The notes under the pieces are model-generated. The model was not told the origin of the DNA. It saw only the letters and a program-made list of their open reading frames with translations, and did no database searches. The position numbers were made by a program, and so were the translations under genes. This document shows, piece after piece, positions 1-64,000 of a stretch of 64,000 bases of DNA (position 1 is its first letter; every line of letters starts with the position of its first letter). Source of the DNA: Rhodanobacter humi. Lineage in GTDB: Bacteria > Pseudomonadota > Gammaproteobacteria > Xanthomonadales > Rhodanobacteraceae. Where the stretch lies: contig NZ_JBGBPY010000001.1 of assembly GCF_041107455.1 (NCBI RefSeq), positions 2,976,001 to 3,040,000 of the forward strand, given 5' to 3'.

Positions 1-162
1 GTTTCCGAGGATGCCAGCGAGGCGCTGTACCTGGCCGCGCGCAACATCCCCTACCTGCATGTGCTGGACGTGATGGCGCTGAACCCGGTCAGCCTGGTCG
101 GTTCCGACCACATCGTCATGACCGTCGACGCGGTGAAGAAGATCGAGGAGTGGCTGGCATGA
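1..162 (+). CDS. rplD: 50S ribosomal protein L4, C-terminal part
   Basis: Partial gene, cut by the left edge; the last 53 codons are present and end in TGA. The peptide has the L4 C-terminal pattern ([20 protein letters not shown], then a short helix ending EEWLA). L4 binds 23S rRNA and in enterobacteria also represses the S10 operon. The stop codon overlaps the rplW start (ATGA), as is usual within this operon. The frame and the gene order rplD-rplW-rplB make the call safe. Confidence 0.95.
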
Positions 163-452
163 GCAACGAACGCATTCTCGACACGCTGCGCGCGCCGCAC
201 ATCTCCGAGAAGTCGGCTCGCGTCGGCGAGCACAACCAGTATGTTTTCGTGGTGGCCCCCGAGGCGACCAAGGCCGATGTCCGTGCGGCGGTGGAGCAGA
301 TGTTCGACGTCAAGGTCGAGCAGGTGAACCTCGTCAACAGCAAGGGCAAGGTCAAGTCCTTCCGTTTCCGCGCTGGCAGCCGCCAGGGCAAGCGCAAGGC
401 TTATGTGCGTCTCGCCGATGGCCAGTCCATCGACGTGTCGGCCAAGGCCTGA
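159..452 (+). CDS. rplW: 50S ribosomal protein L23
   Basis: 97 residues, usual for L23, which lies at the peptide exit tunnel and docks trigger factor and SRP. The start is the ATG overlapping the rplD stop; an in-frame GTG nine bases upstream is less likely. The peptide opens [20 protein letters not shown] and contains the family pattern of lysines in [18 protein letters not shown]. It is followed after 17 bases by rplB within the S10 operon. Confidence 0.97.
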
Positions 453-469
453 GCCAGGAGTTCTTCGAG

Positions 470-1291
470 ATGGCACTAATCACCCACAAGCCGACCTCGC
501 CGGGTCGCCGTGACGCGGTCAGCGTCCGCACGGAAGGCCTGCACAAGGGCGCGCCGCACGCGGCGTTGACCGAGGCGCAGTCCAAGACCGGCGGCCGCAA
601 CCACTTCGGTCGCATCACCACGCGTCATCGCGGCGGCGGTCACAAGCAGCATTACCGCATCATCGACTTCAAGCGCGACAAGGAAGGCATTGCCGCCAAG
701 GTCGAGCGCATCGAGTACGACCCGAATCGCACCGCGCACATCGCGCTGCTGTGCTACGCCGACGGCGAGCGCCGCTACATCATCGCGCCGAAGGGCGTGC
801 AGGTGGGCGACCGCCTGCTGTCCGGCCACGACGCGCCGATCAAGGCCGGCAACTGCCTGCAGCTGCGCAGCATCCCGGTGGGTTCCACCATCCACTGCAT
901 CGAGATGAAGCCGGGCAAGGGTGCGCAGATCGCTCGTTCCGCCGGCGCCTCGGTGCAACTGGTGGCCCGCGAGTCCGGCTACGCCACGCTGCGCCTGCGC
1001 TCCGGCGAAATGCGCCGCGTGCCGGTCGAGTGCCGCGCCACGATCGGCGAGGTCGGCAACGGCGAGCACAGCCTGAAGAAGCTCGGCAAGGCCGGCGCCA
1101 AGCGCTGGCTGGGCATCCGCCCGACCGTGCGCGGCGTGGTGATGAACCCGGTCGACCATCCGCACGGTGGTGGTGAAGGCCGTACCTCCGGCGGCCGTCA
1201 CCCGGTCAGCCCGTGGGGCACGCCGACCAAGGGTTACAAGACCCGCAACAACAAGCGCACGCAGCAGTTCATCGTGCGTCGCCGCAAGTAA
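470..1291 (+). CDS. rplB: 50S ribosomal protein L2
   Basis: 273 residues, full length for L2, the protein needed for subunit association and peptidyl transferase assembly. It shows the [12 protein letters not shown] region near residue 50 and the conserved C-terminal [26 protein letters not shown] block containing the functionally important histidine. AGGAG at 456-460 precedes the ATG. It is flanked by rplW and rpsS in the standard order. Confidence 0.98.
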
Positions 1292-1303
1292 CAGGAACCC
1301 GAC

Positions 1304-1576
1304 ATGCCACGCTCTCTGAAGAAAGGTCCGTTCGTCGACCTTCACCTCGCCAAGAAGGTGGAAGCCGCGGTTTCCGCCAACAACAAGCGTCCGATCAAGA
1401 CCTGGTCGCGCCGCTCGATGATCCTGCCCGAAATGGTGGGCCTGACCATCGCCATCCACAACGGCCGCCAGCACGTGCCGGTGCTCGTCAACGAGAACAT
1501 GGTCGGGCACAAGCTCGGCGAGTTCGCGGTGACGCGCACCTTCAAGGGCCACGTCGGCGACAAGAAGGGCAAGTGA
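1304..1576 (+). CDS. rpsS: 30S ribosomal protein S19
   Basis: 90 residues. It opens [15 protein letters not shown] and contains [15 protein letters not shown], both S19 hallmarks; S19 sits in the 30S head with S13. The stop shares its last base with the rplV start (TGATG), so the two genes are probably translationally coupled. Confidence 0.98.
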
Positions 1577-1911
1577 TGAGCACCGAAGCCAAAGCGATCC
1601 TGCGCAGCGCCCGCATTTCGGCGCAGAAGGCACGCCTGGTGGCTGACCTGGTCCGCGGCATGCCCGTCGGCCGAGCCAGCGACGTGCTCCAGTTCACCAA
1701 CAAGAAGGCCGCAACCCTTGTCCGCAAGGTGCTGCTGTCGGCCGTCGCCAACGCCGAGAACAACCTCGGCGCCGATGTCGACGAGCTGAAGGTCGCGCGC
1801 ATCTTCGTGGACGAAGGTCCCGCGATGAAGCGCATGTATGCCCGGGCCAAGGGTCGCGGTTCCCGCATCCTGAAGCGCACCAGCCACATCACCGTGGTCG
1901 TCGGCGAGTAA
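1576..1911 (+). CDS. rplV: 50S ribosomal protein L22
   Basis: 111 residues starting at the ATG that overlaps the rpsS stop by one base. An open frame extends upstream but is only read-through of rpsS in another frame. It contains [16 protein letters not shown] and the C-terminal beta-hairpin sequence [20 protein letters not shown], the tunnel-lining loop where macrolide-resistance changes occur in other bacteria. The sequence looks wild type. Confidence 0.97.
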
Positions 1912-1923
1912 GAGGAGAAGACG

Positions 1924-2685
1924 ATGGGTCATAAAGTTCATCCCACCGGCATCCGCCTCGGCATCGCCAAGGACTGGAACGCCAAGTGGTACGCCAACAA
2001 GGGCGACTACGCGAAGTATCTCGTGGCGGACATCAAGGTCCGCGAGATGCTGAAGAAGAAGCTGGCTGCCGCCGGCATCTCGAAGATCCAGATCGAGCGT
2101 CCGGCCAAGACCGCGCGCGTGACGATCCACACCGCCCGTCCGGGCGTGGTGATCGGCAAGAAGGGCGAGGACATCGAGAAGCTGCGCAAGGAAGTCAGCG
2201 ACCTGATGGGCGTCCCGACGCACATCAACGTCAACGAAGTGCGCAAGCCCGAGCTGGACGCCCAGCTGGTGGCCGAGTCGATCGCGCAGCAGCTGGAGCG
2301 TCGCATCATGTTCCGCCGCGCGATGAAGCGCTCGGTGGGCAATGCGATGCGCCTGGGCGCGCTGGGCATCAAGATCAACGTCTCCGGCCGTCTGAACGGC
2401 GCCGAGATCGCTCGCTCCGAGTGGGCGCGCGAAGGTCGCGTGCCGCTGCACACCCTGCGTGCGGACATCGACTACGGCACCGCCGAGGCCAAGACGCAGT
2501 ACGGCATCATCGGCATCAAGGTGTGGGTCTACAAGGGCGAGATCTTCGACGTGGCCCAGATCGGCCAGGAGCCGAAGGACGACTCCCCGGCGCCGTCGCG
2601 CCGCGAGGGTGGCGAAGGCCGTCGTGATCGTGAACCGCGTCGTGACCGTGATGGCGAAGGCCGTCGCGAGCGCGCGGCGAAGTAA
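1924..2685 (+). CDS. rpsC: 30S ribosomal protein S3
   Basis: 253 residues against about 233 in E. coli. The N-terminal [14 protein letters not shown] and the type-2 KH domain ([16 protein letters not shown] near residue 75) are intact. The extra length is a low-complexity basic/acidic tail from about residue 220, rich in RRD, GEGRR and EP. S3 forms the mRNA entry site with S4 and S5. AGAGGAG lies just upstream of the ATG. Confidence 0.98.
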
Positions 2686-2696
2686 GGAGAGTTGCC

Positions 2697-3110
2697 ATGT
2701 TGCAACCCAAGCGAACCAAATTCCGCAAGCAGTTCAAGGGCCGCAACGACGGGCTGGCGCAGTGCGCCAACCTCGTCAGCTTCGGCGAATTCGGCCTGAA
2801 GGCGACCACCCACGGCGCGCTCACCGCGCGCCAGATCGAGGCCGGTCGTCGTTGCATCACCCGCTTCGTGAAGCGCGGCGGCAAGCTGTGGATCCGCGTG
2901 TTCCCGGACAAGCCGATCACCAAGAAGCCGATCGAAGTGCGTATGGGCGCCGGCAAGGGCGGCGTGGAATTCTGGGTGGCTCCGATCCAGCCCGGCCGCA
3001 TGCTCTATGAAATCGAGGGCATCGACGAGACGTCGGCGCGCGAGGCGTTCCGCCTGGCGGCCGCCAAGCTCTCGGTGCAGACCCAGTTCGTGACCCGGGC
3101 GGTGATGTGA
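2697..3110 (+). CDS. rplP: 50S ribosomal protein L16
   Basis: 137 residues, standard length. It starts [17 protein letters not shown] and contains the conserved [20 protein letters not shown] segment that approaches the A-site tRNA. The SD sequence AAGGAGAG is directly upstream. One base separates its stop from the start of rpmC. Confidence 0.98.
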
Positions 3111-3111
3111 T

Positions 3112-3297
3112 ATGGCCATCAAAGATCTGACCACCAAGTCGGCCGACGAGCTCAAGCAGCACCTGCTGGACCTGCGCAAGGAGCAGTTCAACCTGCGCAT
3201 GCAGAAGGGTGCCGGCCAGCTCAGCCAGCCGCATCAGCTGCGCCGCGTCCGGCGTGACATCGCCCGCACGAAGTTCGTGCTCGGCGCGAAGAAGTAA
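3112..3297 (+). CDS. rpmC: 50S ribosomal protein L29
   Basis: 61 residues, all helical in the family, lying next to L23 at the tunnel exit. The peptide has [22 protein letters not shown] followed by [14 protein letters not shown], the L29 signature. It sits immediately after rplP and 12 bases before rpsQ. Confidence 0.97.
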
Positions 3298-3309
3298 GGG
3301 AGCGCCGAG

Positions 3310-3585
3310 ATGAGCGACAACCAGAACACCGCTGTCAAGAGCGGGGCGCGCACCCTCGAGGGCCGCGTCATCAGCAACAAGATGGACAAGACGGTCACCG
3401 TCCTGATCGAGCGCCAGGTGCAACACGGCCTGCTGGGCAAGATCGTGCGCCGGTCGACCAAGCTGCACGCGCAGGACGACCTCGGTGCGAACGAGGGCGA
3501 CCTGGTGCGCATCGCCGAGTGCCGTCCGCTGTCCAAGACCAAGCATCACCGCGTGGTCGAAATCGTCGTCCGCGCGGCCGTCTAA
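3310..3585 (+). CDS. rpsQ: 30S ribosomal protein S17
   Basis: 91 residues, slightly longer than the E. coli protein because of an N-terminal extension ([13 protein letters not shown]). The core [20 protein letters not shown] and the later [15 protein letters not shown] are S17 motifs; S17 binds 16S rRNA in early assembly. It is the last gene of the S10 operon part. Confidence 0.97.
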
Positions 3586-3600
3586 AAGGAGGGTGCAGAC

Positions 3601-3969
3601 ATGATCCAGATGCAAAGCACGCTCTCCGCGGCGGACAACAGCGGCGCCAAGGAACTGATGTGCATCAAGGTGCTCGGCGGCTCCAAGCGCCGTTACGCCG
3701 CGATCGGTGACGTGATCAAGGTCACCGTGAAGGATGCCATCCCCCGCGGCAAGGTGAAGAAGGGCGAGGTGTACAACGCCGTGGTGGTCCGTACCGCCAA
3801 GGGTGTGCGCCGTCCCGATGGCTCGCTGATCCGTTTCGACGGCAATGCAGCGGTGCTCCTCAACAACAAGCTCGAGCCGATCGGCACCCGTATCTTCGGG
3901 CCGGTCACCCGCGAGCTGCGCAGCGAGAAGTTCATGAAGATCGTCTCGCTCGCGCCCGAAGTGCTCTGA
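3601..3969 (+). CDS. rplN: 50S ribosomal protein L14
   Basis: 122 residues, the invariant L14 length. It opens [20 protein letters not shown] and ends REKF-like [15 protein letters not shown]. An unusually strong SD (AAGGAGGG at about 3586-3593) precedes it. It begins the spc-type part; L14 contacts 16S rRNA in intersubunit bridges. Confidence 0.98.
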
Positions 3970-3983
3970 GCGGAGTCAAGAAC

Positions 3984-4298
3984 ATGAATCGTATCCGCAA
4001 GGGTGATCAGGTCCTCGTGATCACCGGCAAGAACAAGGGCCAGCGCGGCGAAGTGCTGCGTGTCGCGGACGACCGCGTTTACGTCTCCAACGTGAACCTG
4101 GTCAAGCGCCACACCAAGCCGAATCCGCAGGCCAACCAGGCCGGCGGCATCGTCGAGCGTGAAGCCTCGATCCATCTCTCCAATGTGCAGCTGTTCAACC
4201 CCGCCTCGAACAAGGGTGAACGCGTTGGCACCAAGACGCTCGCTGATGGGCGCAAGGTCCGCGTGTTCCGTTCGACTGGCGAGGTCGTGGACGCGTAA
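3984..4298 (+). CDS. rplX: 50S ribosomal protein L24
   Basis: 104 residues. It carries the KOW motif at the N terminus ([20 protein letters not shown]) and [10 protein letters not shown], both diagnostic for L24, an assembly initiator of the 50S subunit. It is placed between rplN and rplE as in other gammaproteobacteria. Confidence 0.98.
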
Positions 4299-4309
4299 GG
4301 ATTAATGAC

Positions 4310-4849
4310 ATGACGCGCCTTGAGACGTTTTACAAAGAGCAGGTAGTGCCGAAGCTCACCGAGAAGTTCGGCTACCAGAACGTGATGCAGGTTCCCCGCA
4401 TCACCAAGATCACGCTGAACATGGGCGTGGGCGAAGCGGCCGGCAACAAGAAGATCCTCGAGAACGCCGTGGCCGACATGGCCAAGATCTCGGGCCAGAA
4501 GCCGATCACGACCAAGGCGCGCGTTTCCGTGGCCTCGTTCAAAATCCGCGACGGCTGGCCGATCGGCTGCAAGGTCACCCTGCGCCGCGCGCAGATGTTC
4601 GAGTTCCTGGATCGCCTGATCAACATCTCGCTGCCCCGCGTCCGCGACTTCCGCGGCGTCTCGGGCCGCGCCTTCGATGGCCGTGGCAACTTCAACTTCG
4701 GCATCAAGGAGCAGATCATCTTCCCGGAAATCGACTTCGACGCGGTCGACGCGATGCGCGGCATGGACATCGCCATCACCACCACGGCGAAGACCGACGC
4801 CGAGGCCAAGGCGCTGCTGGAAGCCTTCAGCTTCCCGTTCCGTAACTGA
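4310..4849 (+). CDS. rplE: 50S ribosomal protein L5
   Basis: 179 residues, the normal size. It contains [24 protein letters not shown] and the C-terminal [20 protein letters not shown], all typical of L5, which binds 5S rRNA and contacts P-site tRNA. It lies 17 bases before rpsN. Confidence 0.98.
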
Positions 4850-4866
4850 TAACGCGAGAGAAACAC

Positions 4867-5172
4867 ATGGCAAAGACCTCGATGGTCAACCGCGACATCA
4901 AGCGGACCAAGCTCGTCCAGAAGTACGCCGCCAAGCGCGCCGAACTGAAGGCGATCGTGCTGAGCCCCACCGCCTCCTACGAGGAGAAGATGGAAGCGCA
5001 GAGCAAGCTGCAGAAGCTGCCGCGCGACGCCAGCCCGACCCGCCAGCGCACCCGTTGCGCGCTGACCGGCCGTCCGCGCGCCGTGTACGCCAAGTTCAAC
5101 CTCGGCCGCAACAAGCTGCGCGAAGCCACCATGCGTGGCGACGTGCCCGGCTTGCGCAAGGCCAGTTGGTAA
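4867..5172 (+). CDS. rpsN: 30S ribosomal protein S14, zinc-independent type
   Basis: 101 residues, the long form lacking the CxxC...CxxC zinc site; only one Cys is present (in [14 protein letters not shown]). This form does not need zinc and is normal for proteobacteria. The C-terminal [11 protein letters not shown] is the usual ending. A 220-base gap follows before rpsH, wider than the other junctions in this block. Confidence 0.98.
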
Positions 5173-5266
5173 GACCCAAGCTGGGGCAGGGCGGACGAAT
5201 CCGCCCGACCCGATGCGGCGGCAGACCTTGAGGGCTGCCGCCGTCGGCGTAATTCCAGCGCCGATA

Positions 5267-5295
5267 TTCGCAAAGCCGGGAAAAGCTGCTATAGT
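5267..5295 (+). promoter_or_regulatory. Candidate sigma-70 promoter inside the spc operon, before rpsH
   Basis: In the 220-base rpsN-rpsH gap, TTCGCA at 5267-5272 and TATAGT at 5290-5295 are separated by 17 bases (4/6 and 5/6 matches to the consensus hexamers). Transcription would begin near 5302, leaving a leader of about 90 bases before rpsH. This is inferred from sequence alone. Confidence 0.5.
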
Positions 5296-5392
5296 CGGCG
5301 GTCTGCGCAACGCAGGCTGACGCCTTGTCGGCATCACAATCTAGAAGATTTCCGGTTTTATCGGATATCGGTGCACTCTGAAGGATGTTTTC

Positions 5393-5788
5393 ATGAGCAT
5401 GACTGATCCCATCGCCGACATGTTTACGCGTGTCCGCAATGCCCAGCTGATGGGCAAGCCGACGGTGAGCATGCCGTCGTCCAAGCTGAAGGTGGCGATC
5501 GCCAACCTTCTCAAGAACGAAGGCTACATTCTCGACGCGCAGTCCTCCCAGGCGGAGGGCAAGCCGGTGCTCGAGATCAAGCTGAAGTATTTCGAAGGCC
5601 GCCCGGCCATCGAAGCCATCTCCCGCGTCAGCCGTTCCGGCCTGCGCATCTACCGCGGCAAGGATGAACTGCCGAAGGTGCTCGGTGGTCTGGGCATCTC
5701 GATCATCTCGACGTCCGCCGGTCTGCTGACCGACGCGCAGGCCCGCTCCAAGGGGCTGGGCGGCGAAGTCATCGGCCAGGTCGCCTAA
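5393..5788 (+). CDS. rpsH: 30S ribosomal protein S8
   Basis: 131 residues (or 129 from the second ATG at 5399). [16 protein letters not shown] and the C-terminal [25 protein letters not shown] are S8 hallmarks; S8 nucleates the 16S central domain and represses the spc operon in E. coli. AAGGAT precedes the start. The gene is headed by a long leader with a candidate promoter, so its expression may be partly independent of the genes upstream. Confidence 0.98.
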
Positions 5789-5798
5789 GGAGCCGACG

Positions 5799-6326
5799 AT
5801 GTCACGTGTAGCCAAAAAGACGATCAACCTGCCGAAGGGCGTGGAGCTGAAGGCCGCGGCCGACAGCGTTACCGTGAAGGGCCCGAAGGGCACGCTGGCG
5901 ATCCACGCGCTGCCCGGCGTGTCGCTCGCGGTGAACGGCGAAGCCGTCAACATCCAGCTGGCCGAAGGCGCCGACGACAAGTTCGGCGGCACCGCCCGCG
6001 CGCTGCTGGCGAACATGGTCAAGGGCGTGTCTGAGGGTTACGAGCGCAAGCTGGAGCTGGTCGGCGTGGGTTACCGCGCGTCGATGGCCGGCAAGGCGCT
6101 GAACCTGAGCCTGGGCTTCTCGCACCCGGTGGTGTTCGAGGCGCCGGCGGGGATCACGCTGGAAACCCCTTCGCAGACCGAGATCCTGATCAAGGGCGCC
6201 GACAAGCAGGCCGTGGGTCAGGTGGCCGCCAAGATCCGCGGCTTCCGTCCGCCGGAGCCCTACAAGGGTAAGGGCGTGCGCTATGCCGGCGAGAAGATCA
6301 CCCTGAAGGAAGCCAAGAAGGCGTAA
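5799..6326 (+). CDS. rplF: 50S ribosomal protein L6
   Basis: 175 residues. It begins [17 protein letters not shown] and contains the conserved C-terminal [22 protein letters not shown]6 supports the GTPase-associated region. AAGGAG lies before the start. A 111-base gap containing a stem-loop separates it from rplR. Confidence 0.98.
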
Positions 6327-6357
6327 ATGAGTTAGTACGCTTTCCCTGCGTGTGGAA

Positions 6358-6375
6358 GCGGCCATCCGTGGCCGC
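6358..6375 (+). repeat. GC stem-loop before rplR (copy 1 of 3)
   Basis: GCGGCCA, loop TCCG, TGGCCGC. The flanking context (GAAGCGGCC.TCCGTGGCCGCAC) is nearly repeated before rpsK at 9928. It lies between rplF and rplR and has no following T tract, so it is more likely an RNA-stability or extragenic palindrome element than a terminator. Confidence 0.7.
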
Positions 6376-6437
6376 ACTCCTCAAAAAGGCAGGGTAGTCC
6401 GCTCATGCAAGCCGATCCGCTTTCGAGGAACAGACAG

Positions 6438-6791
6438 ATGAACAAGAACGAATCCCGCCTGCGTCGCGCCAAGTCCACGCGTTCGCACATCCGCAAGCTC
6501 GGCGTGGCGCGCCTGTCGGTGCACCGCACCGGTCAGCACCTCTACGCCCAGGTGTTCGATGCCTCCGGCGTCAACGTGGTGGCGGCTGCCTCCACCGTGC
6601 AGAAGTCGGTGGCCGAGGGCCTGAAGGGCACCAAGAACCTGACCGCCGCCGCCGCGGTGGGCAAGGCCGTCGCCGAGCGTGCACTGGCTGCCGGCGTGGA
6701 GTCGGTGGCGTTCGACCGCTCCGGCTTCCGCTTCCACGGTCGCATCAAGGCACTGGCCGATGCGGCGCGCGAGGCTGGCTTGAAGTTTTAA
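6438..6791 (+). CDS. rplR: 50S ribosomal protein L18
   Basis: 117 residues from the ATG at 6438, which has GAGGAA seven bases upstream; an in-frame upstream ATG would add residues unrelated to L18. The peptide has [23 protein letters not shown] and ends [26 protein letters not shown], the L18 signature for 5S rRNA binding. Confidence 0.96.
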
Positions 6792-6929
6792 GAGCAGGGA
6801 TTGGGGATGCGGGATTCGAGAGATCCTGTCTCGCGAGATCCGAGCCCTTCGCTTCCAGCAACACCACAACTACAAGCGGCGCAGCCGCAAGCAAAAGTCC
6901 CGGATGGTCCGGGCACACGGAATCGAGAA

Positions 6930-7439
6930 ATGTCTTCCAACGATCGCGAAAATTCCGACGGCCTGCTGGAAAAGCTGATTGCCGTCAACCGCGTGGCCAA
7001 GACCGTGAAGGGTGGCCGCCAGATGAGCTTCACTGCGCTGACCGTGGTCGGCGACGGCGAGGGCAAGGTCGGCTTCGGCTATGGCAAGGCGCGTGAAGTG
7101 CCGGTCGCCATCTCCAAGGCGATGGAGCGTGCCCGCCGCCAGATGGTGAGCATCGACCTGAACAACGGCACCTTGTGGTACGCCATCAAGGCCAACCACG
7201 GCGCGGCCCGCGTCTACATGCAGCCGGCCTCCGAAGGTACCGGCGTGATCGCCGGCGGTGCCATGCGCGCGGTGCTCGAAGTGGTGGGCGTGAAGAACGT
7301 GCTGGCCAAGGCGGTCGGTTCGCGCAACCCGATCAACCTGGTGCGCGCCACCATCAAGGGCCTGCAGGCGGTTGCCTCGCCGAAGCAGATCGCCGCCAAG
7401 CGTGGCAAGACCGTGGACGAGGTGCTTGGCAATGGCTAA
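6930..7439 (+). CDS. rpsE: 30S ribosomal protein S5
   Basis: 169 residues starting [22 protein letters not shown]. An open frame runs 129 bases further upstream, but that part is the repetitive spacer and is not S5-like. It contains the double-stranded RNA-binding domain ([25 protein letters not shown]) and the [15 protein letters not shown] segment. S5 acts in translational fidelity with S4. The SD is weak. It overlaps rpmD by eight bases. Confidence 0.96.
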
Positions 7440-7629
7440 GAAGAACGAAACCGCCGGCACCGTGCGCGTGCGCCTGGTGAAGGGCCTGCGTGGCGTGCAG
7501 GCGCGGCATCGTCTCAGCGTCAAGGCGCTGGGCCTGAACAAGACCAACGACGTCCGTGAGCTGAAGGACAGCCCGCAGGTGCGTGGCCTGATCAACACGG
7601 TCTACTACCTGGTCCGGGTCGAGGAGTAA
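7432..7629 (+). CDS. rpmD: 50S ribosomal protein L30
   Basis: 65 residues, starting at the ATG that overlaps the end of rpsE by eight bases ([18 protein letters not shown]). The core [41 protein letters not shown] matches the L30 fold found in bacteria that carry this gene. Its position between rpsE and rplO is standard. Confidence 0.95.
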
Positions 7630-7634
7630 TCATC

Positions 7635-8066
7635 ATGCGTCTCAACGACATCAAGCCCGCCGCCGGTTCGCGCAAGACCAAGCTGCGCGTGGGTCGCGGC
7701 ATCGGCTCGGGCCTCGGCAAGACGGCCGGTCGCGGCCACAAGGGTCAGCACGCCCGCGCCGGCGGCACCCACAAGTACGGCTTCGAAGGCGGCCAGATGC
7801 CGCTGCAGCGTCGCCTGCCCAAGGTCGGCTTCCGCTCCAAGCTGAAGGCCGAGAGCCAGCAGGTGTTCCTGTACCAGCTGGCCAGCCTCAAGGCCGACGT
7901 GATCGACGCCATCGTGCTGCACCAGGCCGGCCTGATCGACAGCCGCGCCAAGAAGGTGAAGGTGGTGCTGAAGGGTGAAATCGGTCGTGCGGTGAAGCTG
8001 TCGGGTCTGCTGGCCACGGCTGGCGCCAAGGCAGCCATCGAGGCGGCCGGCGGCAGCGTGGAGTAA
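7635..8066 (+). CDS. rplO: 50S ribosomal protein L15
   Basis: 143 residues. The N-terminal [14 protein letters not shown] and the Gly-rich [19 protein letters not shown] are the L15 signature; [14 protein letters not shown] also fits. L15 is a late-assembling 50S protein contacting domain II of 23S rRNA. It is followed five bases later by secY. Confidence 0.98.
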
Positions 8067-8071
8067 TCACG

Positions 8072-9394
8072 GTGGCTCAAGCCAAGGGCAACGCACTCGG
8101 CAAGCTCGGCAAATTGACCGAACTGCGTCAGCGCATCTTCTTCGTGATCGGTGCGCTGGTGGTGTTCCGTCTCGGTTCGTTCATCCCCGTGCCGGGCGTG
8201 AACCCCGACGCGATGAGCAACCTGGTCAACGGCAACGGCCTGATGGACATGTTCAACATGTTCTCGGGCGGCGCGCTGGCGCGCTTCTCGGTGTTCGCGC
8301 TGGGCGTGATCCCGTACATCTCGGCGTCGATCGTGATCCAGATGATGGGTTCGGTGATCCCGAGCCTGCAGGCGCTGCGCAAGGAAGGCGAGTCCGGCAA
8401 GCGCAAGATGACGATGTACACCCGCATCGGCACCGTGGGTCTGGCGCTGTTCCAGTCCTTCGGCATCGCGGTGGCGCTGCAGAAGCAGGTCGCGGCGGGC
8501 GGTGCGCCGGTGGTGTACACCCCGGGCTTCGGGTTCGTGCTGGCCTCGGTGGTGGGTCTGACTGCCGGCACCATGTTCCTGATGTGGCTGGGCGAGCAGA
8601 TGACCGAGCGCGGCATCGGCAACGGCATCTCGCTGCTGATCTTCGCCGGCATCGTGGCCGGCCTGCCGGGCGCGGTGGTGCACACCCTGGGCATGTCCAG
8701 CAACGGCGAGCTGTCGGTGCTGATGCTGCTGATCGTGTTCGCGATCGTGCTGGGCGTCACCGCGTTCTGCGTATTCATGGAGCGCGCGCAGCGGCGGATA
8801 ACCGTCAACTATGCGCGGCGTTCCGGCGGCCAGCGGGCCTACCAGAACCAGAGCTCGAACCTGCCGCTGAAGATCAACATGTCGGGCGTGATCCCGCCGA
8901 TCTTCGCGTCCAGCCTGCTGATGTTCCCGGCGACCGCGGTGAGCTGGTTCGGCACCGGCCACCAGGCGCGCTGGTTGCAGGATCTGACCCAGGCGCTGAA
9001 CCCGGGTGAGCCGCTGTACGACATCGTCTATTCGGTGCTGGTGATCGGTTTCGCGTTCTTCTACACCGCGATCGTGTTCAACGCGGACGAGACGGCGGAC
9101 AACCTCAAGCGCTCCGGCGCGCTGATTCCGGGCATCCGTCCGGGTCGCGCCACGGCCAGCTACATCGATGGCGTGATGACCCGTTTGACCGGCGTCGGTG
9201 CGCTGTACCTGGTGCTGGTCTGCCTGGTGCCGTCGTTCATGCAGAAGTTCTGGCACGTGCCGTTCTATTTCGGCGGTACGTCGCTGCTGATCGTGGTGGT
9301 GGTGGTGATGGACTTCACGGCGCAGATCCAGGCGCACCTGGTCAGCCACCAGTACGAAAGTTTGCTCAAGAAGGCCAATCTCCGTCGCAACTAG
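8072..9394 (+). CDS. secY: Preprotein translocase subunit SecY
   Basis: 440 residues with ten predicted membrane spans, forming the channel of the SecYEG translocon in the inner membrane. The start is a GTG ([15 protein letters not shown]). Recognisable parts include [12 protein letters not shown] after the first span, the plug region [19 protein letters not shown], and the cytoplasmic loop [14 protein letters not shown] that contacts ribosome and SecA. It ends the spc part. No rpmJ lies between it and rpsM. Confidence 0.98.
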
Positions 9395-9438
9395 TGGCTG
9401 CTGGGCGCGGGAGATGGGTCGAAAACCCGGAGGGCCGG

Positions 9439-9455
9439 GCGGCGTTGGGCGCCGC
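9439..9455 (+). terminator. Weak stem-loop after secY
   Basis: GCGGCG, loop TTGGG, CGCCGC, followed by AGGGCTTTCCT. The short T-poor tail makes this at best an attenuator between the spc and alpha parts of the cluster. Confidence 0.3.
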
Positions 9456-9460
9456 AGGGC

Positions 9461-9489
9461 TTTCCTGACAAGTTGATTCAAGTTAGAAT
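9461..9489 (+). promoter_or_regulatory. Weak promoter candidate before rpsM
   Basis: TAGAAT at 9484-9489 resembles a -10 box (5/6). At 17-base spacing the -35 position reads TTTCCT (3/6). The site lies 43 bases before rpsM, where an alpha-operon promoter would be plausible. Support is modest. Confidence 0.35.
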
Positions 9490-9531
9490 TGCGCGTTTAC
9501 CGCGCACGAAACGCATCGGAGAAAGTACATC

Positions 9532-9888
9532 ATGGCGCGCATCGCGGGTGTCAATTTGCCGGTCCAGAAGCATGTCTGGGTTGGCCTGCAGAGCATTTAC
9601 GGCATCGGCCGCAGCCGGGCCAGGAAGGTCTGTGCGGACGCTGGCGTGGTTCCCACCACCCAGATCAAGTCGCTGAGTGAAGGCGAAGTGGAAAAGCTTC
9701 GCGCGGAAATCGCCAAGTACGTCGTGGAAGGCGACCTGCGCCGCGAAGTGGGCATGGCGATCAAGCGCCTGATGGATCTGGGCACCTACCGCGGCTTGCG
9801 CCATCGTCGCGGCCTGCCGGTGCGCGGCCAGCGCACGCGTACCAACGCACGCACCCGCAAGGGCCCGCGTCGCGCCATCAAGAAGTGA
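9532..9888 (+). CDS. rpsM: 30S ribosomal protein S13
   Basis: 118 residues. It opens [30 protein letters not shown] (helix-two-turn-helix) and ends in the basic tail [21 protein letters not shown] that reaches the P-site tRNA. It is the first gene of the alpha-type part (rpsM-rpsK-rpsD-rpoA-rplQ). Confidence 0.98.
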
Positions 9889-9927
9889 TTTGCCAGTGCG
9901 ATCGTCCCTGATCGCGAAGATCACGAA

Positions 9928-9945
9928 GCGGCCTTCCGTGGCCGC
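9928..9945 (+). repeat. GC stem-loop before rpsK (copy 2 of 3)
   Basis: GCGGCC, loop TTCCGT, GGCCGC, in the context CGAAGCGG...CCGCACCGATTAAAAAG. It closely resembles the copy before rplR. It is located 25 bases before the rpsK start. Confidence 0.7.
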
Positions 9946-9969
9946 ACCGATTAAAAAGAGCCTTTGAAC

Positions 9970-10356
9970 ATGGCAAAGCCAGTCAAGACAAAGAAGAAGA
10001 TCAAGCGCGTTGTCACGGATGCCGTGGCCCACGTGCAGGCCTCCTTCAACAACACCATCGTCACCATCACCGATCGCCAGGGCAACGCCCTGTCGTGGGC
10101 GACTGCCGGCGGCGCGGGTTTCCGCGGTTCGCGCAAGTCGACCCCGTTCGCCGCCCAGGTCGCCGCCGAGAAGGCTGGCCGTGCCGCCGGCGACTACGGC
10201 GTGAAGACCGTGGAAGTGCGCATCAAGGGCCCGGGCCCGGGTCGCGAGTCGGCCGTGCGTTCGCTGAACGCCTTGGGTTACAAGGTGCTCAACATCATCG
10301 ACGTCACGCCGATTCCGCACAACGGCTGCCGTCCCCCCAAGAAGCGTCGAGTCTAA
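9970..10356 (+). CDS. rpsK: 30S ribosomal protein S11
   Basis: 128 residues from the ATG at 9970 ([22 protein letters not shown]); a TTG two codons upstream is unlikely. It contains [25 protein letters not shown] and ends [15 protein letters not shown], both diagnostic. S11 lies on the platform and contacts mRNA in the E site. Confidence 0.98.
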
Positions 10357-10367
10357 GGAGCACAACC

Positions 10368-10994
10368 ATGGCACGTTATCGTGGAGCTACCTGCAAGCTC
10401 GCCCGCCGCGAAGGCGCCGACCTGAGCCTCAAGAGCCCGGCCCGCGCGATCGACTCCAAGTGCAAGCTGGAGAACAAGCCCGGCCAGCATGGCGCCAACA
10501 AGCGCATGCGCATGTCCGACTACGCCGTCCAGCTGCGCGAGAAGCAGAAGGTCAAGCGCATCTACGGCGTGCTCGAGCGCCAGTTCAGCAACTACTACTC
10601 GAAGGCGTCGACCCTCAAGGGCAACACCGGCGAGAACCTGCTGCGCCTGCTCGAAAGCCGCCTGGACAACGTCGTCTACCGCATGGGCTTCGCGGTCACC
10701 CGCGCCCAGGCCCGCCAGCTGGTCGCCCACAAGGCGATCCTGGTCAACGGCAAGAAGGTCAACATCCCTTCCTACCAGGTCAAGCCGGGCGACGCGATTG
10801 CGTTGACCGAGCGCGCCCGCAGCCAGCTGCGCGTGCAGGAAGCGGCGACCGTGTTCGACACCATGGACCTGCGTCCGGGTTGGGTCGAGGTCGACAGCAA
10901 GAAATTCGAAGGCACGTTCAAGACGGTGCCGGATCGCGGCGACCTGCCGTCCGACATCAATGAAGCATTGATCGTCGAGCTTTACTCGAAGTAA
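10368..10994 (+). CDS. rpsD: 30S ribosomal protein S4
   Basis: 208 residues starting at the ATG after AAGGAG (10355-10360); the longer open frame upstream is a shadow of rps[48 protein letters not shown] and the S4 RNA-binding domain near residues 98-160 are present. It lacks the four-cysteine zinc site seen in some S4 paralogues. In E. coli S4 represses the alpha operon. Confidence 0.98.
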
Positions 10995-11009
10995 TCACCG
11001 GAGCTCTGC

Positions 11010-12008
11010 ATGGCAGTTTCGTCAACTAGCGTGCTGCGGCCACGCGGCCTCAGCGTCGAACAGCTCGGAGCCAATCGCGCCAAGGTGGTGGTCGAGCCGC
11101 TCGAGCGTGGCTTCGGTCATACCCTGGGCAACGCGCTGCGTCGCGTGTTGCTTTCCTCGATCCCCGGCAGCGCCATCGTCGAGGTCGAGATCGACGGCGT
11201 GCTGCACGAATACACCACGCTCGAGGGCCTGCAGGAGGACGTGATCGAAGTCCTGCTGAACCTCAAGGACGTGGCGATCCGCCAGCACACCGGCGACGAG
11301 GTTACCCTCACCCTGTCCAAGAAGGGCAAGGGCGTGGTCACGGCCGGCGACATTGTCGTCGACCACTCGGTGGAGATCATCAACCCCGAGCACGTGATCT
11401 GCCATCTGACCAAGGACATCGCGCTCAACATGCGCCTGAAGGTGCGTCGCGGCGTGGGCTACCAGCCGGCCAGCACGCGCCAGCATCCGGATGATGAGGC
11501 ACGCCCGATCGGTCGCCTGCAGCTCGACGCGTCGTTCGCGCCGGTGCTGCGTGTGGCTTACGAGGTGGATGCCGCTCGCGTCGAGCAGCGCACGAATCTC
11601 GATAAATTGGTTCTCGATATCGAGACGAATGGAACGATCGGCGCCGAGGACGCGGTTCGCAAGGCCGCCGAGATCATCAACGACCAGCTGTCGGTGTTCG
11701 GCGATTTCTCGCGTCGCGAGAGCGCCACCGACAAGGCGGAGAAGAGCGGTTTCGACCCGCTGCTGCTGCGTCCGATCGACGATCTGGAGCTCACCGTGCG
11801 TTCGGCGAACTGCCTGAAGGCCGAGAGCATCTACTACATCGGCGACCTGGTGCAGAAGACCGAGGTCGAGCTGCTGAAGACGCCGAACCTGGGCAAGAAG
11901 TCGCTCACCGAGATCAAGGACGTGCTTGGTTCGCGCGGTCTGGCCCTGGGCATGAAGCTGGAGAACTGGCCGCCGGCCGGCCTCTCCCACGGCATGCAGT
12001 TGGGTTGA
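11010..12008 (+). CDS. rpoA: DNA-directed RNA polymerase subunit alpha
   Basis: 332 residues. The N-terminal domain (about 1-232) shows the dimerisation core [21 protein letters not shown]. The C-terminal domain (about 250-320) contains the DNA-contacting [21 protein letters not shown] and [17 protein letters not shown] helices used for UP elements and activators. It ends with a short tail LSHGMQLG. A 305-base gap separates it from rplQ, far wider than the other spacings in the block. Confidence 0.98.
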
Positions 12009-12313
12009 TTTTCGGGCGGTCGCTCGCGACCGCCGGCGGTACCGGCAAACTGGCGAGTGCACTCAGGTGCGCGCGCCGGTTGGCAAGGCGGCCCTTCGGG
12101 GCCGCACGCTGTTTCGGGCGACATGCTTGGCGCCCGGTTTTGGCGATCTGACGAGTGCGCAAGCCTCGGATTTTGCAGACGCCCCGGACGGCCGCTGGCC
12201 GTCATGCTCAACAAGAGCCCGTACCAAGAAGGGCTTTCATCAGCGGGCAACCGCGGGAAGCCGGACACAATCGCCGGCTTTTCATAACAACAGACCTGTA
12301 GAGAGTATTCGCC
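12009..12313 (+). other. rpoA-rplQ spacer with two stem-loops
   Basis: These 305 bases hold no convincing gene. They contain a near-perfect hairpin (GGCGGTCGC, TC, GCGACCGCC at 12015-12034) directly after rpoA and a UUCG-capped hairpin at 12088-12105. No clear sigma-70 promoter was found before rplQ. Whether rplQ depends on read-through from rpoA cannot be decided from sequence. Confidence 0.6.
12088..12105 (+). repeat. GC stem-loop with TTCG loop before rplQ (copy 3 of 3)
   Basis: GCGGCCC, loop TTCG, GGGCCGC, followed by ACGC. It is related in sequence to the stem-loops before rplR and rpsK. As RNA it would form a very stable C(UUCG)G tetraloop hairpin. Confidence 0.65.
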
Positions 12314-12700
12314 ATGCGCCACATGAAATCCGGTCGCAAGCTCAACCGCACCAGCGCCCATCGTGAAGCGATGTTCAAGAACATGGCTTCGTCGCTGTTC
12401 AAGCACGAGCTGATCCGTACCACCCTGCCGAAAGCCAAGGAACTGCGCCGCGTCGCCGAGCCGCTGATCACGCTGGCCAAGACCGACGGCGTTGCCAACC
12501 GCCGCCTTGCGTTCGCGCGCCTGCGCGACAAGGAAGCGGTGGGCAAGCTGTTCGTCGAACTGGGCCCGCGTTACCGCGAGCGTCCCGGCGGCTACCTGCG
12601 CATCCTGAAGTGCGGCTTCCGCGACGGCGACAACGCGCCGATGGCCTACGTCGAACTGGTCGGCCGCCCGCAGGCTGCCGAGGCCGCCGACGCCGAGTAA
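12314..12700 (+). CDS. rplQ: 50S ribosomal protein L17
   Basis: 128 residues. [56 protein letters not shown] is the L17 core. The C-terminal half ([26 protein letters not shown]) is also typical. It ends the ribosomal cluster and is followed by a strong intrinsic terminator. Confidence 0.98.
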
Positions 12701-12735
12701 GCGCCGCCGCAGTCGGACATCCAGACGTCCAAACG

Positions 12736-12770
12736 AAACCCCGGCCGGGCAAAGGCCGGGGTTTTCGTTT
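12736..12770 (+). terminator. Intrinsic terminator of the ribosomal cluster
   Basis: An 11-base stem (AAACCCCGGCC with GGCCGGGGTTT) around loop GGGCAAA, followed by TTCGTTT. The A-rich left flank could also let it work for transcripts from the opposite strand. Confidence 0.9.
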
Positions 12771-12854
12771 GTGCGGCAGGCGGTCGGCAAGCCGATGCTG
12801 ACAGCCTGCCGGCAAGGGGGTAATGTCGTGTCTTCGCTCCCTGCCGTACTCTCC

Positions 12855-13376
12855 ATGAATCCCTTGCGTTGGTCGTTCCGCGTCAGCCTGCTCGCCGGCT
12901 TCCTCGTCTGTGCCGGCCTGATCGGTTTCGCGCTGTACGCGCAGTACGTGCTGCAGATGGACCCGTGCCCGCTGTGCATCCTGCAGCGCGTGGTGTTCAT
13001 CGCGCTGGGCCTGGTGTTCCTGGTCGGCGGCCTGCATGCGCCACGCGGCGGCGGACGCTGGGCCTATGTGGGGCTGCTGGTGCTGGTTGCGCTGGTCGGC
13101 ATCGGCATCGCCGCGCGCCACCTGTGGATCCAGTCGTTGCCGCCCGACCAGATACCGAGTTGTGGCGCGCCGCTGGGTTACCTGCTGGAAACCCGGGCGA
13201 GCAACGGCGGCCTGGTCCGCGTGCTGCTCAAGGTGCTCAGCGGCTCCGGTGAATGCGCCGCGGTGCAGACTATCCTGGGCCTGTCGATGCCGTGGTGGTC
13301 GCTGATCTGGTTCGTGCTGCTGGGCCTGTGGGCGGCACTGACCGGCGCGCGCCGCCCGACGGTGGCGCGGCGATGA
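12855..13376 (+). CDS. dsbB: Disulfide bond formation protein B
   Basis: 173 residues from the ATG giving MNPLRWSFRVSLLAGF; longer in-frame starts add non-membrane sequence. DsbB is the inner-membrane quinone reductase that reoxidises DsbA. Four spans are predicted, with the first redox pair in DPCPLCILQRVVF and the second pair as Cys in PSCGAPLG and SGECAAVQ. The length is normal for the family (about 170). Its stop overlaps the start of the DAHP synthase gene (ATGA), so the two may be co-translated although functionally unrelated. Confidence 0.93.
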   Translation: MNPLRWSFRVSLLAGFLVCAGLIGFALYAQYVLQMDPCPLCILQRVVFIALGLVFLVGGLHAPRGGGRWAYVGLLVLVALVGIGIAARHLWIQSLPPDQIPSCGAPLGYLLETRASNGGLVRVLLKVLSGSGECAAVQTILGLSMPWWSLIWFVLLGLWAALTGARRPTVARR

Positions 13377-14743
13377 ACGGCACCGCGACCAGCGTGTTCG
13401 CGGCGGACTGGGCGCCGTCGTCGTGGCAGCAGCACAAGGCGCTGCAGCAGCCGCAGTACGAGGATGCCGCCGAACTGGCGCAGGCCACCACGCAGCTGGC
13501 CGGACTGCCGCCGCTGGTGACTTCGTGGGAGGTGCTGGCACTGAAGCAGGCGCTGGCCGAGGCGCAGGAGGGTCGGCGTTTCCTGCTGCAGGGCGGCGAC
13601 TGCGCGGAGAGCTTCGCCGACTGCAGCAGCCCGATCATTTCGAACCGGCTCAAGGTGCTGCTGCAGATGAGTCTGGTGCTGGTGCACGGACTGAAGCAGC
13701 CGGTGCTGCGGGTGGGGCGCTTCGCGGGCCAGTACGCCAAGCCGCGTTCGGCCGACAGCGAGACGCGCGACGGCGTGACGCTGCCCAGCTTTCGCGGCGA
13801 CGTGGTCAACGGCCCCGAGTTCACGGCTGCGGCGCGTCGGCCTGATCCGCAACGGCTGATCCGCGCCCATGCGCATTCCGCGCTGACGATGAACTTCGTG
13901 CGCGCGCTGATCGACGGCGGCTTCGCCGACCTGCATCACCCGGAGTACTGGGACCTGGCCTGGGTCGAGCATTCACCGCTGGCCGCCGAATACCGCCGCA
14001 TGGTGGCGGGCATCGGCGATTCGCTGCGCTTCATGGAGACCCTGGCCGGGCCGATCGCCGGCTTCACCAAGGTGGATTTCTTCACTTCGCACGAGGCGCT
14101 GCTGCTGCATTACGAGGAGGCGATGACCCGCCAGGTGCCGCGGCATCCGGGCTGGTTCAACCTGTCCACCCACTTCCCGTGGATCGGCATGCGCACCGCG
14201 GCGCTGGACGGCGCGCACGTGGAGTACTTCCGCGGCATCCGCAATCCGATCGCGGTGAAGGTCGGTCCCTCGGTCACCGCCGGGCAGCTGCTGCCGCTGA
14301 TCGACGCGCTGAATCCGCAGGACGAACCGGGCCGGCTCACCCTGGTCCATCGCATGGGCCACGCGAAGATCGCGGAAGCGCTGCCGCCGCTGCTGCAGGC
14401 GGTGAAGCGCGAAGGGCGGCGCGTGCTGTGGGTGGCCGATCCCATGCACGGCAACACCGAGAGCACGTCGAACGGCTACAAGACGCGTCGCTTCGCGAAC
14501 ATCCGCGGTGAGCTGGAACAGGCCTTCGATATCCATGCCGCCGCGGGTACGCGGCTGGGCGGCGTGCACCTGGAGCTCACCGGCGAGGACGTCACCGAAT
14601 GCGTGGGCGGTGCGCGCGGCCTCACCGAGGCCGACCTCGCGCGCGCCTACAAGTCGATGGTCGATCCGCGCCTCAACTACGAGCAGTCGCTGGAGCTGGC
14701 GATGCTGATCGTGCGCAAGTCGGCGGGCGCCGCAGCCGCGTGA
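13373..14743 (+). CDS. 3-deoxy-7-phosphoheptulonate synthase, class II
   Basis: 456 residues, starting at the ATG that overlaps the dsbB stop. It catalyses the first step of the shikimate pathway, joining phosphoenolpyruvate and erythrose 4-phosphate. Class II (plant-type) motifs are visible: FLLQGGDCAESF with the metal-binding Cys77, RVGRFAGQYAKPRS, LSTHFPWIG, LVHRMGHAKI and WVADPMHGNTES. Class II enzymes are the usual housekeeping form in Xanthomonadales. The size agrees with the family (about 450-460). No regulatory ACT or chorismate mutase domain is fused to it. Confidence 0.95.
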   Translation: MNGTATSVFAADWAPSSWQQHKALQQPQYEDAAELAQATTQLAGLPPLVTSWEVLALKQALAEAQEGRRFLLQGGDCAESFADCSSPIISNRLKVLLQMSLVLVHGLKQPVLRVGRFAGQYAKPRSADSETRDGVTLPSFRGDVVNGPEFTAAARRPDPQRLIRAHAHSALTMNFVRALIDGGFADLHHPEYWDLAWVEHSPLAAEYRRMVAGIGDSLRFMETLAGPIAGFTKVDFFTSHEALLLHYEEAMTRQVPRHPGWFNLSTHFPWIGMRTAALDGAHVEYFRGIRNPIAVKVGPSVTAGQLLPLIDALNPQDEPGRLTLVHRMGHAKIAEALPPLLQAVKREGRRVLWVADPMHGNTESTSNGYKTRRFANIRGELEQAFDIHAAAGTRLGGVHLELTGEDVTECVGGARGLTEADLARAYKSMVDPRLNYEQSLELAMLIVRKSAGAAAA

Positions 14744-14833
14744 CCATCGTCATGCGGCAAGCCTGACGCGTCGCCGTTGTGTGCAGGCGCGTGACCGCGC
14801 AGGATGATCCCCATTTGCGCAAGGGGAGCCATC

Positions 14834-15646
14834 ATGGCCACGCACGATGCCACGCCGTCGCCGTCGATCGATCGCTGGACGCTGGTCGGGCTGAGCCTGC
14901 TGCTGTTGCCGCTGCTGACCATGGCGCACGAGTTGGGCGGCCATGCGCTGACCTGCGTGGCGTTGGGCCAGCGGCCCACCGAGCTGGGCGCGTACTACAT
15001 CGAATGTCCCGGCGCGACCGGCTGGGCCGGGCGCGTGGTGGCGATGGCCGGCACCGGCATGGACGTGCTGGTGGCGATACTGGCCTTCCTCGCCTGGCGT
15101 CGGGTGCAGCGACCGCTGCCGAAGCTCGCGCTGTGGATCGTGTTCGTGGTGAAGGGCATGGTGGCCGCCGGCTACTGGCTGTTCTCCGGTGTCAGCGGTT
15201 TCGGCGATTGGGGGCCGGGCGCGGGCGGCGGCATCGGCCCGCTGCCGGCGCCGTGGCTGTGGCGGATAGTGCTCGCCGTGGTGGGGCTGATCGCCTACAT
15301 CGGCGTGGTGAAGCTGGCGATCCGCACGCTGGACGCGATGCTGGGCGGCGGCGAACCCGCGGCACGCACGCGCCGGCAGGTGGCGATGACGGTCTACCTC
15401 GTGGGTGGTGCCAGCGCCTTGCTGGTGGGCTTGATGAATCCGCACGGCTTCGTGATCGTGCTGCTGTCCGCGGTGGCCTCGACGTTCGGCGGCACCGCAG
15501 GCTTGTTCAACGTGGCCTATCGGCCGGTGCGGGACGGGGAGCCGGCGGAGTTCCGCGTTGGCCGACATCTTGTGCTGCTGGTGTTGGGCGTGATCGTGAC
15601 GCTGGCGTTTGCCATGGTCTTGGGGCCCACGTTGTATCTGCGCTGA
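14834..15646 (+). CDS. Multi-span membrane protein with HELGGH motif, M50-like
   Basis: 270 residues from the ATG preceded by AAGGGGAG; about six or seven membrane spans. At residues 32-37, in or just after the first span, it reads HELGGHAL. This resembles the HExxH zinc site of membrane-embedded site-2-type peptidases (M50) but has one extra residue between the Glu and the second His. No PDZ domain and no clear NPDG second motif were seen. It could be an M50B-like protein, an inactive relative, or a different HExxxH metalloprotein. No neighbour suggests a substrate. Confidence 0.8.
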   Translation: MATHDATPSPSIDRWTLVGLSLLLLPLLTMAHELGGHALTCVALGQRPTELGAYYIECPGATGWAGRVVAMAGTGMDVLVAILAFLAWRRVQRPLPKLALWIVFVVKGMVAAGYWLFSGVSGFGDWGPGAGGGIGPLPAPWLWRIVLAVVGLIAYIGVVKLAIRTLDAMLGGGEPAARTRRQVAMTVYLVGGASALLVGLMNPHGFVIVLLSAVASTFGGTAGLFNVAYRPVRDGEPAEFRVGRHLVLLVLGVIVTLAFAMVLGPTLYLR

Positions 15647-15656
15647 GCGAGGGCGC

Positions 15657-15944
15657 TCAGCGCGTCGTTTCCAGCGATTTCTTCGTCTCGCGGGTCTCGC
15701 CATCCTCGGATGGCGGGAAGTGGTACCACTGCTCGTGCGGCGAGGTCCGCCCGCACGACAGACATTGGGTCATTGCCCAGTCATGCCCGCAACCGGGGCA
15801 GCAGCCGGCGGTCCAGAACGTGTTCCACACCATGCCGCAGCCGGAGCCCGGCTCGCGCGAGGTGCATTTCCAGCGGCTGTCCGGCCGCGGCTCCCAACTG
15901 CAGAGCGGGCAGTGGATGTGCGGCTGGCGTTCCTTCGGCGGCAT
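15657..15944 (-). CDS. Small cysteine-rich zinc-ribbon-like protein
   Basis: 95 residues from the ATG at 15944 (MPPKERQPHIHCPLC). Nine cysteines lie in three clusters: C12/C15 with C27 and C36, C48/C49/C52, and C61/C64, consistent with one or two zinc ribbons. The aromatic blocks GMVWNTFW and SPHEQWYHFP look conserved; similar small proteins of unknown function are familiar from Xanthomonadales. It begins 16 bases after the amidase stop on the same strand, so the two are probably co-transcribed. An earlier in-frame start at 15992 would overlap the amidase end. Confidence 0.75.
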   Translation of the reverse strand: MPPKERQPHIHCPLCSWEPRPDSRWKCTSREPGSGCGMVWNTFWTAGCCPGCGHDWAMTQCLSCGRTSPHEQWYHFPPSEDGETRETKKSLETTR

Positions 15945-15960
15945 GGCGTCGTTCCCGGTA

Positions 15961-17562
15961 TCAGCGGCCCGGTGCCAGCGGCGTGCCGTCAACCGTGTCG
16001 AGGAACTTCGGCGGCTGCCACGCCTGCGTGTGCTGCTCGAAGCCGTAGGCGATGGAGATCAGCGCTGGTTCGCTCCACTTCGCGCCGAACAGCACGATGC
16101 CCACCGGCAGGCCGTGCGCCCAGCCGGCGGGCACGGTGATCGATGGATAGCCCGCCACTGCGGCGGGCTGCGAGGCGCCGCCGACGGTGGGATCGCCGCT
16201 GACGATGTGGTCGCCCAGCACAGGGTCGGTCATGAAGGCCGGTCCCCACGACGGCGCTAGCAGCGCGTCGAGGTGCTGCGCAGCGAGTGCCGCGTCGATG
16301 CCTTCCGGGCCGGCCAGCCGCTTCGCCTTGGCCAGCGCGTCGAGGTAAGCCTTGTCGGTGAGCGGCCCCTTCGCCTGGGCCTGCTCGAACAACTCCTGCC
16401 CGAACCAGGTCATCTCCTCGGCGGCGTGCGCCGTGTCGAACGCGATCAGGTCGGCCAGCGTGTGCACCGAGAGGCCGGTACGCGTGGCGAGGTAGGCGTT
16501 GATGTCGTGCTTGAAGTCGTATAGCAGCACGGTCATTTCCGCATCGCCCAGTTCGTTCAGATGCGGCAGCTTCACCGGGTCGACGATGATCGCGCCCTGC
16601 GCTTTCATCGTGGCGATCGCCGCGTCGAGCACGCGGTCGGCGTTCGGCTCGGCGCCGGCGAGCTGGCGCACCACGCCGATGCGCTTGCCCTTGAGGCCGT
16701 TCGGGTCGAGGAACTTCGTGTAGTCGGTGGCGTGCTTGTCGGCCTCCGCCGTGGCCGGGTCGCGCGGGTCGCTGCCGGCGATCACCGCGAGCAGGGCGGC
16801 CGCATCGGCCACGTCGCGCGCCATCGGGCCGGCGGTGTCCTGGTTGTGGCTGATCGGCACGATGCCGGCGCGGCTCACCAGACCCACGGTGGGCTTGATG
16901 CCCACGAGGCCGTTCATCGAGGCGGGGCAGATGATCGAGCCGTCGGTCTCCGTGCCGATCGTCACCGTGGCGAGGCCGGCCGCCAAGGCGGCGCCGGAAC
17001 CGGCGCTGGAGCCGCAGGGGTTGCGGTCCAGTGCATACGGATTTTTCGTCTGCCCACCCACGCCGCTCCAGCCGCTGCTGGCGTGGTTGGAGCGGAAGTT
17101 GGCCCATTCGCTGAGATTGGTCTTGCCGAGGATCACCGCACCGGCAGCGCGCAGCTTCGCGGCCACGGTGGCGTCGCGCGGCGCCGGCGCGCCGGCCAGC
17201 GCCAGCGAACCGGCGGTGGTCTGTTCGCGGTCGCCGGTGTCGATGTTGTCCTTCAGCAGCACCGGGATGCCGTACAGCGGGCCGTGCGTCTTCCGGCGTT
17301 TCTTGTCGAGCGTGCCGGCGATCTTCAGCGCATCGGGATTGGTTTCGAGCACCGCGTGCAGGTTCGGGCCGCTGCGGTCGATGTGCTGGATGCGGTCGAG
17401 GAAATCCTGCGTCAGGGTCTGGCTGCTCAGGCTGCCGGCATCCATGCGTTGCTGCAGCTGGGCGATGGACGCATGGGCGGTGTCATGCTCCTGCGCGGCC
17501 AGTGGTGCGCTGGCGAGCAGGGCGGCGGCGAGCAACGAACGGGCGAACAGTTGGCGCGTCAT
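15961..17562 (-). CDS. Secreted amidase, amidase-signature family
   Basis: 533 residues with a Sec signal peptide (MTRQLFARSLLAAALLASAPLAAQ, cleavage near residue 22). The Ser-cisSer-Lys triad region is present: the Lys in GIPVLLKDNIDTGD, NPCGSSAGSGAALAAGLATV for the serines, and IGTETDGSIICPAS. The fold covers most of the length and ends with AGYPSITVPAGWAHGLPVGIVLFG. Location is probably periplasmic. The substrate cannot be told; family members hydrolyse varied amides. A run of G residues just upstream of the ATG provides the SD. It is divergent from the cytochrome gene. Confidence 0.92.
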   Translation of the reverse strand: MTRQLFARSLLAAALLASAPLAAQEHDTAHASIAQLQQRMDAGSLSSQTLTQDFLDRIQHIDRSGPNLHAVLETNPDALKIAGTLDKKRRKTHGPLYGIPVLLKDNIDTGDREQTTAGSLALAGAPAPRDATVAAKLRAAGAVILGKTNLSEWANFRSNHASSGWSGVGGQTKNPYALDRNPCGSSAGSGAALAAGLATVTIGTETDGSIICPASMNGLVGIKPTVGLVSRAGIVPISHNQDTAGPMARDVADAAALLAVIAGSDPRDPATAEADKHATDYTKFLDPNGLKGKRIGVVRQLAGAEPNADRVLDAAIATMKAQGAIIVDPVKLPHLNELGDAEMTVLLYDFKHDINAYLATRTGLSVHTLADLIAFDTAHAAEEMTWFGQELFEQAQAKGPLTDKAYLDALAKAKRLAGPEGIDAALAAQHLDALLAPSWGPAFMTDPVLGDHIVSGDPTVGGASQPAAVAGYPSITVPAGWAHGLPVGIVLFGAKWSEPALISIAYGFEQHTQAWQPPKFLDTVDGTPLAPGR

Positions 17563-17648
17563 GGCATCCCCCGGCTGGTGCGACATGGTGTCGTGCCCGG
17601 CGGAGCATAGCCCGCCGGTCCACCCCACGGCTGGGCAGTGAACCTGCC

Positions 17649-17654
17649 TATACT
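17649..17654 (+). promoter_or_regulatory. -10-like TATACT next to the cytochrome c start
   Basis: TATACT (5/6) ends six bases before the ATG of the cytochrome gene, with no SD in between. Transcription would begin at or next to the start codon, which suggests a leaderless mRNA. No good -35 hexamer was found at 16-18 bases. Confidence 0.4.
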
Positions 17655-17660
17655 CGACGG

Positions 17661-18443
17661 ATGAATCTACGCATGCATGGCTCCCCGCGTGTCGCTGCCG
17701 GACGTATCGCCCGGCGCCTGTCGTCCCTGGCCTTGTCGCTGCTGATGGCGCCCGCGTTCGCCGCCGCACCCGCGACGTCTTCGTCGTCGGCCGCACCGTC
17801 GGCGCCCGACACCTTGCAGCAGCGCATCGCGGCCTGCACCGCCTGCCATGGCGAACGCGGCGAGGGTTCGCCCGGCAGCGGCTTCTTCCCGCGCCTCGCC
17901 GGCAAGCCGGCCGGCTACCTCGTGCGACAGCTGCAGGATTTCCAGAACGGCCTGCGCAAGTACGCGCCGATGGAATACACCGTGCGCGGGCTCGACCCGG
18001 CCTACCTCAGCGAGATCGCCGAGTACTTCGCGGCACAGCAGGTGCCTTATGCGCGCTCGCCGCGGCCCGCGGTATCCGCCGCGACACTGCAGCGTGGCGA
18101 ACAACTGGTGAGCGCGGGCGACCCCGCGCGCGGCATTCCTGCCTGCGAGCGTTGCCACGGCAGCCAGCTCACCGGCGTGCAGCCCGACATCCCCGGCCTG
18201 GTCGGCCTGCCGTATGACTACATCAGCGCCCAGCTCGGCGCCTGGCGCACGCACACCCGCGCCACTGTGGCGCCGGACTGCATGGCCGAGATCGCCGGTC
18301 ACCTGAGCGAGTCCGACATCACCGCGGTGGCGGCCTGGCTGGCCGGTCGCGAACTGCCGGCCGACATGCACGCGCAAGCGGCCGGCAGCGTGCAGCCGCC
18401 GCTGCGCTGCGGTGTGCTGGCGGGCGACGGGGCTGGCACATGA
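17661..18443 (+). CDS. Dihaem cytochrome c, c4/c553-like
   Basis: 260 residues. An N-terminal basic stretch and hydrophobic segment (SSLALSLLMAPAFAAAPA) act as the export signal. Two CxxCH haem sites follow: CTACHGERGEG near residue 59 and CERCHGSQLTG near residue 163, each with a c4-type domain, for example FFPRLAGKPAGYLVRQLQDF after the first. Such periplasmic proteins carry electrons to terminal oxidases or nitrogen-oxide reductases. No oxidase genes are adjacent. It converges with the Mug gene 13 bases downstream. Confidence 0.92.
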   Translation: MNLRMHGSPRVAAGRIARRLSSLALSLLMAPAFAAAPATSSSSAAPSAPDTLQQRIAACTACHGERGEGSPGSGFFPRLAGKPAGYLVRQLQDFQNGLRKYAPMEYTVRGLDPAYLSEIAEYFAAQQVPYARSPRPAVSAATLQRGEQLVSAGDPARGIPACERCHGSQLTGVQPDIPGLVGLPYDYISAQLGAWRTHTRATVAPDCMAEIAGHLSESDITAVAAWLAGRELPADMHAQAAGSVQPPLRCGVLAGDGAGT

Positions 18444-18456
18444 AGAAGTCGCTCGC

Positions 18457-18981
18457 CTAAGGACTTGTCTGCAGTTCGACGCGATACAGCGCGCCCAGCG
18501 CACGCCACGGCGCGAGATCCCAATGCCCGCGCGCCTGCCCCGACGGCGACGGCAGCACGAACACGCGCGTCGCGCCGATGCGTTCCGACTGCAAGCCATA
18601 AGCGACGGCATGCCCCAGTCCAGCGCGTGCCGCGTTCTTGCTGGTGAAGGCGAGCAGGCGCGGCGTGTAGCGCTCGATCTTCGCGCGCAGCGCAGACGCG
18701 TCGAAAGCATCGCGCGGGAGTTCGTCGTCGTTGCCGCTGTGGCGCTTGGCGAGGTCGGTGAGGCCGATGCCGAATTGCGGCAGCAGCGGGAACTCGGCGG
18801 GCGCGAGCAGGCGCGGCGTGAGACCGGCTTCGTGCAACGCACGCCAGAACAGGTTGCCGGGGTGGGCGTAGTAGGCGCGCTCGGCAGCGGAGCGCTTGCC
18901 CGCCGCGGTGCCGCAGAACACCAGGGCGAGGCCGGGCTGGAGCACGTCGGGCAGCACGTGGGCTTCAGGCTTGCGGACCAT
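18457..18981 (-). CDS. mug: G/U mismatch-specific DNA glycosylase
   Basis: 174 residues from the ATG giving MVRKPEAHVLPDVLQPGLALVFCGTAAGKRSA; longer starts read through the neighbouring gene. The Mug/TDG motifs are visible: FCGTAAGKRSAAERAYYAHPGNLFWRAL (the family GxNPG/A-type loop) and VFVLPSPSGQARGHW (the minor-groove wedge). The enzyme removes uracil or ethenocytosine opposite guanine. Its start overlaps the end of the Dph6-like gene by 17 bases, so the genes are translationally linked. Confidence 0.9.
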   Translation of the reverse strand: MVRKPEAHVLPDVLQPGLALVFCGTAAGKRSAAERAYYAHPGNLFWRALHEAGLTPRLLAPAEFPLLPQFGIGLTDLAKRHSGNDDELPRDAFDASALRAKIERYTPRLLAFTSKNAARAGLGHAVAYGLQSERIGATRVFVLPSPSGQARGHWDLAPWRALGALYRVELQTSP

Positions 18982-19678
18982 CGTCCAGCCGGCCGTGATC
19001 GAGCAGGAAATCGGTGAACTGGAAGCGGTTGTCGCGCAGCACCGATTCGCCGCGCTTGAGCTTGAGTGTTTGCTTGAACAGCGGACCACCGTAACTCAGC
19101 GTGTGGAACTCGCCGCGCTCGCCACAGGGATCGACGCCGGTGGGCAGGGCGTCGAGCAGGGCGGCATCGTAGGCACGGCCGCAAAAATCCGCGGCGAGTT
19201 GCTGGGTGTCCACGCAGCACAGCATCGCGCGATGGCCTTCGGCCACGAAGCGGCGCGACAGTGCGGTGGTGTCCTCGCCCCACAGCGGGAACACCGCGCG
19301 CCAGTTGTCGCGGCCGAGCTGGCGCACGCGGTAGTCGCGCACGTCTTCGAGGAAGAGGTCGCCGAACGCGCAGTGGCGGATGCCGGGCCAGCGCCTGCGC
19401 GCCTCGGTCAGCGCCTGCGCGTGCGCGGCTTCGTAGGCCTCGTTGCTGCCGGGCCAGTCCAGCAGCACCTCGACCAGCGGCAGGCCGAGCGCGGTGGACT
19501 GGGCGTGCAGCACGTCCTGCCGCACGCCGTGCATGGCGATGCGCTGGTAGTTGCGGTTGATCGTGGTGAGCAGGCCGACAACCTGCCAGTGTTGGTCGGC
19601 GCGCAGGCGCTGCAGCGCCATCAGGCAATCCTTGCCGCCGCTCCAGGCGAGCAGGATGGGCGTGGGAGTGTCGCTCAT
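18965..19678 (-). CDS. Dph6-like diphthine-ammonia ligase family ATP pyrophosphatase
   Basis: 237 residues. The PP-loop for ATP is at the N terminus (ILLAWSGGKDCLMAL, residues 8-22), followed by YQRIAMHGVR and, later, YGGPLFKQTLKLKRGES near residue 205. In eukaryotes and archaea Dph6 amidates diphthine on EF2, which bacteria lack, so the bacterial role is unknown; an amide- or thio-forming reaction with AMP release is expected. It starts within the histidine kinase stop (ATGA overlap) and ends inside the Mug start. Confidence 0.88.
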   Translation of the reverse strand: MSDTPTPILLAWSGGKDCLMALQRLRADQHWQVVGLLTTINRNYQRIAMHGVRQDVLHAQSTALGLPLVEVLLDWPGSNEAYEAAHAQALTEARRRWPGIRHCAFGDLFLEDVRDYRVRQLGRDNWRAVFPLWGEDTTALSRRFVAEGHRAMLCCVDTQQLAADFCGRAYDAALLDALPTGVDPCGERGEFHTLSYGGPLFKQTLKLKRGESVLRDNRFQFTDFLLDHGRLDDGPQA

Positions 19679-21081
19679 GGCGTCTCCGAAGTGATGGCGG
19701 CGCGCCAGTCCAGCGTCGCATGCAGACGCTGCTGCGGATCGAGCCGGAAATCCAGCGCCAGGCCCAGCGCCTGCGCCGCGGCGGTGGTGAGCGCCAGGCC
19801 CAGCCCGGCGTGGCCCGCGTGCGGCAACTGCTTGCGCCAGAAGCGCTGGCCGAAGCTGGCGAGATCGGCGTCGGTGAGGCCGGGCGCGGCGTTGTCGATG
19901 GAAAGCCCCCGCGTGTCGACGCGCAGGCGCACGGTGTCGCCCACAGGCGCGTAGGCGCAGGCATTGCCCAGCAGGTTGCCCACGATCACCTCCAGCAGGG
20001 CCGGGTCGGTGTGCAAGCCCTCCGGCGGCGTGCCTTCGCAGCTCAGCACGAGGCCGCGCGCCGCGGCGGTGGCGTGCTGGCGCTGCAACTGGCGTTCCAG
20101 CCACGGCGCCAGCGCCAGCGTCTGCCATTGCGGCTGCTCCAGACCGGATTGCAGGCGGGTGAGCAGCAGCAGGGCGGTGACGGTGGCTTCCAGCTCGGCG
20201 CCGATGCTGCCGATCTCGGCAAGCAGTTCGGGCGTGCTGCGGCCGCTGGGGTAGCGCGCTTCCACCTCGGCCAGCACGCGCAGTTCGGCGAGCCGGGTGC
20301 GCGTCTCGTGGGCGAGGCCGCTGGCGAACTGGCGCTCGCGCGCGAGGCCGTCGTCCATGCGGCCGAGCACGTCGTTGAAGCGCGCCACCAGCGGGTCGAG
20401 TTCCTTCAGGCCGATCGCGGCGAGCCGCTGGCCGGGCGCATTGGGGCCGATGCCGCGCATGCGCTCCACCAGTGCGCCGATCGGGCGCAGGCCGCGGCGC
20501 ACCACCAGCGGCACCACGATCAGCGCGAAGACCGCGGCGAGCAGCGGGCCCAGTGCGAGGATCCAGTCGATCGCCAGCAGCAACTGGTCGAGCGAGTGGC
20601 GATCCTGCAGGAACAGCAGGCGGCAGGTGGCGGGCGCGGCGTTGGCCGCGATGTGGCCTTCGTCGTCCTCGCCGACCGGGCGGGGGAAGCTCAGCCGCAC
20701 CGAATCCAGATGATGCTCGTGGTGGCCGAGCCGGGCGAAACGCGGCTGCGGGCCGGTGTCGTCGGGCCAGCCTTTCGGCACGGCCGGCGGCGGCGGATCG
20801 CTGCGCCGGGGCGCGGCGCCGTCGCAACGCAGCTCGTACCAGCTGTCGCCGTCGCCACCGGGCAGGCCGGCGGCGAGGCGACTGGTGGGCGCGTCCTGCT
20901 CCAGCGCGACCATGTTGCCCAGGGTACGGGCCTGGCTCAGCAGGTCCGCGCGGAAGCGGCTGGCCATCTCGTGGTCGATCCGCCAATCCATCAGCTTCGC
21001 GCCGCCGCCCAGCACCAGCAGGCAGACGATGGCCAGCAGCACGGTGACGCGGGCGGAGAGGGAAGCGGGCCTCACGGGCAC
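19675..21081 (-). CDS. Two-component sensor histidine kinase
   Basis: 468 residues, beginning with GTG. Two membrane spans (about 11-30 and 170-192) flank a periplasmic sensor segment of roughly 140 residues. A HAMP-like linker (RRGLRPIGALVERM) leads to the phospho-acceptor box with His258 (SGLAHETRTRLAEL). The ATPase domain has the N box VIVGNLLGNACAYA and GLGLAL, but the G1 box is DNAAPG rather than DxGxG. It pairs with the response regulator upstream. A 226-base repeat-bearing spacer separates the two, which is unusual for such a pair. Confidence 0.92.
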   Translation of the reverse strand: MPVRPASLSARVTVLLAIVCLLVLGGGAKLMDWRIDHEMASRFRADLLSQARTLGNMVALEQDAPTSRLAAGLPGGDGDSWYELRCDGAAPRRSDPPPPAVPKGWPDDTGPQPRFARLGHHEHHLDSVRLSFPRPVGEDDEGHIAANAAPATCRLLFLQDRHSLDQLLLAIDWILALGPLLAAVFALIVVPLVVRRGLRPIGALVERMRGIGPNAPGQRLAAIGLKELDPLVARFNDVLGRMDDGLARERQFASGLAHETRTRLAELRVLAEVEARYPSGRSTPELLAEIGSIGAELEATVTALLLLTRLQSGLEQPQWQTLALAPWLERQLQRQHATAAARGLVLSCEGTPPEGLHTDPALLEVIVGNLLGNACAYAPVGDTVRLRVDTRGLSIDNAAPGLTDADLASFGQRFWRKQLPHAGHAGLGLALTTAAAQALGLALDFRLDPQQRLHATLDWRAAITSETP

Positions 21082-21084
21082 CTG

Positions 21085-21256
21085 CCCCCCCTCTCCCGCT
21101 GGCGGGAGAGGGGCGGGGGAGAGGGGCTGTTGCTCTTGCCAGTTTCAAAGCGGTTTCGAGCCGCTGCCGCGGCCCGAAACTGCTTTGTTGCTGGCCATGA
21201 TCGGACAAAGGGCCCCTCTCCCCCGCCCCCTCTCCCGCCGGCGGGAGAGGGGCGGC
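21085..21256. repeat. Two inverted-repeat elements between regulator and kinase
   Basis: Copies at 21085-21127 and 21211-21256 each contain CCTCTCCCGC.GGCGGGAGAGG hairpins with GGGGGAGAGGGG extensions. The two copies are in opposite orientation and could pair with each other across about 80 bases. They belong to the same family as the blocks at 52152, 54569, 57272, 60219 and 62903. Confidence 0.8.
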
Positions 21257-21307
21257 AAGGCGCGCGGCAGCGCAGTGAGTCCGGTGACAGCGGGAAAGCG
21301 GGAGCCG

Positions 21308-21973
21308 TCATGGGATCAAATACCCCGCCCCGCGCCGCGTCTCGATCAGGCCCGGCACCCCCGCCCCGTCCAGTTTGCGACGCAGGCCGAACACCAGCAC
21401 CTCCACGCTGCGGTCGGAGACCTCGCTGTCGCTGCCGGCGGTGCGGTCGAGGATTTCCTGCCGGCTGAACGCGCGGCCGCGGTGGCGCAACAGCAGGCCC
21501 AGTACCGCGAATTCGCGCGGGGTGAGCGCCAGCGGCTGGCCGTCCACGCTCACGCTGTGCGAGCGTGGGTCCCAGGACAGCGCGCCATGGCTCAGCACGG
21601 TGGGCTGGGCCTGCTGAGGGCGCCGGGCCAGTGCGTGCAGGCGGGCCACCAGTTCGTCGAAGGAGAAGGGCTTGACCAGGTAGTCGTCGGCGCCGGCGTT
21701 CAGCGCCTCGATGCGGTCGGGCACCTGGTCGCGGGCGGACAGCACCAGCACCCGCGGCCGGCGTCCGCCCGCGGGCAGGCTGCGCAGCACGCCGATGCCG
21801 TCCAGCCGGGGCAGCATCAGGTCCAGCACCACCAGTTCGTAGTCGTAGCCGGACAGGAAGCCGCAGGCCTCCACGCCGTCGCCGGCCGCGTCCACGGTGA
21901 AGCCGGCGCCCTCGAGGCCGTGGCGCAGGGTCTGGCGCAAGCGTTCGGAATCCTCCACCAGCAGCAATTTCAT
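21308..21973 (-). CDS. OmpR-family DNA-binding response regulator
   Basis: 221 residues. The receiver domain (1-115) has the acidic pair in LLVEDSE, the phospho-acceptor Asp51 in LVVLDLMLPRLDG, and the conserved Lys in DDYLVKPFSFDEL. A winged-helix trans_reg_C domain follows (about 125-220, LTPREFAVLGLLLRHRG and VEVLVFGLRRKLD). It is QseB/PmrA-like in layout. It is the first gene of the minus-strand series regulator-kinase-Dph6-Mug and is divergent from rng. Confidence 0.93.
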   Translation of the reverse strand: MKLLLVEDSERLRQTLRHGLEGAGFTVDAAGDGVEACGFLSGYDYELVVLDLMLPRLDGIGVLRSLPAGGRRPRVLVLSARDQVPDRIEALNAGADDYLVKPFSFDELVARLHALARRPQQAQPTVLSHGALSWDPRSHSVSVDGQPLALTPREFAVLGLLLRHRGRAFSRQEILDRTAGSDSEVSDRSVEVLVFGLRRKLDGAGVPGLIETRRGAGYLIP

Positions 21974-22066
21974 GCTGTTTCCCTTGTCAGAGCCATGGGC
22001 GAGCCTGCCTATTGTGGCCGGAGCGGCTTAGCAAAACATTCGTCTTTACGCACCGTGCACCGCGCA

Positions 22067-22096
22067 TCGACAGTCGGCGCGGGCAACCGCTATAAA
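22067..22096 (+). promoter_or_regulatory. Candidate sigma-70 promoter of rng
   Basis: TCGACA at 22067-22072 (5/6) and TATAAA at 22091-22096 (5/6) with an 18-base spacer. The predicted start near 22103 leaves a leader of about 18 bases with a GGGGAG SD before the GTG. Confidence 0.6.
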
Positions 22097-22120
22097 GATC
22101 GTCTATTCGGGGAGTGGGCC

Positions 22121-23605
22121 GTGAGTGAAGAAATCCTGATCAACGTGACCCCGCGCGAGACGCGGGTGGGCGTGGTCGAGAACGGCATGTTGCAGGAAGT
22201 GCATGTCGAGCGCGCGTCGAAGCGCGGCTACGTGGGCAACATCTACAAGGGCCGGGTGCAGCGGGTGATGCCGGGCATGCAGGCCGCGTTCGTGGAGATC
22301 GGGCTGGGCCGTGCGGCCTTCCTGCACGCCTCGGACATCGTGCGCCCGCCCGCCACCGAGGGTGCGGAGCCGGCGGTCCATGGCAACGGCAATGGCCATA
22401 CGCCGTCGATCAGCGAACTGGTGCACGAAGGCCAGGAGATCGTCGTGCAGGTGGTGAAGGACCCGATCGGCAGCAAGGGCGCGCGGCTGTCGGCGCACCT
22501 GTCGATCCCTTCGCGCTACCTGGTGCTGCTGCCGCATGCGCACACCCTGGGCATCTCGGCGCGCATCGAGGACGAGGCCGAGCGCACGCGCCTGCGCGAG
22601 GTGATGGGCAGCCTGGTCGGCGAGAACCCGCTGGGCTACATCGTGCGCACCAACGCGGAGGGGCAGAGCGCCGAATCGCTGGCCTTCGACGTGACCTACC
22701 TCGGCAAGGTCTGGCGCGTGGTGCAGGAGAACATCGTCAAGTCCCGCGTGGGCGAGCGCGTGTACGAGGAGCTCTCGCTGCCGCTGCGCAGCCTGCGCGA
22801 CATGCTCACCGACGACATCGAGAAGGTGCGCGTGGACTCGCGCGAGACCTTCGAGAAGGTGGTGAAGTTCGTGCACAAGTTCATGCCCAGCCTGGACGAC
22901 CGGGTGGAGCATTACGACGGCGAGCGGCCGATCTTCGACCTGTACAGCGTGGAGGACGAGATCCAGCACGCGCTGCGGAAGGAGGTGCCGCTGAAGTCGG
23001 GCGGCTACCTGGTGGTCGACCAGACCGAGGCGATGACCACGATCGACGTGAACACCGGCGCCTATCTCGGCACGCGCAACCTGGAGGAGACGGTCTACCG
23101 CACCAACCTGGAGGCGGCGCAGGCGGCAGCGCGGCAGCTCAGGCTGCGCAACCTCGGCGGCATCATCATCATCGACTTCATCGACATGGTCGACGAGGAG
23201 CACAAGCGCCAGGTGCTGCGCATGCTGGCCAAGGGCCTGGCGCGCGACCACGCCAAGACCACGGTGTACCCGATGTCCTCGCTGGGCCTGGTCGAGATGA
23301 CCCGAAAGCGCACCACCGAGAGCCTGGAGCGCCAGCTGTGCGAACCGTGCCCGGCCTGCGGCGGGCGCGGCACGCTGAAGACCGCCGAGACGGTGACCTA
23401 CGAGATCTTCCGCGAGATCACCCGCGCAGTGCGCCAGTTCAACGCCGAGAAGCTGCTGGTGATGGCCAGCCCCGCCGTGGTCGGCCGCATCCTGGAGGAG
23501 GAATCCGTCGCGGTGGCTGAACTGGAGGAGTTCATCTCCAAGAGCATACGCTTCCAGGCCGAGGAACATTATTCGCAGGAACAGTTTGATGTGGTGCTGC
23601 TGTAA
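22121..23605 (+). CDS. rng: Ribonuclease G
   Basis: 494 residues (E. coli 489) from the GTG at 22121, with GGGGAG close upstream; the much longer open frame upstream is a shadow of the regulator genes. An S1 domain lies at about 35-125 (GYVGNIYKGRVQRVMPGMQAAFVEIGLGRAAFL). The catalytic DNase I-like domain shows VDQTEAMTTIDVNTGAY with the metal-binding Asp and GIIIIDFIDM. The zinc link CEPCPACGGRG is followed by the small domain. RNase G matures 16S rRNA 5' ends and decays mRNAs. yhdP follows 27 bases on. Confidence 0.95.
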   Translation: MSEEILINVTPRETRVGVVENGMLQEVHVERASKRGYVGNIYKGRVQRVMPGMQAAFVEIGLGRAAFLHASDIVRPPATEGAEPAVHGNGNGHTPSISELVHEGQEIVVQVVKDPIGSKGARLSAHLSIPSRYLVLLPHAHTLGISARIEDEAERTRLREVMGSLVGENPLGYIVRTNAEGQSAESLAFDVTYLGKVWRVVQENIVKSRVGERVYEELSLPLRSLRDMLTDDIEKVRVDSRETFEKVVKFVHKFMPSLDDRVEHYDGERPIFDLYSVEDEIQHALRKEVPLKSGGYLVVDQTEAMTTIDVNTGAYLGTRNLEETVYRTNLEAAQAAARQLRLRNLGGIIIIDFIDMVDEEHKRQVLRMLAKGLARDHAKTTVYPMSSLGLVEMTRKRTTESLERQLCEPCPACGGRGTLKTAETVTYEIFREITRAVRQFNAEKLLVMASPAVVGRILEEESVAVAELEEFISKSIRFQAEEHYSQEQFDVVLL

Positions 23606-23632
23606 ATCGGCCTGTCGGCCGGTTGCATCCCT

Positions 23633-26600
23633 ATGAACGCGGGTTGGCTGCGTCGGCTGCACCTCGGCGCGCGTGCGCTGGGCTGGATAGCCGGTATCGC
23701 GGTGATCGCGCTGGCGGTGCTGATGGCGCTGACGCAGCTGCTGCTGCCGCTCTTGGCGCGGCATCCGGAATGGGTGGCGCGAGAGCTTTCCGCGAAGCTG
23801 CATCGCCCGGTGAGCTTCGCCTCGCTGCAGGGCAAGTGGACCGGTTCCGGTCCGCTGTTCGTGCTGCGCGACGTCACCGTGGGCGTGCCGCCGGGCGGCA
23901 CGGGCACGCCGATCGAGATCCCCGAATCCGAGCTGCGGCTGGACTTCGGCGGCTGGTTGCCGTCGCGGCACCTGCTGAACCTGCGCACGCGCGGCCTGCA
24001 ACTGGACCTGAGCCATGACGCGGAAGGCCGCTGGCACGTCAACGGCCTCGGCACCGGCGGCGGCGCCGAGCAGCAGCCCGGCTTCGGCCAGCTCTCGGTG
24101 GCGCTGTGGCTGGACAACCTGCAGCTGAACATCACCGATGCGGCCAGCGGCAAGCATTACAGCCTGATCGCCGACCAGTTGCGCCTGAGCCGGCAGGGCA
24201 GCCATATCCGCGTGGGCGCGCTGCTGCGCCGCGAAGGCGCACCGGGCGAGCTGCGCGGCGCGGGACGCTTCCGCGACGACGGCAGCAGCGGGCGGCTGTG
24301 GCTGTCCGGGCAGAACCTCGACCTGGGTGCCCTGCTCGCCGGCGTGGACTTGGGCGGCTACGCCGTGCAGGGCGGCCACGGCAGCGTGGCGGCATGGCTG
24401 GACTGGAAGCAGGGCAAGGTGGTGCGCAACTTCAGCCGGCTGGATCTCGACGGCCTGCGCGTCATTGGCGCGAACGGACGGGTCGAGGTGCCTGCGCTGC
24501 ATGGCGAGGCCGAGTTGAGCCGCAGCGTCGACGGCTACGAGCTGCGCTGGGCCGGCGATGACCAGGGCGCGCTGGCGGTCTGGCTGCACCAGCCCGGCAC
24601 GCCGCAACTGGCCGTGCAGGCGGCGGCGCGCGACCTGCAGCTGGCGCCGCTGCTGCCGTGGCTGGGCCTCGCGCCGAAGCTGCCGCCCGCGCTGGCGACG
24701 TGGCTGGGTGCGGGTCATCCGCACGGCAAGCTGGACGACGTGGCGCTGGCCTGGACCCAGGCCGGCGGACTGCAGCGACTGGCCGCCGACTTCAGCGACC
24801 TCGGCATCGATCCGGCCGGCGCGCTGCCCGGCGTGGACGGCATCAGGGGCACGCTGCGCGGCGATGGCGAGGCGGTGTCGCTGGAACTGCCCGTGCAGAC
24901 GACCACGGTGCGCGCGCCGCACAGCTTCCGCCAGCCGTTCGTGATGTCGAAGCTGGCCGGCACGCTGGCGTTCTGGCATGCCGACGGCGACTGGCACCTG
25001 GGGCTGGATCCACTGGATTTCGAGGGCCAGGGCTACGGCGGCCAGTTGCGCGGCGAGATCGCCCTGCACGACGCCGGCGGCCCGCCGTTCCTGGACCTGT
25101 ACGCCGCACTGCGCCACGGCGACGTCACCGCCGCCAAGCTGTTCTGGCCGATCAACGCCATGCCGCCGCCCACCGTGGCGTGGCTGGATCGCGCGCTGGT
25201 GGGTGGCGACATCGACCACGCCGAGGTGGTGGTGCGCGGCGATCTCAAGGACTGGCCGTTCCAGCACAACGAGGGCCGCTTCGAGGCGCGCGCCGAGATC
25301 AGCAACCTCACGTTCCGCTACTCGCCCGACTGGCCCGAGGCCACCGGCATCCATGCCATCGCCAGCTTCATCAACAGCGGCATGCTGGTGCAGGCGGACG
25401 GCGGTTCCTCGCTGGGCGTGAAGGCGGACAAGGTGGTGGCGCTGATTCCCCAGTTCGCCGACGGCACGCTCGACCTCAACGTCGACGGCAGCGGCAGCGG
25501 CGCCAGCCTGCTCGGCTTCGTACTGAAGAGCCCGATCGCGAGCAAGCAGGCCGACCTGCTGTCCAAGCTGAAGCTGGGTGGCAGCGGCAGTTTCGGTTTC
25601 CATCTCTCGCTGCCGCTGGGTGCGGCCGAGAACTTCACCCTCGCCGGCAATGCGCAGCTGAAGAACGTGGACGTGAGTGAACCGGACTGGAACCTCAAGC
25701 TGGACCAGCTCAGCGGTCCGGCCACGTTCGACGGCCACGGCTTCCACGCCGGCCCACTGGGCGGCAGCGCCCACGGCCAGCCGTCCACGCTGGACCTGGC
25801 GATCGCCGGCGCCACCGGCGATCCGGCCACCGTGCTGGCGGCCAGGCTCAGCGGCAGCTACAGCTTCGCCGACCTCACCGAGGGCATCCCCGCGCTGGAC
25901 TGGCTGGCTCCGCTGGGCGGCGGGCGCAGCCCCTTCGACATCGGCTTCAGCCTCACCGAGCCGGCGAACGGCGGCGCCCTGGTGCAGACGCTGACCCTGG
26001 ACTCCACCCTGGCCGGCATCGCGCTGGACGTGCCGGTGCCGCTGAAGAAGTCCGCCGCCGAGACCTTGCCGCTGCACCTCGTGCTGACCCTGCCGCTGCA
26101 AGGCGCCGACCTCAAGCTGGCGCTGGGCGAAGAGGCGCGCGGCCACCTGCGTCTGGCCGACGGCGGCAAGCCGCTGGCCGGCACGCTGGCGTTCGGTACG
26201 CAGATGCCCATGGAACTGCCCGCGCAAGGACTGCGCATCCGCGGCCATGCGGCGAAACTGGACGTCACCGGCTGGGTACAGCAGGCGATCGCGCTGACGG
26301 CGGGCAGCAACGGCGCCGCGGGCAACACGAACAACGCGAGCAGCACGAGCAACACGAACAACACGAGCAACACGAGCAGCACGAGCAGCACGAGCAGCAC
26401 GAGCAGCACGAGCAGCACGAGCAGCACGAGCAGCACGAGCAGCGGCCCCACGCTGGAAAGCGTGGACGTGGGCACCGACCACGCCGAGTGGTTCGGCCGT
26501 CCGCTGGGCGCGATGACGCTGCAAGCCACGCCCACGGTCGACCACCTGCAGATGGACGTGAACGGTCCGGCGATGGCCGGGCGCTTCAGCGTGCCCGACA

Positions 26601-27667
26601 AGGAGCTGGACAAGCGCGGCATCACCGCGCGCCTCGCGCACCTGCACTGGCCCGGCAATCCGCCCGCACCGAGCGGCAAGGCGGCTGCCAGCCAGCCGGA
26701 GGAGAATCCTGCCAACACCGGCATCAATCCCGCCTCGCTGCCGCCGTTCCACCTGTGGGTGGGCGACCTGAGCTTCGGCGACGCGAAGCTGGGCGAGGCG
26801 CGGCTGGAGACCTGGCCCACCGCGCAGGGCATGCACATCGACCAGTTGCGGGCGCTGTCGTCCAGCGTGCAGGTCACCGGCAGCGGCGACTGGACCGGCA
26901 CGCCCGCCGACAGCCACACCCGCATGCGCATCGGCTTCGCCGCCGACGACCTCGGCAAGATGCTCACCGCATTCGGCTACACCGGCCTCGTCAACGGCGG
27001 CAAGACCGAGGACCAGCTGGACGCCAGCTGGCCCGGTGCGCCGTCCGCCTTCAGCCTCGTCAACGCCACCGGCACGCTGGCCATCCACGTCAACGACGGC
27101 CGCATCCCAGAGATGGGGCCGGGTGTGGGGCGCTTGTTCGGCCTGGTCTCGCTGGCCGAGTTGCCGCGCCGCCTGACGCTGGATTTCGGCGACGTGTTCG
27201 GCAAGGGCCTGGGCTTCGACTCGATCAACGGCGATTTCCGCCTCGCCGACGGCAGCGCCACCACGAACAACCTCGTCATCAAGGGCCCGGCCGCGCAGAT
27301 CAGCATCACCGGTCGCACCGGCCTGCGCGCCAAGGATTACGACCAGTACGTGCTGGTGGTCCCGCACGTCGGCAACAGCCTGCCGGTGATCGGTGCAGTG
27401 GTCGGCGGCCCGGTCGGCGCCGCCGCCGGCCTCGCCGTGCAGGGTCTGCTGGGCCACGGCCTCAACAAGACCATCGGCGCGCGCTACCACGTCACCGGCA
27501 GCTGGGACAAACCGGTGATGACCCTGGTGGAGAAGCACGAAGTGCCTGTCGCCTCTGCCACGGTCACCGAGCCGCCGTTGCTGCCCGCTGCATCGTCGTC
27601 CAGCCCGGCCGTCACGATACCGCTGCGCGAGTCCTATCCGGCTGGCGCCAGCTCGTCGTCGCGCTGA
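23633..27667 (+). CDS. yhdP: YhdP family AsmA-like envelope protein
   Basis: 1344 residues. One N-terminal membrane anchor (LGWIAGIAVIALAVLMALTQLLL, about 16-40) is followed by a very long periplasmic beta-rich region, then a C-terminal AsmA-like part (DQYVLVVPHVGNSLPVIGAVVGGPVGAAAGLAVQGL) typical of YhdP. In E. coli YhdP, with TamB and YdbH, moves phospholipids between inner and outer membranes. Residues 899-937 are a Thr/Ser/Asn low-complexity insert encoded by 9-base repeats. Gene order rng-yhdP is conserved; tldD, normally next, lies 3.6 kb further on. Confidence 0.9.
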   Translation: MNAGWLRRLHLGARALGWIAGIAVIALAVLMALTQLLLPLLARHPEWVARELSAKLHRPVSFASLQGKWTGSGPLFVLRDVTVGVPPGGTGTPIEIPESELRLDFGGWLPSRHLLNLRTRGLQLDLSHDAEGRWHVNGLGTGGGAEQQPGFGQLSVALWLDNLQLNITDAASGKHYSLIADQLRLSRQGSHIRVGALLRREGAPGELRGAGRFRDDGSSGRLWLSGQNLDLGALLAGVDLGGYAVQGGHGSVAAWLDWKQGKVVRNFSRLDLDGLRVIGANGRVEVPALHGEAELSRSVDGYELRWAGDDQGALAVWLHQPGTPQLAVQAAARDLQLAPLLPWLGLAPKLPPALATWLGAGHPHGKLDDVALAWTQAGGLQRLAADFSDLGIDPAGALPGVDGIRGTLRGDGEAVSLELPVQTTTVRAPHSFRQPFVMSKLAGTLAFWHADGDWHLGLDPLDFEGQGYGGQLRGEIALHDAGGPPFLDLYAALRHGDVTAAKLFWPINAMPPPTVAWLDRALVGGDIDHAEVVVRGDLKDWPFQHNEGRFEARAEISNLTFRYSPDWPEATGIHAIASFINSGMLVQADGGSSLGVKADKVVALIPQFADGTLDLNVDGSGSGASLLGFVLKSPIASKQADLLSKLKLGGSGSFGFHLSLPLGAAENFTLAGNAQLKNVDVSEPDWNLKLDQLSGPATFDGHGFHAGPLGGSAHGQPSTLDLAIAGATGDPATVLAARLSGSYSFADLTEGIPALDWLAPLGGGRSPFDIGFSLTEPANGGALVQTLTLDSTLAGIALDVPVPLKKSAAETLPLHLVLTLPLQGADLKLALGEEARGHLRLADGGKPLAGTLAFGTQMPMELPAQGLRIRGHAAKLDVTGWVQQAIALTAGSNGAAGNTNNASSTSNTNNTSNTSSTSSTSSTSSTSSTSSTSSTSSGPTLESVDVGTDHAEWFGRPLGAMTLQATPTVDHLQMDVNGPAMAGRFSVPDKELDKRGITARLAHLHWPGNPPAPSGKAAASQPEENPANTGINPASLPPFHLWVGDLSFGDAKLGEARLETWPTAQGMHIDQLRALSSSVQVTGSGDWTGTPADSHTRMRIGFAADDLGKMLTAFGYTGLVNGGKTEDQLDASWPGAPSAFSLVNATGTLAIHVNDGRIPEMGPGVGRLFGLVSLAELPRRLTLDFGDVFGKGLGFDSINGDFRLADGSATTNNLVIKGPAAQISITGRTGLRAKDYDQYVLVVPHVGNSLPVIGAVVGGPVGAAAGLAVQGLLGHGLNKTIGARYHVTGSWDKPVMTLVEKHEVPVASATVTEPPLLPAASSSSPAVTIPLRESYPAGASSSSR
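26326..26442 (+). repeat. 13-unit 9-base tandem repeat inside yhdP
   Basis: The unit is CACGAGCAG: eight perfect copies at 26371-26442 preceded by five degenerate copies (such as CACGAACAA) at 26326-26370. It encodes Thr-Ser-Ser/Thr-Asn-Asn triplets. Because the unit is a multiple of three, copy-number changes keep the reading frame. Confidence 0.95.
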
Positions 27668-27681
27668 GGCCTGCCGCAGGG

Positions 27682-27715
27682 GCCGGGTCGCTCGCCGGAT
27701 GGCGGAGCGAACCCG
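27682..27715. terminator. Possible stem-loop between convergent genes
   Basis: CCGGGTCGCTCGCC pairs imperfectly with GGCGGAGCGAACCCGG around GGAT, between yhdP and the convergent DUF1232-like gene. No T tract follows, so terminator function is uncertain. Confidence 0.35.
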
Positions 27716-27752
27716 GTCCCGTGATGGTGCGGCGCATGAGGCGACGACGCGT

Positions 27753-28406
27753 TCAGTACACGCGGAAGCAGGCCGGGCCGGGCTCGGGCAGGTAGCTGCT
27801 GGCGCCTACCCGGCGGCAATGCGCGAGCAGTCCGGCCTCGGCGCAACGGGCCTGCTCCCAGTCCTTGCGGCTGAAACTGAAGTCGCCGACTGCGCAGCCG
27901 CGCAACCTGGCCTCGATCTTCCGCAGGCGGCAGTAGTCGAGGTAGCTGTCCACCTCGCCGGCCAGCTTCGGCCACGCGGCGTCGAGCAGGATCGCGTCGT
28001 CGAGATGGTTGACGCGGGGCGCCTGCTCCGGGATCAGCTCATGCGCGCCGCGCACGTAGTCCACCACCACGCGGGCGGGCGCGATCGCCTCGCTGGCCGG
28101 CTGCCAGGTCGCGTCGTGGAGCATCCGCTCGACCGCGCCGGCCAGCCGCAGGCGCTGCGCGATGCTGGCCGGGCAGGGGTTGCCGGGCGAGCGGCCGGCC
28201 AGTTCGCGCGAGGCCGTGGCCAACTGGTCGCGGTCCAGCGGGAAATGCTGCAGTCGGGCCAGCAGGCGGTTGAAGCGGGCCAGCGCCTCGGCCCGGATCG
28301 GAAAATGGCCGATGAAACGCCGCCGGGCGGGGCGGTGCGGGGCCGCCCACACGGGCGACTGCAGGGCGGCGGGCAGGGGCGGCAGGATGACGAGCTGGGC
28401 GTTCAT
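27753..28406 (-). CDS. DUF1232/YkvA-like protein of unknown function
   Basis: 217 residues from the ATG preceded by GGGAGAAA; an upstream start would add 30 residues with no pattern. The segment VVVDYVRGAHELIPEQAPRVNHLDDAILLDAAW resembles the DUF1232 (YkvA) consensus around a conserved IP...LDD core, though it lacks a clear membrane segment. The C-terminal third holds five cysteines. It is divergent from the CadC-like regulator. The family call is tentative and no function is proposed. Confidence 0.75.
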   Translation of the reverse strand: MNAQLVILPPLPAALQSPVWAAPHRPARRRFIGHFPIRAEALARFNRLLARLQHFPLDRDQLATASRELAGRSPGNPCPASIAQRLRLAGAVERMLHDATWQPASEAIAPARVVVDYVRGAHELIPEQAPRVNHLDDAILLDAAWPKLAGEVDSYLDYCRLRKIEARLRGCAVGDFSFSRKDWEQARCAEAGLLAHCRRVGASSYLPEPGPACFRVY

Positions 28407-28560
28407 GGTGTGTTTCTCCCTTGGGTGATGGCTTGAGTGATGCGACGCGGCTTGCGGCGCAGGGCCAGATTCCACCCCAGGGTCGTTTTGAGTCATGATG
28501 AACGGGCGAGGTTTGCACGAGCGAGTGCTGAAGTTTGTGTGACCGCCTGAGGGTTTCCCG

Positions 28561-30828
28561 ATGGACCGGATGGATTCGGGCGCGCGCAGCAGGGGAGTTG
28601 CGCCTTATCGTTTCGGTGATGTCGTGGTCGACCCGGCCGCGCACACCTTGGTGCGGGCCGGCGTTTTGCAGCCACTGGAGCCGAAGGCCTTCGCCGTGCT
28701 GCTGGTGCTGCTGCAGCACCCCGGCGAACTGATCGGTCGCGACGACCTGCTCGACCAGGTATGGGGCCACCGCCATGTCACCCCCGGCGTGCTGACCCGC
28801 GCCATCGTGCAGCTGCGCCATGCGCTGGGCGAGGACCCCCAGCATCCGCACTGCATCCAGACGCGACACGCGCTGGGCTACAGCTTCATCGGGCAGCTGG
28901 AGGACGCCACGGGCCTCGCTGCGGCCGCGGCACCGGCGGAGGGCGGCGAATCGCCGGCCGCCACCCTGCCAGCCGCCATCCTGCCGCGACCAACCGAGGC
29001 CGCCGCCGAACTTGCGCCACCGCCAACCACTCCGTCGCCGGAAGCGTCGCCGCCGGTATGGAGCGCCGCGGAGCCAACCGCGCCTGCCCATGCGGGGCCG
29101 GTGCGCTGGCTGACGCTGGGCGCTATCGCGTTGCTGGCGGGGCTGGTCGCATGGCTGGTCATCCAGCCACGCGCGCCGCCCCGGCATGTCGCGGCCTCCG
29201 TGGCGGTGATGCCGTTCGTCAACCTCAGCGGCAAGACCGGCGACGACTACTTCGCCGAAGGGCTGGCCGAGGAAATGCGTGACGCACTGGCCGGCGTGAA
29301 GGGTCTGAAGGTGGCCGCCTCGGTGTCCTCCGCCGCCAGCAAGGATGCCGTCGACGCCAGGGCGCTGGGCGACCGGCTGGGCGTGGCCTCGATCCTCAAC
29401 GCCAGCGTGCGCCGCGAAGGCGCGCGCCTGCGCATCACGGCGCGGCTGACCGACACCGTCACCGGATTCACCCTGTGGAGCCACACCTACGACCGCGAGC
29501 TTTCCGATGTCTTCGGTACCCAGAGCGATATCGCCGAAGCGGTGGTGCATGCGCTGCTGGGTGCGATCCCCGGTGAGGAAAGCGCGCTGTCGAAACGCCT
29601 GACCACCACCCGCAACGAGGCGGCCTTCGATACCTACCTGCAGGGCATGCAGTTGCTGCACCATGCCGACCAGCCGGATGCCGCCAACCAGGCGATCGCG
29701 CGTTTCGGCCAAGCCTTGAAGCAGGACAGCGGGTTCGCCAAGGCCCAGGCGGGCATCTGTCGCGCCGAGATCTGGCGCTTCCAGAGCCAGCACAGTCCGG
29801 CCGCGCTGGATAACGCCAAGGCGGCCTGCCAGCGAGCCGAGCAGATGGATCCGGGCATGGCGGAGGTGGACCAGGCGCTGGGTGACCTGTACAGCGTCGC
29901 CGGTGATCCCGAGCGCGCGCTGCTGCACTATCGCAAAAGCGCGCAGGCACCGGGCCAGGCGGTAAACGCGCATGTGGGCATGGCCAAGGTCTATGCGGCG
30001 CAGGGGCACGGCGACCTCGCCTTGGCGGAGTTCCAGCAGGCGCTGAAGCTCCATCCCGAGGTCGCCTACATCCATGCCGCAATCGGCTACCAGCAGTACC
30101 TCGACGGCAAGATTCCCCAGGCCGTGGCTTCGTACCGCCGCGCCGTCGAGCTGGACCCGCGGAACGCGGAAAATTGGGGCACGCTGGGTGCGCTGTACAT
30201 GACGGCGGGCAACGACGCCGCAGCGGCGCAGGCGCTCCAGCACGCCATCGAGATCAGTCCGTCGATGGACACGTTGACCAATCTCGGCATGCTGAGATAC
30301 CAGCACGGCGACTACACTGCGGCGGTGGCGCTGGAGCGCCAAGCCACGACCCTGTGGCCGGACGATTTCAGGGTTTGGGGCAACCTGGGCGTGGCCCTGC
30401 AGGCAGACCCGGCATCGAACCCCGCCGACACGCGCAAGGCGTTCGAGGCTGCCGCCTCGCGAGCCGAACGCTTCCTGCAGGTCCAGCCCGATGATGCCCA
30501 GACCGTCGCCGAGCTTGGCCGCTATCGGGCGACCTTGGGCGACACGGTCGAGGCCCGCCAACTGGTCGCGCGCGCTGAAGCGCTGGGCGGCCAGTCCGGC
30601 GAAGTGGCTCTGCTCGATGCCGAGACGCTGGCGCTGCTGGGCGACCTCGGGGCGGCACGCCAGCGGCTGCGGGCTGCGCGTGCCGCCGGCATCGCTGAAA
30701 CCCAGATTTCAAGCAACTACACCTTCCGTCGCCTGGGCCTGTTGTCTCCGCCGACGCCGGCGGGCACGTCCGGGGGCACGGAACCACCCGCCCCGCCCGC
30801 GAGTGCGGGGCATCCAGTCGGAGGATGA
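28561..30828 (+). CDS. CadC-like membrane regulator with TolB-like and TPR domains
   Basis: 755 residues. An N-terminal winged-helix DNA-binding domain (about 14-112, VVDPAAHTLVRAGVLQPLEPKAFAVLLVLL and HCIQTRHALGYSFIG) precedes a Pro/Ala-rich linker, one membrane span (about 182-203, LTLGAIALLAGLVAWLVI), a TolB-N/FlgO-like domain starting SVAVMPFVNLSGKTGDDYFAEGL, and several TPR units to about residue 700. This layout suggests a membrane-bound regulator that senses a periplasmic signal through protein contacts. TGAGGG lies eight bases before the first ATG; a second ATG at 28570 is also possible. Confidence 0.9.
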   Translation: MDRMDSGARSRGVAPYRFGDVVVDPAAHTLVRAGVLQPLEPKAFAVLLVLLQHPGELIGRDDLLDQVWGHRHVTPGVLTRAIVQLRHALGEDPQHPHCIQTRHALGYSFIGQLEDATGLAAAAAPAEGGESPAATLPAAILPRPTEAAAELAPPPTTPSPEASPPVWSAAEPTAPAHAGPVRWLTLGAIALLAGLVAWLVIQPRAPPRHVAASVAVMPFVNLSGKTGDDYFAEGLAEEMRDALAGVKGLKVAASVSSAASKDAVDARALGDRLGVASILNASVRREGARLRITARLTDTVTGFTLWSHTYDRELSDVFGTQSDIAEAVVHALLGAIPGEESALSKRLTTTRNEAAFDTYLQGMQLLHHADQPDAANQAIARFGQALKQDSGFAKAQAGICRAEIWRFQSQHSPAALDNAKAACQRAEQMDPGMAEVDQALGDLYSVAGDPERALLHYRKSAQAPGQAVNAHVGMAKVYAAQGHGDLALAEFQQALKLHPEVAYIHAAIGYQQYLDGKIPQAVASYRRAVELDPRNAENWGTLGALYMTAGNDAAAAQALQHAIEISPSMDTLTNLGMLRYQHGDYTAAVALERQATTLWPDDFRVWGNLGVALQADPASNPADTRKAFEAAASRAERFLQVQPDDAQTVAELGRYRATLGDTVEARQLVARAEALGGQSGEVALLDAETLALLGDLGAARQRLRAARAAGIAETQISSNYTFRRLGLLSPPTPAGTSGGTEPPAPPASAGHPVGG

Positions 30829-30830
30829 TC

Positions 30831-31079
30831 ATGGCCACCAAGCTCAAGCGTGAACAACTGCGTGTCGCCAATGCGCCCGCCATGGGCAAGCAGGCCTCTG
30901 CAACACGGCGGCGCGAAACTCGCGAAACCAAGCGGAAAGCTCCCAAGCCCGAACGCGAACAAGTGACCTATCGTTTCGACTTCGCCAACATCCAGAGCAT
31001 CATCATCGAGCGCGACCCCCTCTGCTTCACCATCGTGGTGAACCCGCCGAAGCCGAACCCGGGCCGCTCGAACGGATGA
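30831..31079 (+). CDS. Small basic protein of unknown function
   Basis: 82 residues from the ATG at 30831, with GGAGG six bases upstream. The N-terminal half is very basic and probably disordered (RRRETRETKRKAPKPEREQ); the second half could form a small beta segment (YRFDFANIQSIIIERDPLCFTIVVNPP). It begins two bases after the CadC-like gene stop and is probably co-transcribed with it. The SD and the typical codon use favour a real gene; no family is recognised. Confidence 0.65.
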   Translation: MATKLKREQLRVANAPAMGKQASATRRRETRETKRKAPKPEREQVTYRFDFANIQSIIIERDPLCFTIVVNPPKPNPGRSNG

Positions 31080-31161
31080 TGAGCAAACATGGGGTGAGTT
31101 CCGTGTAGGCTGCAAGCGACGGTTGGGCGGCTCGCCCCGTTCACAAGCTTGAAACCCCTTG

Positions 31162-31190
31162 GGCCCGGCCAGTTGCCGGGCCTTCTTGTG
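31162..31190 (+). terminator. Intrinsic terminator before tldD
   Basis: GGCCCGGC, loop CAGTT, GCCGGGCC, then TTCTTGTG. It is located 80 bases after the small basic protein gene and 57 bases before tldD. Confidence 0.7.
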
Positions 31191-31246
31191 TGGGGTTGCG
31201 CGTTGAAACCGCACGGTATGCCACCATTACGGATTCGACACATTGC

Positions 31247-32698
31247 ATGAGCTCTTCCATGGATTCCCTGATCACCCTCGCCGAAAGCAAGCTGCTGACC
31301 CCCGGCGGCCTCGCCCCCGGCGATCTCGAACGCGTGTTTTCGCAGCTGATGGGGCCGTCCATCGACGCGGCCGATCTCTATTTCCAACATTCGCGCAGCG
31401 AGTCGTGGACGCTGGAAGAGGGTATCGTCAAGGACGGCAGCCACTCGATCGAGCAGGGCGTCGGCGTGCGCGCGATCTCGGGCGAGAAGACCGGCTTTGC
31501 CTATTCCGACGAGATCGTGCTGCCGCAATTGCTGGAAGCGTCGAAGGCCGCGCGCGCGATCGCCCAGGACGGCCGCGGCGCCGGCCAGCCGCTGGCGCTG
31601 GGCAACACGCGCGCCTTGTATCCCGCCATCGATCCGGTGGAGAGCCTGCCCAATCCCGACAAGATCGCCCTGCTGCGCGAGGTGGACGCCTATGCGCGCT
31701 CGCGCGATCCGCGCATCGCCCAGGTGATCGTGAGCATGGCCGCCACCATCGACACCGTGCTGATCGCCGCCTCCGACGGCACGCTGGCCGCCGACGTGCG
31801 CCCGCTGGTGCGGATCAACGTGCAGGTGATCGCCGAGGCGAACGGCCGCCGTGAGCAGGGTTACGCCGGCGGCGGTGGCCGCTACGGCTACCGCGAACTG
31901 ATAGCGAACGGCCGCGCGCTGGCCTTCGCCGACGAGGCGGTGCGCCAGGCGCTGGTGAACCTGGATTCCGTAGCCGCGCCCGCCGGCCAGATGACCGTGG
32001 TGCTCGGCCCCGGCTGGCCCGGCGTGCTGCTGCACGAGGCGATCGGCCACGGCCTGGAAGGCGACTTCAACCGCAAGGGCAGTTCCGCCTTCGCCGGCCG
32101 CATGGGCCAGCGCGTGGCTGCGCCCGGTGTCACCGTGGTCGATGACGGCACGCTGCCCGGCCGGCGCGGCTCGCTCAGCGTGGACGACGAAGGCACGCCG
32201 ACGAACTGCACCGTGCTGATCGAGGACGGCATCTTGAAGGGCTACATGCAGGACAAGCTCAACGCGCGCCTGATGGGCATGGCGCCCACCGGCAACGGCC
32301 GCCGCGAATCCTTCACCGCGCTGCCGATGCCGCGCATGACCAACACCTACATGCGCAGCGGCGATTGCGACCCCGAGGAAATCATCCGCTCGGTGAAGAA
32401 GGGCCTCTACGCACCGAACTTCGGCGGCGGCCAGGTCGACATCACCAACGGCAAGTTCGTGTTCTCCGCCAGCGAGGCCTACCTGATCGAGGACGGCAAG
32501 ATCACGGCTCCGGTGAAGGGCGCCACGCTGATCGGTTCGGGTCCTGAAGTGCTCACCCGCGTCTCCATGATCGGCAACGACATGAAGCTCGACGAGGGCG
32601 TGGGCGTCTGCGGCAAGGACGGCCAGAGCGTGCCGGTGGGCGTGGGCCAGCCCACGCTGAAGATCGATGCGATGACGGTGGGCGGGACGGCTGCGTAA
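31247..32698 (+). CDS. tldD: Metalloprotease TldD
   Basis: 483 residues from the ATG at 31247 (a later ATG at 31259 is possible). TldD with TldE (PmbA) forms a heterodimeric zinc peptidase that processes microcin B17 and degrades CcdA in E. coli. The metal site [11 protein letters not shown] is at residues 263-273. Other landmarks are VEGIVKDG-like [19 protein letters not shown] near residue 60 and [14 protein letters not shown]. pmbA is not in the window. TTGAAA at 31203 could be part of a promoter, without a good -10. Confidence 0.95.
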
Positions 32699-32706
32699 AA
32701 CCCGCG

Positions 32707-32760
32707 CCTTCGCCTCTCCAGCTTGTGGGAGAGGCTGCCTGCAGGGCTGGAGAGGGGCTC
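32707..32760. repeat. Degenerate inverted repeat after tldD
   Basis: CGCCTCTCCAGCTTGTGGGAGAGGC followed by GGGCTGGAGAGGGGCTC. This is a diverged copy of the CCTCTCCC/GGGAGAGG family found elsewhere in the window. It may act as a terminator-like structure for tldD. Confidence 0.6.
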
Positions 32761-32833
32761 TTGATCTTGGCGCCGCGAATTGGCCGGCATCAATACAGTC
32801 GATATGTCTGCCCTGATGGCTATTGCACATGAA

Positions 32834-32864
32834 GCCATGTATTGCATATCATGCAATACATGGC
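32834..32864. promoter_or_regulatory. 14-base inverted repeat over the TumE start: candidate operator
   Basis: GCCATGTATTGCAT, spacer ATC, ATGCAATACATGGC: a perfect inverted repeat with 14-base arms. Both candidate start codons of the toxin gene (32851 and 32860) lie in its right arm. The likely ligand is the HTH protein encoded next, by analogy with self-repression in toxin-antitoxin modules. As RNA it would hide the start codon. Confidence 0.65.
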
Positions 32865-33144
32865 CGAGGCAGTCCTCATCGTCCACTCCAAGGCGCTTCA
32901 TGGCCGCTGGATCGTCCAGCGCAAGATCTGGGCACTTCCGGAAGCCGGTGCTGAGCGTCCGCACGGTCTGAAGTACAGCCTGTTCTGCGGCGACGCCGAG
33001 CATTGCCTGGTGCGCTACGACAACGAGGCAGGCAAGGGCGACCATCGCCACTACGGCGATCGCGAAGAGCCGTACGCCTTCACTACGCTGGAAGTCCTGC
33101 TCGAAGACTTTCAGGCCGACGTAATCCGACTGACGCAGGAGTGA
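32860..33144 (+). CDS. TumE-family toxin (DUF6516)
   Basis: 94 residues from the ATG at 32860; an ATG nine bases upstream is also possible. MAEAVLIVHSKALHGRWIVQRKIWALP, KYSLFCGDAEHCLVRYDNEAGKGDHRHYGDREEPYAF and the terminal EVLLEDFQADV fit the TumE toxin family as remembered, with the conserved YDNE-KGDHRH block as its hallmark. It is followed after three bases by an HTH antitoxin. No clear SD precedes the start, which may reflect leaderless or repressed translation. Confidence 0.82.
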   Translation: MAEAVLIVHSKALHGRWIVQRKIWALPEAGAERPHGLKYSLFCGDAEHCLVRYDNEAGKGDHRHYGDREEPYAFTTLEVLLEDFQADVIRLTQE

Positions 33145-33147
33145 GCC

Positions 33148-33507
33148 ATGAAAGCCATCATCGAAATCGCCAGTAACGCCGACATGCACCGTCGCGCCGT
33201 CGATGCGGTCCGCGCACTCGCCGCCGGCAAGGCGAAGGCCACCGACTTCCGCATCGGTTTCGAGAATGCCGCGCAGGTGTTTGCCGAACTCAGCGCCGAA
33301 CGGCTGCGCACGCTGGAAACCTTGCGGCGCGAGGGAGCGCAGAGCATCTACGCGCTGGCCAAGGCGCTGGGTCGCAACTACAGCAATGTGCATCAGGATG
33401 TGCAGCGTCTGATGGCGTTGGGCCTGGTCGAGCGCGACGAAGACGGCGTGCGGGTGCCGTTCGACGAGCTGGAAATCCACGTGCCGCTGGGTGCGAGGGC
33501 GGCGTGA
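33148..33507 (+). CDS. HTH antitoxin/transcriptional regulator of the TumE module
   Basis: 119 residues with AGGAG six bases before the ATG. The middle is a MarR-like winged helix of the HVO_A0114 type (LRREGAQSIYALAKALGRNYSNVHQDVQRLMALGLVERDEDG, about 55-100), preceded by a helical N-terminal part. Toxin-first order and near-abutting genes indicate a type II toxin-antitoxin operon in which this protein neutralises the toxin and represses the promoter. The upstream perfect palindrome is its probable site. Confidence 0.85.
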   Translation: MKAIIEIASNADMHRRAVDAVRALAAGKAKATDFRIGFENAAQVFAELSAERLRTLETLRREGAQSIYALAKALGRNYSNVHQDVQRLMALGLVERDEDGVRVPFDELEIHVPLGARAA

Positions 33508-33557
33508 TGCGGAAGATTGCAAGCGGAAGACACCAAGCGTCCCCGTCCCCAAACCCG

Positions 33558-33563
33558 TAAAAT
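33558..33563 (+). promoter_or_regulatory. -10-like TAAAAT before ribH
   Basis: TAAAAT (5/6), located 46 bases before the ribH start. The -35 position reads AAGCGT and is poor. This is suggestive only. Confidence 0.35.
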
Positions 33564-33608
33564 ACCCACCTCGCACGGCCGCCCGGCCCGTCAAGGAACA
33601 CTCCGAGC

Positions 33609-34070
33609 ATGAACACCATCGAAGGCGATTTCGCCACGCCCAAGGGCCGTTTTGCCATCGTGGCGGCCCGTTTCAACGGTTTCGTCGTGGAGCCGCTGGT
33701 GGCCGGGGCGCGCGACGCGCTGCTGCGCCACGGCGTGAAGGACGACAGCATCGACCTGGTGCGCGTGCCCGGTGCGTGGGAGATCGCACTGGCCGCGCAC
33801 AAGCTGGCGACGTCCGGCAGGTACGCGGCGGTGATCGCGCTGGGCGCGGTGATCCGCGGCTCTACGCCGCACTTTGACTATGTGGCTGGCGAATGCGTCA
33901 AGGGCCTGGCCAGGGCCGCGCTGGATTCGGGCGTGCCGGTGGCGTTCGGCGTGCTCACCACCGACAGCATCGAGCAAGCGATCGAGCGCGCCGGCACTAA
34001 GGCCGGCAACAAGGGTGCCGACGCCGCGATCGCCGCGCTGGAGATGGTCAACCTGTACGGCCGGCTGTGA
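33609..34070 (+). CDS. ribH: 6,7-dimethyl-8-ribityllumazine synthase
   Basis: 153 residues. It catalyses the penultimate step of riboflavin synthesis and forms large icosahedral or pentameric shells. Motifs: VAARFNGFV at the phosphate/substrate site, [13 protein letters not shown], and [19 protein letters not shown] with the catalytic His. CAAGGAA lies before the start. It overlaps nusB by one base (TGATG), the classic ribH-nusB arrangement. Confidence 0.96.
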
Positions 34071-34516
34071 TGCACGCTCGGCCCGAGGGCATCGATCTCG
34101 CCGCCCGCTCGCGTGCCCGTCGCCGTGCGTTGCAGGCGCTGTACGCGTGGCAGCTTTCCGGCAGCCACATGAACGCGGTGATCGAGCAGTTCCGCCACGA
34201 GCAGGACATGGAAGTGGCCGACCTCGACTACTTCGAGGACCTGCTGCACGGCGTCGAAAAAAACGTCGACGCGCTGGATGCCTCCCTGCGCCCCTACCTT
34301 GATCGCGAAGTGGCCGAGGTCGACCCCATCGAGCGCGCCGCGTTGCGCCTCGCCGCGTATGAGCTGAAGCACCGCCCCGACGTGCCGTACCGCGTGGTCA
34401 TCAACGAGGCGATCGAGGTCACCAAGCGCTTCGGCGCCGACCATGGCCACAGCTACGTCAACGGTGTGCTGGACAAGCTGGCCGGCGAGCTGCGCGGCGC
34501 CGAGAAGCGGGGTTGA
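34070..34516 (+). CDS. nusB: Transcription antitermination factor NusB
   Basis: 148 residues from the ATG overlapping the ribH stop. All-helical NusB core: RSRARRRALQALYAWQLSG, PYLDREVAEVDPIERAALRLAAYEL and VVINEAIEVTKRFGADHGHSYVNGVLDKLA. NusB with NusE (S10) binds boxA RNA in rRNA antitermination. The C terminus overlaps the next gene by one base. Confidence 0.96.
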   Translation: MHARPEGIDLAARSRARRRALQALYAWQLSGSHMNAVIEQFRHEQDMEVADLDYFEDLLHGVEKNVDALDASLRPYLDREVAEVDPIERAALRLAAYELKHRPDVPYRVVINEAIEVTKRFGADHGHSYVNGVLDKLAGELRGAEKRG

Positions 34517-35061
34517 TGGACGCCGGCGTCCGGACGGAAGAACGGGTGCCGGTGCTGGAAACCGCACGCCTGCGCCTGCGCGCGCATCGTCCCGATGATC
34601 ATGCCGGCTGCGCCGCACTGTGGGCCGACCCGGCCGTGGTGCGCTACATCGGCGGCCGCCCGTTCACCGCCGAGGAAACCTGGCGCCGCATGCTGGCCTC
34701 GCGCGGACTGTGGAGCATGCTCGGCTACGGCTACTGGGCCGTCGAGGAAAAGGCCAGTGGGCGCTACGTCGGCGATGTCGGCTTCGGCGATTTCCGTCGC
34801 GAGATCGAGCCCTCGCTGGTGGGCATGCTGGAATTCGGCTGGGTGCTGTCGCCCGAGGTGCATGGGCGCGGCTACGCGAGCGAAGCGATCGCCGCGGCCA
34901 CCGCCTGGGCCGACGCGCAGCTGCCGGGCATGTGCGCGGTGTGCCTCATCGATGAACGCAACGCCGCCTCCATCCGCGTGGCCGCAAAGGCCGGTTTCCG
35001 CGAATGGCGGCGCACCACCTACCACGGCGAGCCCGCCCTGGTGTTCGCCCGCGGGGCGTGA
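34516..35061 (+). CDS. GNAT acetyltransferase, RimJ/RimL-like
   Basis: 181 residues from the ATG that shares a base with the nusB stop. The start LETARLRLRAHRPDDHAGCAALWADPAVVRYIGGRPFTAEETW and the acetyl-CoA loop EVHGRGYASEAIAAATAWA place it among RimJ/RimL-like N-acetyltransferases. The target (protein N terminus or small molecule) is unknown. It interrupts the usual nusB-thiL adjacency. Confidence 0.9.
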   Translation: MDAGVRTEERVPVLETARLRLRAHRPDDHAGCAALWADPAVVRYIGGRPFTAEETWRRMLASRGLWSMLGYGYWAVEEKASGRYVGDVGFGDFRREIEPSLVGMLEFGWVLSPEVHGRGYASEAIAAATAWADAQLPGMCAVCLIDERNAASIRVAAKAGFREWRRTTYHGEPALVFARGA

Positions 35062-35064
35062 GAT

Positions 35065-35526
35065 TCACTTCGCCGGGCAGTCGCGGCTGTTGTCGGCGAT
35101 GCCGGTGATCAGCCAGCGTCCGTCCACCCGCGCCAGATTGAACACATCGGTGCCGCAATGGTGCGGCTTGCCGTCGAGCAGGAAGACGTAGGGCGCCCAT
35201 ACCACCGCGATGTTGTTGTCCACGCGCACCTGCGGATCGTGGATGCGTTCCTCGATGCGGGCCTTGCCGGGCTTCACGTGGTCGACGAAGTCGCCCAGCG
35301 TGAGCTGCACCGGCTTGCCTTGGCGCATCAGCGTGGCCATGCCTGTGGGCAACACCTGCGCGCGCATGCCGGCCTGGTCATAGCGCGACATCGCCGCGAA
35401 GAAGGTCTGGACCGGTGCCAGCACGACCGTGTCGCCGGCCGCGGGAGCCGATGGTGTAGCGAGCACTGGCGCGGCGGCAACGAGGGCGAACGATAAGGCG
35501 GCGGAGCGGGAACGGGCACGGCGCAT
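35065..35526 (-). CDS. Secreted NTF2/SnoaL-like protein
   Basis: 153 residues with a signal peptide (RSAALSFALVAAAPVLATPSAPA). The mature part looks like an NTF2-like cone: FFAAMSRYDQAGMRAQVLPTG, NNIAVVWAPYVFLLDGKPHHCGTDVFNLARVDGRWLITGIADNSR. Such proteins may bind or isomerise small ligands, but no catalytic residues can be assigned. It converges with the GNAT gene (three bases apart) and is divergent from thiL. Confidence 0.85.
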   Translation of the reverse strand: MRRARSRSAALSFALVAAAPVLATPSAPAAGDTVVLAPVQTFFAAMSRYDQAGMRAQVLPTGMATLMRQGKPVQLTLGDFVDHVKPGKARIEERIHDPQVRVDNNIAVVWAPYVFLLDGKPHHCGTDVFNLARVDGRWLITGIADNSRDCPAK

Positions 35527-35660
35527 GACGGCAAGCTCCGGAAGGGAAGTGTCGCCAGCCTTGCACGCGTGCGGCGCCCGCGCATGCGCCGCAGGTCATG
35601 GGCTTGCGCCGCGCGCGCGCGGATGCTCTGCTCTGGGACCGCTTGCACCACAGGATCGCC

Positions 35661-36623
35661 ATGGAATTCCGCATGATCGACCGCATCCGCGAGCGCACCG
35701 CGCAGGCGCGCGACGACGTGCGCCTGGGCATCGGCGACGACGCCGCGCTGCTGGCCGTGCCCGCGGGGCAGGAGCTGGCGGTGGCGATCGACACCCTGGT
35801 CGAGGGCGTGCATTTCCCGGTGGGCACCGCGCCGGCCGACATCGGCTGGAAGGCGCTGGCGGTGAACCTGTCCGACCTTGCCGCGATGGGCGCCACGCCG
35901 GCGTGGGCGCTGCTGGCGCTGACCCTGCCGCGACCCGACGCGGCTTTCGTCGACGGTCTGGCCGACGGCTTCGCGCAACTCGCACGGCAGCACCGGCTGG
36001 CGCTGGTGGGCGGCGACACCACGCGCGGCCCGCTCACGCTCAGCGTGGCCGTGCACGGTTTCGTGCCGCCGGGGCAGGCCTTGACCCGCGCCGGCGCGCG
36101 CGTGGGCGATGCGGTGCTGGTCACCGGCACGCTGGGCGATGCGGCGGCTGGTTTGCGCTGCCTGCAAGCGCAGATGGACGTCCAGACGTCCATGCACGCT
36201 GCGCTGGTCGAGCGCCTGAATCGTCCGACTCCGCGGTTGGCGGCGGGACTGGCGTTGCGCGGTCGCGCCAGTGCCTGCCTCGACGTTTCCGACGGCCTGC
36301 TCGCCGACCTCGGCCATCTCTGCGAGGCCAACGGCGTGGGCGCGGAGATCGACGCGGCGCTGCTGCCGCGCTCGTCCGCGTTGCTGGGCCTGTTCGACGA
36401 AGTCGCAGCGCGTGATTTCGCGCTGGCCGGCGGCGACGATTACGAGCTGTGTTTCACCGTGCCCGCCGCACGCGTGGCCGAGGTGCAGGCCGACTTGGCG
36501 CGGCTGGGCTGCGGCGCCACGCGCATCGGCCGCATCGTGGCGGGCGAGGGTGTGCGCGTGCGCGATGCGGACGGCAGCTGGCTGGAACAGGGGCGGCAAG
36601 GCTGGGATCATTTCCCGGCGTAG
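35661..36623 (+). CDS. thiL: Thiamine-monophosphate kinase
   Basis: 320 residues from the ATG giving MEFRMIDRIRERT; the upstream in-frame extension is not ThiL-like. It phosphorylates thiamine monophosphate to the active diphosphate. Motifs: LGIGDDAALL (ATP/Mg), DTLVEGVHF, LSDLAAMGATPAWALLAL, LVGGDTTRG, CLDVSDGLLADL and GGDDYELCF. It is separated from pgpA by a 112-base spacer with a palindrome pair. Confidence 0.95.
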   Translation: MEFRMIDRIRERTAQARDDVRLGIGDDAALLAVPAGQELAVAIDTLVEGVHFPVGTAPADIGWKALAVNLSDLAAMGATPAWALLALTLPRPDAAFVDGLADGFAQLARQHRLALVGGDTTRGPLTLSVAVHGFVPPGQALTRAGARVGDAVLVTGTLGDAAAGLRCLQAQMDVQTSMHAALVERLNRPTPRLAAGLALRGRASACLDVSDGLLADLGHLCEANGVGAEIDAALLPRSSALLGLFDEVAARDFALAGGDDYELCFTVPAARVAEVQADLARLGCGATRIGRIVAGEGVRVRDADGSWLEQGRQGWDHFPA

Positions 36624-36635
36624 CGTGGATCGGTT

Positions 36636-36689
36636 GCAGGTCGGGCTTCAGCCCGACACTCCGCCAAGTCGGGCTGAAGCCCGGCCTGC
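36636..36689. repeat. 22-base inverted pair (REP-like) between thiL and pgpA
   Basis: The arms at 36636-36657 and 36668-36689 are reverse complements at 21 of 22 positions, and each arm contains its own palindrome (GTCGGGCTTCAGCCCGAC). This looks like a REP doublet. It could fold at the thiL mRNA 3' end. Confidence 0.85.
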
Positions 36690-36735
36690 GCTCGGCCCAC
36701 ATGCACGTTTCGTTGCGCCCTTGTTGGGACACCTC

Positions 36736-37245
36736 ATGACTGCTTCCGTCGAACGCAAGACCCTCACCACCGCGCAACGCCGCGCGCTGCTCGCCACGCC
36801 CGCCGGCTGGATCGCCTGCGGCCTAGGCTCGGGCCTCGCGCCGGTGGCGCAGGGCACGTTCGGCTCGCTGGCGGCGATCCTGCCGTGGCTGCTGCTGCGC
36901 GAGGTGTCGCTGCCCATGAATCTGGTCATCATCGTGCTGGGCTTCGCCCTGGGCGTGTGGGCCTGCGGGATGGCTGGCCGCGCGCTGGGTGTGGACGATC
37001 ACCGCGCGCTGGTGTGGGACGAATTCGTCGGCCTGTGGATCGCGTTGCTGCCCGCGCTGCTGGCGCCGTGGTGGGCGGTCGTCATCGGCTTCGCGCTGTT
37101 CCGCCTGTTCGACGTGTGGAAGCCGTGGCCGATCCGCGTGTTCGATCGCCGGCTCAAGGGTGGCCTCGGGGTGATGGTGGACGACGTGGTCGCTGGCGTG
37201 TTCGCCGCAGTGGTGCTTGGAGTCGTGCGGCACCTCCTGCACTGA
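36736..37245 (+). CDS. pgpA: Phosphatidylglycerophosphatase A
   Basis: 169 residues from the ATG giving MTASVERKTLTTAQRR. This inner-membrane enzyme dephosphorylates phosphatidylglycerophosphate. PgpA landmarks: GLGSGLAPVAQGTFGSLAAI, DDHRALVWDEFVGLWIAL and FDVWKPWPIRVFDRRLKGGLGVMVDDVVAGVFA. Four spans are predicted. The linkage thiL-pgpA is conserved in proteobacteria. Confidence 0.95.
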   Translation: MTASVERKTLTTAQRRALLATPAGWIACGLGSGLAPVAQGTFGSLAAILPWLLLREVSLPMNLVIIVLGFALGVWACGMAGRALGVDDHRALVWDEFVGLWIALLPALLAPWWAVVIGFALFRLFDVWKPWPIRVFDRRLKGGLGVMVDDVVAGVFAAVVLGVVRHLLH

Positions 37246-37295
37246 TTTAGCCGCTCCCCTCTTCCTTCGGGAGAAGGCTCTACTAGCCAGGCAGC

Positions 37296-38774
37296 CTATT
37301 TCTCGTCGTGCCCTGGCCCATACCTGCGGTCCGGGCCACGATACGCGGCCACGCGCGCCAGCCGCGGCGTGGCGTAGGCGAACTCCAGCAGCACGCGCAA
37401 CTTGCTCGTGCGCACGGGATCGAAGCGGGCGAGTTTCCTGTGGCCGATCGTGGTGCCCCAGGTGAGCGGCTGCCACGCGCTGCCGTCCCAGTGCTCGACG
37501 CGGTAGTTCGCGATGCCCTGGCCCAGCGCGATCGCTTCGCCGAGTTCCAGCGTGTCGAACTCGATCGCGCGGGGCAGGGCGATTTCCAGCCAGCCGTTGC
37601 GCGCAGTGGGCGCGGCGCTCCAGTGCGTATCGGGATCGGGATCAAGCACGGCTTGCGTGGCATCGCCACTGCTGGCGCGCACCGTGCCGCCTTGCAGCAG
37701 GTCGGTGGCGAAGCGTTGCGTGCGCAGCTTGGTGAAGCCTTGCAGCGCGGCGATGTCTTCGGGCTCGAACAAGCCGTCGCGGTTCGGCGGCACGTTGAGC
37801 AGCAGCTTGCTGTTGCGGCCCACCGAACTGAAGTACAGCTCCATCAGGCCGTCCGGCGTGCGCACCTGGTCGTTCTGCTCCGCGTGCCAGAACCAGCCGG
37901 GGCGGATCGAGACGTCCGATTCGCCGGGCCGCCACGTGCTGCCGTGCGGGTCGCCGTGGCCGAGCAGGTCGCCCGCCCACGGGCGGTCGTAACCGGGGTA
38001 CGGCACGCTGGCGGGGTCGACGCTGGACCAGCAGGTTTCGCCGGCCGTACCTTGCTCGTCGCCGATCCAGCGCACGTCGGGGCCGGCGTCGGAGAACATC
38101 ACGGCGTCGGGCTGCAGCTTGCGCACGGTGGCGTGGATGCGCGGCCAGTCGTAGGCCTGCTTGCGGCCGTTCGGGCCTTCGCCGTTGGCGCCGTCGAACC
38201 ACACTTCCACGATCTTGCCGTAGTGCGTGAGCAGCTCGGTGAGCTGGGTGATGTAGAAATCGTTGTAGGCCGCGCCGCTGCCGTAGCTAGGCGCGTTGCG
38301 GTCCCACGGCGACAGGTAGAGGCCCGCACCCAAGCCCTCGGCGCGGCAGGCGTCGGTGAACTCGCGCACCACGTCGCCGTGGCCGTTCTTCCACGGGCTG
38401 TTTTTCACCGAGTGCTGCGTGGTGGCGGTGGGCCACAGGCAGAAGCCGTCGTGGTGCTTGGCGGTGAGGATCATGCTGCGGAAGCCGGCCTGCTTCGCCG
38501 TGCGCGCCCATTGCCGCGCGTCCAGCTTGCGTGGATTGAAGATGGTCGGCGATTCGGTGCCGTCGCCCCATTCCTTGCCGGTGAAGGTGTTCACCGTGAG
38601 ATGCACGAACATCGCCAGCTCGTCGCGCTGCCAGCGCAGTTGCTGCGGCGTGGGGCGAGGGCGCGGCCCGGCGACAGGCAGGGGCGCGGCATCGGCGCGG
38701 CCGAGGCGGGGCAGGCCGAACGCGCCCAAGGCGGCAGTGGCCGAGCCGGCGAGCAGGAAGCGGCGACGATCCAT
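37296..38774 (-). CDS. Alpha-L-fucosidase, GH29, Tat-exported
   Basis: 492 residues with a twin-arginine signal (MDRRRFLLAGSATAALGAFG). The GH29 catalytic barrel spans about 45-350: AMFVHLTVNTFTGKEWGDG, LTAKHHDGFCLWPT, and the nucleophile Asp194 in EVWFDGANGEG. A C-terminal beta-sandwich (about 370-480, WLEIALPRAIEFDTLELGEAI) looks like a discoidin-type module. It would release fucose from glycans in the periplasm or outside. It ends 50 bases from convergent pgpA and has no sugar-uptake genes nearby. Confidence 0.92.
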   Translation of the reverse strand: MDRRRFLLAGSATAALGAFGLPRLGRADAAPLPVAGPRPRPTPQQLRWQRDELAMFVHLTVNTFTGKEWGDGTESPTIFNPRKLDARQWARTAKQAGFRSMILTAKHHDGFCLWPTATTQHSVKNSPWKNGHGDVVREFTDACRAEGLGAGLYLSPWDRNAPSYGSGAAYNDFYITQLTELLTHYGKIVEVWFDGANGEGPNGRKQAYDWPRIHATVRKLQPDAVMFSDAGPDVRWIGDEQGTAGETCWSSVDPASVPYPGYDRPWAGDLLGHGDPHGSTWRPGESDVSIRPGWFWHAEQNDQVRTPDGLMELYFSSVGRNSKLLLNVPPNRDGLFEPEDIAALQGFTKLRTQRFATDLLQGGTVRASSGDATQAVLDPDPDTHWSAAPTARNGWLEIALPRAIEFDTLELGEAIALGQGIANYRVEHWDGSAWQPLTWGTTIGHRKLARFDPVRTSKLRVLLEFAYATPRLARVAAYRGPDRRYGPGHDEK

Positions 38775-38996
38775 GGGGCGAACCTCTGCGGGTGGGGGTC
38801 GTGATGTTGATGTCAGGTATGAACACTATATTCAAATATGAAGTCATCGGCACGGCCGCACGTCTTGCCTGCCCGATGGCATCGCCCACGCGTGGCGGGG
38901 AGCGGATGCGCAAGGCTTGCATCGACCGGATGCGTCGACGCAGCATGCGAAGGATCGGTTCGTGCCGATCGCCCCTGCTTGCCGATGGAGTTCCCC
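38775..38996. promoter_or_regulatory. Divergent promoter region of fucosidase and reductase
   Basis: The 222-base divergent spacer has an AT-rich patch at 38821-38842 (CACTATATTCAAATATGAAG) unlike its surroundings, with ATATT-CA-AATAT symmetry. It may hold the -10 regions of both genes or an operator. No confident hexamer pair was found. Confidence 0.35.
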
Positions 38997-39965
38997 ATGC
39001 AATACCGCCGCCTCGGCCGTTCCGGCCTGCCGCTTTCCGTCCTTTCCTTCGGCGCCTGGGCCACGTTCGGCAAGAGCGTGGGTCGTTCGCAGGCGCGCGA
39101 CCTGCTGGCGCTGGCCTGGGATCGCGGGGTGAATTTCTTCGACAACGCCGAGACCTACGGCAACGGCGTGGCCGAGTCGCTGATGGGCGACGTGCTGGCC
39201 GACCTGCGCTTCCCGCGCGACAGCTGGTGCGTGTCGAGCAAGGTCTACTTCGGTCCCTACGATCATCCGAAACCGACCCAGCGCGGCCTGTCGCGCAAGC
39301 ACGTGATCGAGGCCTGCCACCAGGCGCTCGCGCGGTTGCGCGTGGATTACCTCGATCTCTACTTCTGCCATCGTCCCGACGAGGACACGCCGGTCGAGGA
39401 AACCGTGGCGGCGATGGATCTGCTCGTGCGCCAGGGCAAGGTGCTGTACTGGGGCACCAGCGAATGGCCGGCCGATGCCATCGTCGAGGCGCACCGGGTG
39501 GCGAAGGAAAACCATCTCGCCGCACCCGTGATGGAGCAGCCGCAATACAACCTGCTGCACCGCGAGCGGGTCGAGGTGGAGTACGCGCCGCTGTACGACA
39601 AGTTCGGCATGGGCACCACGATCTGGTCGCCACTGGCCTCGGGCCTGCTCAGCGGCAAGTACGACGACGGCGTGCCGGCCGACTCGCGGCTGGCGCATCC
39701 CGACTACGCCTGGCTGCAGGACAAGGTGCTGGGCGAACACGGCGAGCGCGTGGCGAAGGCGCGCAAGCTCAAGCCGATCGCCGACGAGCTGGGCTGCAGC
39801 ACCGCGCAGTTGGCGATCGCCTGGTGCGCGGCCAATCCGCACGTGTCCACGGTGATGCTGGGTGCGAGCCGGCTGGAGCAACTGGAACACAACCTCGGCG
39901 CGCTCGATGTGCTGCCGAAGCTGGACGAGGCGATGCGCCGGCGCGTCGCAGAGGCGGTGGAGTGA
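38997..39965 (+). CDS. Aldo/keto reductase, Kv-beta/YghZ-like
   Basis: 322 residues from the ATG with GGAG seven bases upstream (an ATG at 38985 is possible). The tetrad is visible: Asp49 and Tyr54 (FFDNAETYGNG), Lys82 (SSKVYFG) and His125 (YFCHRPDEDTP). The C-terminal VMLGASRLEQLEHNLGALDVLPKL is typical of voltage-gated potassium-channel beta-subunit-like reductases. It uses NADPH; the substrate is unknown, though a sugar aldehyde is plausible given the adjacent fucosidase. Confidence 0.92.
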   Translation: MQYRRLGRSGLPLSVLSFGAWATFGKSVGRSQARDLLALAWDRGVNFFDNAETYGNGVAESLMGDVLADLRFPRDSWCVSSKVYFGPYDHPKPTQRGLSRKHVIEACHQALARLRVDYLDLYFCHRPDEDTPVEETVAAMDLLVRQGKVLYWGTSEWPADAIVEAHRVAKENHLAAPVMEQPQYNLLHRERVEVEYAPLYDKFGMGTTIWSPLASGLLSGKYDDGVPADSRLAHPDYAWLQDKVLGEHGERVAKARKLKPIADELGCSTAQLAIAWCAANPHVSTVMLGASRLEQLEHNLGALDVLPKLDEAMRRRVAEAVE

Positions 39966-39996
39966 GGGCGGCGACAGATGCCGGCTATCGCGTCGA

Positions 39997-40024
39997 TTGA
40001 CAGTTTAATGAGAATCATTATCAT
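39997..40024 (+). promoter_or_regulatory. Promoter with overlapping Fur box before hemP
   Basis: A perfect TTGACA at 39997-40002 and TATCAT at 40019-40024 (16-base spacer) flank a 19-base Fur-box-like sequence at 40004-40022 that matches the classical GATAATGATAATCATTATC at 16 of 19 positions. Iron-loaded Fur would block this promoter. Confidence 0.9.
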
Positions 40025-40056
40025 CAACTCCGCCTGAAAACCACGCGGAGTCGTCC

Positions 40057-40284
40057 ATGTCGATTGCCACCACCTTGAGCCTGCCGGCGACTGTCAGCCG
40101 GCTTGCCCATCCGCTGTCGCGCCCGTCGCTGCGTCCCCGTTCCACCGAAACGACGCCGGCAGCGGCGCGGCGCATCAGCAGCCAGTCGCTGCTGGATGGC
40201 GAGCGCGAACTGGTGATCCAGCACCAGGGCAGCGAGTACCACCTGCGGCTCACCCGCAACGACAAGCTGATCCTCACCAAGTAG
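40057..40284 (+). CDS. hemP: Hemin uptake protein HemP
   Basis: 75 residues. The C-terminal half has the HemP/HmuP pattern SSQSLLDGERELVIQHQGSEYHLRLTRNDKLILTK. In other proteobacteria HemP is a small iron-responsive factor needed for expression of the haem receptor gene. Here it has its own Fur-controlled promoter but no TonB receptor or haem transporter follows it. Confidence 0.92.
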   Translation: MSIATTLSLPATVSRLAHPLSRPSLRPRSTETTPAAARRISSQSLLDGERELVIQHQGSEYHLRLTRNDKLILTK

Positions 40285-40465
40285 GGCGTGCTGATGTTCC
40301 GAGTACGCCGGGCAGCGGTGCCACCCGACCATGCAGGGATAGCTGATTTCTTGTATGCGTCGCAACAGACGGATGGTGTTCAGTTGAATTCACCCCTTAC
40401 GATATCCGCATTTTCTTGCGATGATGGTTAGTAACTTGTACCTAGGTTATGAAGGAGTGCTCGCT

Positions 40466-40918
40466 GTGGGTTTGTTTGGTTCGATTGGAAGTGCTTGGCA
40501 CAAGGCGGAAGCTGCCACGCTGCTCATAGATTTTTTGGCCAAACAGCGTGAGCAAGGATTGTTCGATTGCGATCCACGTGCTCTGAGCAACGAGTTGGTG
40601 GCGCGCGTTTGGGCCGCGCGTGGGGCCGAGATGGACGGTAAGACAGGCCCTCGCCCGCATAAATTGGCGTCTGCAGCTATTTCCGCTGCGCTCGGTGTCA
40701 AGTTCGGGCCGGAGGAAGGTATGGATGAAGCAACACACAACGCCTTGCTCTTAGTGCTCGGGCAGATGATTCACGAGGTAGAAACCAACGGGCGGATGTA
40801 TCCCTTCCACCATTTCGACTACCAGCTTTTCAACGGAGCAGCCAAGGTATTTCATGAGACCGCGGCCGCTTATGATGCTCGTGATGGCATGGCCCTTGAT
40901 GGCTTGGGGTTGAACTGA
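40466..40918 (+). CDS. Unrecognised protein, lower-GC gene
   Basis: 150 residues from the GTG at 40466, chosen because AAGGAG lies eight bases upstream and the peptide then opens MGLFGSIGSAWHKAEAATLLIDFL; an open frame from 40421 has no SD. The protein is mostly helical and soluble (ALSNELVARVWAARGAEMDG, HNALLLVLGQMIHEVETNG, HFDYQLFNGAAKVFHETAAAYD). No family is recognised. The gene and its upstream 130 bases are clearly less GC-rich than the surroundings, suggesting recent acquisition. Confidence 0.72.
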   Translation: MGLFGSIGSAWHKAEAATLLIDFLAKQREQGLFDCDPRALSNELVARVWAARGAEMDGKTGPRPHKLASAAISAALGVKFGPEEGMDEATHNALLLVLGQMIHEVETNGRMYPFHHFDYQLFNGAAKVFHETAAAYDARDGMALDGLGLN

Positions 40919-40971
40919 TTTGCCGGCGGGTGGGCTACCGATCGCGGAACCCGTCAAGAGAATGCGAGAGC

Positions 40972-40999
40972 GGTGATCAAGCAGATCACCTTGATCTTT
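40972..40999 (+). terminator. Possible terminator between convergent genes
   Basis: GGTGATC, loop AAGCA, GATCACC, then TTGATCTTT. It is a seven-base stem with a moderate T content, between the lower-GC gene and the convergent flavoprotein gene. Confidence 0.4.
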
Positions 41000-41013
41000 G
41001 ACGTTGCCCCGAC

Positions 41014-43119
41014 CTAGTCGGTGTTCTGCAGGCGATTTCCATACTTGCGCAATGGATCGGCGGCATTGTCACCATGGAAATGCCGCTTGAACGGCACCTC
41101 GCCGCTGGCCGGTTCCTCCAGTTCGCGTGCGTAGCGGTGGCCGGCGTAGACCGCATGCGCGATCAGGCCCGGCGCCTCGGCGTCGCCGATGCAGCGCAGC
41201 GTGCGGATGCCGGCATCGGCCCATTCCGCTTCGCGCTGCAGCAGGGACTGGTACAGGGCGTCATCGGGCAGGCGGGCGGTGGCGGTGACCACGGCGTCGC
41301 AGGCCAGCTCGCGGCGCTGGTGGGTCCACACGTCCTCGACGGTCAGCGTGCTGCCGTCGTAGCCGACGATGTCGTGCGACACCAGCGCCTCGATGCCGAG
41401 TTCGGCCATGCGCTTGCGCACATGCCGGTAGTCAAGTGTGTTCAGCGTCCACGGCGCGAGGCTGTCCTCGGGCGTGAGGTGGATCACTTCGCAGCCGCGC
41501 AGGCGCAGCAGTTCGGCGGCGACGCTGGCGTGGTAGTAGCCGTCGTCGTCGTACACCACCACGCGGCCTTCGGGTATCCGGCCATCCATCAGGTCGTCGG
41601 GCGTATGGATGCGCGCGCCGTCGGCGAAGCCCGGAATGTCGAAGCCGTGGCTGCGGCCGTGGCCGTCGCGGCGCCAGTGGCAGCCGGTCGCCAGCACCAC
41701 GTGCTCGGCGCCGAAGTCGAGCACGTCCTGCGCGCTCAGCATCGAATCGAGATAGACGGACACGTTCGCGAGCTTGTGGATCTGACCGACGCGCCAGTCG
41801 CGCACGCGCGCCCATTCGGCGAGGCCGGGCAGGCGGGCCTCGCGGGTGACGCGGCCGCCCAGCTCCTTGCGCGCTTCGGCCAGGCTGACGTCGTAGCCGC
41901 GCTGGCCCAGCGCCCGCGCGGCCTCCAGCCCGGCCGGCCCGCCGCCGACCACCAGCACGCGCGCCGCTGTGCGCTTCGGTGCGATGTGTTCCGGGTGCCA
42001 GCTCTTGCGCCATTCCTCGCCCATGCTCGGGTTCTGCGTGCAGCGGATCGGCGAGATGGTCATGTCGCCGGAGACGCAGACGTTGCAGCCGATGCATTCG
42101 CGGATGTCGTCGACGCGGCCTTGCTCGATCTTCCTCGGCAGGAACGGGTCGGCGATGGACGGGCGCGCGCAGCCGATCAGGTCCAGCACGCCGCGCCGGA
42201 GTTGCGACACCATGGTGTCGGGCGAGGTGAAGCGGCCCACGCCCACCACCGGCTTCGCGGTGGTCTTCTTCACGAAGGCGATGAACGGCTCCTGCGCGCC
42301 CTCGGCGGCGAAGCGCGAAGGCACCGAGTCGTTGTACCAGGCGGCCAGGTTCACGTCCCAGAGATCCGGCAGCTCGGCCAGCATGCCGACGATGTCCTTC
42401 GCCTCGGCCAGCTCCACGCCGCCGGGGCCCAGCCCTTCCTCGACGGCGAAGCGCAGCGCCACCGCGCAGCGGTCGCCCACGGCGTCCTTCGTGTCCTGCA
42501 GCACTTCGCGCAGCAGGCGCACGCGGTTCTCCAACGGGCCGCCGTAGTCGTCGCTGCGCTGGTTGCGCCGGCGCTGCAGGAAGTGCATGGCCAGCGACAG
42601 GTCGTGCGCGGCGTAGACGTAGATGATGTCCATGCCGGCGCGCTTGCCACGGAGCGCCGCCTCGCGATGCCAGCGTCGATATTCGCGGATGTCGTGCAGC
42701 GTCATCGCACGCGCCTGGTGCGGGTAGCCGTACTTGGTGGGCTGCGCCGACGGCGCGATCAGCACCTCGCGCGAGTACAGGTTCGATGCGGTGGGGCCGT
42801 TGTGGGTCAGCTCCAGCGCGGCCAGCGCGCCGTGCGCATGCACCTTGTCGCACATCAGCGCCAGCGCGGGGATGTCGCGGTCGTCCCACAGCCGCGCCTC
42901 GACGTAGGGCGTGAGGTCGCCGCTGGGGTGGATCTCGCATTCCTCGGTGGACACCACCGCCCAGCCGCCCTCGGCCTTCACCTCACGCATCGCCGCGTGC
43001 GCCAGCGGCATCGCGTGGCCCATGCCGTTGCAGTGCGGCACCTGGAAGAAGCGGTTCTTCGCGGTGACCGGGCCGATCTTCAGCGGTTCGAACAGGAGGT
43101 CGTAGCGCGGGTCCCTCAT
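41014..43119 (-). CDS. TMADH-like FMN/4Fe-4S/FAD oxidoreductase
   Basis: 701 residues (trimethylamine dehydrogenase about 730). The N-terminal FMN barrel has Cys30 in QVPHCNGMG at the position of 6-S-cysteinyl-FMN attachment in TMADH, and Tyr169/His172 in YVYAAH plus Asp264 in WYNDS as in the TMADH active site. The iron-sulfur cluster uses Cys342/345/348/360 (CIGCNVC). An ADP/FAD-binding domain follows (VLVVGGGPAGLEAARAL). The substrate-binding aromatic bowl is changed: Glu60, Trp261, Asp352, where TMADH has Tyr60, Trp264, Trp355. An N-methyl amine other than trimethylamine is therefore likely. Last gene of a three-gene operon. Confidence 0.9.
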   Translation of the reverse strand: MRDPRYDLLFEPLKIGPVTAKNRFFQVPHCNGMGHAMPLAHAAMREVKAEGGWAVVSTEECEIHPSGDLTPYVEARLWDDRDIPALALMCDKVHAHGALAALELTHNGPTASNLYSREVLIAPSAQPTKYGYPHQARAMTLHDIREYRRWHREAALRGKRAGMDIIYVYAAHDLSLAMHFLQRRRNQRSDDYGGPLENRVRLLREVLQDTKDAVGDRCAVALRFAVEEGLGPGGVELAEAKDIVGMLAELPDLWDVNLAAWYNDSVPSRFAAEGAQEPFIAFVKKTTAKPVVGVGRFTSPDTMVSQLRRGVLDLIGCARPSIADPFLPRKIEQGRVDDIRECIGCNVCVSGDMTISPIRCTQNPSMGEEWRKSWHPEHIAPKRTAARVLVVGGGPAGLEAARALGQRGYDVSLAEARKELGGRVTREARLPGLAEWARVRDWRVGQIHKLANVSVYLDSMLSAQDVLDFGAEHVVLATGCHWRRDGHGRSHGFDIPGFADGARIHTPDDLMDGRIPEGRVVVYDDDGYYHASVAAELLRLRGCEVIHLTPEDSLAPWTLNTLDYRHVRKRMAELGIEALVSHDIVGYDGSTLTVEDVWTHQRRELACDAVVTATARLPDDALYQSLLQREAEWADAGIRTLRCIGDAEAPGLIAHAVYAGHRYARELEEPASGEVPFKRHFHGDNAADPLRKYGNRLQNTD

Positions 43120-44495
43120 GGCGGCAGCACCTGGACGGATGGATCGGCGCGGCGCCGCAGGCGCATCAGCGCATACAGCGGCAGGCCCGCCGCGATCAGT
43201 CCCAGCGCGTACACGAACGGTTCGCGGCCGATGCCGACGAAGGCGAGCAGCACGAACAGCAGGCTGGTGCTGGCGACCAGCAGCACCCGCCACGTCGCGC
43301 AGCCGGCGCTGCGTCGCCGCCACAGCACCAGCAGCGCGAGCGCGCAACACAGGTACAGCGGCAGGTTGGCCGCGGTCACCACGCGGGTGATGAAGGTGAA
43401 TGCCGCCACCAGCGACTTGCTGTAGCTCATCGCGATCATCGCCGCGGCGAGCGCGCCGGTGACCAGCAAGGCCATCGTGGGCGCGCCGTGGCGGTTGTTG
43501 CGCGCGAGCACCGCCGGCAGTACGCCGCGCTCGGCCATCGTCCGGGTCAGCTCGCCGGACAGCAGGGTCCAGCCGTTCAGCGCACCCAGCCCGCTGACCA
43601 CCACGAACAGCGCCAGCCAGCGGCCGGCGCCGGCGACCGCGTAACGGTCCATCAGCAGCGCGAACGGCGCGTTCGCCTCGGCCAGTTCGTGCTGGCGGAT
43701 CAGCAGCAGCGGCACGGCCGAGACGATGATGTAGACGGTCGCGGCCAGCACGGTGCCGGTCATGGTCGCGCGCGGGATCGTGCGCGCGGGATCGTCCACG
43801 CGCGCCGCCGGCAGGCTGGCCGACTCGATGCCGAGCATCGCGAACAGCGCGATGGTGGCGGCCGCCGTCACGCTGCCCAGGGTGATCGGCGTGGTCGGCG
43901 GATGTGCGGTGTAGCTCGCCGGCGCGGTGAGCAGCAGCCAGCCGCCGAGCAAGGCGATCGCCAGCATCGGCAGCAGTTTCAGTGCGGTGGTGACGATCTG
44001 CACGCCGCCGCCGGTGCGCACGCCGAACAGGTTGACCACCACGATCGCCGCCAGCAAGCCCAGCGCAAACGGCGCCGGCGGCAGCGCGCCCAGCGGCGGA
44101 AACACCACCGCCATGTAGCCGACCACGCCGGTGGCGAGCGCGGCGTTGGTCAGCCACATCGACACCCAGTAGGCCCACAGCGCGAGGTAGGCCGACGGCT
44201 CGCCCAGCGTCTGGCGGATGTAGCCGTATGGCCCGCCCGCGGCGGGCAGCGCGTGGGCCAGGTGCGAGAACACCCGCGCCAGCGCCAGGCAGCCGGCCAG
44301 CACGATGACCCAGCCGATCAGCGCGTTGAAGCCGAACGGCGCCAGTGACGCCGGCAGCACGAAGATGCCCATGCCGATGACGTTGCCCACCACCAGCGCG
44401 GTGCAGGTCCAGAAACCGATGCGCTGGATGCCGTGCGCGCCGGTGGCTGCGGGTTCCGGTTCGGCGGGGGAAGGGCCGGCCGGGGGCAGGCTCAC
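43116..44495 (-). CDS. APC-family amino acid/amine permease
   Basis: 459 residues, GTG start overlapping the Rieske gene stop and preceded by GGGGAG. Twelve membrane spans are predicted. The first span motif GFWTCTALVVGNVIGMGIFVLP and the later FAMLGIESASLPAARVDDPARTIPRAT are typical of the APC superfamily (PotE/CadB-like group). It probably imports the substrate of the flanking oxygenase and flavoprotein. Its stop overlaps the start of the flavoprotein gene (ATGA). Confidence 0.9.
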   Translation of the reverse strand: MSLPPAGPSPAEPEPAATGAHGIQRIGFWTCTALVVGNVIGMGIFVLPASLAPFGFNALIGWVIVLAGCLALARVFSHLAHALPAAGGPYGYIRQTLGEPSAYLALWAYWVSMWLTNAALATGVVGYMAVVFPPLGALPPAPFALGLLAAIVVVNLFGVRTGGGVQIVTTALKLLPMLAIALLGGWLLLTAPASYTAHPPTTPITLGSVTAAATIALFAMLGIESASLPAARVDDPARTIPRATMTGTVLAATVYIIVSAVPLLLIRQHELAEANAPFALLMDRYAVAGAGRWLALFVVVSGLGALNGWTLLSGELTRTMAERGVLPAVLARNNRHGAPTMALLVTGALAAAMIAMSYSKSLVAAFTFITRVVTAANLPLYLCCALALLVLWRRRSAGCATWRVLLVASTSLLFVLLAFVGIGREPFVYALGLIAAGLPLYALMRLRRRADPSVQVLPP

Positions 44496-45562
44496 GCGGA
44501 CTCCCCGGCGGGGCCGGCGTAGGCCGTGCGCAGCAGGTTCTGGAAATGCCAGACGCCGCTCTCGCGCTTCGGGTTCAAGCGGCCGGGCACGTAATGGCCG
44601 GAGGCCAGGCCCTTCTGCACCGCCTCGCAGATCGCGATGTCCTCGTTCTGCACTTCGTCGCTGAAGGATTGGTCGGCGGCGATGCGCGCCTGGGCGCCCT
44701 CGTCCTGCGCGTAGTAGTAGTCGAACACCACGCGGCAGCGACCCGGCCCCAGCGGCAGGATGCGGTTGGTCTGCAGCCGCCCCGGCATGATGTTGAGCAT
44801 CACGTTGGGGTAGACGAAGTAGTAGTACGCCTGGCCCGTGCCGTAGATCGCGTCGCTGTCGCGCAGCGGCGAGGACTGCAGCGAATGCCACGCGAACAGC
44901 TCGGTGTCGTAGGCGCGGTAGTCGAGCACGCGGGACAGGCCGGGATGCACGTGCGGCAGGTGGTAGCCCTCGAGGAAGTTGTCGACGTAGACCTTCCAGT
45001 TGCAGTCGATGTCGTAGACGTCGCGGCGCAGGTAGCGCATCGCCGCGAGGTCGATCGGCGCGATGCGCTCGGCGATGCCGCCGTAGACCTCGTCGAACGC
45101 CGGTACTTCGGGACCGAGCGCCACGAACACCAGGCCCTGCCATTCGTGCACGCGCAGCGGCGGCAGGCGGATGTCCTCCACCTTGAAGTCGCAGGCGTCC
45201 TGCATCTCGGGCGCGCTGCGCAGCTGGCCTTCGAGCGTGTAGGTCCAGCCGTGGTACTTGCAGTGCAGGGCGCGGACGCCCTTGCCGTCGCACAGCGCCA
45301 GCGGCCCGGCGCGATGGCGGCAGACGTTGGGGAAGGCGCGCAGCACGCCGTCCAGTCCGCGCACCAGCAGCACGGGCACGCCGGCGACCTGCTCGACCAC
45401 GTGGTCGCCGGGTTCGGCCAGTTGCCCCTGCTGGGCCACCAGCTGCCAGCTGCGCGCGAACACCGCGCGCTGCTCCATCGCCAGCATCGCGTCGCCGAAG
45501 TAGTAGCGCGCCGCCAATGCGTGTGCGCGGTTGAGTTCCTCGACCCTGGTGTCGGCTGACAT
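44492..45562 (-). CDS. Rieske non-haem iron oxygenase, quaternary-amine type
   Basis: 356 residues. The Rieske cluster ligands are Cys81, His83, Cys101 and His104 (CRHRAGPLALC, CKYHGW). The catalytic iron ligands His201 and His206 lie in NFLEGYHLPHVHPG. Overall it resembles choline monooxygenase and glycine-betaine/carnitine demethylase alpha subunits rather than aromatic-ring dioxygenases. Such enzymes hydroxylate an N-methyl or adjacent carbon and need a reductase, which is not encoded nearby. First gene of the operon with the permease and the TMADH-like protein. Confidence 0.9.
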   Translation of the reverse strand: MSADTRVEELNRAHALAARYYFGDAMLAMEQRAVFARSWQLVAQQGQLAEPGDHVVEQVAGVPVLLVRGLDGVLRAFPNVCRHRAGPLALCDGKGVRALHCKYHGWTYTLEGQLRSAPEMQDACDFKVEDIRLPPLRVHEWQGLVFVALGPEVPAFDEVYGGIAERIAPIDLAAMRYLRRDVYDIDCNWKVYVDNFLEGYHLPHVHPGLSRVLDYRAYDTELFAWHSLQSSPLRDSDAIYGTGQAYYYFVYPNVMLNIMPGRLQTNRILPLGPGRCRVVFDYYYAQDEGAQARIAADQSFSDEVQNEDIAICEAVQKGLASGHYVPGRLNPKRESGVWHFQNLLRTAYAGPAGESA

Positions 45563-45853
45563 GTAAGGATGCGCTCCCCGGTTGGCATGGCGCGACGGGC
45601 CGTCGTCATCGTGAACACCCCTGTCCAGCGCGTTCGGGCAGTGTATGTCCGATCGCCGCCCGCTTGTCCATCGCCTCGGGCACCATTCCTGCCTGCGCCA
45701 GCCTGCCCACTACCTGCCGGCCGGATTCGGGTGCTAGATTGCCGTGAGTCCCCGTGAGGAGCCGTCGCCAACCATGCCACGTGCCGTGCCCTTGCCGTGC
45801 CGTCCGGAATTCGACCTGCCCGGATCGGCGGCGTCGTCGCGGCGGGCCGGCGC
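45563..45853. other. Divergent spacer, Rieske operon versus sulfotransferase
   Basis: These 291 bases contain no convincing gene. TAGATT at 45735-45740 could serve as a -10 for the rightward gene, without a matching -35. No clear operator was seen. Confidence 0.4.
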
Positions 45854-47875
45854 ATGACGGAGGCAGCCGTCGCCGGCACGCTGGAACAGGCCATGGCCCG
45901 CGCCGCGCGACTGCTGGAGCGCGAGCCGGCGCTGGCGATCGAACAGCTAGCCGAGATCCTGCAGGCGGCTCCGGGTCACCCCACCGCGCTGCGATTGCTG
46001 GCGGCGGCGCACTCGCTGCAGGGAAACTTGTCCGGCGCACTCGCCATTCTCGTGCCATTGGCACAGGCCTGCCCGGACTGGGCGCTGGTCCAGCATGACC
46101 TGGGATTGGCCCTGCAGCGCTGCGGGCGCGGGGCGGAGGCCATCGAGGCGTTGCGCCGCGCGGTGGCGCTGCAACCCGACCTGCCGCAGGCCTGGCGCGC
46201 GCTGGGCGACGGCCTGCTGGCGGCGGGCGAGCTGGCGGCGGCCGACGCGGCCTACGTCAGCCACGTGTGCCATGCCACCCGCGACCCGCAACTGATGGCG
46301 GCCGCCGTCGCGCTGGCCGAGAACCGCATTCCCGAGGCCGAGGCGCGTTTGCGCGAGCAGTTGAAGCAGGCGCCGACCGACGTGGCGGCGATCCGCATGT
46401 TCGCCGAAGTCGCCGCCCGGCTGGGCCGCAACGAGGACGCCCTGCACCTGCTCGAACGCTGCCTGGAATTGGCGCCCGGTTTCCACGAAGCGCGCCGGAA
46501 TTACGCGCTGGTCCTGCATCGCGCCAACCGGCCGGAACCGGCGCTGACCGAGATCGAGCGCCTGCTGGCGGCCGATCCGGAGGATGCCGGCAGCCGCAAC
46601 CTCAAGGCGGCGGTGCTGTGCCGCACGGGCGATTACGAGCAGGCGATCGGGATCTACGCCGCGCTGCTGGAGCGACACCCGGACAATCCGAAACTGTGGG
46701 TGAGCCAGGGTCATGCGCTGAAGACCGCCGGGCACACCGGGCGCGCGATCGCCGCGTACCGCCGCAGCCTGGAGCTCGAGCCCTCGTTCGGCGAAGTCTG
46801 GTGGAGCCTGGCCAATCTCAAGACCTTCCGCTTTGGCGCCGACGAGCTGGCCGCGATGCGCGGGCAGCTGGCACGCGCCGACCTGGGCGAGGACGACCGC
46901 CTGCACCTGGAGTTCGCCGTCGGCAAGGCGCTGGAGGATGCCGGCGAGTACGAACCCTCGTTCCGCCACTACGCGCGCGGCAACGCGATCCGCCACGCGC
47001 AGCTGGGCTACGACGCCGACGACACCAGCGCGCGCGTGCACCACATCCGCGCGCAGTACACGCGCGAGTTCTTCGCGGCGCGCGCCGGCGCCGGCAGCAC
47101 TGCGCCGGATCCCATCTTCGTGGTCGGCCTGCCGCGCGCCGGTTCCACCCTGATCGAGCAGATCCTGTCCAGCCACAGCCTGGTCGAAGGCACGATGGAG
47201 CTGCCCGAGGTCACCTCGATCGCGCGCCTGCTGCGCGAGCAGGGCGGCGCCGACGGCGCGATGCCTTACCACGACGCGCTGGCGGCGCTCGATGCCGATG
47301 CCCTGCGCGCGCTGGGCGAGCGCTACCTCGCGCACACCCGCATCCAGCGCAAGACCTCGGCGCCGCTGTTCATCGACAAGATGCCGAACAACTTCATGCA
47401 CGTCGGCCTGATCCACCTGATGCTGCCGAACGCGAAGATCATCGACGCGCGGCGGCACCCGCTGGCCTGCGGCTTCTCGGTGTTCAAGCAGCATTTCGCG
47501 CGCGGCCAGGGCTTCAGCTACGGGCTGGAGGACATCGGCCGCTACTACCGCGACTACATGGCGCTGATGGCGCATTTCGACGCCGTGCTGCCCGGGCGCG
47601 TCCACCGCGTGGTGTACGAGCGCATGGTCGAGGACACCGAGGGCGAGGTGCGCCGGCTGCTCGACTACTGCGGCCTGCCGTTCGAAGCGGCCTGCCTGCG
47701 CTTCTTCGAGAACACGCGGCCGGTGCGCACGGCCAGTTCGGAGCAGGTGCGCCAGCCGATCTATCGCGAGGGGCTGGATCACTGGCGGCATTACGCGGCG
47801 TGGCTGGAGCCGCTGGCATCGGCATTGGGGCCGGCGCTGGCGAGTTGGCCCGGCGCAGCGGAAGGGGATCAGTAG
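45854..47875 (+). CDS. TPR-repeat sulfotransferase
   Basis: 673 residues from the ATG giving MTEAAVAGTLEQAMARAARLL; an open frame from 45797 adds no homologous sequence. About ten TPR units fill residues 10-390 (for example PDNPKLWVSQGHALKTAGHTGRAIAAYRRSLELEP). The C-terminal sulfotransferase domain starts near residue 420 with the PAPS-binding loop FVVGLPRAGSTLIEQILSSH, and has the 3'-phosphate site DARRHPLACGFSVFKQHF. The acceptor is unknown; the TPR part may present a peptide or protein. A TonB-dependent receptor gene follows 43 bases later. Confidence 0.92.
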   Translation: MTEAAVAGTLEQAMARAARLLEREPALAIEQLAEILQAAPGHPTALRLLAAAHSLQGNLSGALAILVPLAQACPDWALVQHDLGLALQRCGRGAEAIEALRRAVALQPDLPQAWRALGDGLLAAGELAAADAAYVSHVCHATRDPQLMAAAVALAENRIPEAEARLREQLKQAPTDVAAIRMFAEVAARLGRNEDALHLLERCLELAPGFHEARRNYALVLHRANRPEPALTEIERLLAADPEDAGSRNLKAAVLCRTGDYEQAIGIYAALLERHPDNPKLWVSQGHALKTAGHTGRAIAAYRRSLELEPSFGEVWWSLANLKTFRFGADELAAMRGQLARADLGEDDRLHLEFAVGKALEDAGEYEPSFRHYARGNAIRHAQLGYDADDTSARVHHIRAQYTREFFAARAGAGSTAPDPIFVVGLPRAGSTLIEQILSSHSLVEGTMELPEVTSIARLLREQGGADGAMPYHDALAALDADALRALGERYLAHTRIQRKTSAPLFIDKMPNNFMHVGLIHLMLPNAKIIDARRHPLACGFSVFKQHFARGQGFSYGLEDIGRYYRDYMALMAHFDAVLPGRVHRVVYERMVEDTEGEVRRLLDYCGLPFEAACLRFFENTRPVRTASSEQVRQPIYREGLDHWRHYAAWLEPLASALGPALASWPGAAEGDQ

Positions 47876-47918
47876 TTCGATACCGATCGATGATCGTGGA
47901 CTTGCCTGGGGAGGGTTT

Positions 47919-50486
47919 ATGCACACGAATAAGCTGAAACGGATCGCGGGGACGTCGCGCAGGGGACTGGCCAGGTTGCCGCTGGCGGCGGCGATCTGCC
48001 TGGCCATCGCCGCGCCGGTGCTGGCGCAGGATGCGGGACAGGCCGCGGCAACCACCGCAACGCCGGCGACAAAGCCGGCAACGAAGCCGAAGACCACGAC
48101 GCTGGGCGTGGTGACGGTGACCGCGCAGAAGCGCACCGAGAACCTGCAGAAGGTGCCGATCAGCATCGGCGTGCTGGAGAACGACCAGCTCGAGGCGCTG
48201 CACGTGCAGAACTTCAACGACTACGTGAAGTACCTGCCCAGCGTCACCTTCCAGCAGGGCGGCGGCGGCATCGCCACCGGGCCGGGCTTCGCCACCATCT
48301 ACATGCGCGGCGTGGCCAGCGGCGGCAACACCAACCATTCCGGCTCGCAGCCCAGTGTGGGCGTGTACCTCGACGACCAGCCGGTCACCACGATCCAGGG
48401 TCCGCTCGACATCCACATGTACGACATCGCCCGCATCGAGGTGCTGGCCGGGCCGCAAGGCACGCTGTACGGCGCCAGCGCCGAGTCGGGCGCCCTGCGC
48501 ATCATCACCAACAAGCCCGACCCCAGCGGGTTCGCGGCGAACTACACGCTGGGCGTCGACCAGGTCAATCATGGCGGCATCGGCAGCACGTTCGAGGGCA
48601 TGCTCAATCTGCCGCTCAGCAAGAGTGCGGCGGTGCGGTTCGTAGGCTGGCACGAACACGATGCGGGCTACATCGACAACAAGGCCGGCTCGCGTACCTT
48701 TCCGTCGTCCGGCATCACCGTCAGCAATGCGGACAATTGCACTCCGGTCGGCAGCGGGCCGACGGCGTCGTTCCAGTGCTTCGGGCATGCCCGGAACCAC
48801 TACAACGACGCCACCACCAACGGCGCGCGCGCGGCGCTGAAGGTCGACCTCAACGACGACTGGTCGATCAGCCCGACCCTGATGGGGCAGCAGACCATCA
48901 CCCACGGCAGCTTTGCCGCCGACCCCGTGGTCGGGCCGCTGGCGGTGACCCACTTCTACCCCGAGCGCGTCGACGACCGCTGGTGGCAAGGCGCGCTGAC
49001 CGTGCAGGGCAAGATCGGCAACTTCGACCTGACCTATGCCTACGCGCATCTCAAGCGCAACCAGGAGGAGCAGACCGACTACAACGACTACTCGTTCTGG
49101 TACGACACGCTGCTTTCCTATGGCAACTATTTCGTCGACAACAACGGCGCGAAGGTCAACCCGTCCGAGTACATCACCGATCGCGACCACTACAGCAACA
49201 CCAGCCACGAGCTGCGCATCGTCTCGCCCGCCGACGACCGGCTGCGGCTCACCGCCGGCGTGTTCTGGCAGAAGCAGAGGCACGACATCCTGCAGAACTA
49301 CCAGATCAACGGCCTGGCCACCGACCTATCGGTCACCGGTTGGCCGAACACGATCTGGCTGACTCGGCAGATGCGCTACGACTACGACAAGGCGCTGTTC
49401 GGCGAGCTGTCCTACGACATCATCCCCGACACGCTCACCGCCACGGTCGGCGGGCGCTACTACCGCAACGAGAACCACCTCTACGGCTACTACGGCTACA
49501 GCAAGGGCTACTCGTCCAGTTCGCTCTACGGCGAGGCGGGCTGCATGGACGCCACGCCCTTCCTCGGTGCGCCGTGCTCGGACTTCAATCGGTCGGTGAA
49601 GGACAGCGGCACGCTGGGCAAGGCCAACCTGACCTGGAACATCTCGCCCACCAAGATGATCTACGTCACCCGTTCGGAAGGCTATCGGCCTGGCGGCATC
49701 AACCGCGCCGGCGACATCCCGCCCTACCAGCCGGACTTCCTGACCAACCTGGAGTTCGGCTGGAAGACTTCCTGGCTCGACAACCGGTTGTCGTTCAACG
49801 GCGCGGTGTTCCGCGAAACCTGGAACCACTTCCAGTTCAACATCCTGGGTCCGAACGGACTGACCATCATCAAGAACGCCAATTCGGCGCGCATCGACGG
49901 CCTGGAATCGCAGCTGGTATGGCAGGCCACCTACAATCTCAATCTGAGCGCCGGCGTCGCGTTCTACGACGCCAAGCTCACTGCCCCCTACTGCGGCTTC
50001 GTGGACAACTCCGGCAACCCGGTCGCCTATTGCCCGGCAGGCACGATCAATCCGCAGACGGGCGCGGCGGTGAGCGGGCCCCAGGCGCCAAAGGGCACCC
50101 AACTGCCGATCACTCCGCGCTTCAAGGGCAACCTGGTGGCGCGCTACACCTTCGACATGGGCGGGAACGAAGGCTTCGTCCAGGCGGCGCTGGTGCACGT
50201 GGGCCGGCGCACCACCGACCTGCGGCTCGAGGAACGCAGCCTGCTCGGCGACCTGCCCGCGTACAACACGGTCGACCTGTCCGCGGGCTTCCAGAAGGGC
50301 AACTGGTCGCTGGACGCCTACGTCGACAATGCGTTCGACAAACGTGCCGTGCAGTACAAGTTCACCGAGTGCGGCGTGACGAACTGCGGTGCGCACGGCG
50401 TGGCGCCGCAGTATCCGAACGGGCAGGTCTACACCGGCGTCAGTCAGCCGCGCACGATTGGTGTCCGCTTCAAGCAGGAATTCTGA
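47919..50486 (+). CDS. TonB-dependent outer-membrane receptor
   Basis: 855 residues with a signal peptide (about 1-36, ending VLAQDAG) and a Thr/Pro-rich linker leading to the TonB-box-like LGVVTVTAQKR. The plug domain (about 70-190) has VPISIGVLENDQLEAL and DIARIEVLAGPQGTLYGASAESGALRIITNKP. A 22-strand barrel follows, ending with aromatic-terminated RTIGVRFKQEF. It resembles the large Xanthomonadales/sphingomonad receptors for carbohydrates or complex organics rather than a siderophore receptor. GGGGAGGG precedes the ATG. No Fur box was seen. Confidence 0.93.
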   Translation: MHTNKLKRIAGTSRRGLARLPLAAAICLAIAAPVLAQDAGQAAATTATPATKPATKPKTTTLGVVTVTAQKRTENLQKVPISIGVLENDQLEALHVQNFNDYVKYLPSVTFQQGGGGIATGPGFATIYMRGVASGGNTNHSGSQPSVGVYLDDQPVTTIQGPLDIHMYDIARIEVLAGPQGTLYGASAESGALRIITNKPDPSGFAANYTLGVDQVNHGGIGSTFEGMLNLPLSKSAAVRFVGWHEHDAGYIDNKAGSRTFPSSGITVSNADNCTPVGSGPTASFQCFGHARNHYNDATTNGARAALKVDLNDDWSISPTLMGQQTITHGSFAADPVVGPLAVTHFYPERVDDRWWQGALTVQGKIGNFDLTYAYAHLKRNQEEQTDYNDYSFWYDTLLSYGNYFVDNNGAKVNPSEYITDRDHYSNTSHELRIVSPADDRLRLTAGVFWQKQRHDILQNYQINGLATDLSVTGWPNTIWLTRQMRYDYDKALFGELSYDIIPDTLTATVGGRYYRNENHLYGYYGYSKGYSSSSLYGEAGCMDATPFLGAPCSDFNRSVKDSGTLGKANLTWNISPTKMIYVTRSEGYRPGGINRAGDIPPYQPDFLTNLEFGWKTSWLDNRLSFNGAVFRETWNHFQFNILGPNGLTIIKNANSARIDGLESQLVWQATYNLNLSAGVAFYDAKLTAPYCGFVDNSGNPVAYCPAGTINPQTGAAVSGPQAPKGTQLPITPRFKGNLVARYTFDMGGNEGFVQAALVHVGRRTTDLRLEERSLLGDLPAYNTVDLSAGFQKGNWSLDAYVDNAFDKRAVQYKFTECGVTNCGAHGVAPQYPNGQVYTGVSQPRTIGVRFKQEF

Positions 50487-50512
50487 CCGCCGATCGCAGG
50501 TCGCCGGTCAGG

Positions 50513-50627
50513 GCGAGCCACGGACGGCTCGCGCGTCAATCGAGCGCAAGCGCTCGATTGACGGAGCTTCACCCGAACTGCGTTCGGGTGAAGCGAGTCC
50601 GGAAAGTGCAGGACAGTCTTTCCGGAC
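50513..50627. repeat. Four consecutive perfect hairpins after the receptor gene
   Basis: In sequence: GCGAGCC/GGCTCGC (50513-50532), GTCAATCGAGCGC/GCGCTCGATTGAC with AA loop (50535-50562), GCTTCACCCGAAC/GTTCGGGTGAAGC (50566-50594), and GTCCGGAAAG/CTTTCCGGAC (50597-50627). All arms are perfect. None has a T tract. Together they form a dense extragenic palindrome array. Confidence 0.9.
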
Positions 50628-50716
50628 ATCAGGCAAGCGGCTGTTGCCCTGATCCACCGCCACCCCGAGCCCCGCCCCGGCACCCGCCGGAGTTTTCATG
50701 TGCGCCGTCGCCGCCC

Positions 50717-50747
50717 TGTCCACTGTCCGCCCAGTGTCCGCGGACAC
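50717..50747 (+). promoter_or_regulatory. TGTCC half-sites and palindrome: candidate enhancer site
   Basis: GTGTCCGCGGACAC at 50734-50747 is a perfect 14-base palindrome, preceded by TGTCC at 50717-50721 and 50724-50728. It lies roughly 90-100 bases before the expected sigma-54 start point, the usual distance for an NtrC-type activator. Another TGTCCGCGG occurs at 50850, inside the leader. Confidence 0.65.
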
Positions 50748-50812
50748 CGGGTTCCCGCGATGCGGTGATTGCAAGTTGCGGAAAGGCATGGTGTTTTCCC
50801 GGCGCGTCGGCT

Positions 50813-50828
50813 TGGCACGCGGATTGCT
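50813..50828 (+). promoter_or_regulatory. Sigma-54 promoter of the efflux operon
   Basis: TGGCACGCGGATTGCT matches the -24/-12 consensus TGGCACG-N4-TTGCW at every defined position, with the GG and GC doublets correctly spaced. Transcription would start near 50839, giving a 34-base leader with GGGGAA before the adaptor ATG. It implies control by RpoN and an AAA+ activator. Confidence 0.88.
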
Positions 50829-50872
50829 GAGCAGAGGGCAGGGCCGCACTGTCCGCGGCCGGGGAACGCTCG

Positions 50873-52144
50873 ATGATCCGCGACACTTCCGCTCAAGACC
50901 GCCTGGTCGAAGCCAAACCCAACCGCAAGCGCCGCCTGCTCTTCATCGGTGGCGGCGTGGCGCTGCTGGTGGTGCTGGCGATCGCCATGCCCGGCATCCT
51001 CCGCCTGTTCTCCGCCGACGCCTCGGTGAGCGCGTCGCGGCTGGCCTTCGCCACCGTCGAGCGCGGGCTGTTCGTGCGCGACATCGCCGCCGAGGGCAAG
51101 GTGGTGGCGGCGAACAGCCCCACGCTCTATGCCACCTACGGCGGCGCGGCGGTGCTGAAGGTGCGCGCCGGCGACGCGGTGAAGAAGGGCCAGGTGCTCG
51201 CGGTGATCGACAGCCCCGAGCTGCGCAACAAGCTGGCGCAGGAGCAGTCCAAGGCCGACGCGATGAAGGTGGATTACCTGCAGGCGCAAGTGGATGCGCG
51301 CACCAAGCGCGGCGCCCTGCAGAAGGCCTACGACGACGCGCAGATCGACGCCAAGAGCGCTGCCAACAACCTCGACCGCGAGCAGAAGGCCTACGCCGCC
51401 GGCGCCTCCACCGGGGTCGCGGTCGACAAGGCCAAGGACGACCTGGAGAAGGCGAAGATCACCCTCGCGCATGCCAAGGCCGATCTCGGCATGAGCAACG
51501 ACAGCCTGAACTTCAACATCCAGGCGAAGAAGCTGGCGCACGACAACCAGATGCTGGTGGTGCAGGACCTGCAGCGGCAGGTGGACGACCTCAACGTGAA
51601 GTCGCCGGTGGACGGCCAGGTCGGCCAGCTGTTCATCGCGCCGGTGGCCACGGTGGCGAAGGATGTCCAACTGCTCAGCGTGATCGACCTCACCGCGCTG
51701 GAAGTGGAAGTGAAGGTGCCCGAGAGCTTCGCCCGCGACCTCGCGATCGGCATGACCGGCGAGATCAGCGGCAACGGCAACACCTGGAAGGGCCTGGTCA
51801 GCGCGATCTCGCCCGAGGTGGTGAACGGCGAAGTGGCTGCCCGCGTGCGCTTCGAGGGCAGCACGCCGAAGCAGCTGCGCCAGAACCAGCGCCTGTCCGT
51901 GCGCATCCTGCTCGACAAGCGCGACAACGTGCTCACCGTGCAGCGCGGCTCCTTCGTCGACGAATCCGGCGGCAGCTACGCCTACGTGGTCAAGGGCGGC
52001 ATCGCCACCAAGACGCCGATCCGCGTGGGCGTGAGCAGCATCGACAAGGTGGAGATCCTGCAGGGCCTGAAGGAAGGCGACCAGATCGTGATCTCCGGTA
52101 CCGACAGCTTCAAGGGTGCGCAGCGAGTTGCCATCGCGCGGTAA
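50873..52144 (+). CDS. Membrane-fusion (HlyD/MacA-type) efflux adaptor
   Basis: 423 residues. One N-terminal membrane anchor (about 22-42) follows a cytoplasmic lead RDTSAQDRLVEAKPNRKRR. The periplasmic part has a lipoyl half (VRAGDAVKKGQVLAVIDSPEL), a long alpha-helical hairpin (about 110-235, rich in KAYDDAQ/KAKDDLEKAK), the second lipoyl half (VKSPVDGQVGQLF) and beta-barrel and membrane-proximal domains. It would bridge the FtsX-like permeases and the TolC-type channel encoded downstream. First gene after the sigma-54 promoter. Confidence 0.93.
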   Translation: MIRDTSAQDRLVEAKPNRKRRLLFIGGGVALLVVLAIAMPGILRLFSADASVSASRLAFATVERGLFVRDIAAEGKVVAANSPTLYATYGGAAVLKVRAGDAVKKGQVLAVIDSPELRNKLAQEQSKADAMKVDYLQAQVDARTKRGALQKAYDDAQIDAKSAANNLDREQKAYAAGASTGVAVDKAKDDLEKAKITLAHAKADLGMSNDSLNFNIQAKKLAHDNQMLVVQDLQRQVDDLNVKSPVDGQVGQLFIAPVATVAKDVQLLSVIDLTALEVEVKVPESFARDLAIGMTGEISGNGNTWKGLVSAISPEVVNGEVAARVRFEGSTPKQLRQNQRLSVRILLDKRDNVLTVQRGSFVDESGGSYAYVVKGGIATKTPIRVGVSSIDKVEILQGLKEGDQIVISGTDSFKGAQRVAIAR

Positions 52145-52151
52145 GAGATTT

Positions 52152-52384
52152 TCCCCTCTCCCTTTGGACGCGGAGCAGGGCCATGGATGGCCCTGCTTTG
52201 AGGAGCGAGGAAGAGGGTGCCCGACCTGCAGGCGCAGGATGCGACTGCGAAACAGCAAAGCTGGCCCCGAAGGGGCGAGCGACAGGGATGTCGCGAGTAA
52301 GGGCGGGAGAGGGTCCGGGCGGAGCGAGACACTCGCCTTGGCCGAACCCTCACCCCAACCCCTCTCCCGACGGGAGAGGGGCTC
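52152..52384. repeat. Inverted-repeat block between adaptor and ATPase genes
   Basis: It begins CCCCTCTCCC and ends CCCCTCTCCCGACGGGAGAGGGG, enclosing the hairpin GCAGGGCCATGGATGGCCCTGC at 52176-52197 and GGGCGGGAGAGGG. At about 230 bases it is the longest member of the family seen here. Confidence 0.8.
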
Positions 52385-52416
52385 CACAGATCCACCACCA
52401 CCGAGGAACGTGAACC

Positions 52417-53142
52417 ATGCTCAAGATGACCCACCTGTCCAAGGTCTACCGCACCGAAGTGGTGGAGACCTACGCGCTGCGCGACTTCAACATCGACGTG
52501 AAGGAGGGCGAGTTCGTCGCCGTCACCGGGCCGTCCGGTTCGGGCAAGACCACCTTCCTCACCATCGCGGGCCTGCTGGAAACGTTCACCGGCGGCGAGT
52601 ACCACCTCGACGGCATCGAGGTGAGCAACCTCAACGACAACGCGCGCTCGAAGATCCGCAACGAGAAGATCGGCTTCATCTTCCAGGCGTTCAACCTGAT
52701 CCCCGACCTCAACGTGTTCGACAACGTGGAAGTGCCGCTGCGCTACCGCGGCATGAAGGCGCCGGAGCGCAAGCAGCGCATCATGGACGCGCTGGAGCGC
52801 GTGGGCCTGGCCTCGCGTTTCAAGCATTACCCGGCCGAACTCTCCGGCGGCCAGCAGCAGCGCGTGGCGATCGCCCGCGCGCTGGCCGGTTCGCCCCGCC
52901 TGCTGCTCGCCGACGAACCCACCGGCAACCTGGACACGCAGATGGCCCGCGGCGTGCTGGAGCTGCTGGAGGAGATCCACCGCGAAGGCGCCACCATCGT
53001 GATGGTGACCCACGATCCCGAGCTGGCCGCGCGCGCGCAGCGCAACGTGCACATCATCGATGGCCAGGTGGTGGATCTCGCCGAGGATCCGCGTTTCCAC
53101 AACAGCGTGGTCGCGGCGCGCGGCAACGCCAGTCCGGCCTGA
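52417..53142 (+). CDS. MacB/LolD-type ABC transporter ATPase
   Basis: 241 residues. Walker A GPSGSGKT (residues 38-45), Q loop in FIFQAFNLIPDLNVFDNVEVPLRYRG, signature LSGGQQQR (142-149), Walker B LLLADEP (162-168) and the switch His in MVTHDPELA. The layout matches stand-alone ATPases of the MacB/LolD/FtsE group that work with FtsX-type permeases. It is the only ATPase gene in the visible operon and would serve all downstream permeases. Confidence 0.95.
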   Translation: MLKMTHLSKVYRTEVVETYALRDFNIDVKEGEFVAVTGPSGSGKTTFLTIAGLLETFTGGEYHLDGIEVSNLNDNARSKIRNEKIGFIFQAFNLIPDLNVFDNVEVPLRYRGMKAPERKQRIMDALERVGLASRFKHYPAELSGGQQQRVAIARALAGSPRLLLADEPTGNLDTQMARGVLELLEEIHREGATIVMVTHDPELAARAQRNVHIIDGQVVDLAEDPRFHNSVVAARGNASPA

Positions 53143-53191
53143 TGTCTTCCGCCTCCGTCGCCCCCATGCCCGCCCACTGCGAGTCCAGTCC

Positions 53192-54538
53192 ATGCGTGTG
53201 AAGCTGCTGCCCGTGCTGCTCCTGCTCGCCGTTGCCCCGTTCCCGGGGCACGGCGAGGACCTGATGGATGCCTACCGTCAGGCCGTCGCCAACGACCCGG
53301 TGCTGGCCACCGCCGACGCGCATCGCCTGCTGGTGGCCGAGGGCGTCCCGGTGGCCCGCGCCGCGTTGCTGCCGCAGTTGTCCGCGGGGCTGGAGATGGA
53401 CCAGATCCACAGCGGCGGCAGCACCCAGACCACGTCCGGCAACGGCAACATCGTGCAGACCGGCGGCGGTGGCCACGTGCGCGACCGCAGCCTCACCGGC
53501 AACCTCAGCCAGCCGATCATCGACCTGTCCGCCATCGCCAACCTGCGCGCGGCGCACGCCGCCCGCGACGCGCAGGAGCAGGTCTACCAGGCCGCGTTGC
53601 AGAACCTGTACGTGCGTGTGGCCAACGCGTACTTCAACGTGCTGGTGTCGCGGGACATGGTGGACATCAACCGCGCCTACGAGGACGCCTACAAACAGGA
53701 GTACGACCAGACCTCCTCGCGCTTCAAGAACGGCTTGTCGATGGCCGCGGACGTCAGCCAGTCCAAGGCGTTGTACCTGTTCATCAAGGCGCAGCGGATC
53801 AGTGCTGAAGATGCCCTCAAGGATGCGCGCCGCGCACTGCAGCAGATCACCGGCAAGCCGGTGGGCGAGTTGAAGAAGCTGCGCGACGACCTGCCCATGC
53901 AGGCGCCGCAGCCGGACAACGAGCAGGCCTGGGTGGACGCGGCACTGAAGACCAACCCCACCGTGCTCGCCGCGCGCTACGCCGTGACCAGCGACGAGCA
54001 CAAAGTGACGGCGGCACGCGCCGGCCACTTGCCCACGCTCACCGCGGGCGTGGGCTACAACAAGTTCGGCCAGTGGTCGAACACCATGCCGGGCACGGGC
54101 GCCTACGGGCCGGCCACTACCACGGTGGGCCTGACGCTCACCATCCCGCTGTTCAGCGGCGGGCTCACGCATGCGCAGGTGAAGCAGGCGCTGTACCAGC
54201 GCGATGCCGACCAGGGCGTGCTGGAAACCCAGCGCCGCCAAGCCGCGCGCGACGCCGCCAACTACTTCAACCTGGTGACGGACGGCATCGAGCAGGTGGA
54301 CAGCGCGCGCGATTCGGTCGAGGCCGCGCAGAAGACCGTGGCCTCGATGCGGGCGGGCTACACCATCGGCACGCAGTCGCTGACCAACGTGGTGTTCGCG
54401 ATCCAGTACCTCGCCAACATGCAGAGCGAATACACCGTGGTGCGCCACCAGTTCGTGCTCAACAAACTGCTGCTCAAGCAGGCCGCCGGGACGATCGACA
54501 TGCGCGACCTGGAAGCGGTCAACGGGTTGCTGCAATGA
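53192..54538 (+). CDS. TolC-family outer-membrane efflux protein
   Basis: 448 residues from the ATG giving MRVKLLPVLLLLAVAPFPGHGEDLMDAYRQAVANDP; the upstream open frame overlaps the ATPase gene. The signal peptide is about 1-21. The two TolC repeats are recognisable, each with a helical hairpin and a strand segment (YFNVLVSRDMVDINRAYEDAYKQEYDQ; GLTLTIPLFSGGLTHAQVKQA). It lacks a lipobox Cys, so it is not lipidated like OprM. It provides the exit duct for the pump. Confidence 0.93.
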   Translation: MRVKLLPVLLLLAVAPFPGHGEDLMDAYRQAVANDPVLATADAHRLLVAEGVPVARAALLPQLSAGLEMDQIHSGGSTQTTSGNGNIVQTGGGGHVRDRSLTGNLSQPIIDLSAIANLRAAHAARDAQEQVYQAALQNLYVRVANAYFNVLVSRDMVDINRAYEDAYKQEYDQTSSRFKNGLSMAADVSQSKALYLFIKAQRISAEDALKDARRALQQITGKPVGELKKLRDDLPMQAPQPDNEQAWVDAALKTNPTVLAARYAVTSDEHKVTAARAGHLPTLTAGVGYNKFGQWSNTMPGTGAYGPATTTVGLTLTIPLFSGGLTHAQVKQALYQRDADQGVLETQRRQAARDAANYFNLVTDGIEQVDSARDSVEAAQKTVASMRAGYTIGTQSLTNVVFAIQYLANMQSEYTVVRHQFVLNKLLLKQAAGTIDMRDLEAVNGLLQ

Positions 54539-54568
54539 GCGACGCACGCACCAGGTCCGGTTCTTTTT

Positions 54569-54680
54569 CCCCTCTCCCTCCGGGAGAGGGTGCCCATGGG
54601 GCGGGAGAGGGTGCGGGCGGAGCGTGGCGCCTCACTTCGACCGAACCCTCTCCCCAACCCCTCTCCCACAGGGAGAAGGG
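54569..54680. repeat. Inverted-repeat block before permease A1
   Basis: CCCTCTCCCTCCGGGAGAGGG, then GGGCGGGAGAGGGTGCGGGCGGAGCG and CCGAACCCTCTCCCCAACCCCTCTCCCACAGGGAGAAGGG. It lies directly upstream of the first permease gene. Confidence 0.85.
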
Positions 54681-54702
54681 CTTGAATGCGGAGAGCTGAA
54701 CG

Positions 54703-56013
54703 ATGTTCGCCTACTACTTCCAGCTCGGCCTGCGCAGCCTGCGCCGCAATCCTGTCCTCACCTTGTTGATGGTGATGGCGATCGGCTTCGGCGTGGCCGC
54801 ATCGATGATCACTTACTCCGTGTTCCGCGCGGTGTCGGGCAACCCGATACCCGACAAGTCGGCGCAGCTGTTCATTCCGCAGATCGACGGCTGGGGCCCG
54901 CAGCAGAACCTCAAGGGCGAGCCGGCGGAAGCGGTGAGTTACATCGACGCGATGGCGCTGCTGCGGGCACATGAGGCAAAGCGCAAGACGATGCTGTACC
55001 AGGTGCTGATGTCGGTGATGCCGGGCGGCGACCGCGAACTGCCCATCGCCGTCAACGGCTATGCCGTGGGCAGCGACTTCTTCGCCATGTTCGAGGTGCC
55101 GTTCCGCTATGGCGGCAGGTGGAGTGAGCAGGACGATGCGGCGCGCGCCGCCGACGTGGTCATCAGCGGCGAGCTCAACCAGAAGGTGTTCGGTGGCGCG
55201 AACAGCGTGGGTCGCACGATCGACCTTGGCGGCCACGACTACCGCGTGGTGGGCGTCACCAGTCACTGGAACCCGCGCCCGCGTTTCTACGACCTGTTCA
55301 GCACTGACGGTTTCGCCGATGAACCGGACATCTACCTGCCGTTCACCCGCGCGATGGACCTGAAGATGTATCCCAGCGGTCGCAACAGCTGCCGTGGCCA
55401 GCTCAGCTTCACCAACTGGACGGATTACACCCAGAGCAATTGCGTGTGGATCACGCCCTGGGTGGAACTGGACACCCCGGCCGAAGTCGCGAGCTATCGC
55501 AGTTTCCTCACCAACTATGCCATCGACCAGCAGCACGCCGGCCGCTTCAACTGGGCGCCCAACGTGCGCCTGCGCGACGTGGTGCAGTGGCTGGACCACG
55601 AGCATGTGGTGCCGCCCGAGAGCCGCATCTCGCTGGTGGTGGCGCTGGGCTTCTTCCTGATCTGCCTGGTCAACACCATCGGCCTGCTGCTTGCCAAGTT
55701 CATGCGCCGCGCCGGCGAGATCGGCGTGCGCCGCGCGCTGGGCGCCACGCGCAGGGAGATCTACGCCCAATACCTGATCGAGGCGGCCACGGTGGGCCTG
55801 GTCGGCGGCGTGCTGGGTCTGCTGCTCACCGCGCTGGGCGTGTCCGGGGTGGGCATGCTGTTTCCGCCGCAGATCGCGCAGCTGGCGGAGCTCGATGTCT
55901 CCCTGGTGGGGCTTACCCTGGTCGTGGCCATCGTCGCCACCGTGCTGGCGGCGTTCTACCCGGCGTGGCGCGCGGCGCACGTGCAGCCGGCCTGGCAGTT
56001 GAAGTCGAGCTGA
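54703..56013 (+). CDS. FtsX/MacB-like permease, type A (pair 1)
   Basis: 436 residues. A first span (about 16-42) is followed by a periplasmic MacB-type domain to about residue 300, then three spans carrying the FtsX domain. The cytoplasmic coupling motif GEIGVRRALGATRREI sits after the second span, and the end is QPAWQLKSS. Cys230 and Cys247 in the periplasmic part recur in all type A copies. It opens MFAYYFQLGLRSLRRNP. The type B partner follows 10 bases later. It has no ATPase of its own. Confidence 0.92.
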   Translation: MFAYYFQLGLRSLRRNPVLTLLMVMAIGFGVAASMITYSVFRAVSGNPIPDKSAQLFIPQIDGWGPQQNLKGEPAEAVSYIDAMALLRAHEAKRKTMLYQVLMSVMPGGDRELPIAVNGYAVGSDFFAMFEVPFRYGGRWSEQDDAARAADVVISGELNQKVFGGANSVGRTIDLGGHDYRVVGVTSHWNPRPRFYDLFSTDGFADEPDIYLPFTRAMDLKMYPSGRNSCRGQLSFTNWTDYTQSNCVWITPWVELDTPAEVASYRSFLTNYAIDQQHAGRFNWAPNVRLRDVVQWLDHEHVVPPESRISLVVALGFFLICLVNTIGLLLAKFMRRAGEIGVRRALGATRREIYAQYLIEAATVGLVGGVLGLLLTALGVSGVGMLFPPQIAQLAELDVSLVGLTLVVAIVATVLAAFYPAWRAAHVQPAWQLKSS

Positions 56014-56023
56014 GGAGAGGACG

Positions 56024-57262
56024 ATGAGCATCCAGATCCGCCCCATCCTCACCGCGCTGCGCCGTCACAAGGCGGGCACCGTGCTGATCACGTTGCAGAT
56101 CGCGCTGACCCTGGCCATCGTGTGCAACGCGCTGTTCATCATCCACGCGCGACTGGCCAGCCTGTCCGAGGTCAGCGGCGTGGACGAATCCAGCGTCTTC
56201 GTCATCAAGAACCAGTGGGCGACCGAATGGCCGACGGCGCAGGTCGACGCGCAGGTGCAGGCCGACCTGCTCGCGCTGCGGCAGTTGCCCGCCGTGCGTG
56301 ACGCCTCGCCGGCCAACGGTTATCCATTGCAGGGAGGCGGTTGGGACAACTTCGTCACGTTGACCCCCGAACAGACTCAGCCGACCACCGATTCCGCGGT
56401 GTACACCGGCGACGAGCATTTCATCGACACGCTGGGGGTGAAGCTGGTCGCGGGACGCAACTTCCGCCCCGACGATGTGATGGTGATGGGCACCCAGCAG
56501 GCGGTCACCCCACCGACGGTGATCGTGAGCAAGGCGCTGGCCGATCGGCTGTTCCCCGGTGGCGACGCATTGGGCAAGAGCTTCTACGCGATGGGCGCCA
56601 CGCCCAGCACCATCATCGGCATCGTCGATCCGCTGCATCGCCAGGGCGTGAGTCAGTGGAACAAGGCTTATGCCGGGCAGTCGCTGATCTGGCCGATACG
56701 GTCGGCCGATTCGCGCGGCCTCTACTACATCGTGCGTGCCAAGCCCGGCCAGCTCGCCGCCGCGATGCGCGAGGCGCCGAAGGCGCTGTACGCGCAGAGC
56801 CGCCTGCGCATCATCGATGCAAAGGACGGCATCCAGGACTACGCCACGATCCGCCACAAGGTGTACGACGGCGATCGCGGCATGGCGATCCTGATGGGCA
56901 TCATCTGTGTGGTGCTGCTGGCGATCACCGCCGCGGGCATCGTGGGCCTCACCAGCTTCTGGGTCGGTCAGCGCCGCAAGCAGATCGGCGTGCGCCGGGC
57001 GCTGGGTGCCAAGCAGCGCGACATCCTCGCCTACTTCCTTACCGAGAACTTCCTGATCAGTGCGGCGGGCGTGACGCTGGGCATCGTGCTGGCGTTCGCC
57101 TTCAACCTGTGGACGGTGACCCGTTTCGCGCTGGATCGCATGTCGCTGGCCTACGTGGGCGTCGGCGTGATCGTGCTGCTGCTGCTGGGACAAGCCGCGG
57201 TGCTGGCGCCGGCGCTGCGCGCCTCGCGCGTGTCGCCGGTGGAGGCCACGCGCAGCGTGTGA
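56024..57262 (+). CDS. FtsX/MacB-like permease, type B (pair 1)
   Basis: 412 residues with the same four-span plan but a different signature: MSIQIRPILTALRRHKAGTVLITLQIALTLAIVCNALF at the N terminus, TAAGIVGLTSFWVGQRRKQIGVRRALGAKQRDIL around the coupling helix, and SPVEATRSV at the end. It lacks the periplasmic Cys pair of type A. AGGAG is close upstream. It probably forms a heterodimer with the preceding type A protein. Confidence 0.92.
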   Translation: MSIQIRPILTALRRHKAGTVLITLQIALTLAIVCNALFIIHARLASLSEVSGVDESSVFVIKNQWATEWPTAQVDAQVQADLLALRQLPAVRDASPANGYPLQGGGWDNFVTLTPEQTQPTTDSAVYTGDEHFIDTLGVKLVAGRNFRPDDVMVMGTQQAVTPPTVIVSKALADRLFPGGDALGKSFYAMGATPSTIIGIVDPLHRQGVSQWNKAYAGQSLIWPIRSADSRGLYYIVRAKPGQLAAAMREAPKALYAQSRLRIIDAKDGIQDYATIRHKVYDGDRGMAILMGIICVVLLAITAAGIVGLTSFWVGQRRKQIGVRRALGAKQRDILAYFLTENFLISAAGVTLGIVLAFAFNLWTVTRFALDRMSLAYVGVGVIVLLLLGQAAVLAPALRASRVSPVEATRSV

Positions 57263-57271
57263 CTGCTTTGC

Positions 57272-57412
57272 TCCCCTCTCCCACTTGTGGGAGAGGGGCC
57301 GGGGGAGAGGGCGGGATTTGCAACAACGCCCGAGCACCCTCTCCCCCAACCCCTCTCCCGCAATGCGGAGAGGGGAGCGGCGATTGGCCTCTCCCGCCGG
57401 GAGAGGCGCTCA
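57272..57412. repeat. Inverted-repeat block before permease A2
   Basis: CCCCTCTCCCACTTGTGGGAGAGGGG, GGGGGAGAGGGCGGG, then CCCTCTCCCCCAACCCCTCTCCCGCAATGCGGAGAGGGG and CCTCTCCCGCCGGGAGAGG. Three hairpins are in tandem. Confidence 0.85.
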
Positions 57413-57430
57413 AACAACGGAGAGAACGAA

Positions 57431-58747
57431 ATGTTCGCCTACTACCTCGACCTCGCATTGCGCAGCCTGAAACGCAGCCCCGGCCTCACCGCCTTGATGG
57501 TGCTGGCGATCGGCTTCGGCGTGGCCGCCTCGATGACCTCGTGGTCGGTGTTCCGCGCCGTGTCGGGCGACCCGATCCCGTGGAAATCCGCACAGCTGTT
57601 CGTGCCGCAGGTCGACAACTGGGGGCCGAACGGCCGCGATCCCGACGGCGATCCGCCGAACGCGATGGACTACACCGACGCGACGGCGCTGATGCGCGAC
57701 CACCGCGCCAAACTGCAGTCGGCGATGTACCAGATCTCGCCCTCGGTCGTACCCGCGGAGGCCACCAAGCATCCGATCAACGTCAGCGGCCATGCGGTGT
57801 ACGGCGAGTTCTTCCCGATGCTGGACGTGCCGTTCCTGTACGGCAGCGGCTGGAGCGCCAGCGACGACGCCAACCGGGCGCAGGTGGTGGTGATCAGCAG
57901 CAAGCTCAACCAGAAGCTGTTCGGCGGCACCAGCAGCCTGGGCAAGAGCGTCAACATCGAGGGCCACGATTACCGCGTGGTGGGCGTGCTGAACGACTGG
58001 AACCCGCAGCCGCGCTTCTACGACGTGGTCAATTCGGGCGGCTTCAACAGCCAGACCGACGATGTGTTCCTGCCGTTCCTGACCGCCATCCAGGCGAACA
58101 TGCAGAACGATGGCAACACCAACTGCAATGCGGTGCCCAAGGAATCCGGCTTCGTCGGCCTGCAGCACTCCGAGTGCGTGTGGATCGCCTACATGGCCGA
58201 GCTGGACGACGCCTCGGCGGTGTCGGCCTACCGCAACTACCTGCAGGGTTACGCCCGCGAGCAGCAGCAGAACGGGCGCTTCGGCTGGGCGCCGAACAAC
58301 CGCCTGCGCAACCTGCCGGCGTGGCTGGACAACCAGCATGTGGTGCCCAGCGACACCAAGGTCTCGCTGCTGGTGGCGCTGGGCCTGCTGCTGGTGTGCC
58401 TGGTCAACACCATCGGCCTGCTGCTGGCGAAGTTCCTGCGTCGCAGCGCCGAGATCGGCGTGCGCCGCGCGCTGGGCGCGCCGCGCATGGCGATCTACGC
58501 GCAGTTCCTCACCGAGGCCGGCATCGTCGGCGCGGCCGGCGGCGTGCTCGGCCTGCTGCTCACCTGCGCCGGCGTGGCCAGCGTGGGCTGGGTGATGCCC
58601 AAGGACATCGCCGCCCTCGCACGGCTGGACGTCTCGCTGCTGGTGCTGACCCTGCTGGTGGCGGTGATCGCCACCATGCTGGCGGGCCTGTATCCCACCT
58701 ACCGTGCCTCGCGGGTGCAACCCGCGTGGCAGCTCAAATCGAACTGA
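57431..58747 (+). CDS. FtsX/MacB-like permease, type A (pair 2)
   Basis: 438 residues from the ATG giving MFAYYLDLALRSLKRSPGLTALMVLAIGFGVAASM; upstream in-frame sequence is the repeat block. It is very close to pair-1 type A (for example VSGDPIPWKSAQLFVPQVDNWGP, NQKLFGGTSSLGK, AEIGVRRALGAPRMAIYAQFL, QPAWQLKSN). The periplasmic Cys pair is in TNCNAV and SECVW. Unlike the other pairs, it is separated from its B partner by 205 bases containing a distinct repeat. Confidence 0.92.
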   Translation: MFAYYLDLALRSLKRSPGLTALMVLAIGFGVAASMTSWSVFRAVSGDPIPWKSAQLFVPQVDNWGPNGRDPDGDPPNAMDYTDATALMRDHRAKLQSAMYQISPSVVPAEATKHPINVSGHAVYGEFFPMLDVPFLYGSGWSASDDANRAQVVVISSKLNQKLFGGTSSLGKSVNIEGHDYRVVGVLNDWNPQPRFYDVVNSGGFNSQTDDVFLPFLTAIQANMQNDGNTNCNAVPKESGFVGLQHSECVWIAYMAELDDASAVSAYRNYLQGYAREQQQNGRFGWAPNNRLRNLPAWLDNQHVVPSDTKVSLLVALGLLLVCLVNTIGLLLAKFLRRSAEIGVRRALGAPRMAIYAQFLTEAGIVGAAGGVLGLLLTCAGVASVGWVMPKDIAALARLDVSLLVLTLLVAVIATMLAGLYPTYRASRVQPAWQLKSN

Positions 58748-58795
58748 GGCCAATCATGTCGTCCTCCGTCGCGCATTCCGTGCCATACAACTTCC

Positions 58796-58902
58796 CCGTT
58801 CGCCCTGAGCGTAGGCGCGCAGCGCCGAAGTCGAAGGGCATTGCATACCAGCCGATGGCCCCACGCCCTTCGACTTCGCTTCGCTACGCTCAGGGCGAAC
58901 GG
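58796..58902. repeat. 107-base inverted-repeat element between pair-2 permeases
   Basis: The outer arms CCGTTCGCCCTGAGCGTAG (58796-58814) and CTACGCTCAGGGCGAACGG (58884-58902) are perfect 19-base complements. Inner arms CGAAGTCGAAGGGC (58826-58839) and GCCCTTCGACTTCG (58865-58878) are also perfect. It is unrelated to the CCTCTCCC family and looks like a small mobile or palindromic element. Confidence 0.9.
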
Positions 58903-58952
58903 TCGGGGGCGGTGGAACGTTGTGTTGGCCATACCTTGTCGAGGAGCGCGCC

Positions 58953-60212
58953 ATGAAACTGCACCCCATGATCGCGGCATTGCGCAAGCACAAGGCGGGC
59001 GTGGTGCTGATCGCGCTGCAGATCGCGCTGACCCTGGCGATCGTCTGCAATGCCATCTTCATCATCGGCCAGCGCATCGACCGGGTGAACCGCCCCACCG
59101 GACTGGACGAGAGCAACCTGTTCCTGGTCACCCAGCAGTGGGTGGGCGCACCGAGCGCCGACACGCCCAACGGCGTGGCCAAGCTCGACGCGATGCAGAA
59201 GGAGGATCTCGCCGCGCTGCGCAACCTGCCCGGCGTGGCCTCGGTGACGCCGATCAACTCGCTGCCGCTGCTCAATTCGTCCTGGAACGGCGCGGTTTCG
59301 ACCAAGCCGGACCGGAAGTTCAGCGACAAGGGCGACAACGTGCGCACCACGTACTACTTCACCGACGAGCAGGTGATGTCGACGCTGGGCCTGAAGCTGG
59401 TGGCCGGCCGTGCGTTCAACGCCGGTGACGTGCAGCATCAGGGTTTCCGCGACAATCCCCCGCGACCGATCATCATGGTCACCAAGGCACTGGCGGACAA
59501 GCTGTTCCCGCAGGGCGACGCGGTGGGCAAGCCGATCTATGTCGACGGCAGCAGCTCGCCCAGCACCATCGTCGGCGTGGTGGCGCGCCTGCAGGTGCCT
59601 TCCACCGGCACCTGGGTCAACGGCTTCACCTGGAATGCCACCTTGGTGCCCACGCGGCTGAATGCGGGCTTCGCGCGTTACGCGGTGCGTACCAAGCCGG
59701 GCCAGCTGGAAGCGGCGATGAAGGCGGCGGCGCCCACGCTGTACAAGGTGAACCCGCTGCGCGTGCTCGACGACGACAGCGTCAAGTCGTTCGCCGACAT
59801 CCGCGCCGAGGCCTACCGCGCCGACGTGGGCATGGCGATCCTGATGGGCGTGATCTGCCTGGTCCTGCTCAGCGTCACCGCGGCGGGCATCGTGGGCCTC
59901 ACCAGCTTCTGGGTCGGCCAGCGCCACCGGCAGATCGGCGTGCGCCGCGCGCTGGGCGCGCGCAAGGTCGACATCCTGCACTACTTCCAGCTGGAGAACC
60001 TGCTGATCGCGGGCAGCGGCGCGGTGATCGGCATCGTCATGGCGATCGGTTTGAACCTGTGGTTGATGCGCCTCTACCAGATGGATCGCCTGCCGGTGGT
60101 CTACACCCTGATCGGCGTGGTGGCGGTGCTGGTGCTGGGCCAGTGCGCCGTGTTCGTGCCGGCCCGACGCGCCTCTAACGTGCCGCCGGTGACGGCCACG
60201 CGCGCGGCGTGA
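58953..60212 (+). CDS. FtsX/MacB-like permease, type B (pair 2)
   Basis: 419 residues from the ATG giving MKLHPMIAALRKHKAGVVLIALQIALTLAIVCNAIF, with GAGGAG upstream. The coupling region TAAGIVGLTSFWVGQRHRQIGVRRALGARKVDIL and the ending PPVTATRAA fit type B. The periplasmic domain differs from pair 1 much more than the membrane part does (NSSWNGAVSTKPDRKFSDKGDN and other blocks), consistent with a changed substrate surface. Confidence 0.92.
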   Translation: MKLHPMIAALRKHKAGVVLIALQIALTLAIVCNAIFIIGQRIDRVNRPTGLDESNLFLVTQQWVGAPSADTPNGVAKLDAMQKEDLAALRNLPGVASVTPINSLPLLNSSWNGAVSTKPDRKFSDKGDNVRTTYYFTDEQVMSTLGLKLVAGRAFNAGDVQHQGFRDNPPRPIIMVTKALADKLFPQGDAVGKPIYVDGSSSPSTIVGVVARLQVPSTGTWVNGFTWNATLVPTRLNAGFARYAVRTKPGQLEAAMKAAAPTLYKVNPLRVLDDDSVKSFADIRAEAYRADVGMAILMGVICLVLLSVTAAGIVGLTSFWVGQRHRQIGVRRALGARKVDILHYFQLENLLIAGSGAVIGIVMAIGLNLWLMRLYQMDRLPVVYTLIGVVAVLVLGQCAVFVPARRASNVPPVTATRAA

Positions 60213-60218
60213 CGCTTT

Positions 60219-60338
60219 TTCCCTCCCCCGCTTGCGTGGGAGGTGCCCGCATGGGCGGGAGGGGGCACGGGCGAAGCGCAGCGTCACGCGCTGGCCGAAC
60301 CCTCTCCCCCAACCCCTCTCCCGGCGGGAGAGGGGAGC
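60219..60338. repeat. Inverted-repeat block before permease A3
   Basis: CCCTCCCCCGCTTGCGTGGGAGG, GGGCGGGAGGGGGCACGGGCGAAGCG and GGCCGAACCCTCTCCCCCAACCCCTCTCCCGGCGGGAGAGGGG. It has the same order of parts as the block before A1. Confidence 0.85.
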
Positions 60339-60364
60339 AAGTCCTGGCCATTGGGAGATTGGGA

Positions 60365-61666
60365 ATGTTCGGCTACTACCTCGACCTCGCCCTGCGCAGC
60401 CTCAAGCGCAACCGCGTGCTCACCGTGCTGATGGTGCTGGCGATCGCGGTGGGCATCGGCGCCTGCATGACCACGCTGACGGTGGTGCATCTGCTTTCCG
60501 GCGATCCGCTGCCTGGCAAGAGCAGCGTGCTGTTTTTCCCGCAGGTGGACCCGGAGAATCCCATCATGGAGGGAGTCACCGAGCCGCGTCCGGCGATGGA
60601 TTACCGCTCGGCCATGGACCTGTGGAGCGCGCATCGCGCCGACCGCCAGGCGATCATTACCAGCAGCCCCGTGAAGGTGCGCCTGCCGAACAGCGGCCAG
60701 CCGCCGTTGATGCCGAGCATGCTTTCCACCTCGGCGGATTTCTTTCCGATGTTCGACGTGCCGTTCCAGTACGGCTCCGGCTGGAGCGCGGACGACGATT
60801 CGCACCACGCACGCGTGGTGGTGATCTCGGCAGACCTCAACCAGAAACTGTTTGGCGGCGCCAACAGCGTGGGCCGTATCCTGCGCGTGCGCGATGCCGA
60901 CATGCGCATCGTCGGCGTGCTGAAGCCATGGCGCCCCACGCCGCTGTTCTACGACCCGTGGAACCAGAACTTCAGCAAGTCGGAAGACGTCTTTGCCCCG
61001 TTCACCAGCAGCCTGGAAATCAACAAGGGCAACTTCCAGGCCTATACCTGCTGGCATGTGCCGCCATCCATGGGCGACCTGCAGAACGCCGATTGCATGT
61101 GGGTGTGGCTGTGGGTGGAGCTGGATAGCCCGGCCAAGGTGCGCGACTACGCGCGCTTCGTGAACGATTACGCGAACACGCAGAAGTCGCTGGGCCGCTT
61201 CGCCGTGGGCAGCGAGCATGCGCGGCTGCGCGACCTGATGACCTGGCTGACCTACCGCGGCCAGGTGCCGGGCGACGTGCGCTTGCAGGCGTGGCTGGCG
61301 TCGGCCTTCCTCGTCATCTGCCTGTTCAACGCGGTGGGCCTGCTGCTGGCGAAGTTCCTGCGTCGCAGCGGTGAGATCGGCGTGCGCCGCGCGCTGGGCG
61401 CCAGCCGCGGCGCGATCTTCGCGCAGTGCCTGGTCGAGGCCGGCCTGATTGGTCTGCTCGGCGGCTTCTTTGGCTGGCTGTTGACGCTGATCGGCTTGTG
61501 GCTGGTGCGGCAGCAGCCGGTGGACTACGCCCATCTCGCACACCTGGACACCGCCATGTTCCTCGTCACGTTCGTGCTGGCGGTCGGCACCAGCCTGCTC
61601 GCCGGGCTGGTACCTGCGCTGCGCGCGAGCCGCGTGGTCCCCGGCTGGCAACTCAAGGCGCTGTGA
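60365..61666 (+). CDS. FtsX/MacB-like permease, type A (pair 3)
   Basis: 433 residues from the ATG giving MFGYYLDLALRSLKRNRVLTVLMVLAIAVGIGACMTTLTVVHLLSGDPLPGKSS. The Cys pair is in AYTCWHV and NADCMWVW. The coupling motif is SGEIGVRRALGASRGAIFAQCL and the ending VVPGWQLKAL. It belongs, with A4, to a sub-branch (IGIGA, TLTVVHLLSGDPLPG) that differs from A1 and A2. The B partner follows 11 bases later. Confidence 0.92.
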   Translation: MFGYYLDLALRSLKRNRVLTVLMVLAIAVGIGACMTTLTVVHLLSGDPLPGKSSVLFFPQVDPENPIMEGVTEPRPAMDYRSAMDLWSAHRADRQAIITSSPVKVRLPNSGQPPLMPSMLSTSADFFPMFDVPFQYGSGWSADDDSHHARVVVISADLNQKLFGGANSVGRILRVRDADMRIVGVLKPWRPTPLFYDPWNQNFSKSEDVFAPFTSSLEINKGNFQAYTCWHVPPSMGDLQNADCMWVWLWVELDSPAKVRDYARFVNDYANTQKSLGRFAVGSEHARLRDLMTWLTYRGQVPGDVRLQAWLASAFLVICLFNAVGLLLAKFLRRSGEIGVRRALGASRGAIFAQCLVEAGLIGLLGGFFGWLLTLIGLWLVRQQPVDYAHLAHLDTAMFLVTFVLAVGTSLLAGLVPALRASRVVPGWQLKAL

Positions 61667-61677
61667 GGAGGCCGACC

Positions 61678-62895
61678 ATGCAGATCAAACCGATACTTGC
61701 GGCGCTGCGCCGCCATCGCCTGGCCACCTTGCTGATCGCGGTGGAAATCGCACTGGCCTGCGCCGTGTTGTGCAACGCCTGCTTCCTGGTGGCGCGGCGC
61801 TGGACGATGATCGAGATCAACAGCGGTGTCGACGAGAGTTCGCTGGCGGTACTGACGGTCAACGGCTTCGAACCGAACCAGGCCGCCGATGTAAACGCAC
61901 GAATGCTGGCTGGCCTGCAGGCCATTCCGGGTATGCAGTCGGCCACCCTCATCAGCGAGGTGCCGTTCGGGCCGCAAACCGGTGCAGCAGGCATTTCGCA
62001 TGACGCGGAAAGTTTCAAGAACCTGATCGGTGTGGTGGATTTCGTGCTGGCCGGGCCGGGCACGTACAAGGCGCTGGGTCTGAAGCTGATCGAAGGGCGG
62101 CTGCCTCAGCCCGATGACTACCGACCTGCCACCAGTTTCGCTCCCGAGGATGCGCAGGTACTGGTCACCCGCGCACTGGCGGAACACGCGTGGCCGGGCG
62201 AAAGCCCGCTGGGCAAGGATTTTTGGTGCGACAAGATGCACTTCCGCGTCATGGGCGTGGTGGACCATTTCGCCCGCGCGCAGCCCAGCCAATACAACAT
62301 GCAGCAGGGCGAGTGGACGGTGTTCACGCCGGTCGTGCCGGGCGGCTCGCTGGCCGGTACCTATCTGCTGCGGGCCACGCCGCAGGATGTGCAGCGCGCG
62401 CTGCAGGCAGCGCGTGCCGCCGTGCCGAAGATCGCCCCCGACGTGGTGCTGGACCAAGACAACAGCAAGACCCTGGGTGACCTGCGCGCGAGCTACTTCA
62501 AGACCGACCGCATCATGATCGGCCTGCTGCTCGGCGTGGTGGTCCTCATGCTCGGCGTCACCGCGCTGGGCATCGTCGGCCTTACCAGCTTCTGGGTGGC
62601 GCAGCGGCGCAAGCAGATCGGCATCCGCCGTGCGATCGGCGCGACGCGGGGCGACATCCTGCGCTACTTCCAGACCGAGAACTTCCTGATTGTCACGTTC
62701 GGCATCGCGCTCGGCATGCTGCTGGCCTTCGTGCTCAACGCGGTACTGATGAAGTTCTACGAGCTGCCGCATTTGCCTTTGTATTACCTGCCGCTGGGCG
62801 CGCTGGCGCTGTGGGGGTTGGGCCAGCTCGCCGTGCTTGGCCCCGCGCTGCGCGCCGCGGCGGTACCGCCGGTGGTGGCGACGCGGAGCGTGTGA
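61678..62895 (+). CDS. FtsX/MacB-like permease, type B (pair 3)
   Basis: 405 residues, the most diverged type B copy: MQIKPILAALRRHRLATLLIAVEIALACAVLCNACF at the start, ALGIVGLTSFWVAQRRKQIGIRRAIGATRGDIL in the coupling region and PPVVATRSV at the end. An unpaired extra Cys occurs in the periplasmic part (KDFWCDKMHF). TGAGGAGG lies eight bases before the ATG. Confidence 0.92.
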   Translation: MQIKPILAALRRHRLATLLIAVEIALACAVLCNACFLVARRWTMIEINSGVDESSLAVLTVNGFEPNQAADVNARMLAGLQAIPGMQSATLISEVPFGPQTGAAGISHDAESFKNLIGVVDFVLAGPGTYKALGLKLIEGRLPQPDDYRPATSFAPEDAQVLVTRALAEHAWPGESPLGKDFWCDKMHFRVMGVVDHFARAQPSQYNMQQGEWTVFTPVVPGGSLAGTYLLRATPQDVQRALQAARAAVPKIAPDVVLDQDNSKTLGDLRASYFKTDRIMIGLLLGVVVLMLGVTALGIVGLTSFWVAQRRKQIGIRRAIGATRGDILRYFQTENFLIVTFGIALGMLLAFVLNAVLMKFYELPHLPLYYLPLGALALWGLGQLAVLGPALRAAAVPPVVATRSV

Positions 62896-62902
62896 GGTGC
62901 TT

Positions 62903-63006
62903 GCTCCCCTCTCCCTCCGGGAGAGGGGCCGGGGGAGAGGGTACGGGCTGGCCTCAGTGCCGAAAGCGCCCTCTCCCCCAACCCCTCTCCCGAAGGGAGA
63001 GGGGAG
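62903..63006. repeat. Inverted-repeat block before permease A4
   Basis: CCCCTCTCCCTCCGGGAGAGGGG, GGGGGAGAGGGTACGGGC and CCCTCTCCCCCAACCCCTCTCCCGAAGGGAGAGGGG. It repeats the pattern at the other pair junctions. Confidence 0.85.
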
Positions 63007-63026
63007 TGCAATCAGGGAGGCATGAC

Positions 63027-64000
63027 ATGTTCGGCTATTACCTCGATCTCGCCTTGCACAGCCTGAAGCGCAACAAGGCGCTCACCGCCCTGATGGTGCT
63101 GGCGATCGCGCTGGGCATCGGTGCGTCGATGACCACGCTCACCGTGCTGCACGTGCTGTCCGGCGACCCGCTGCCGGGGCGCAGCGGCACGCTGTATTAC
63201 CCGCAGATCGATCCGCGCGACAACGGCGGCTTGCTGCCGGGCAAGGAGCCGCCGGAGCAGCTCACTTACATCGACGGCCTCAACCTGCTGCATGCGAAGC
63301 GGGCGGATCGCCAGGCGCTGATGACCGGCGGTGCGGTGCCGATCCAGCCCGACTCGGCCGAGCTCGATCCGTTCTACGTGGAGGCGCGCTACACCACCGC
63401 CGACTTCTTCCCGATGTTCGGCACGCGCTTCCGCTACGGCCAGGGCTGGAACGCGGCGGACGACGAGGCGAAGGCGCGCGAAGTGGTGATCAACAGCGAG
63501 CTGAACGAACGCCTGTTCGGGGGCGCCAACAGCGTGGGTCGCACGCTGCGCATCGGGGACACCACGTTCCGCATCGCGGGCGTGCTCGACGACTGGGCGC
63601 CCAGTCCGCACTTCTACGATCTCAACACCGGTTCGTACGGCTACGCGGAACAAGTGTTCATGCCGCTGCTGACCGCGCTGGACCTGCACATGGATCACAA
63701 CGGTTCCACCGACTGCTGGGGCAACGGCGCTGGCGGCGCGGGCCATATCTATCCGGCGGCAAGTTGCGTGTGGATGCAGTTCTGGGTGCAGCTGGATACC
63801 CCGGCCAAGGCGGCTGAGTACCAGGAATTCCTGATCCATTACTCGGAGCAGCAGAAGGCGCTGGGGCGTTTCGTGAAGGCGCCGAACGTGCGCCTGCGCA
63901 ACGTGATGCAGTGGCTTTCCTACGAAATGGTGGTGCCCGACGACGTGCGCCTGCAGACCGGGCTGGCGTTCGGCTTCCTGCTGGTGTGCCTGGTCAACAC
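63027..64000 (+). CDS. FtsX/MacB-like permease, type A (pair 4), cut by window end
   Basis: The first 324 codons are present; the frame is open to the right edge. It starts MFGYYLDLALHSLKRNKALTALMVLAIALGIGASMTTLTVLHVLSGDPLPGRSG, close to A3. The periplasmic Cys pair is in TDCWGN and ASCVWMQFW. The last residues (DDVRLQTGLAFGFLLVCLVN) begin the second membrane span. A type B partner is expected just outside the window. CAGGGAGG precedes the start. Confidence 0.92.
   Translation, partial: MFGYYLDLALHSLKRNKALTALMVLAIALGIGASMTTLTVLHVLSGDPLPGRSGTLYYPQIDPRDNGGLLPGKEPPEQLTYIDGLNLLHAKRADRQALMTGGAVPIQPDSAELDPFYVEARYTTADFFPMFGTRFRYGQGWNAADDEAKAREVVINSELNERLFGGANSVGRTLRIGDTTFRIAGVLDDWAPSPHFYDLNTGSYGYAEQVFMPLLTALDLHMDHNGSTDCWGNGAGGAGHIYPAASCVWMQFWVQLDTPAKAAEYQEFLIHYSEQQKALGRFVKAPNVRLRNVMQWLSYEMVVPDDVRLQTGLAFGFLLVCLVN

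Follow-up and report, generated by a model that had tools for sequence, protein, structure and literature searches.

A one-ATPase locus with seven permease pairs in a Rhodanobacter-like genome: a candidate Type VII exporter with alternative heterodimers

Organization of the locus

The window, a stretch of 64,000 nucleotides, ends inside a gene cluster of a Rhodanobacter-like genome, which leads from a sigma-54 promoter through genes for an adaptor, an ATPase, a TolC-type channel and seven A-B permease pairs to a response regulator and a histidine kinase. Seven of the 14 permease genes lie wholly outside the window, and the features beyond its edge are listed below in window numbering.

50813..50828, + strand: sigma-54 (-24/-12) promoter TGGCACGCGGATTGCT, a perfect match to TGGCAC-N5-TTGCW, 60 nt ahead of the adaptor start, at the operon head
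50873..52144, + strand: periplasmic adaptor, HlyD/MacA-like, 423 aa (Pfam HlyD_D23, 2.4e-10; NCBIfam RND_mfp, 6.9e-37, over the cut-off; DarC, 5.6e-22, below the cut-off)
52417..53142, + strand: sole ABC ATPase of the array, 241 aa (ABC_tran, 1.7e-31; Walker A GPSGSGKT, signature LSGGQ)
53192..54538, + strand: TolC-type outer-membrane channel, 448 aa (OEP, 9.1e-56; type_I_sec_TolC over the cut-off)
54703..56013, + strand: permease A1, type T4 (MacB_PCD, 5e-18; FtsX, 6.5e-17; ADOP positions 7-401; dN/dS 0.24)
56024..57262, + strand: permease B1, type T4 (FtsX, 2.4e-15; MacB_PCD, 5.5e-13; ADOP positions 411-801; dN/dS 0.31)
57263..57430, no strand assigned: B1-A2 spacer with the palindromic element CCCTCTCCC/GGGAGAGGG; similar spacers at 60213-60364 and 62896-63026
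57431..58747, + strand: permease A2, type T3 (dN/dS 0.21)
58953..60212, + strand: permease B2, type T3 (dN/dS 0.26)
60365..61666, + strand: permease A3, type T6 (dN/dS 0.125)
61678..62895, + strand: permease B3, type T6 (FtsX match, no MacB_PCD match; dN/dS 0.17)
63027..64334, + strand: permease A4, type T10, from the whole-genome sequence; the first 974 bases (to 64000) are inside the window
64345-65574: permease B4, beyond the window
65738-67045: permease A5, beyond the window
67050-68261: permease B5, beyond the window
68441-69754: permease A6, beyond the window
69818-71071: permease B6, beyond the window
71197-72507: permease A7, beyond the window
72504-73721: permease B7, beyond the window
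73810-75144: NtrC-type response regulator, after B7, beyond the window
75930-77315: histidine kinase, after the response regulator, beyond the window

The genes from the adaptor to A4 all lie on the + strand and start where the initial annotation had placed them, including the adaptor (50873), the ATPase (52417), the TolC-type channel (53192) and the permeases in A-B-A-B-A-B-A order. Its count of at least seven permeases is borne out by extension of the sequence to the right: since A4 is complete in the genome and B4 to B7 come next, there are seven A and seven B genes in strict alternation, B7 being the last permease and ending at 73721. The perfect sigma-54 site, the two-component genes and the true number of pairs are absent from the text of that annotation. 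An identical gene order was found again in 22 arrays of the family, and therefore it is not a product of chance.

Promoter and two-component genes

A sigma-54 site is located no more than 250 nt upstream of the adaptor gene as a perfect match in 30 of 51 homologous loci and with one mismatch in 13 of them. The search for per-pair sigma-54 promoters on the array strand yielded perfect sites at the 30 locus heads and one elsewhere, an extra site at position 29181 of the G000 stretch, past the kinase and far downstream of the array. One-mismatch sites within A genes, approximately 372-381 nt ahead of the next B gene, occur in several arrays and are provisionally read as conserved coding sequence.

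In 19 of the 22 arrays the regulator and kinase genes come after the last pair. Two further stretches (G002 and G020) are cut, with only the regulator visible, while in G040 neither gene was seen and the last pair is directly followed by a fused-permease system with its own ATPase, after which the stretch ends. According to a hydropathy calculation, the kinase contains two hydrophobic stretches (12-30 and 56-74) separated by a short loop. The recurrent two-component genes and the short-loop kinase would suit a role in signalling rather than transport, with the pairs acting as BceAB- or FtsEX-like mechanotransmitter sensors that report envelope threats to the adjacent kinase. BceAB-BceRS resembles the present locus in that a MacB-superfamily permease adjoins a two-component system, but it is not known to involve an adaptor, and its regulator class and promoter are unlike those of the array. 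According to PMC5985334, BceAB acts with its kinase as a sensor, which provides a precedent, whereas BceB is a single permease of ten helices. The array permeases, with four membrane-helix regions in the A1 and B1 models, depart from this BceAB type, which is marked by ten helices and one large extracellular domain. Moreover, an exit route is indicated by the MacA-like adaptor gene that every one of the 51 loci carries and by the TolC gene of 7 of the 22 arrays, and export and sensing can coexist. Signalling in place of transport is thus regarded as unlikely.

Permease and ATPase architecture

The permeases are 403-438 aa long, and whole-genome models identify FtsX in all 14 of them and MacB_PCD in 12 (not B3 and B7); in a Pfam scan of four permeases, A1, B1 and A7 matched both MacB_PCD and FtsX, and B7 matched FtsX only. 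The AlphaFold models of A1 and B1 contain four membrane-helix regions, and their best Foldseek match by E-value is MacB (5gko). Taken together, Pfam, AlphaFold and Foldseek give the Type VII permease layout of one N-terminal helix, a periplasmic core domain and three C-terminal helices, and the array ATPase has the Walker A and signature motifs of a MacB/LolD-type enzyme.

Among G000 paralogues, the identity of the periplasmic domain is 41% for A and 29% for B, as against 57% and 61%, respectively, for TM2-4, and the most conserved 20-aa window in both A and B takes in the end of TM2 together with the coupling stretch, the latter being presumably the position of the coupling helix. When membrane and periplasmic parts are compared separately, the coupling parts are thus conserved and the periplasmic parts divergent. 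The motif pattern failed to match 9 of the 63 A genes and 10 of the 62 B genes from one set of homologous loci, and a search of 72 related loci for natural A-B fusions returned none that qualified. The dN/dS values of 0.125-0.456 across all 14 permeases (0.14-0.46 for A4 to B7) indicate purifying selection and argue against inactive permease copies, a possibility raised in the initial annotation.

Pair types and fidelity

The 143 pairs fall into 12 types, and at 12 clusters the A-types and B-types agree perfectly; for clusters built from A only and from B only, the adjusted Rand index is 0.95, 0.76, 1.00 and 1.00 at k = 8, 10, 12 and 14. The A tree and the B tree of the 143 pairs correlate with r 0.866, compared with a mean of 0.022 and a maximum of 0.101 in 500 within-array shuffles, although A and B are adjacent, so that block duplication alone would also yield congruent trees. 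When the closest pair from a different array is determined once by A and once by B, the two results agree in just 84 of the 143 cases, and one A gene (A2 of G028) is incomplete. On these sequence comparisons the pairs are old, distinct and faithful units, and their fidelity suggests that A and B form heterodimers.

The head-to-tail repetition of pairs could also be explained by simple gene dosage, with one transporter amplified in tandem. However, the nearest A relative lies within the same array for only 1 of 143 A genes, and in the trees the pair types either group as sisters of pairs from a second family or are nested with them. Recent tandem amplification is ruled out by the trees, which strongly disfavour the dosage explanation as a whole and leave it hardly credible.

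One ATPase per locus and pairs without a neighbouring ATPase

Each of the 51 annotated loci contains a single ABC-motif ORF, whereas the number of pairs per locus varies from 1 to 12; these loci are defined by the presence of both adaptor and ATPase, ATPase-less loci having been separated beforehand. No second ATPase was found inside the array or past the window edge, where one-to-one ATPases would have spoken against the modular pump put forward in the initial annotation. The alternative named there, one large mixed assembly, which would here place several A/B pairs in a single complex around the adaptor ring, is compatible with the single adaptor gene, single ATPase gene, single head promoter and co-directional genes. 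It is disfavoured because the same machine occurs with 1, 2, 3, 4 and up to 12 pairs of variable type content, and Type VII complexes are described with two permease units in PMC5985334. Such an assembly is therefore considered decidedly improbable.

Eleven complete orphan pairs were identified in seven genomes, with no ABC ATPase closer than about 11 kb. In six comparisons their genes gave dN/dS values of 0.10-0.24, and their coupling stretch is retained with small changes; among the orphans and two G055 pairs, the motif pattern failed to match 1 of the 13 A genes and 3 of the 13 B genes. The G033 orphan pair has a one-mismatch sigma-54 site 53 nt upstream of its A match. In four of the seven genomes (G024, G042, G018 and G039), the single ATPase of the subfamily (E <= 1e-60) is that of the array, 88-96% identical to the present one. 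The orphans of G024 and G042 belong to types T4 and T10, core types that are missing from their arrays (T3-T6-T5-T12). The orphan pairs might use another ATPase, since further subfamily ATPases of 47-58% identity occur in G022, G010 and G033, the fused system is present in G040, and the present genome itself encodes a 58%-identical ATPase at C1:1435382.

That last enzyme also raises the question of whether other ATPases power the pairs in trans, with the local ATPase serving one pair only. However, it is located in its own, separate locus with fused permeases; across the family, the extra pairs share an operon with the local ATPase, and the four orphan-pair relatives have no other subfamily ATPase at the above threshold, which makes this explanation very improbable. 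Every other FtsX locus of the present genome is adjoined by an ATPase.

Comparison with known systems

The array shares with MacAB-TolC the adaptor, the MacB-like ATPase, a permease fold with periplasmic core and FtsX domains, and, in the present case, the TolC gene. In contrast to MacB, which is a homodimer of a fused ATPase-permease chain, the array has a separate ATPase gene and seven different A/B pairs. LolCDE also has a separate ATPase, and its two 4-TM permeases form a heterodimer, as the A and B permeases of the array may do. It has one pair only, as opposed to many per ATPase, and is not known to use a MacA-like adaptor or TolC. In the NCBIfam ranking of the ATPase, DarD of the darobactin exporter DarBCD comes first, followed by LolD, FtsE and MacB, and DarC matches the adaptor. 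However, all Dar scores are below the cut-offs (DarD 256 bits against 375, DarC 78 against 450 and, for A1, DarB 18 against 700), and the DarB model describes one permease of 777 positions.

With respect to the duplicated orphan permeases (ADOP, TIGR03434), A1 and A7 align to the first half of the model and B1 and B7 to the second, so that an A-B pair resembles a split ADOP, and the orphan pairs likewise have no neighbouring ATPase. On the other hand, the four permeases scanned score 110-186 bits against a curated cut-off of 622.3, the two units are unfused, and the array pairs have an upstream ATPase. The sharing of an ATPase is proven in bacterial sugar importers, where, according to PMC7658222, MsmX and MsmK each energise several transporters; here it is suggested by comparative genomics. 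These Type I importers belong to another class, and their ATPase is encoded at a separate locus rather than at the array head. Among the literature matches listed, none described a shared ATPase for the Type VII exporter class.

Proposed mechanism and its implications

To our knowledge, exporters of the MacB/LolCDE superfamily have been described as fixed complexes of one ATPase and one permease set. The array probably encodes a Type VII (MacB/LolCDE-like) tripartite exporter in which a single ATPase powers alternative A/B heterodimers. One sigma-54 promoter would turn on the operon, most likely via its own NtrC-type regulator and kinase, and the ATPase homodimer would couple physically to any of the seven heterodimers, one pair at a time. 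Each heterodimer would offer its own periplasmic domain to a periplasmic substrate, presumably of one class per pair, which would then be pushed via the common adaptor and TolC by the mechanotransmission known from MacB. Because any pair could couple to the common ATPase with a periplasmic domain of its own, the pairs may be regarded as cassettes that alter the range of the pump, with neither the engine nor the exit duct being duplicated. The kinship to MacB and DarBCD points to peptides or other hydrophobic compounds active on the envelope as the probable substrates. We infer that the kinase contributes to self-regulation; it may read the engaged pair by means of its short loop and feed back via sigma-54 on the whole array.

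The modular pump with exchangeable pairs of the initial annotation is supported in part: its sequence-testable predictions hold, among them faithful pairs, the lack of a further ATPase and the presence of ATPase-less pairs in relatives, whereas its single TolC is not general among the arrays. The broader proposal of a cassette exporter, in which a repertoire of as many as twelve cognate A/B pairs, including pairs elsewhere in the chromosome, relies on one multitask ATPase, one adaptor and one duct, is judged to be evenly poised. If true, it would give the Type VII exporters their first shared-ATPase system and provide a model for orphan (ADOP) permeases without an ATPase neighbour. The natural series of 1-12 pairs per ATPase, together with the ATPase-less pairs elsewhere, makes testable the drive of many permeases by one ATPase, the evolution of exporter substrate range by cassette addition, and the energising in trans of orphan MacB-type permeases in other phyla. 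In genus g24 the array is split (G024 and G042), which offers a ready natural experiment.

The seven orphan-pair genomes contain 17 B-like genes outside arrays. In many other genomes the count of B-like genes also exceeds that of the arrays, and the additional genes may belong to orphan pairs or to loci with their own ATPase.

Organization and extent of the array

The array, which consists of adaptor, ATPase and TolC genes followed by alternating A and B permease genes, begins in the window (bases 2976001-3040000 of contig 1, in a genome of 4.15 Mb) and continues beyond its right edge to 73721 in window numbering, comprising seven A and seven B genes. The initial annotation had placed the adaptor, ATPase and TolC-type channel at 50873, 52417 and 53192 and described a strict A-B order; all three genes were found there, and the alternation is unbroken throughout the array. 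Beyond the last pair come genes for a response regulator of the sigma-54 type and then for a histidine kinase. The closest named relative of permease B1 is from Rhodanobacter sp. C06 (92% identity).

In five of the seven pairs, A and B are separated by -4 to 11 nt, with wider gaps in A6-B6 (63 nt) and A2-B2 (205 nt), and successive pairs are spaced by 125-179 nt. Over all loci annotated, the median gap between model matches is 14 nt from A to B (n = 211) versus 79 nt from B to A (n = 155), and the pair is therefore considered to be the unit. The ADOP model (TIGR03434) is matched in its first half by A1 and A7 and in its second half by B1 and B7, and from its sequence the A-B pair looks like a split form of a fused double permease of the kind known from other systems.

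Palindromic CCCTCTCCC/GGGAGAGGG elements occupy spacers preceding permease pairs (54559-54682, 57270-57421, 60219-60341 and 62896-63006), with 11 of the 16 window copies of CCCTCTCCC located within 54500-64000 and the others at ~21.1 kb and 52.2-52.4 kb. Directly upstream of the array (45797-50486), a TPR-sulfotransferase-like gene and then a TonB-receptor-like gene were recognized by eye.

A single ATPase gene at loci with variable numbers of pairs

Annotation covered 22 arrays belonging to the same family, plus another 29 loci drawn from the family, the order and the class. Extra ATPases, paired one-to-one with permease pairs, were sought, but in 51/51 loci the stretch from the adaptor to the array end contained exactly one open frame bearing both a Walker A and an ABC signature motif. 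The pair numbers do not represent a random sample, since the loci were hand-picked from the match lists of several whole-genome searches, with pair-bearing loci without an ATPase kept separate.

Permease pairs at the 51 loci (G000, source genome; other G numbers, genomes of relatives)
12 pairs: G022
11 pairs: G041, G054
9 pairs: G052
8 pairs: G029
7 pairs: G000, G058, G045, G009, G012
At least 7 pairs: G034 (stretch ends inside array)
6 pairs: G020, G005, G003, G048
5 pairs: G028 (one A incomplete), G040, G039, G007, G002, G145
4 pairs: G018, G013, G024a, G051, G042, G070
3 pairs: G035, G033a, G049
2 pairs: G106, G010b, G153
1 pair: the other 18 loci

In an even draw of 59 family genomes, B-like permeases (E <= 1e-70) numbered at least two in 41, one in 16 and none in two. 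Such a permease (E <= 1e-60) was present in 27 of the 398 genomes of a phylum sample, in which 17 genomes outside the order carry one each (scoring was limited to four candidates per genome). A Pseudoalteromonas record exemplifies the one-pair form: its annotated genes are an adaptor, an ATP-binding protein, a permease and an FtsX-like permease, and beside them lie a regulator of the sigma-54 type and another ATP-binding protein that is kinase-like by position. Permease A2 of the otherwise complete G028 array (stretches L045 and L046) covers 69% of the model, reflecting either decay or a draft-assembly error.

Fidelity and age of the pairs

Sequence comparison indicates that the pairs are old, faithful cassettes. 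Among 143 complete pairs from 23 loci (the G024 orphan locus plus all 22 arrays, without pair 2 of G028, whose A is incomplete), the correlation between A distances and B distances is 0.866, versus at most 0.101 in 500 within-array shuffles of B. Clusterings based on A only and B only agree with an adjusted Rand index of 1.00 at 12 and 14 clusters, 0.95 at 8 and 0.76 at 10. As A and B adjoin, linkage could also make their trees congruent. Among the 12 pair types, T3, T4, T6 and T10 each occur in 20-21 of the 23 loci and the remaining eight in 1-15, in varying order. The closest relative lies within the same array for 1/143 A genes, and A and B agree on the nearest pair from another array in only 84/143.

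In a joint FastTree phylogeny of 211 pairs, all pairs from arrays with at least two pairs share one clade (support 1.0, n = 199). The clade also takes in orphan pairs and the pairs of six loci with one pair each (G017, G047, G059, G087, G133, G149); the remaining 12 pairs, all from one-pair loci, fall outside. Pairs of a second family either nest within types T6, T8, T9 and T12 or form sister groups to them. The deep branches of the tree are weakly supported (0.34-0.48).

Orphan pairs and possible sharing of the ATPase

Eleven complete pairs were read at separate loci in seven array-bearing genomes (three in G042, two each in G024 and G022, one each in G018, G039, G010 and G033). Whole-genome search returned 17 B-like genes outside arrays in these seven genomes, including six beyond those read (three in G024; one each in G022, G039 and G010). 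The 42-62 kb read around the orphan pairs of G042, G024, G018 and G022 yielded no ABC ATPase; for G039, G010 and G033, the closest ABC-like gene is a distant relative ~11-19 kb away. The orphans read in G024 and G042 belong to T4 and T10, the core types missing from the T3-T6-T5-T12 arrays of these genomes, and six orphan-versus-orphan gene comparisons gave dN/dS values of 0.10-0.24.

In G024, G042, G018 and G039, the array's own ATPase (88-96% identical to that of the window) is the single one of its subfamily (E <= 1e-60). These data are the strongest comparative sign that the array ATPase serves non-adjoining pairs. The orphans could instead be helped by another, less similar ATPase: the source genome encodes a 58%-identical one within a fused-permease system, and G022, G010 and G033 have additional subfamily ATPases (47-58% identical), none close to an orphan pair. 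At the remaining FtsX loci of the source genome, an ATPase lies alongside.

The fused-permease system of the source genome, which is related to the array (G000:C1:1427375-1437491; stretch L141:3375-13491, - strand), contains an adaptor-like gene, the 58%-identical ATPase, two fused double permeases (an 813-aa frame and one of up to 1040 aa, with a mechanical start) and regulator-like and kinase-like genes; here as well, one ATPase seems to be combined with two permease units. On contig G040:C26 (L047), a five-pair array is directly followed by another system, of the fused-permease type, that brings its own ATPase and adaptor-like gene.

Conserved and divergent regions of the permeases

The most conserved 20-residue windows are LLAKFLRRSGEIGVRRALGA in A and VGLTSFWVGQRRRQIGVRRA in B, which we take to be the position of the ATPase-coupling helix in the MacB/LolCDE-like superfamily. 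A pattern describing this stretch is present in 140/143 A and 143/144 B proteins of the 22 family arrays, 54/63 A and 52/62 B of the 29 further loci, and 12/13 A and 10/13 B of the orphans and two G055 pairs, the deviating orphans showing small changes. The periplasmic part diverges most: between types within arrays, its identity is 40% (A) and 30% (B) versus 56% and 62% for TM2-4, with domain limits set by the analyst. Within one type across arrays, periplasmic identity is 65% (A) and 56% (B). Inactive copies were looked for by comparing each permease with a near sampled orthologue (Nei-Gojobori, own script), and dN/dS values of 0.125-0.456, highest in B6, indicate that function is kept in all 14.

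AlphaFold2 models of A1 (mean pLDDT 83.8, pTM 0.69) and B1 (91.5, 0.81) both had MacB 5gko as the top Foldseek match (E 8.5e-20, TMq 0.56 and E 2.7e-19, TMq 0.68), followed by more MacB chains, the S. pneumoniae transporter 5xu1 and LolCDE chains, consistent with the sequence profiles.

Two periplasmic cysteines (A1 positions 230 and 247) occur together in 129/143 A proteins and are both missing from the other 14, a lone cysteine occurring in 0/143; the losses affect 11/12 T12 and 3/15 T5 proteins, including A5 and A6 of this genome. A disulfide is likely in most A types.

Relation to known systems

The individual parts of the array are already known. Type VII family permeases are described as homodimers, heterodimers or fused (PMC5985334), several sugar importers are shown to share one ATPase (PMC7658222), and a genome paper counts 28 and 33 copies of the ADOP annotation, with function not known there (PMC11573002). 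Among the matches listed from the open-access literature, with subscription papers mostly outside scope, no report of permease pairs arrayed under a single ATPase was found. The arrangement is therefore taken as a new version of a familiar kind of system, and its mechanism is one that we infer.

Regulation and downstream genes

A perfect -24/-12 sigma-54 site (50813-50828, +) lies 60 nt ahead of the adaptor. In the 250 nt preceding the adaptor match, the site was perfect at 30 of the 51 loci, had one mismatch at 13 and at least two at eight, including G042, whose stretch begins inside the adaptor with the upstream region outside view; by hand estimate with equal base frequencies, ~0.004 of 250-nt stretches would by chance carry a site that deviates at no more than one position. 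Since the response regulator belongs to the sigma-54 activators (Sigma54_activat, 3.2e-65), self-activation of the array is the simple reading. The histidine kinase has a short loop between two hydrophobic stretches, and thus may possibly sense through the transporter, by analogy with Bce systems, for which such sensing is described (PMC5985334).

Between regulator and kinase, two small frames (75170-75511 and 75590-75895 in window numbering, beyond its edge) have starts judged signal-peptide-like by eye; a Pfam scan of both returned no match at E <= 0.1. At 13 loci (G058, G029, G045, G052, G028, G018, G020, G013, G003, G002, G035, G049 and G026), a DUF885 gene whose start resembles a signal peptide lies by position between the last pair and the regulator; a fourteenth locus (G008) has one elsewhere, and the G000 stretch has none. 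This neighbour may hint at peptide substrates. The DUF885 loci sometimes add a PDZ-like or lipoprotein-like gene.
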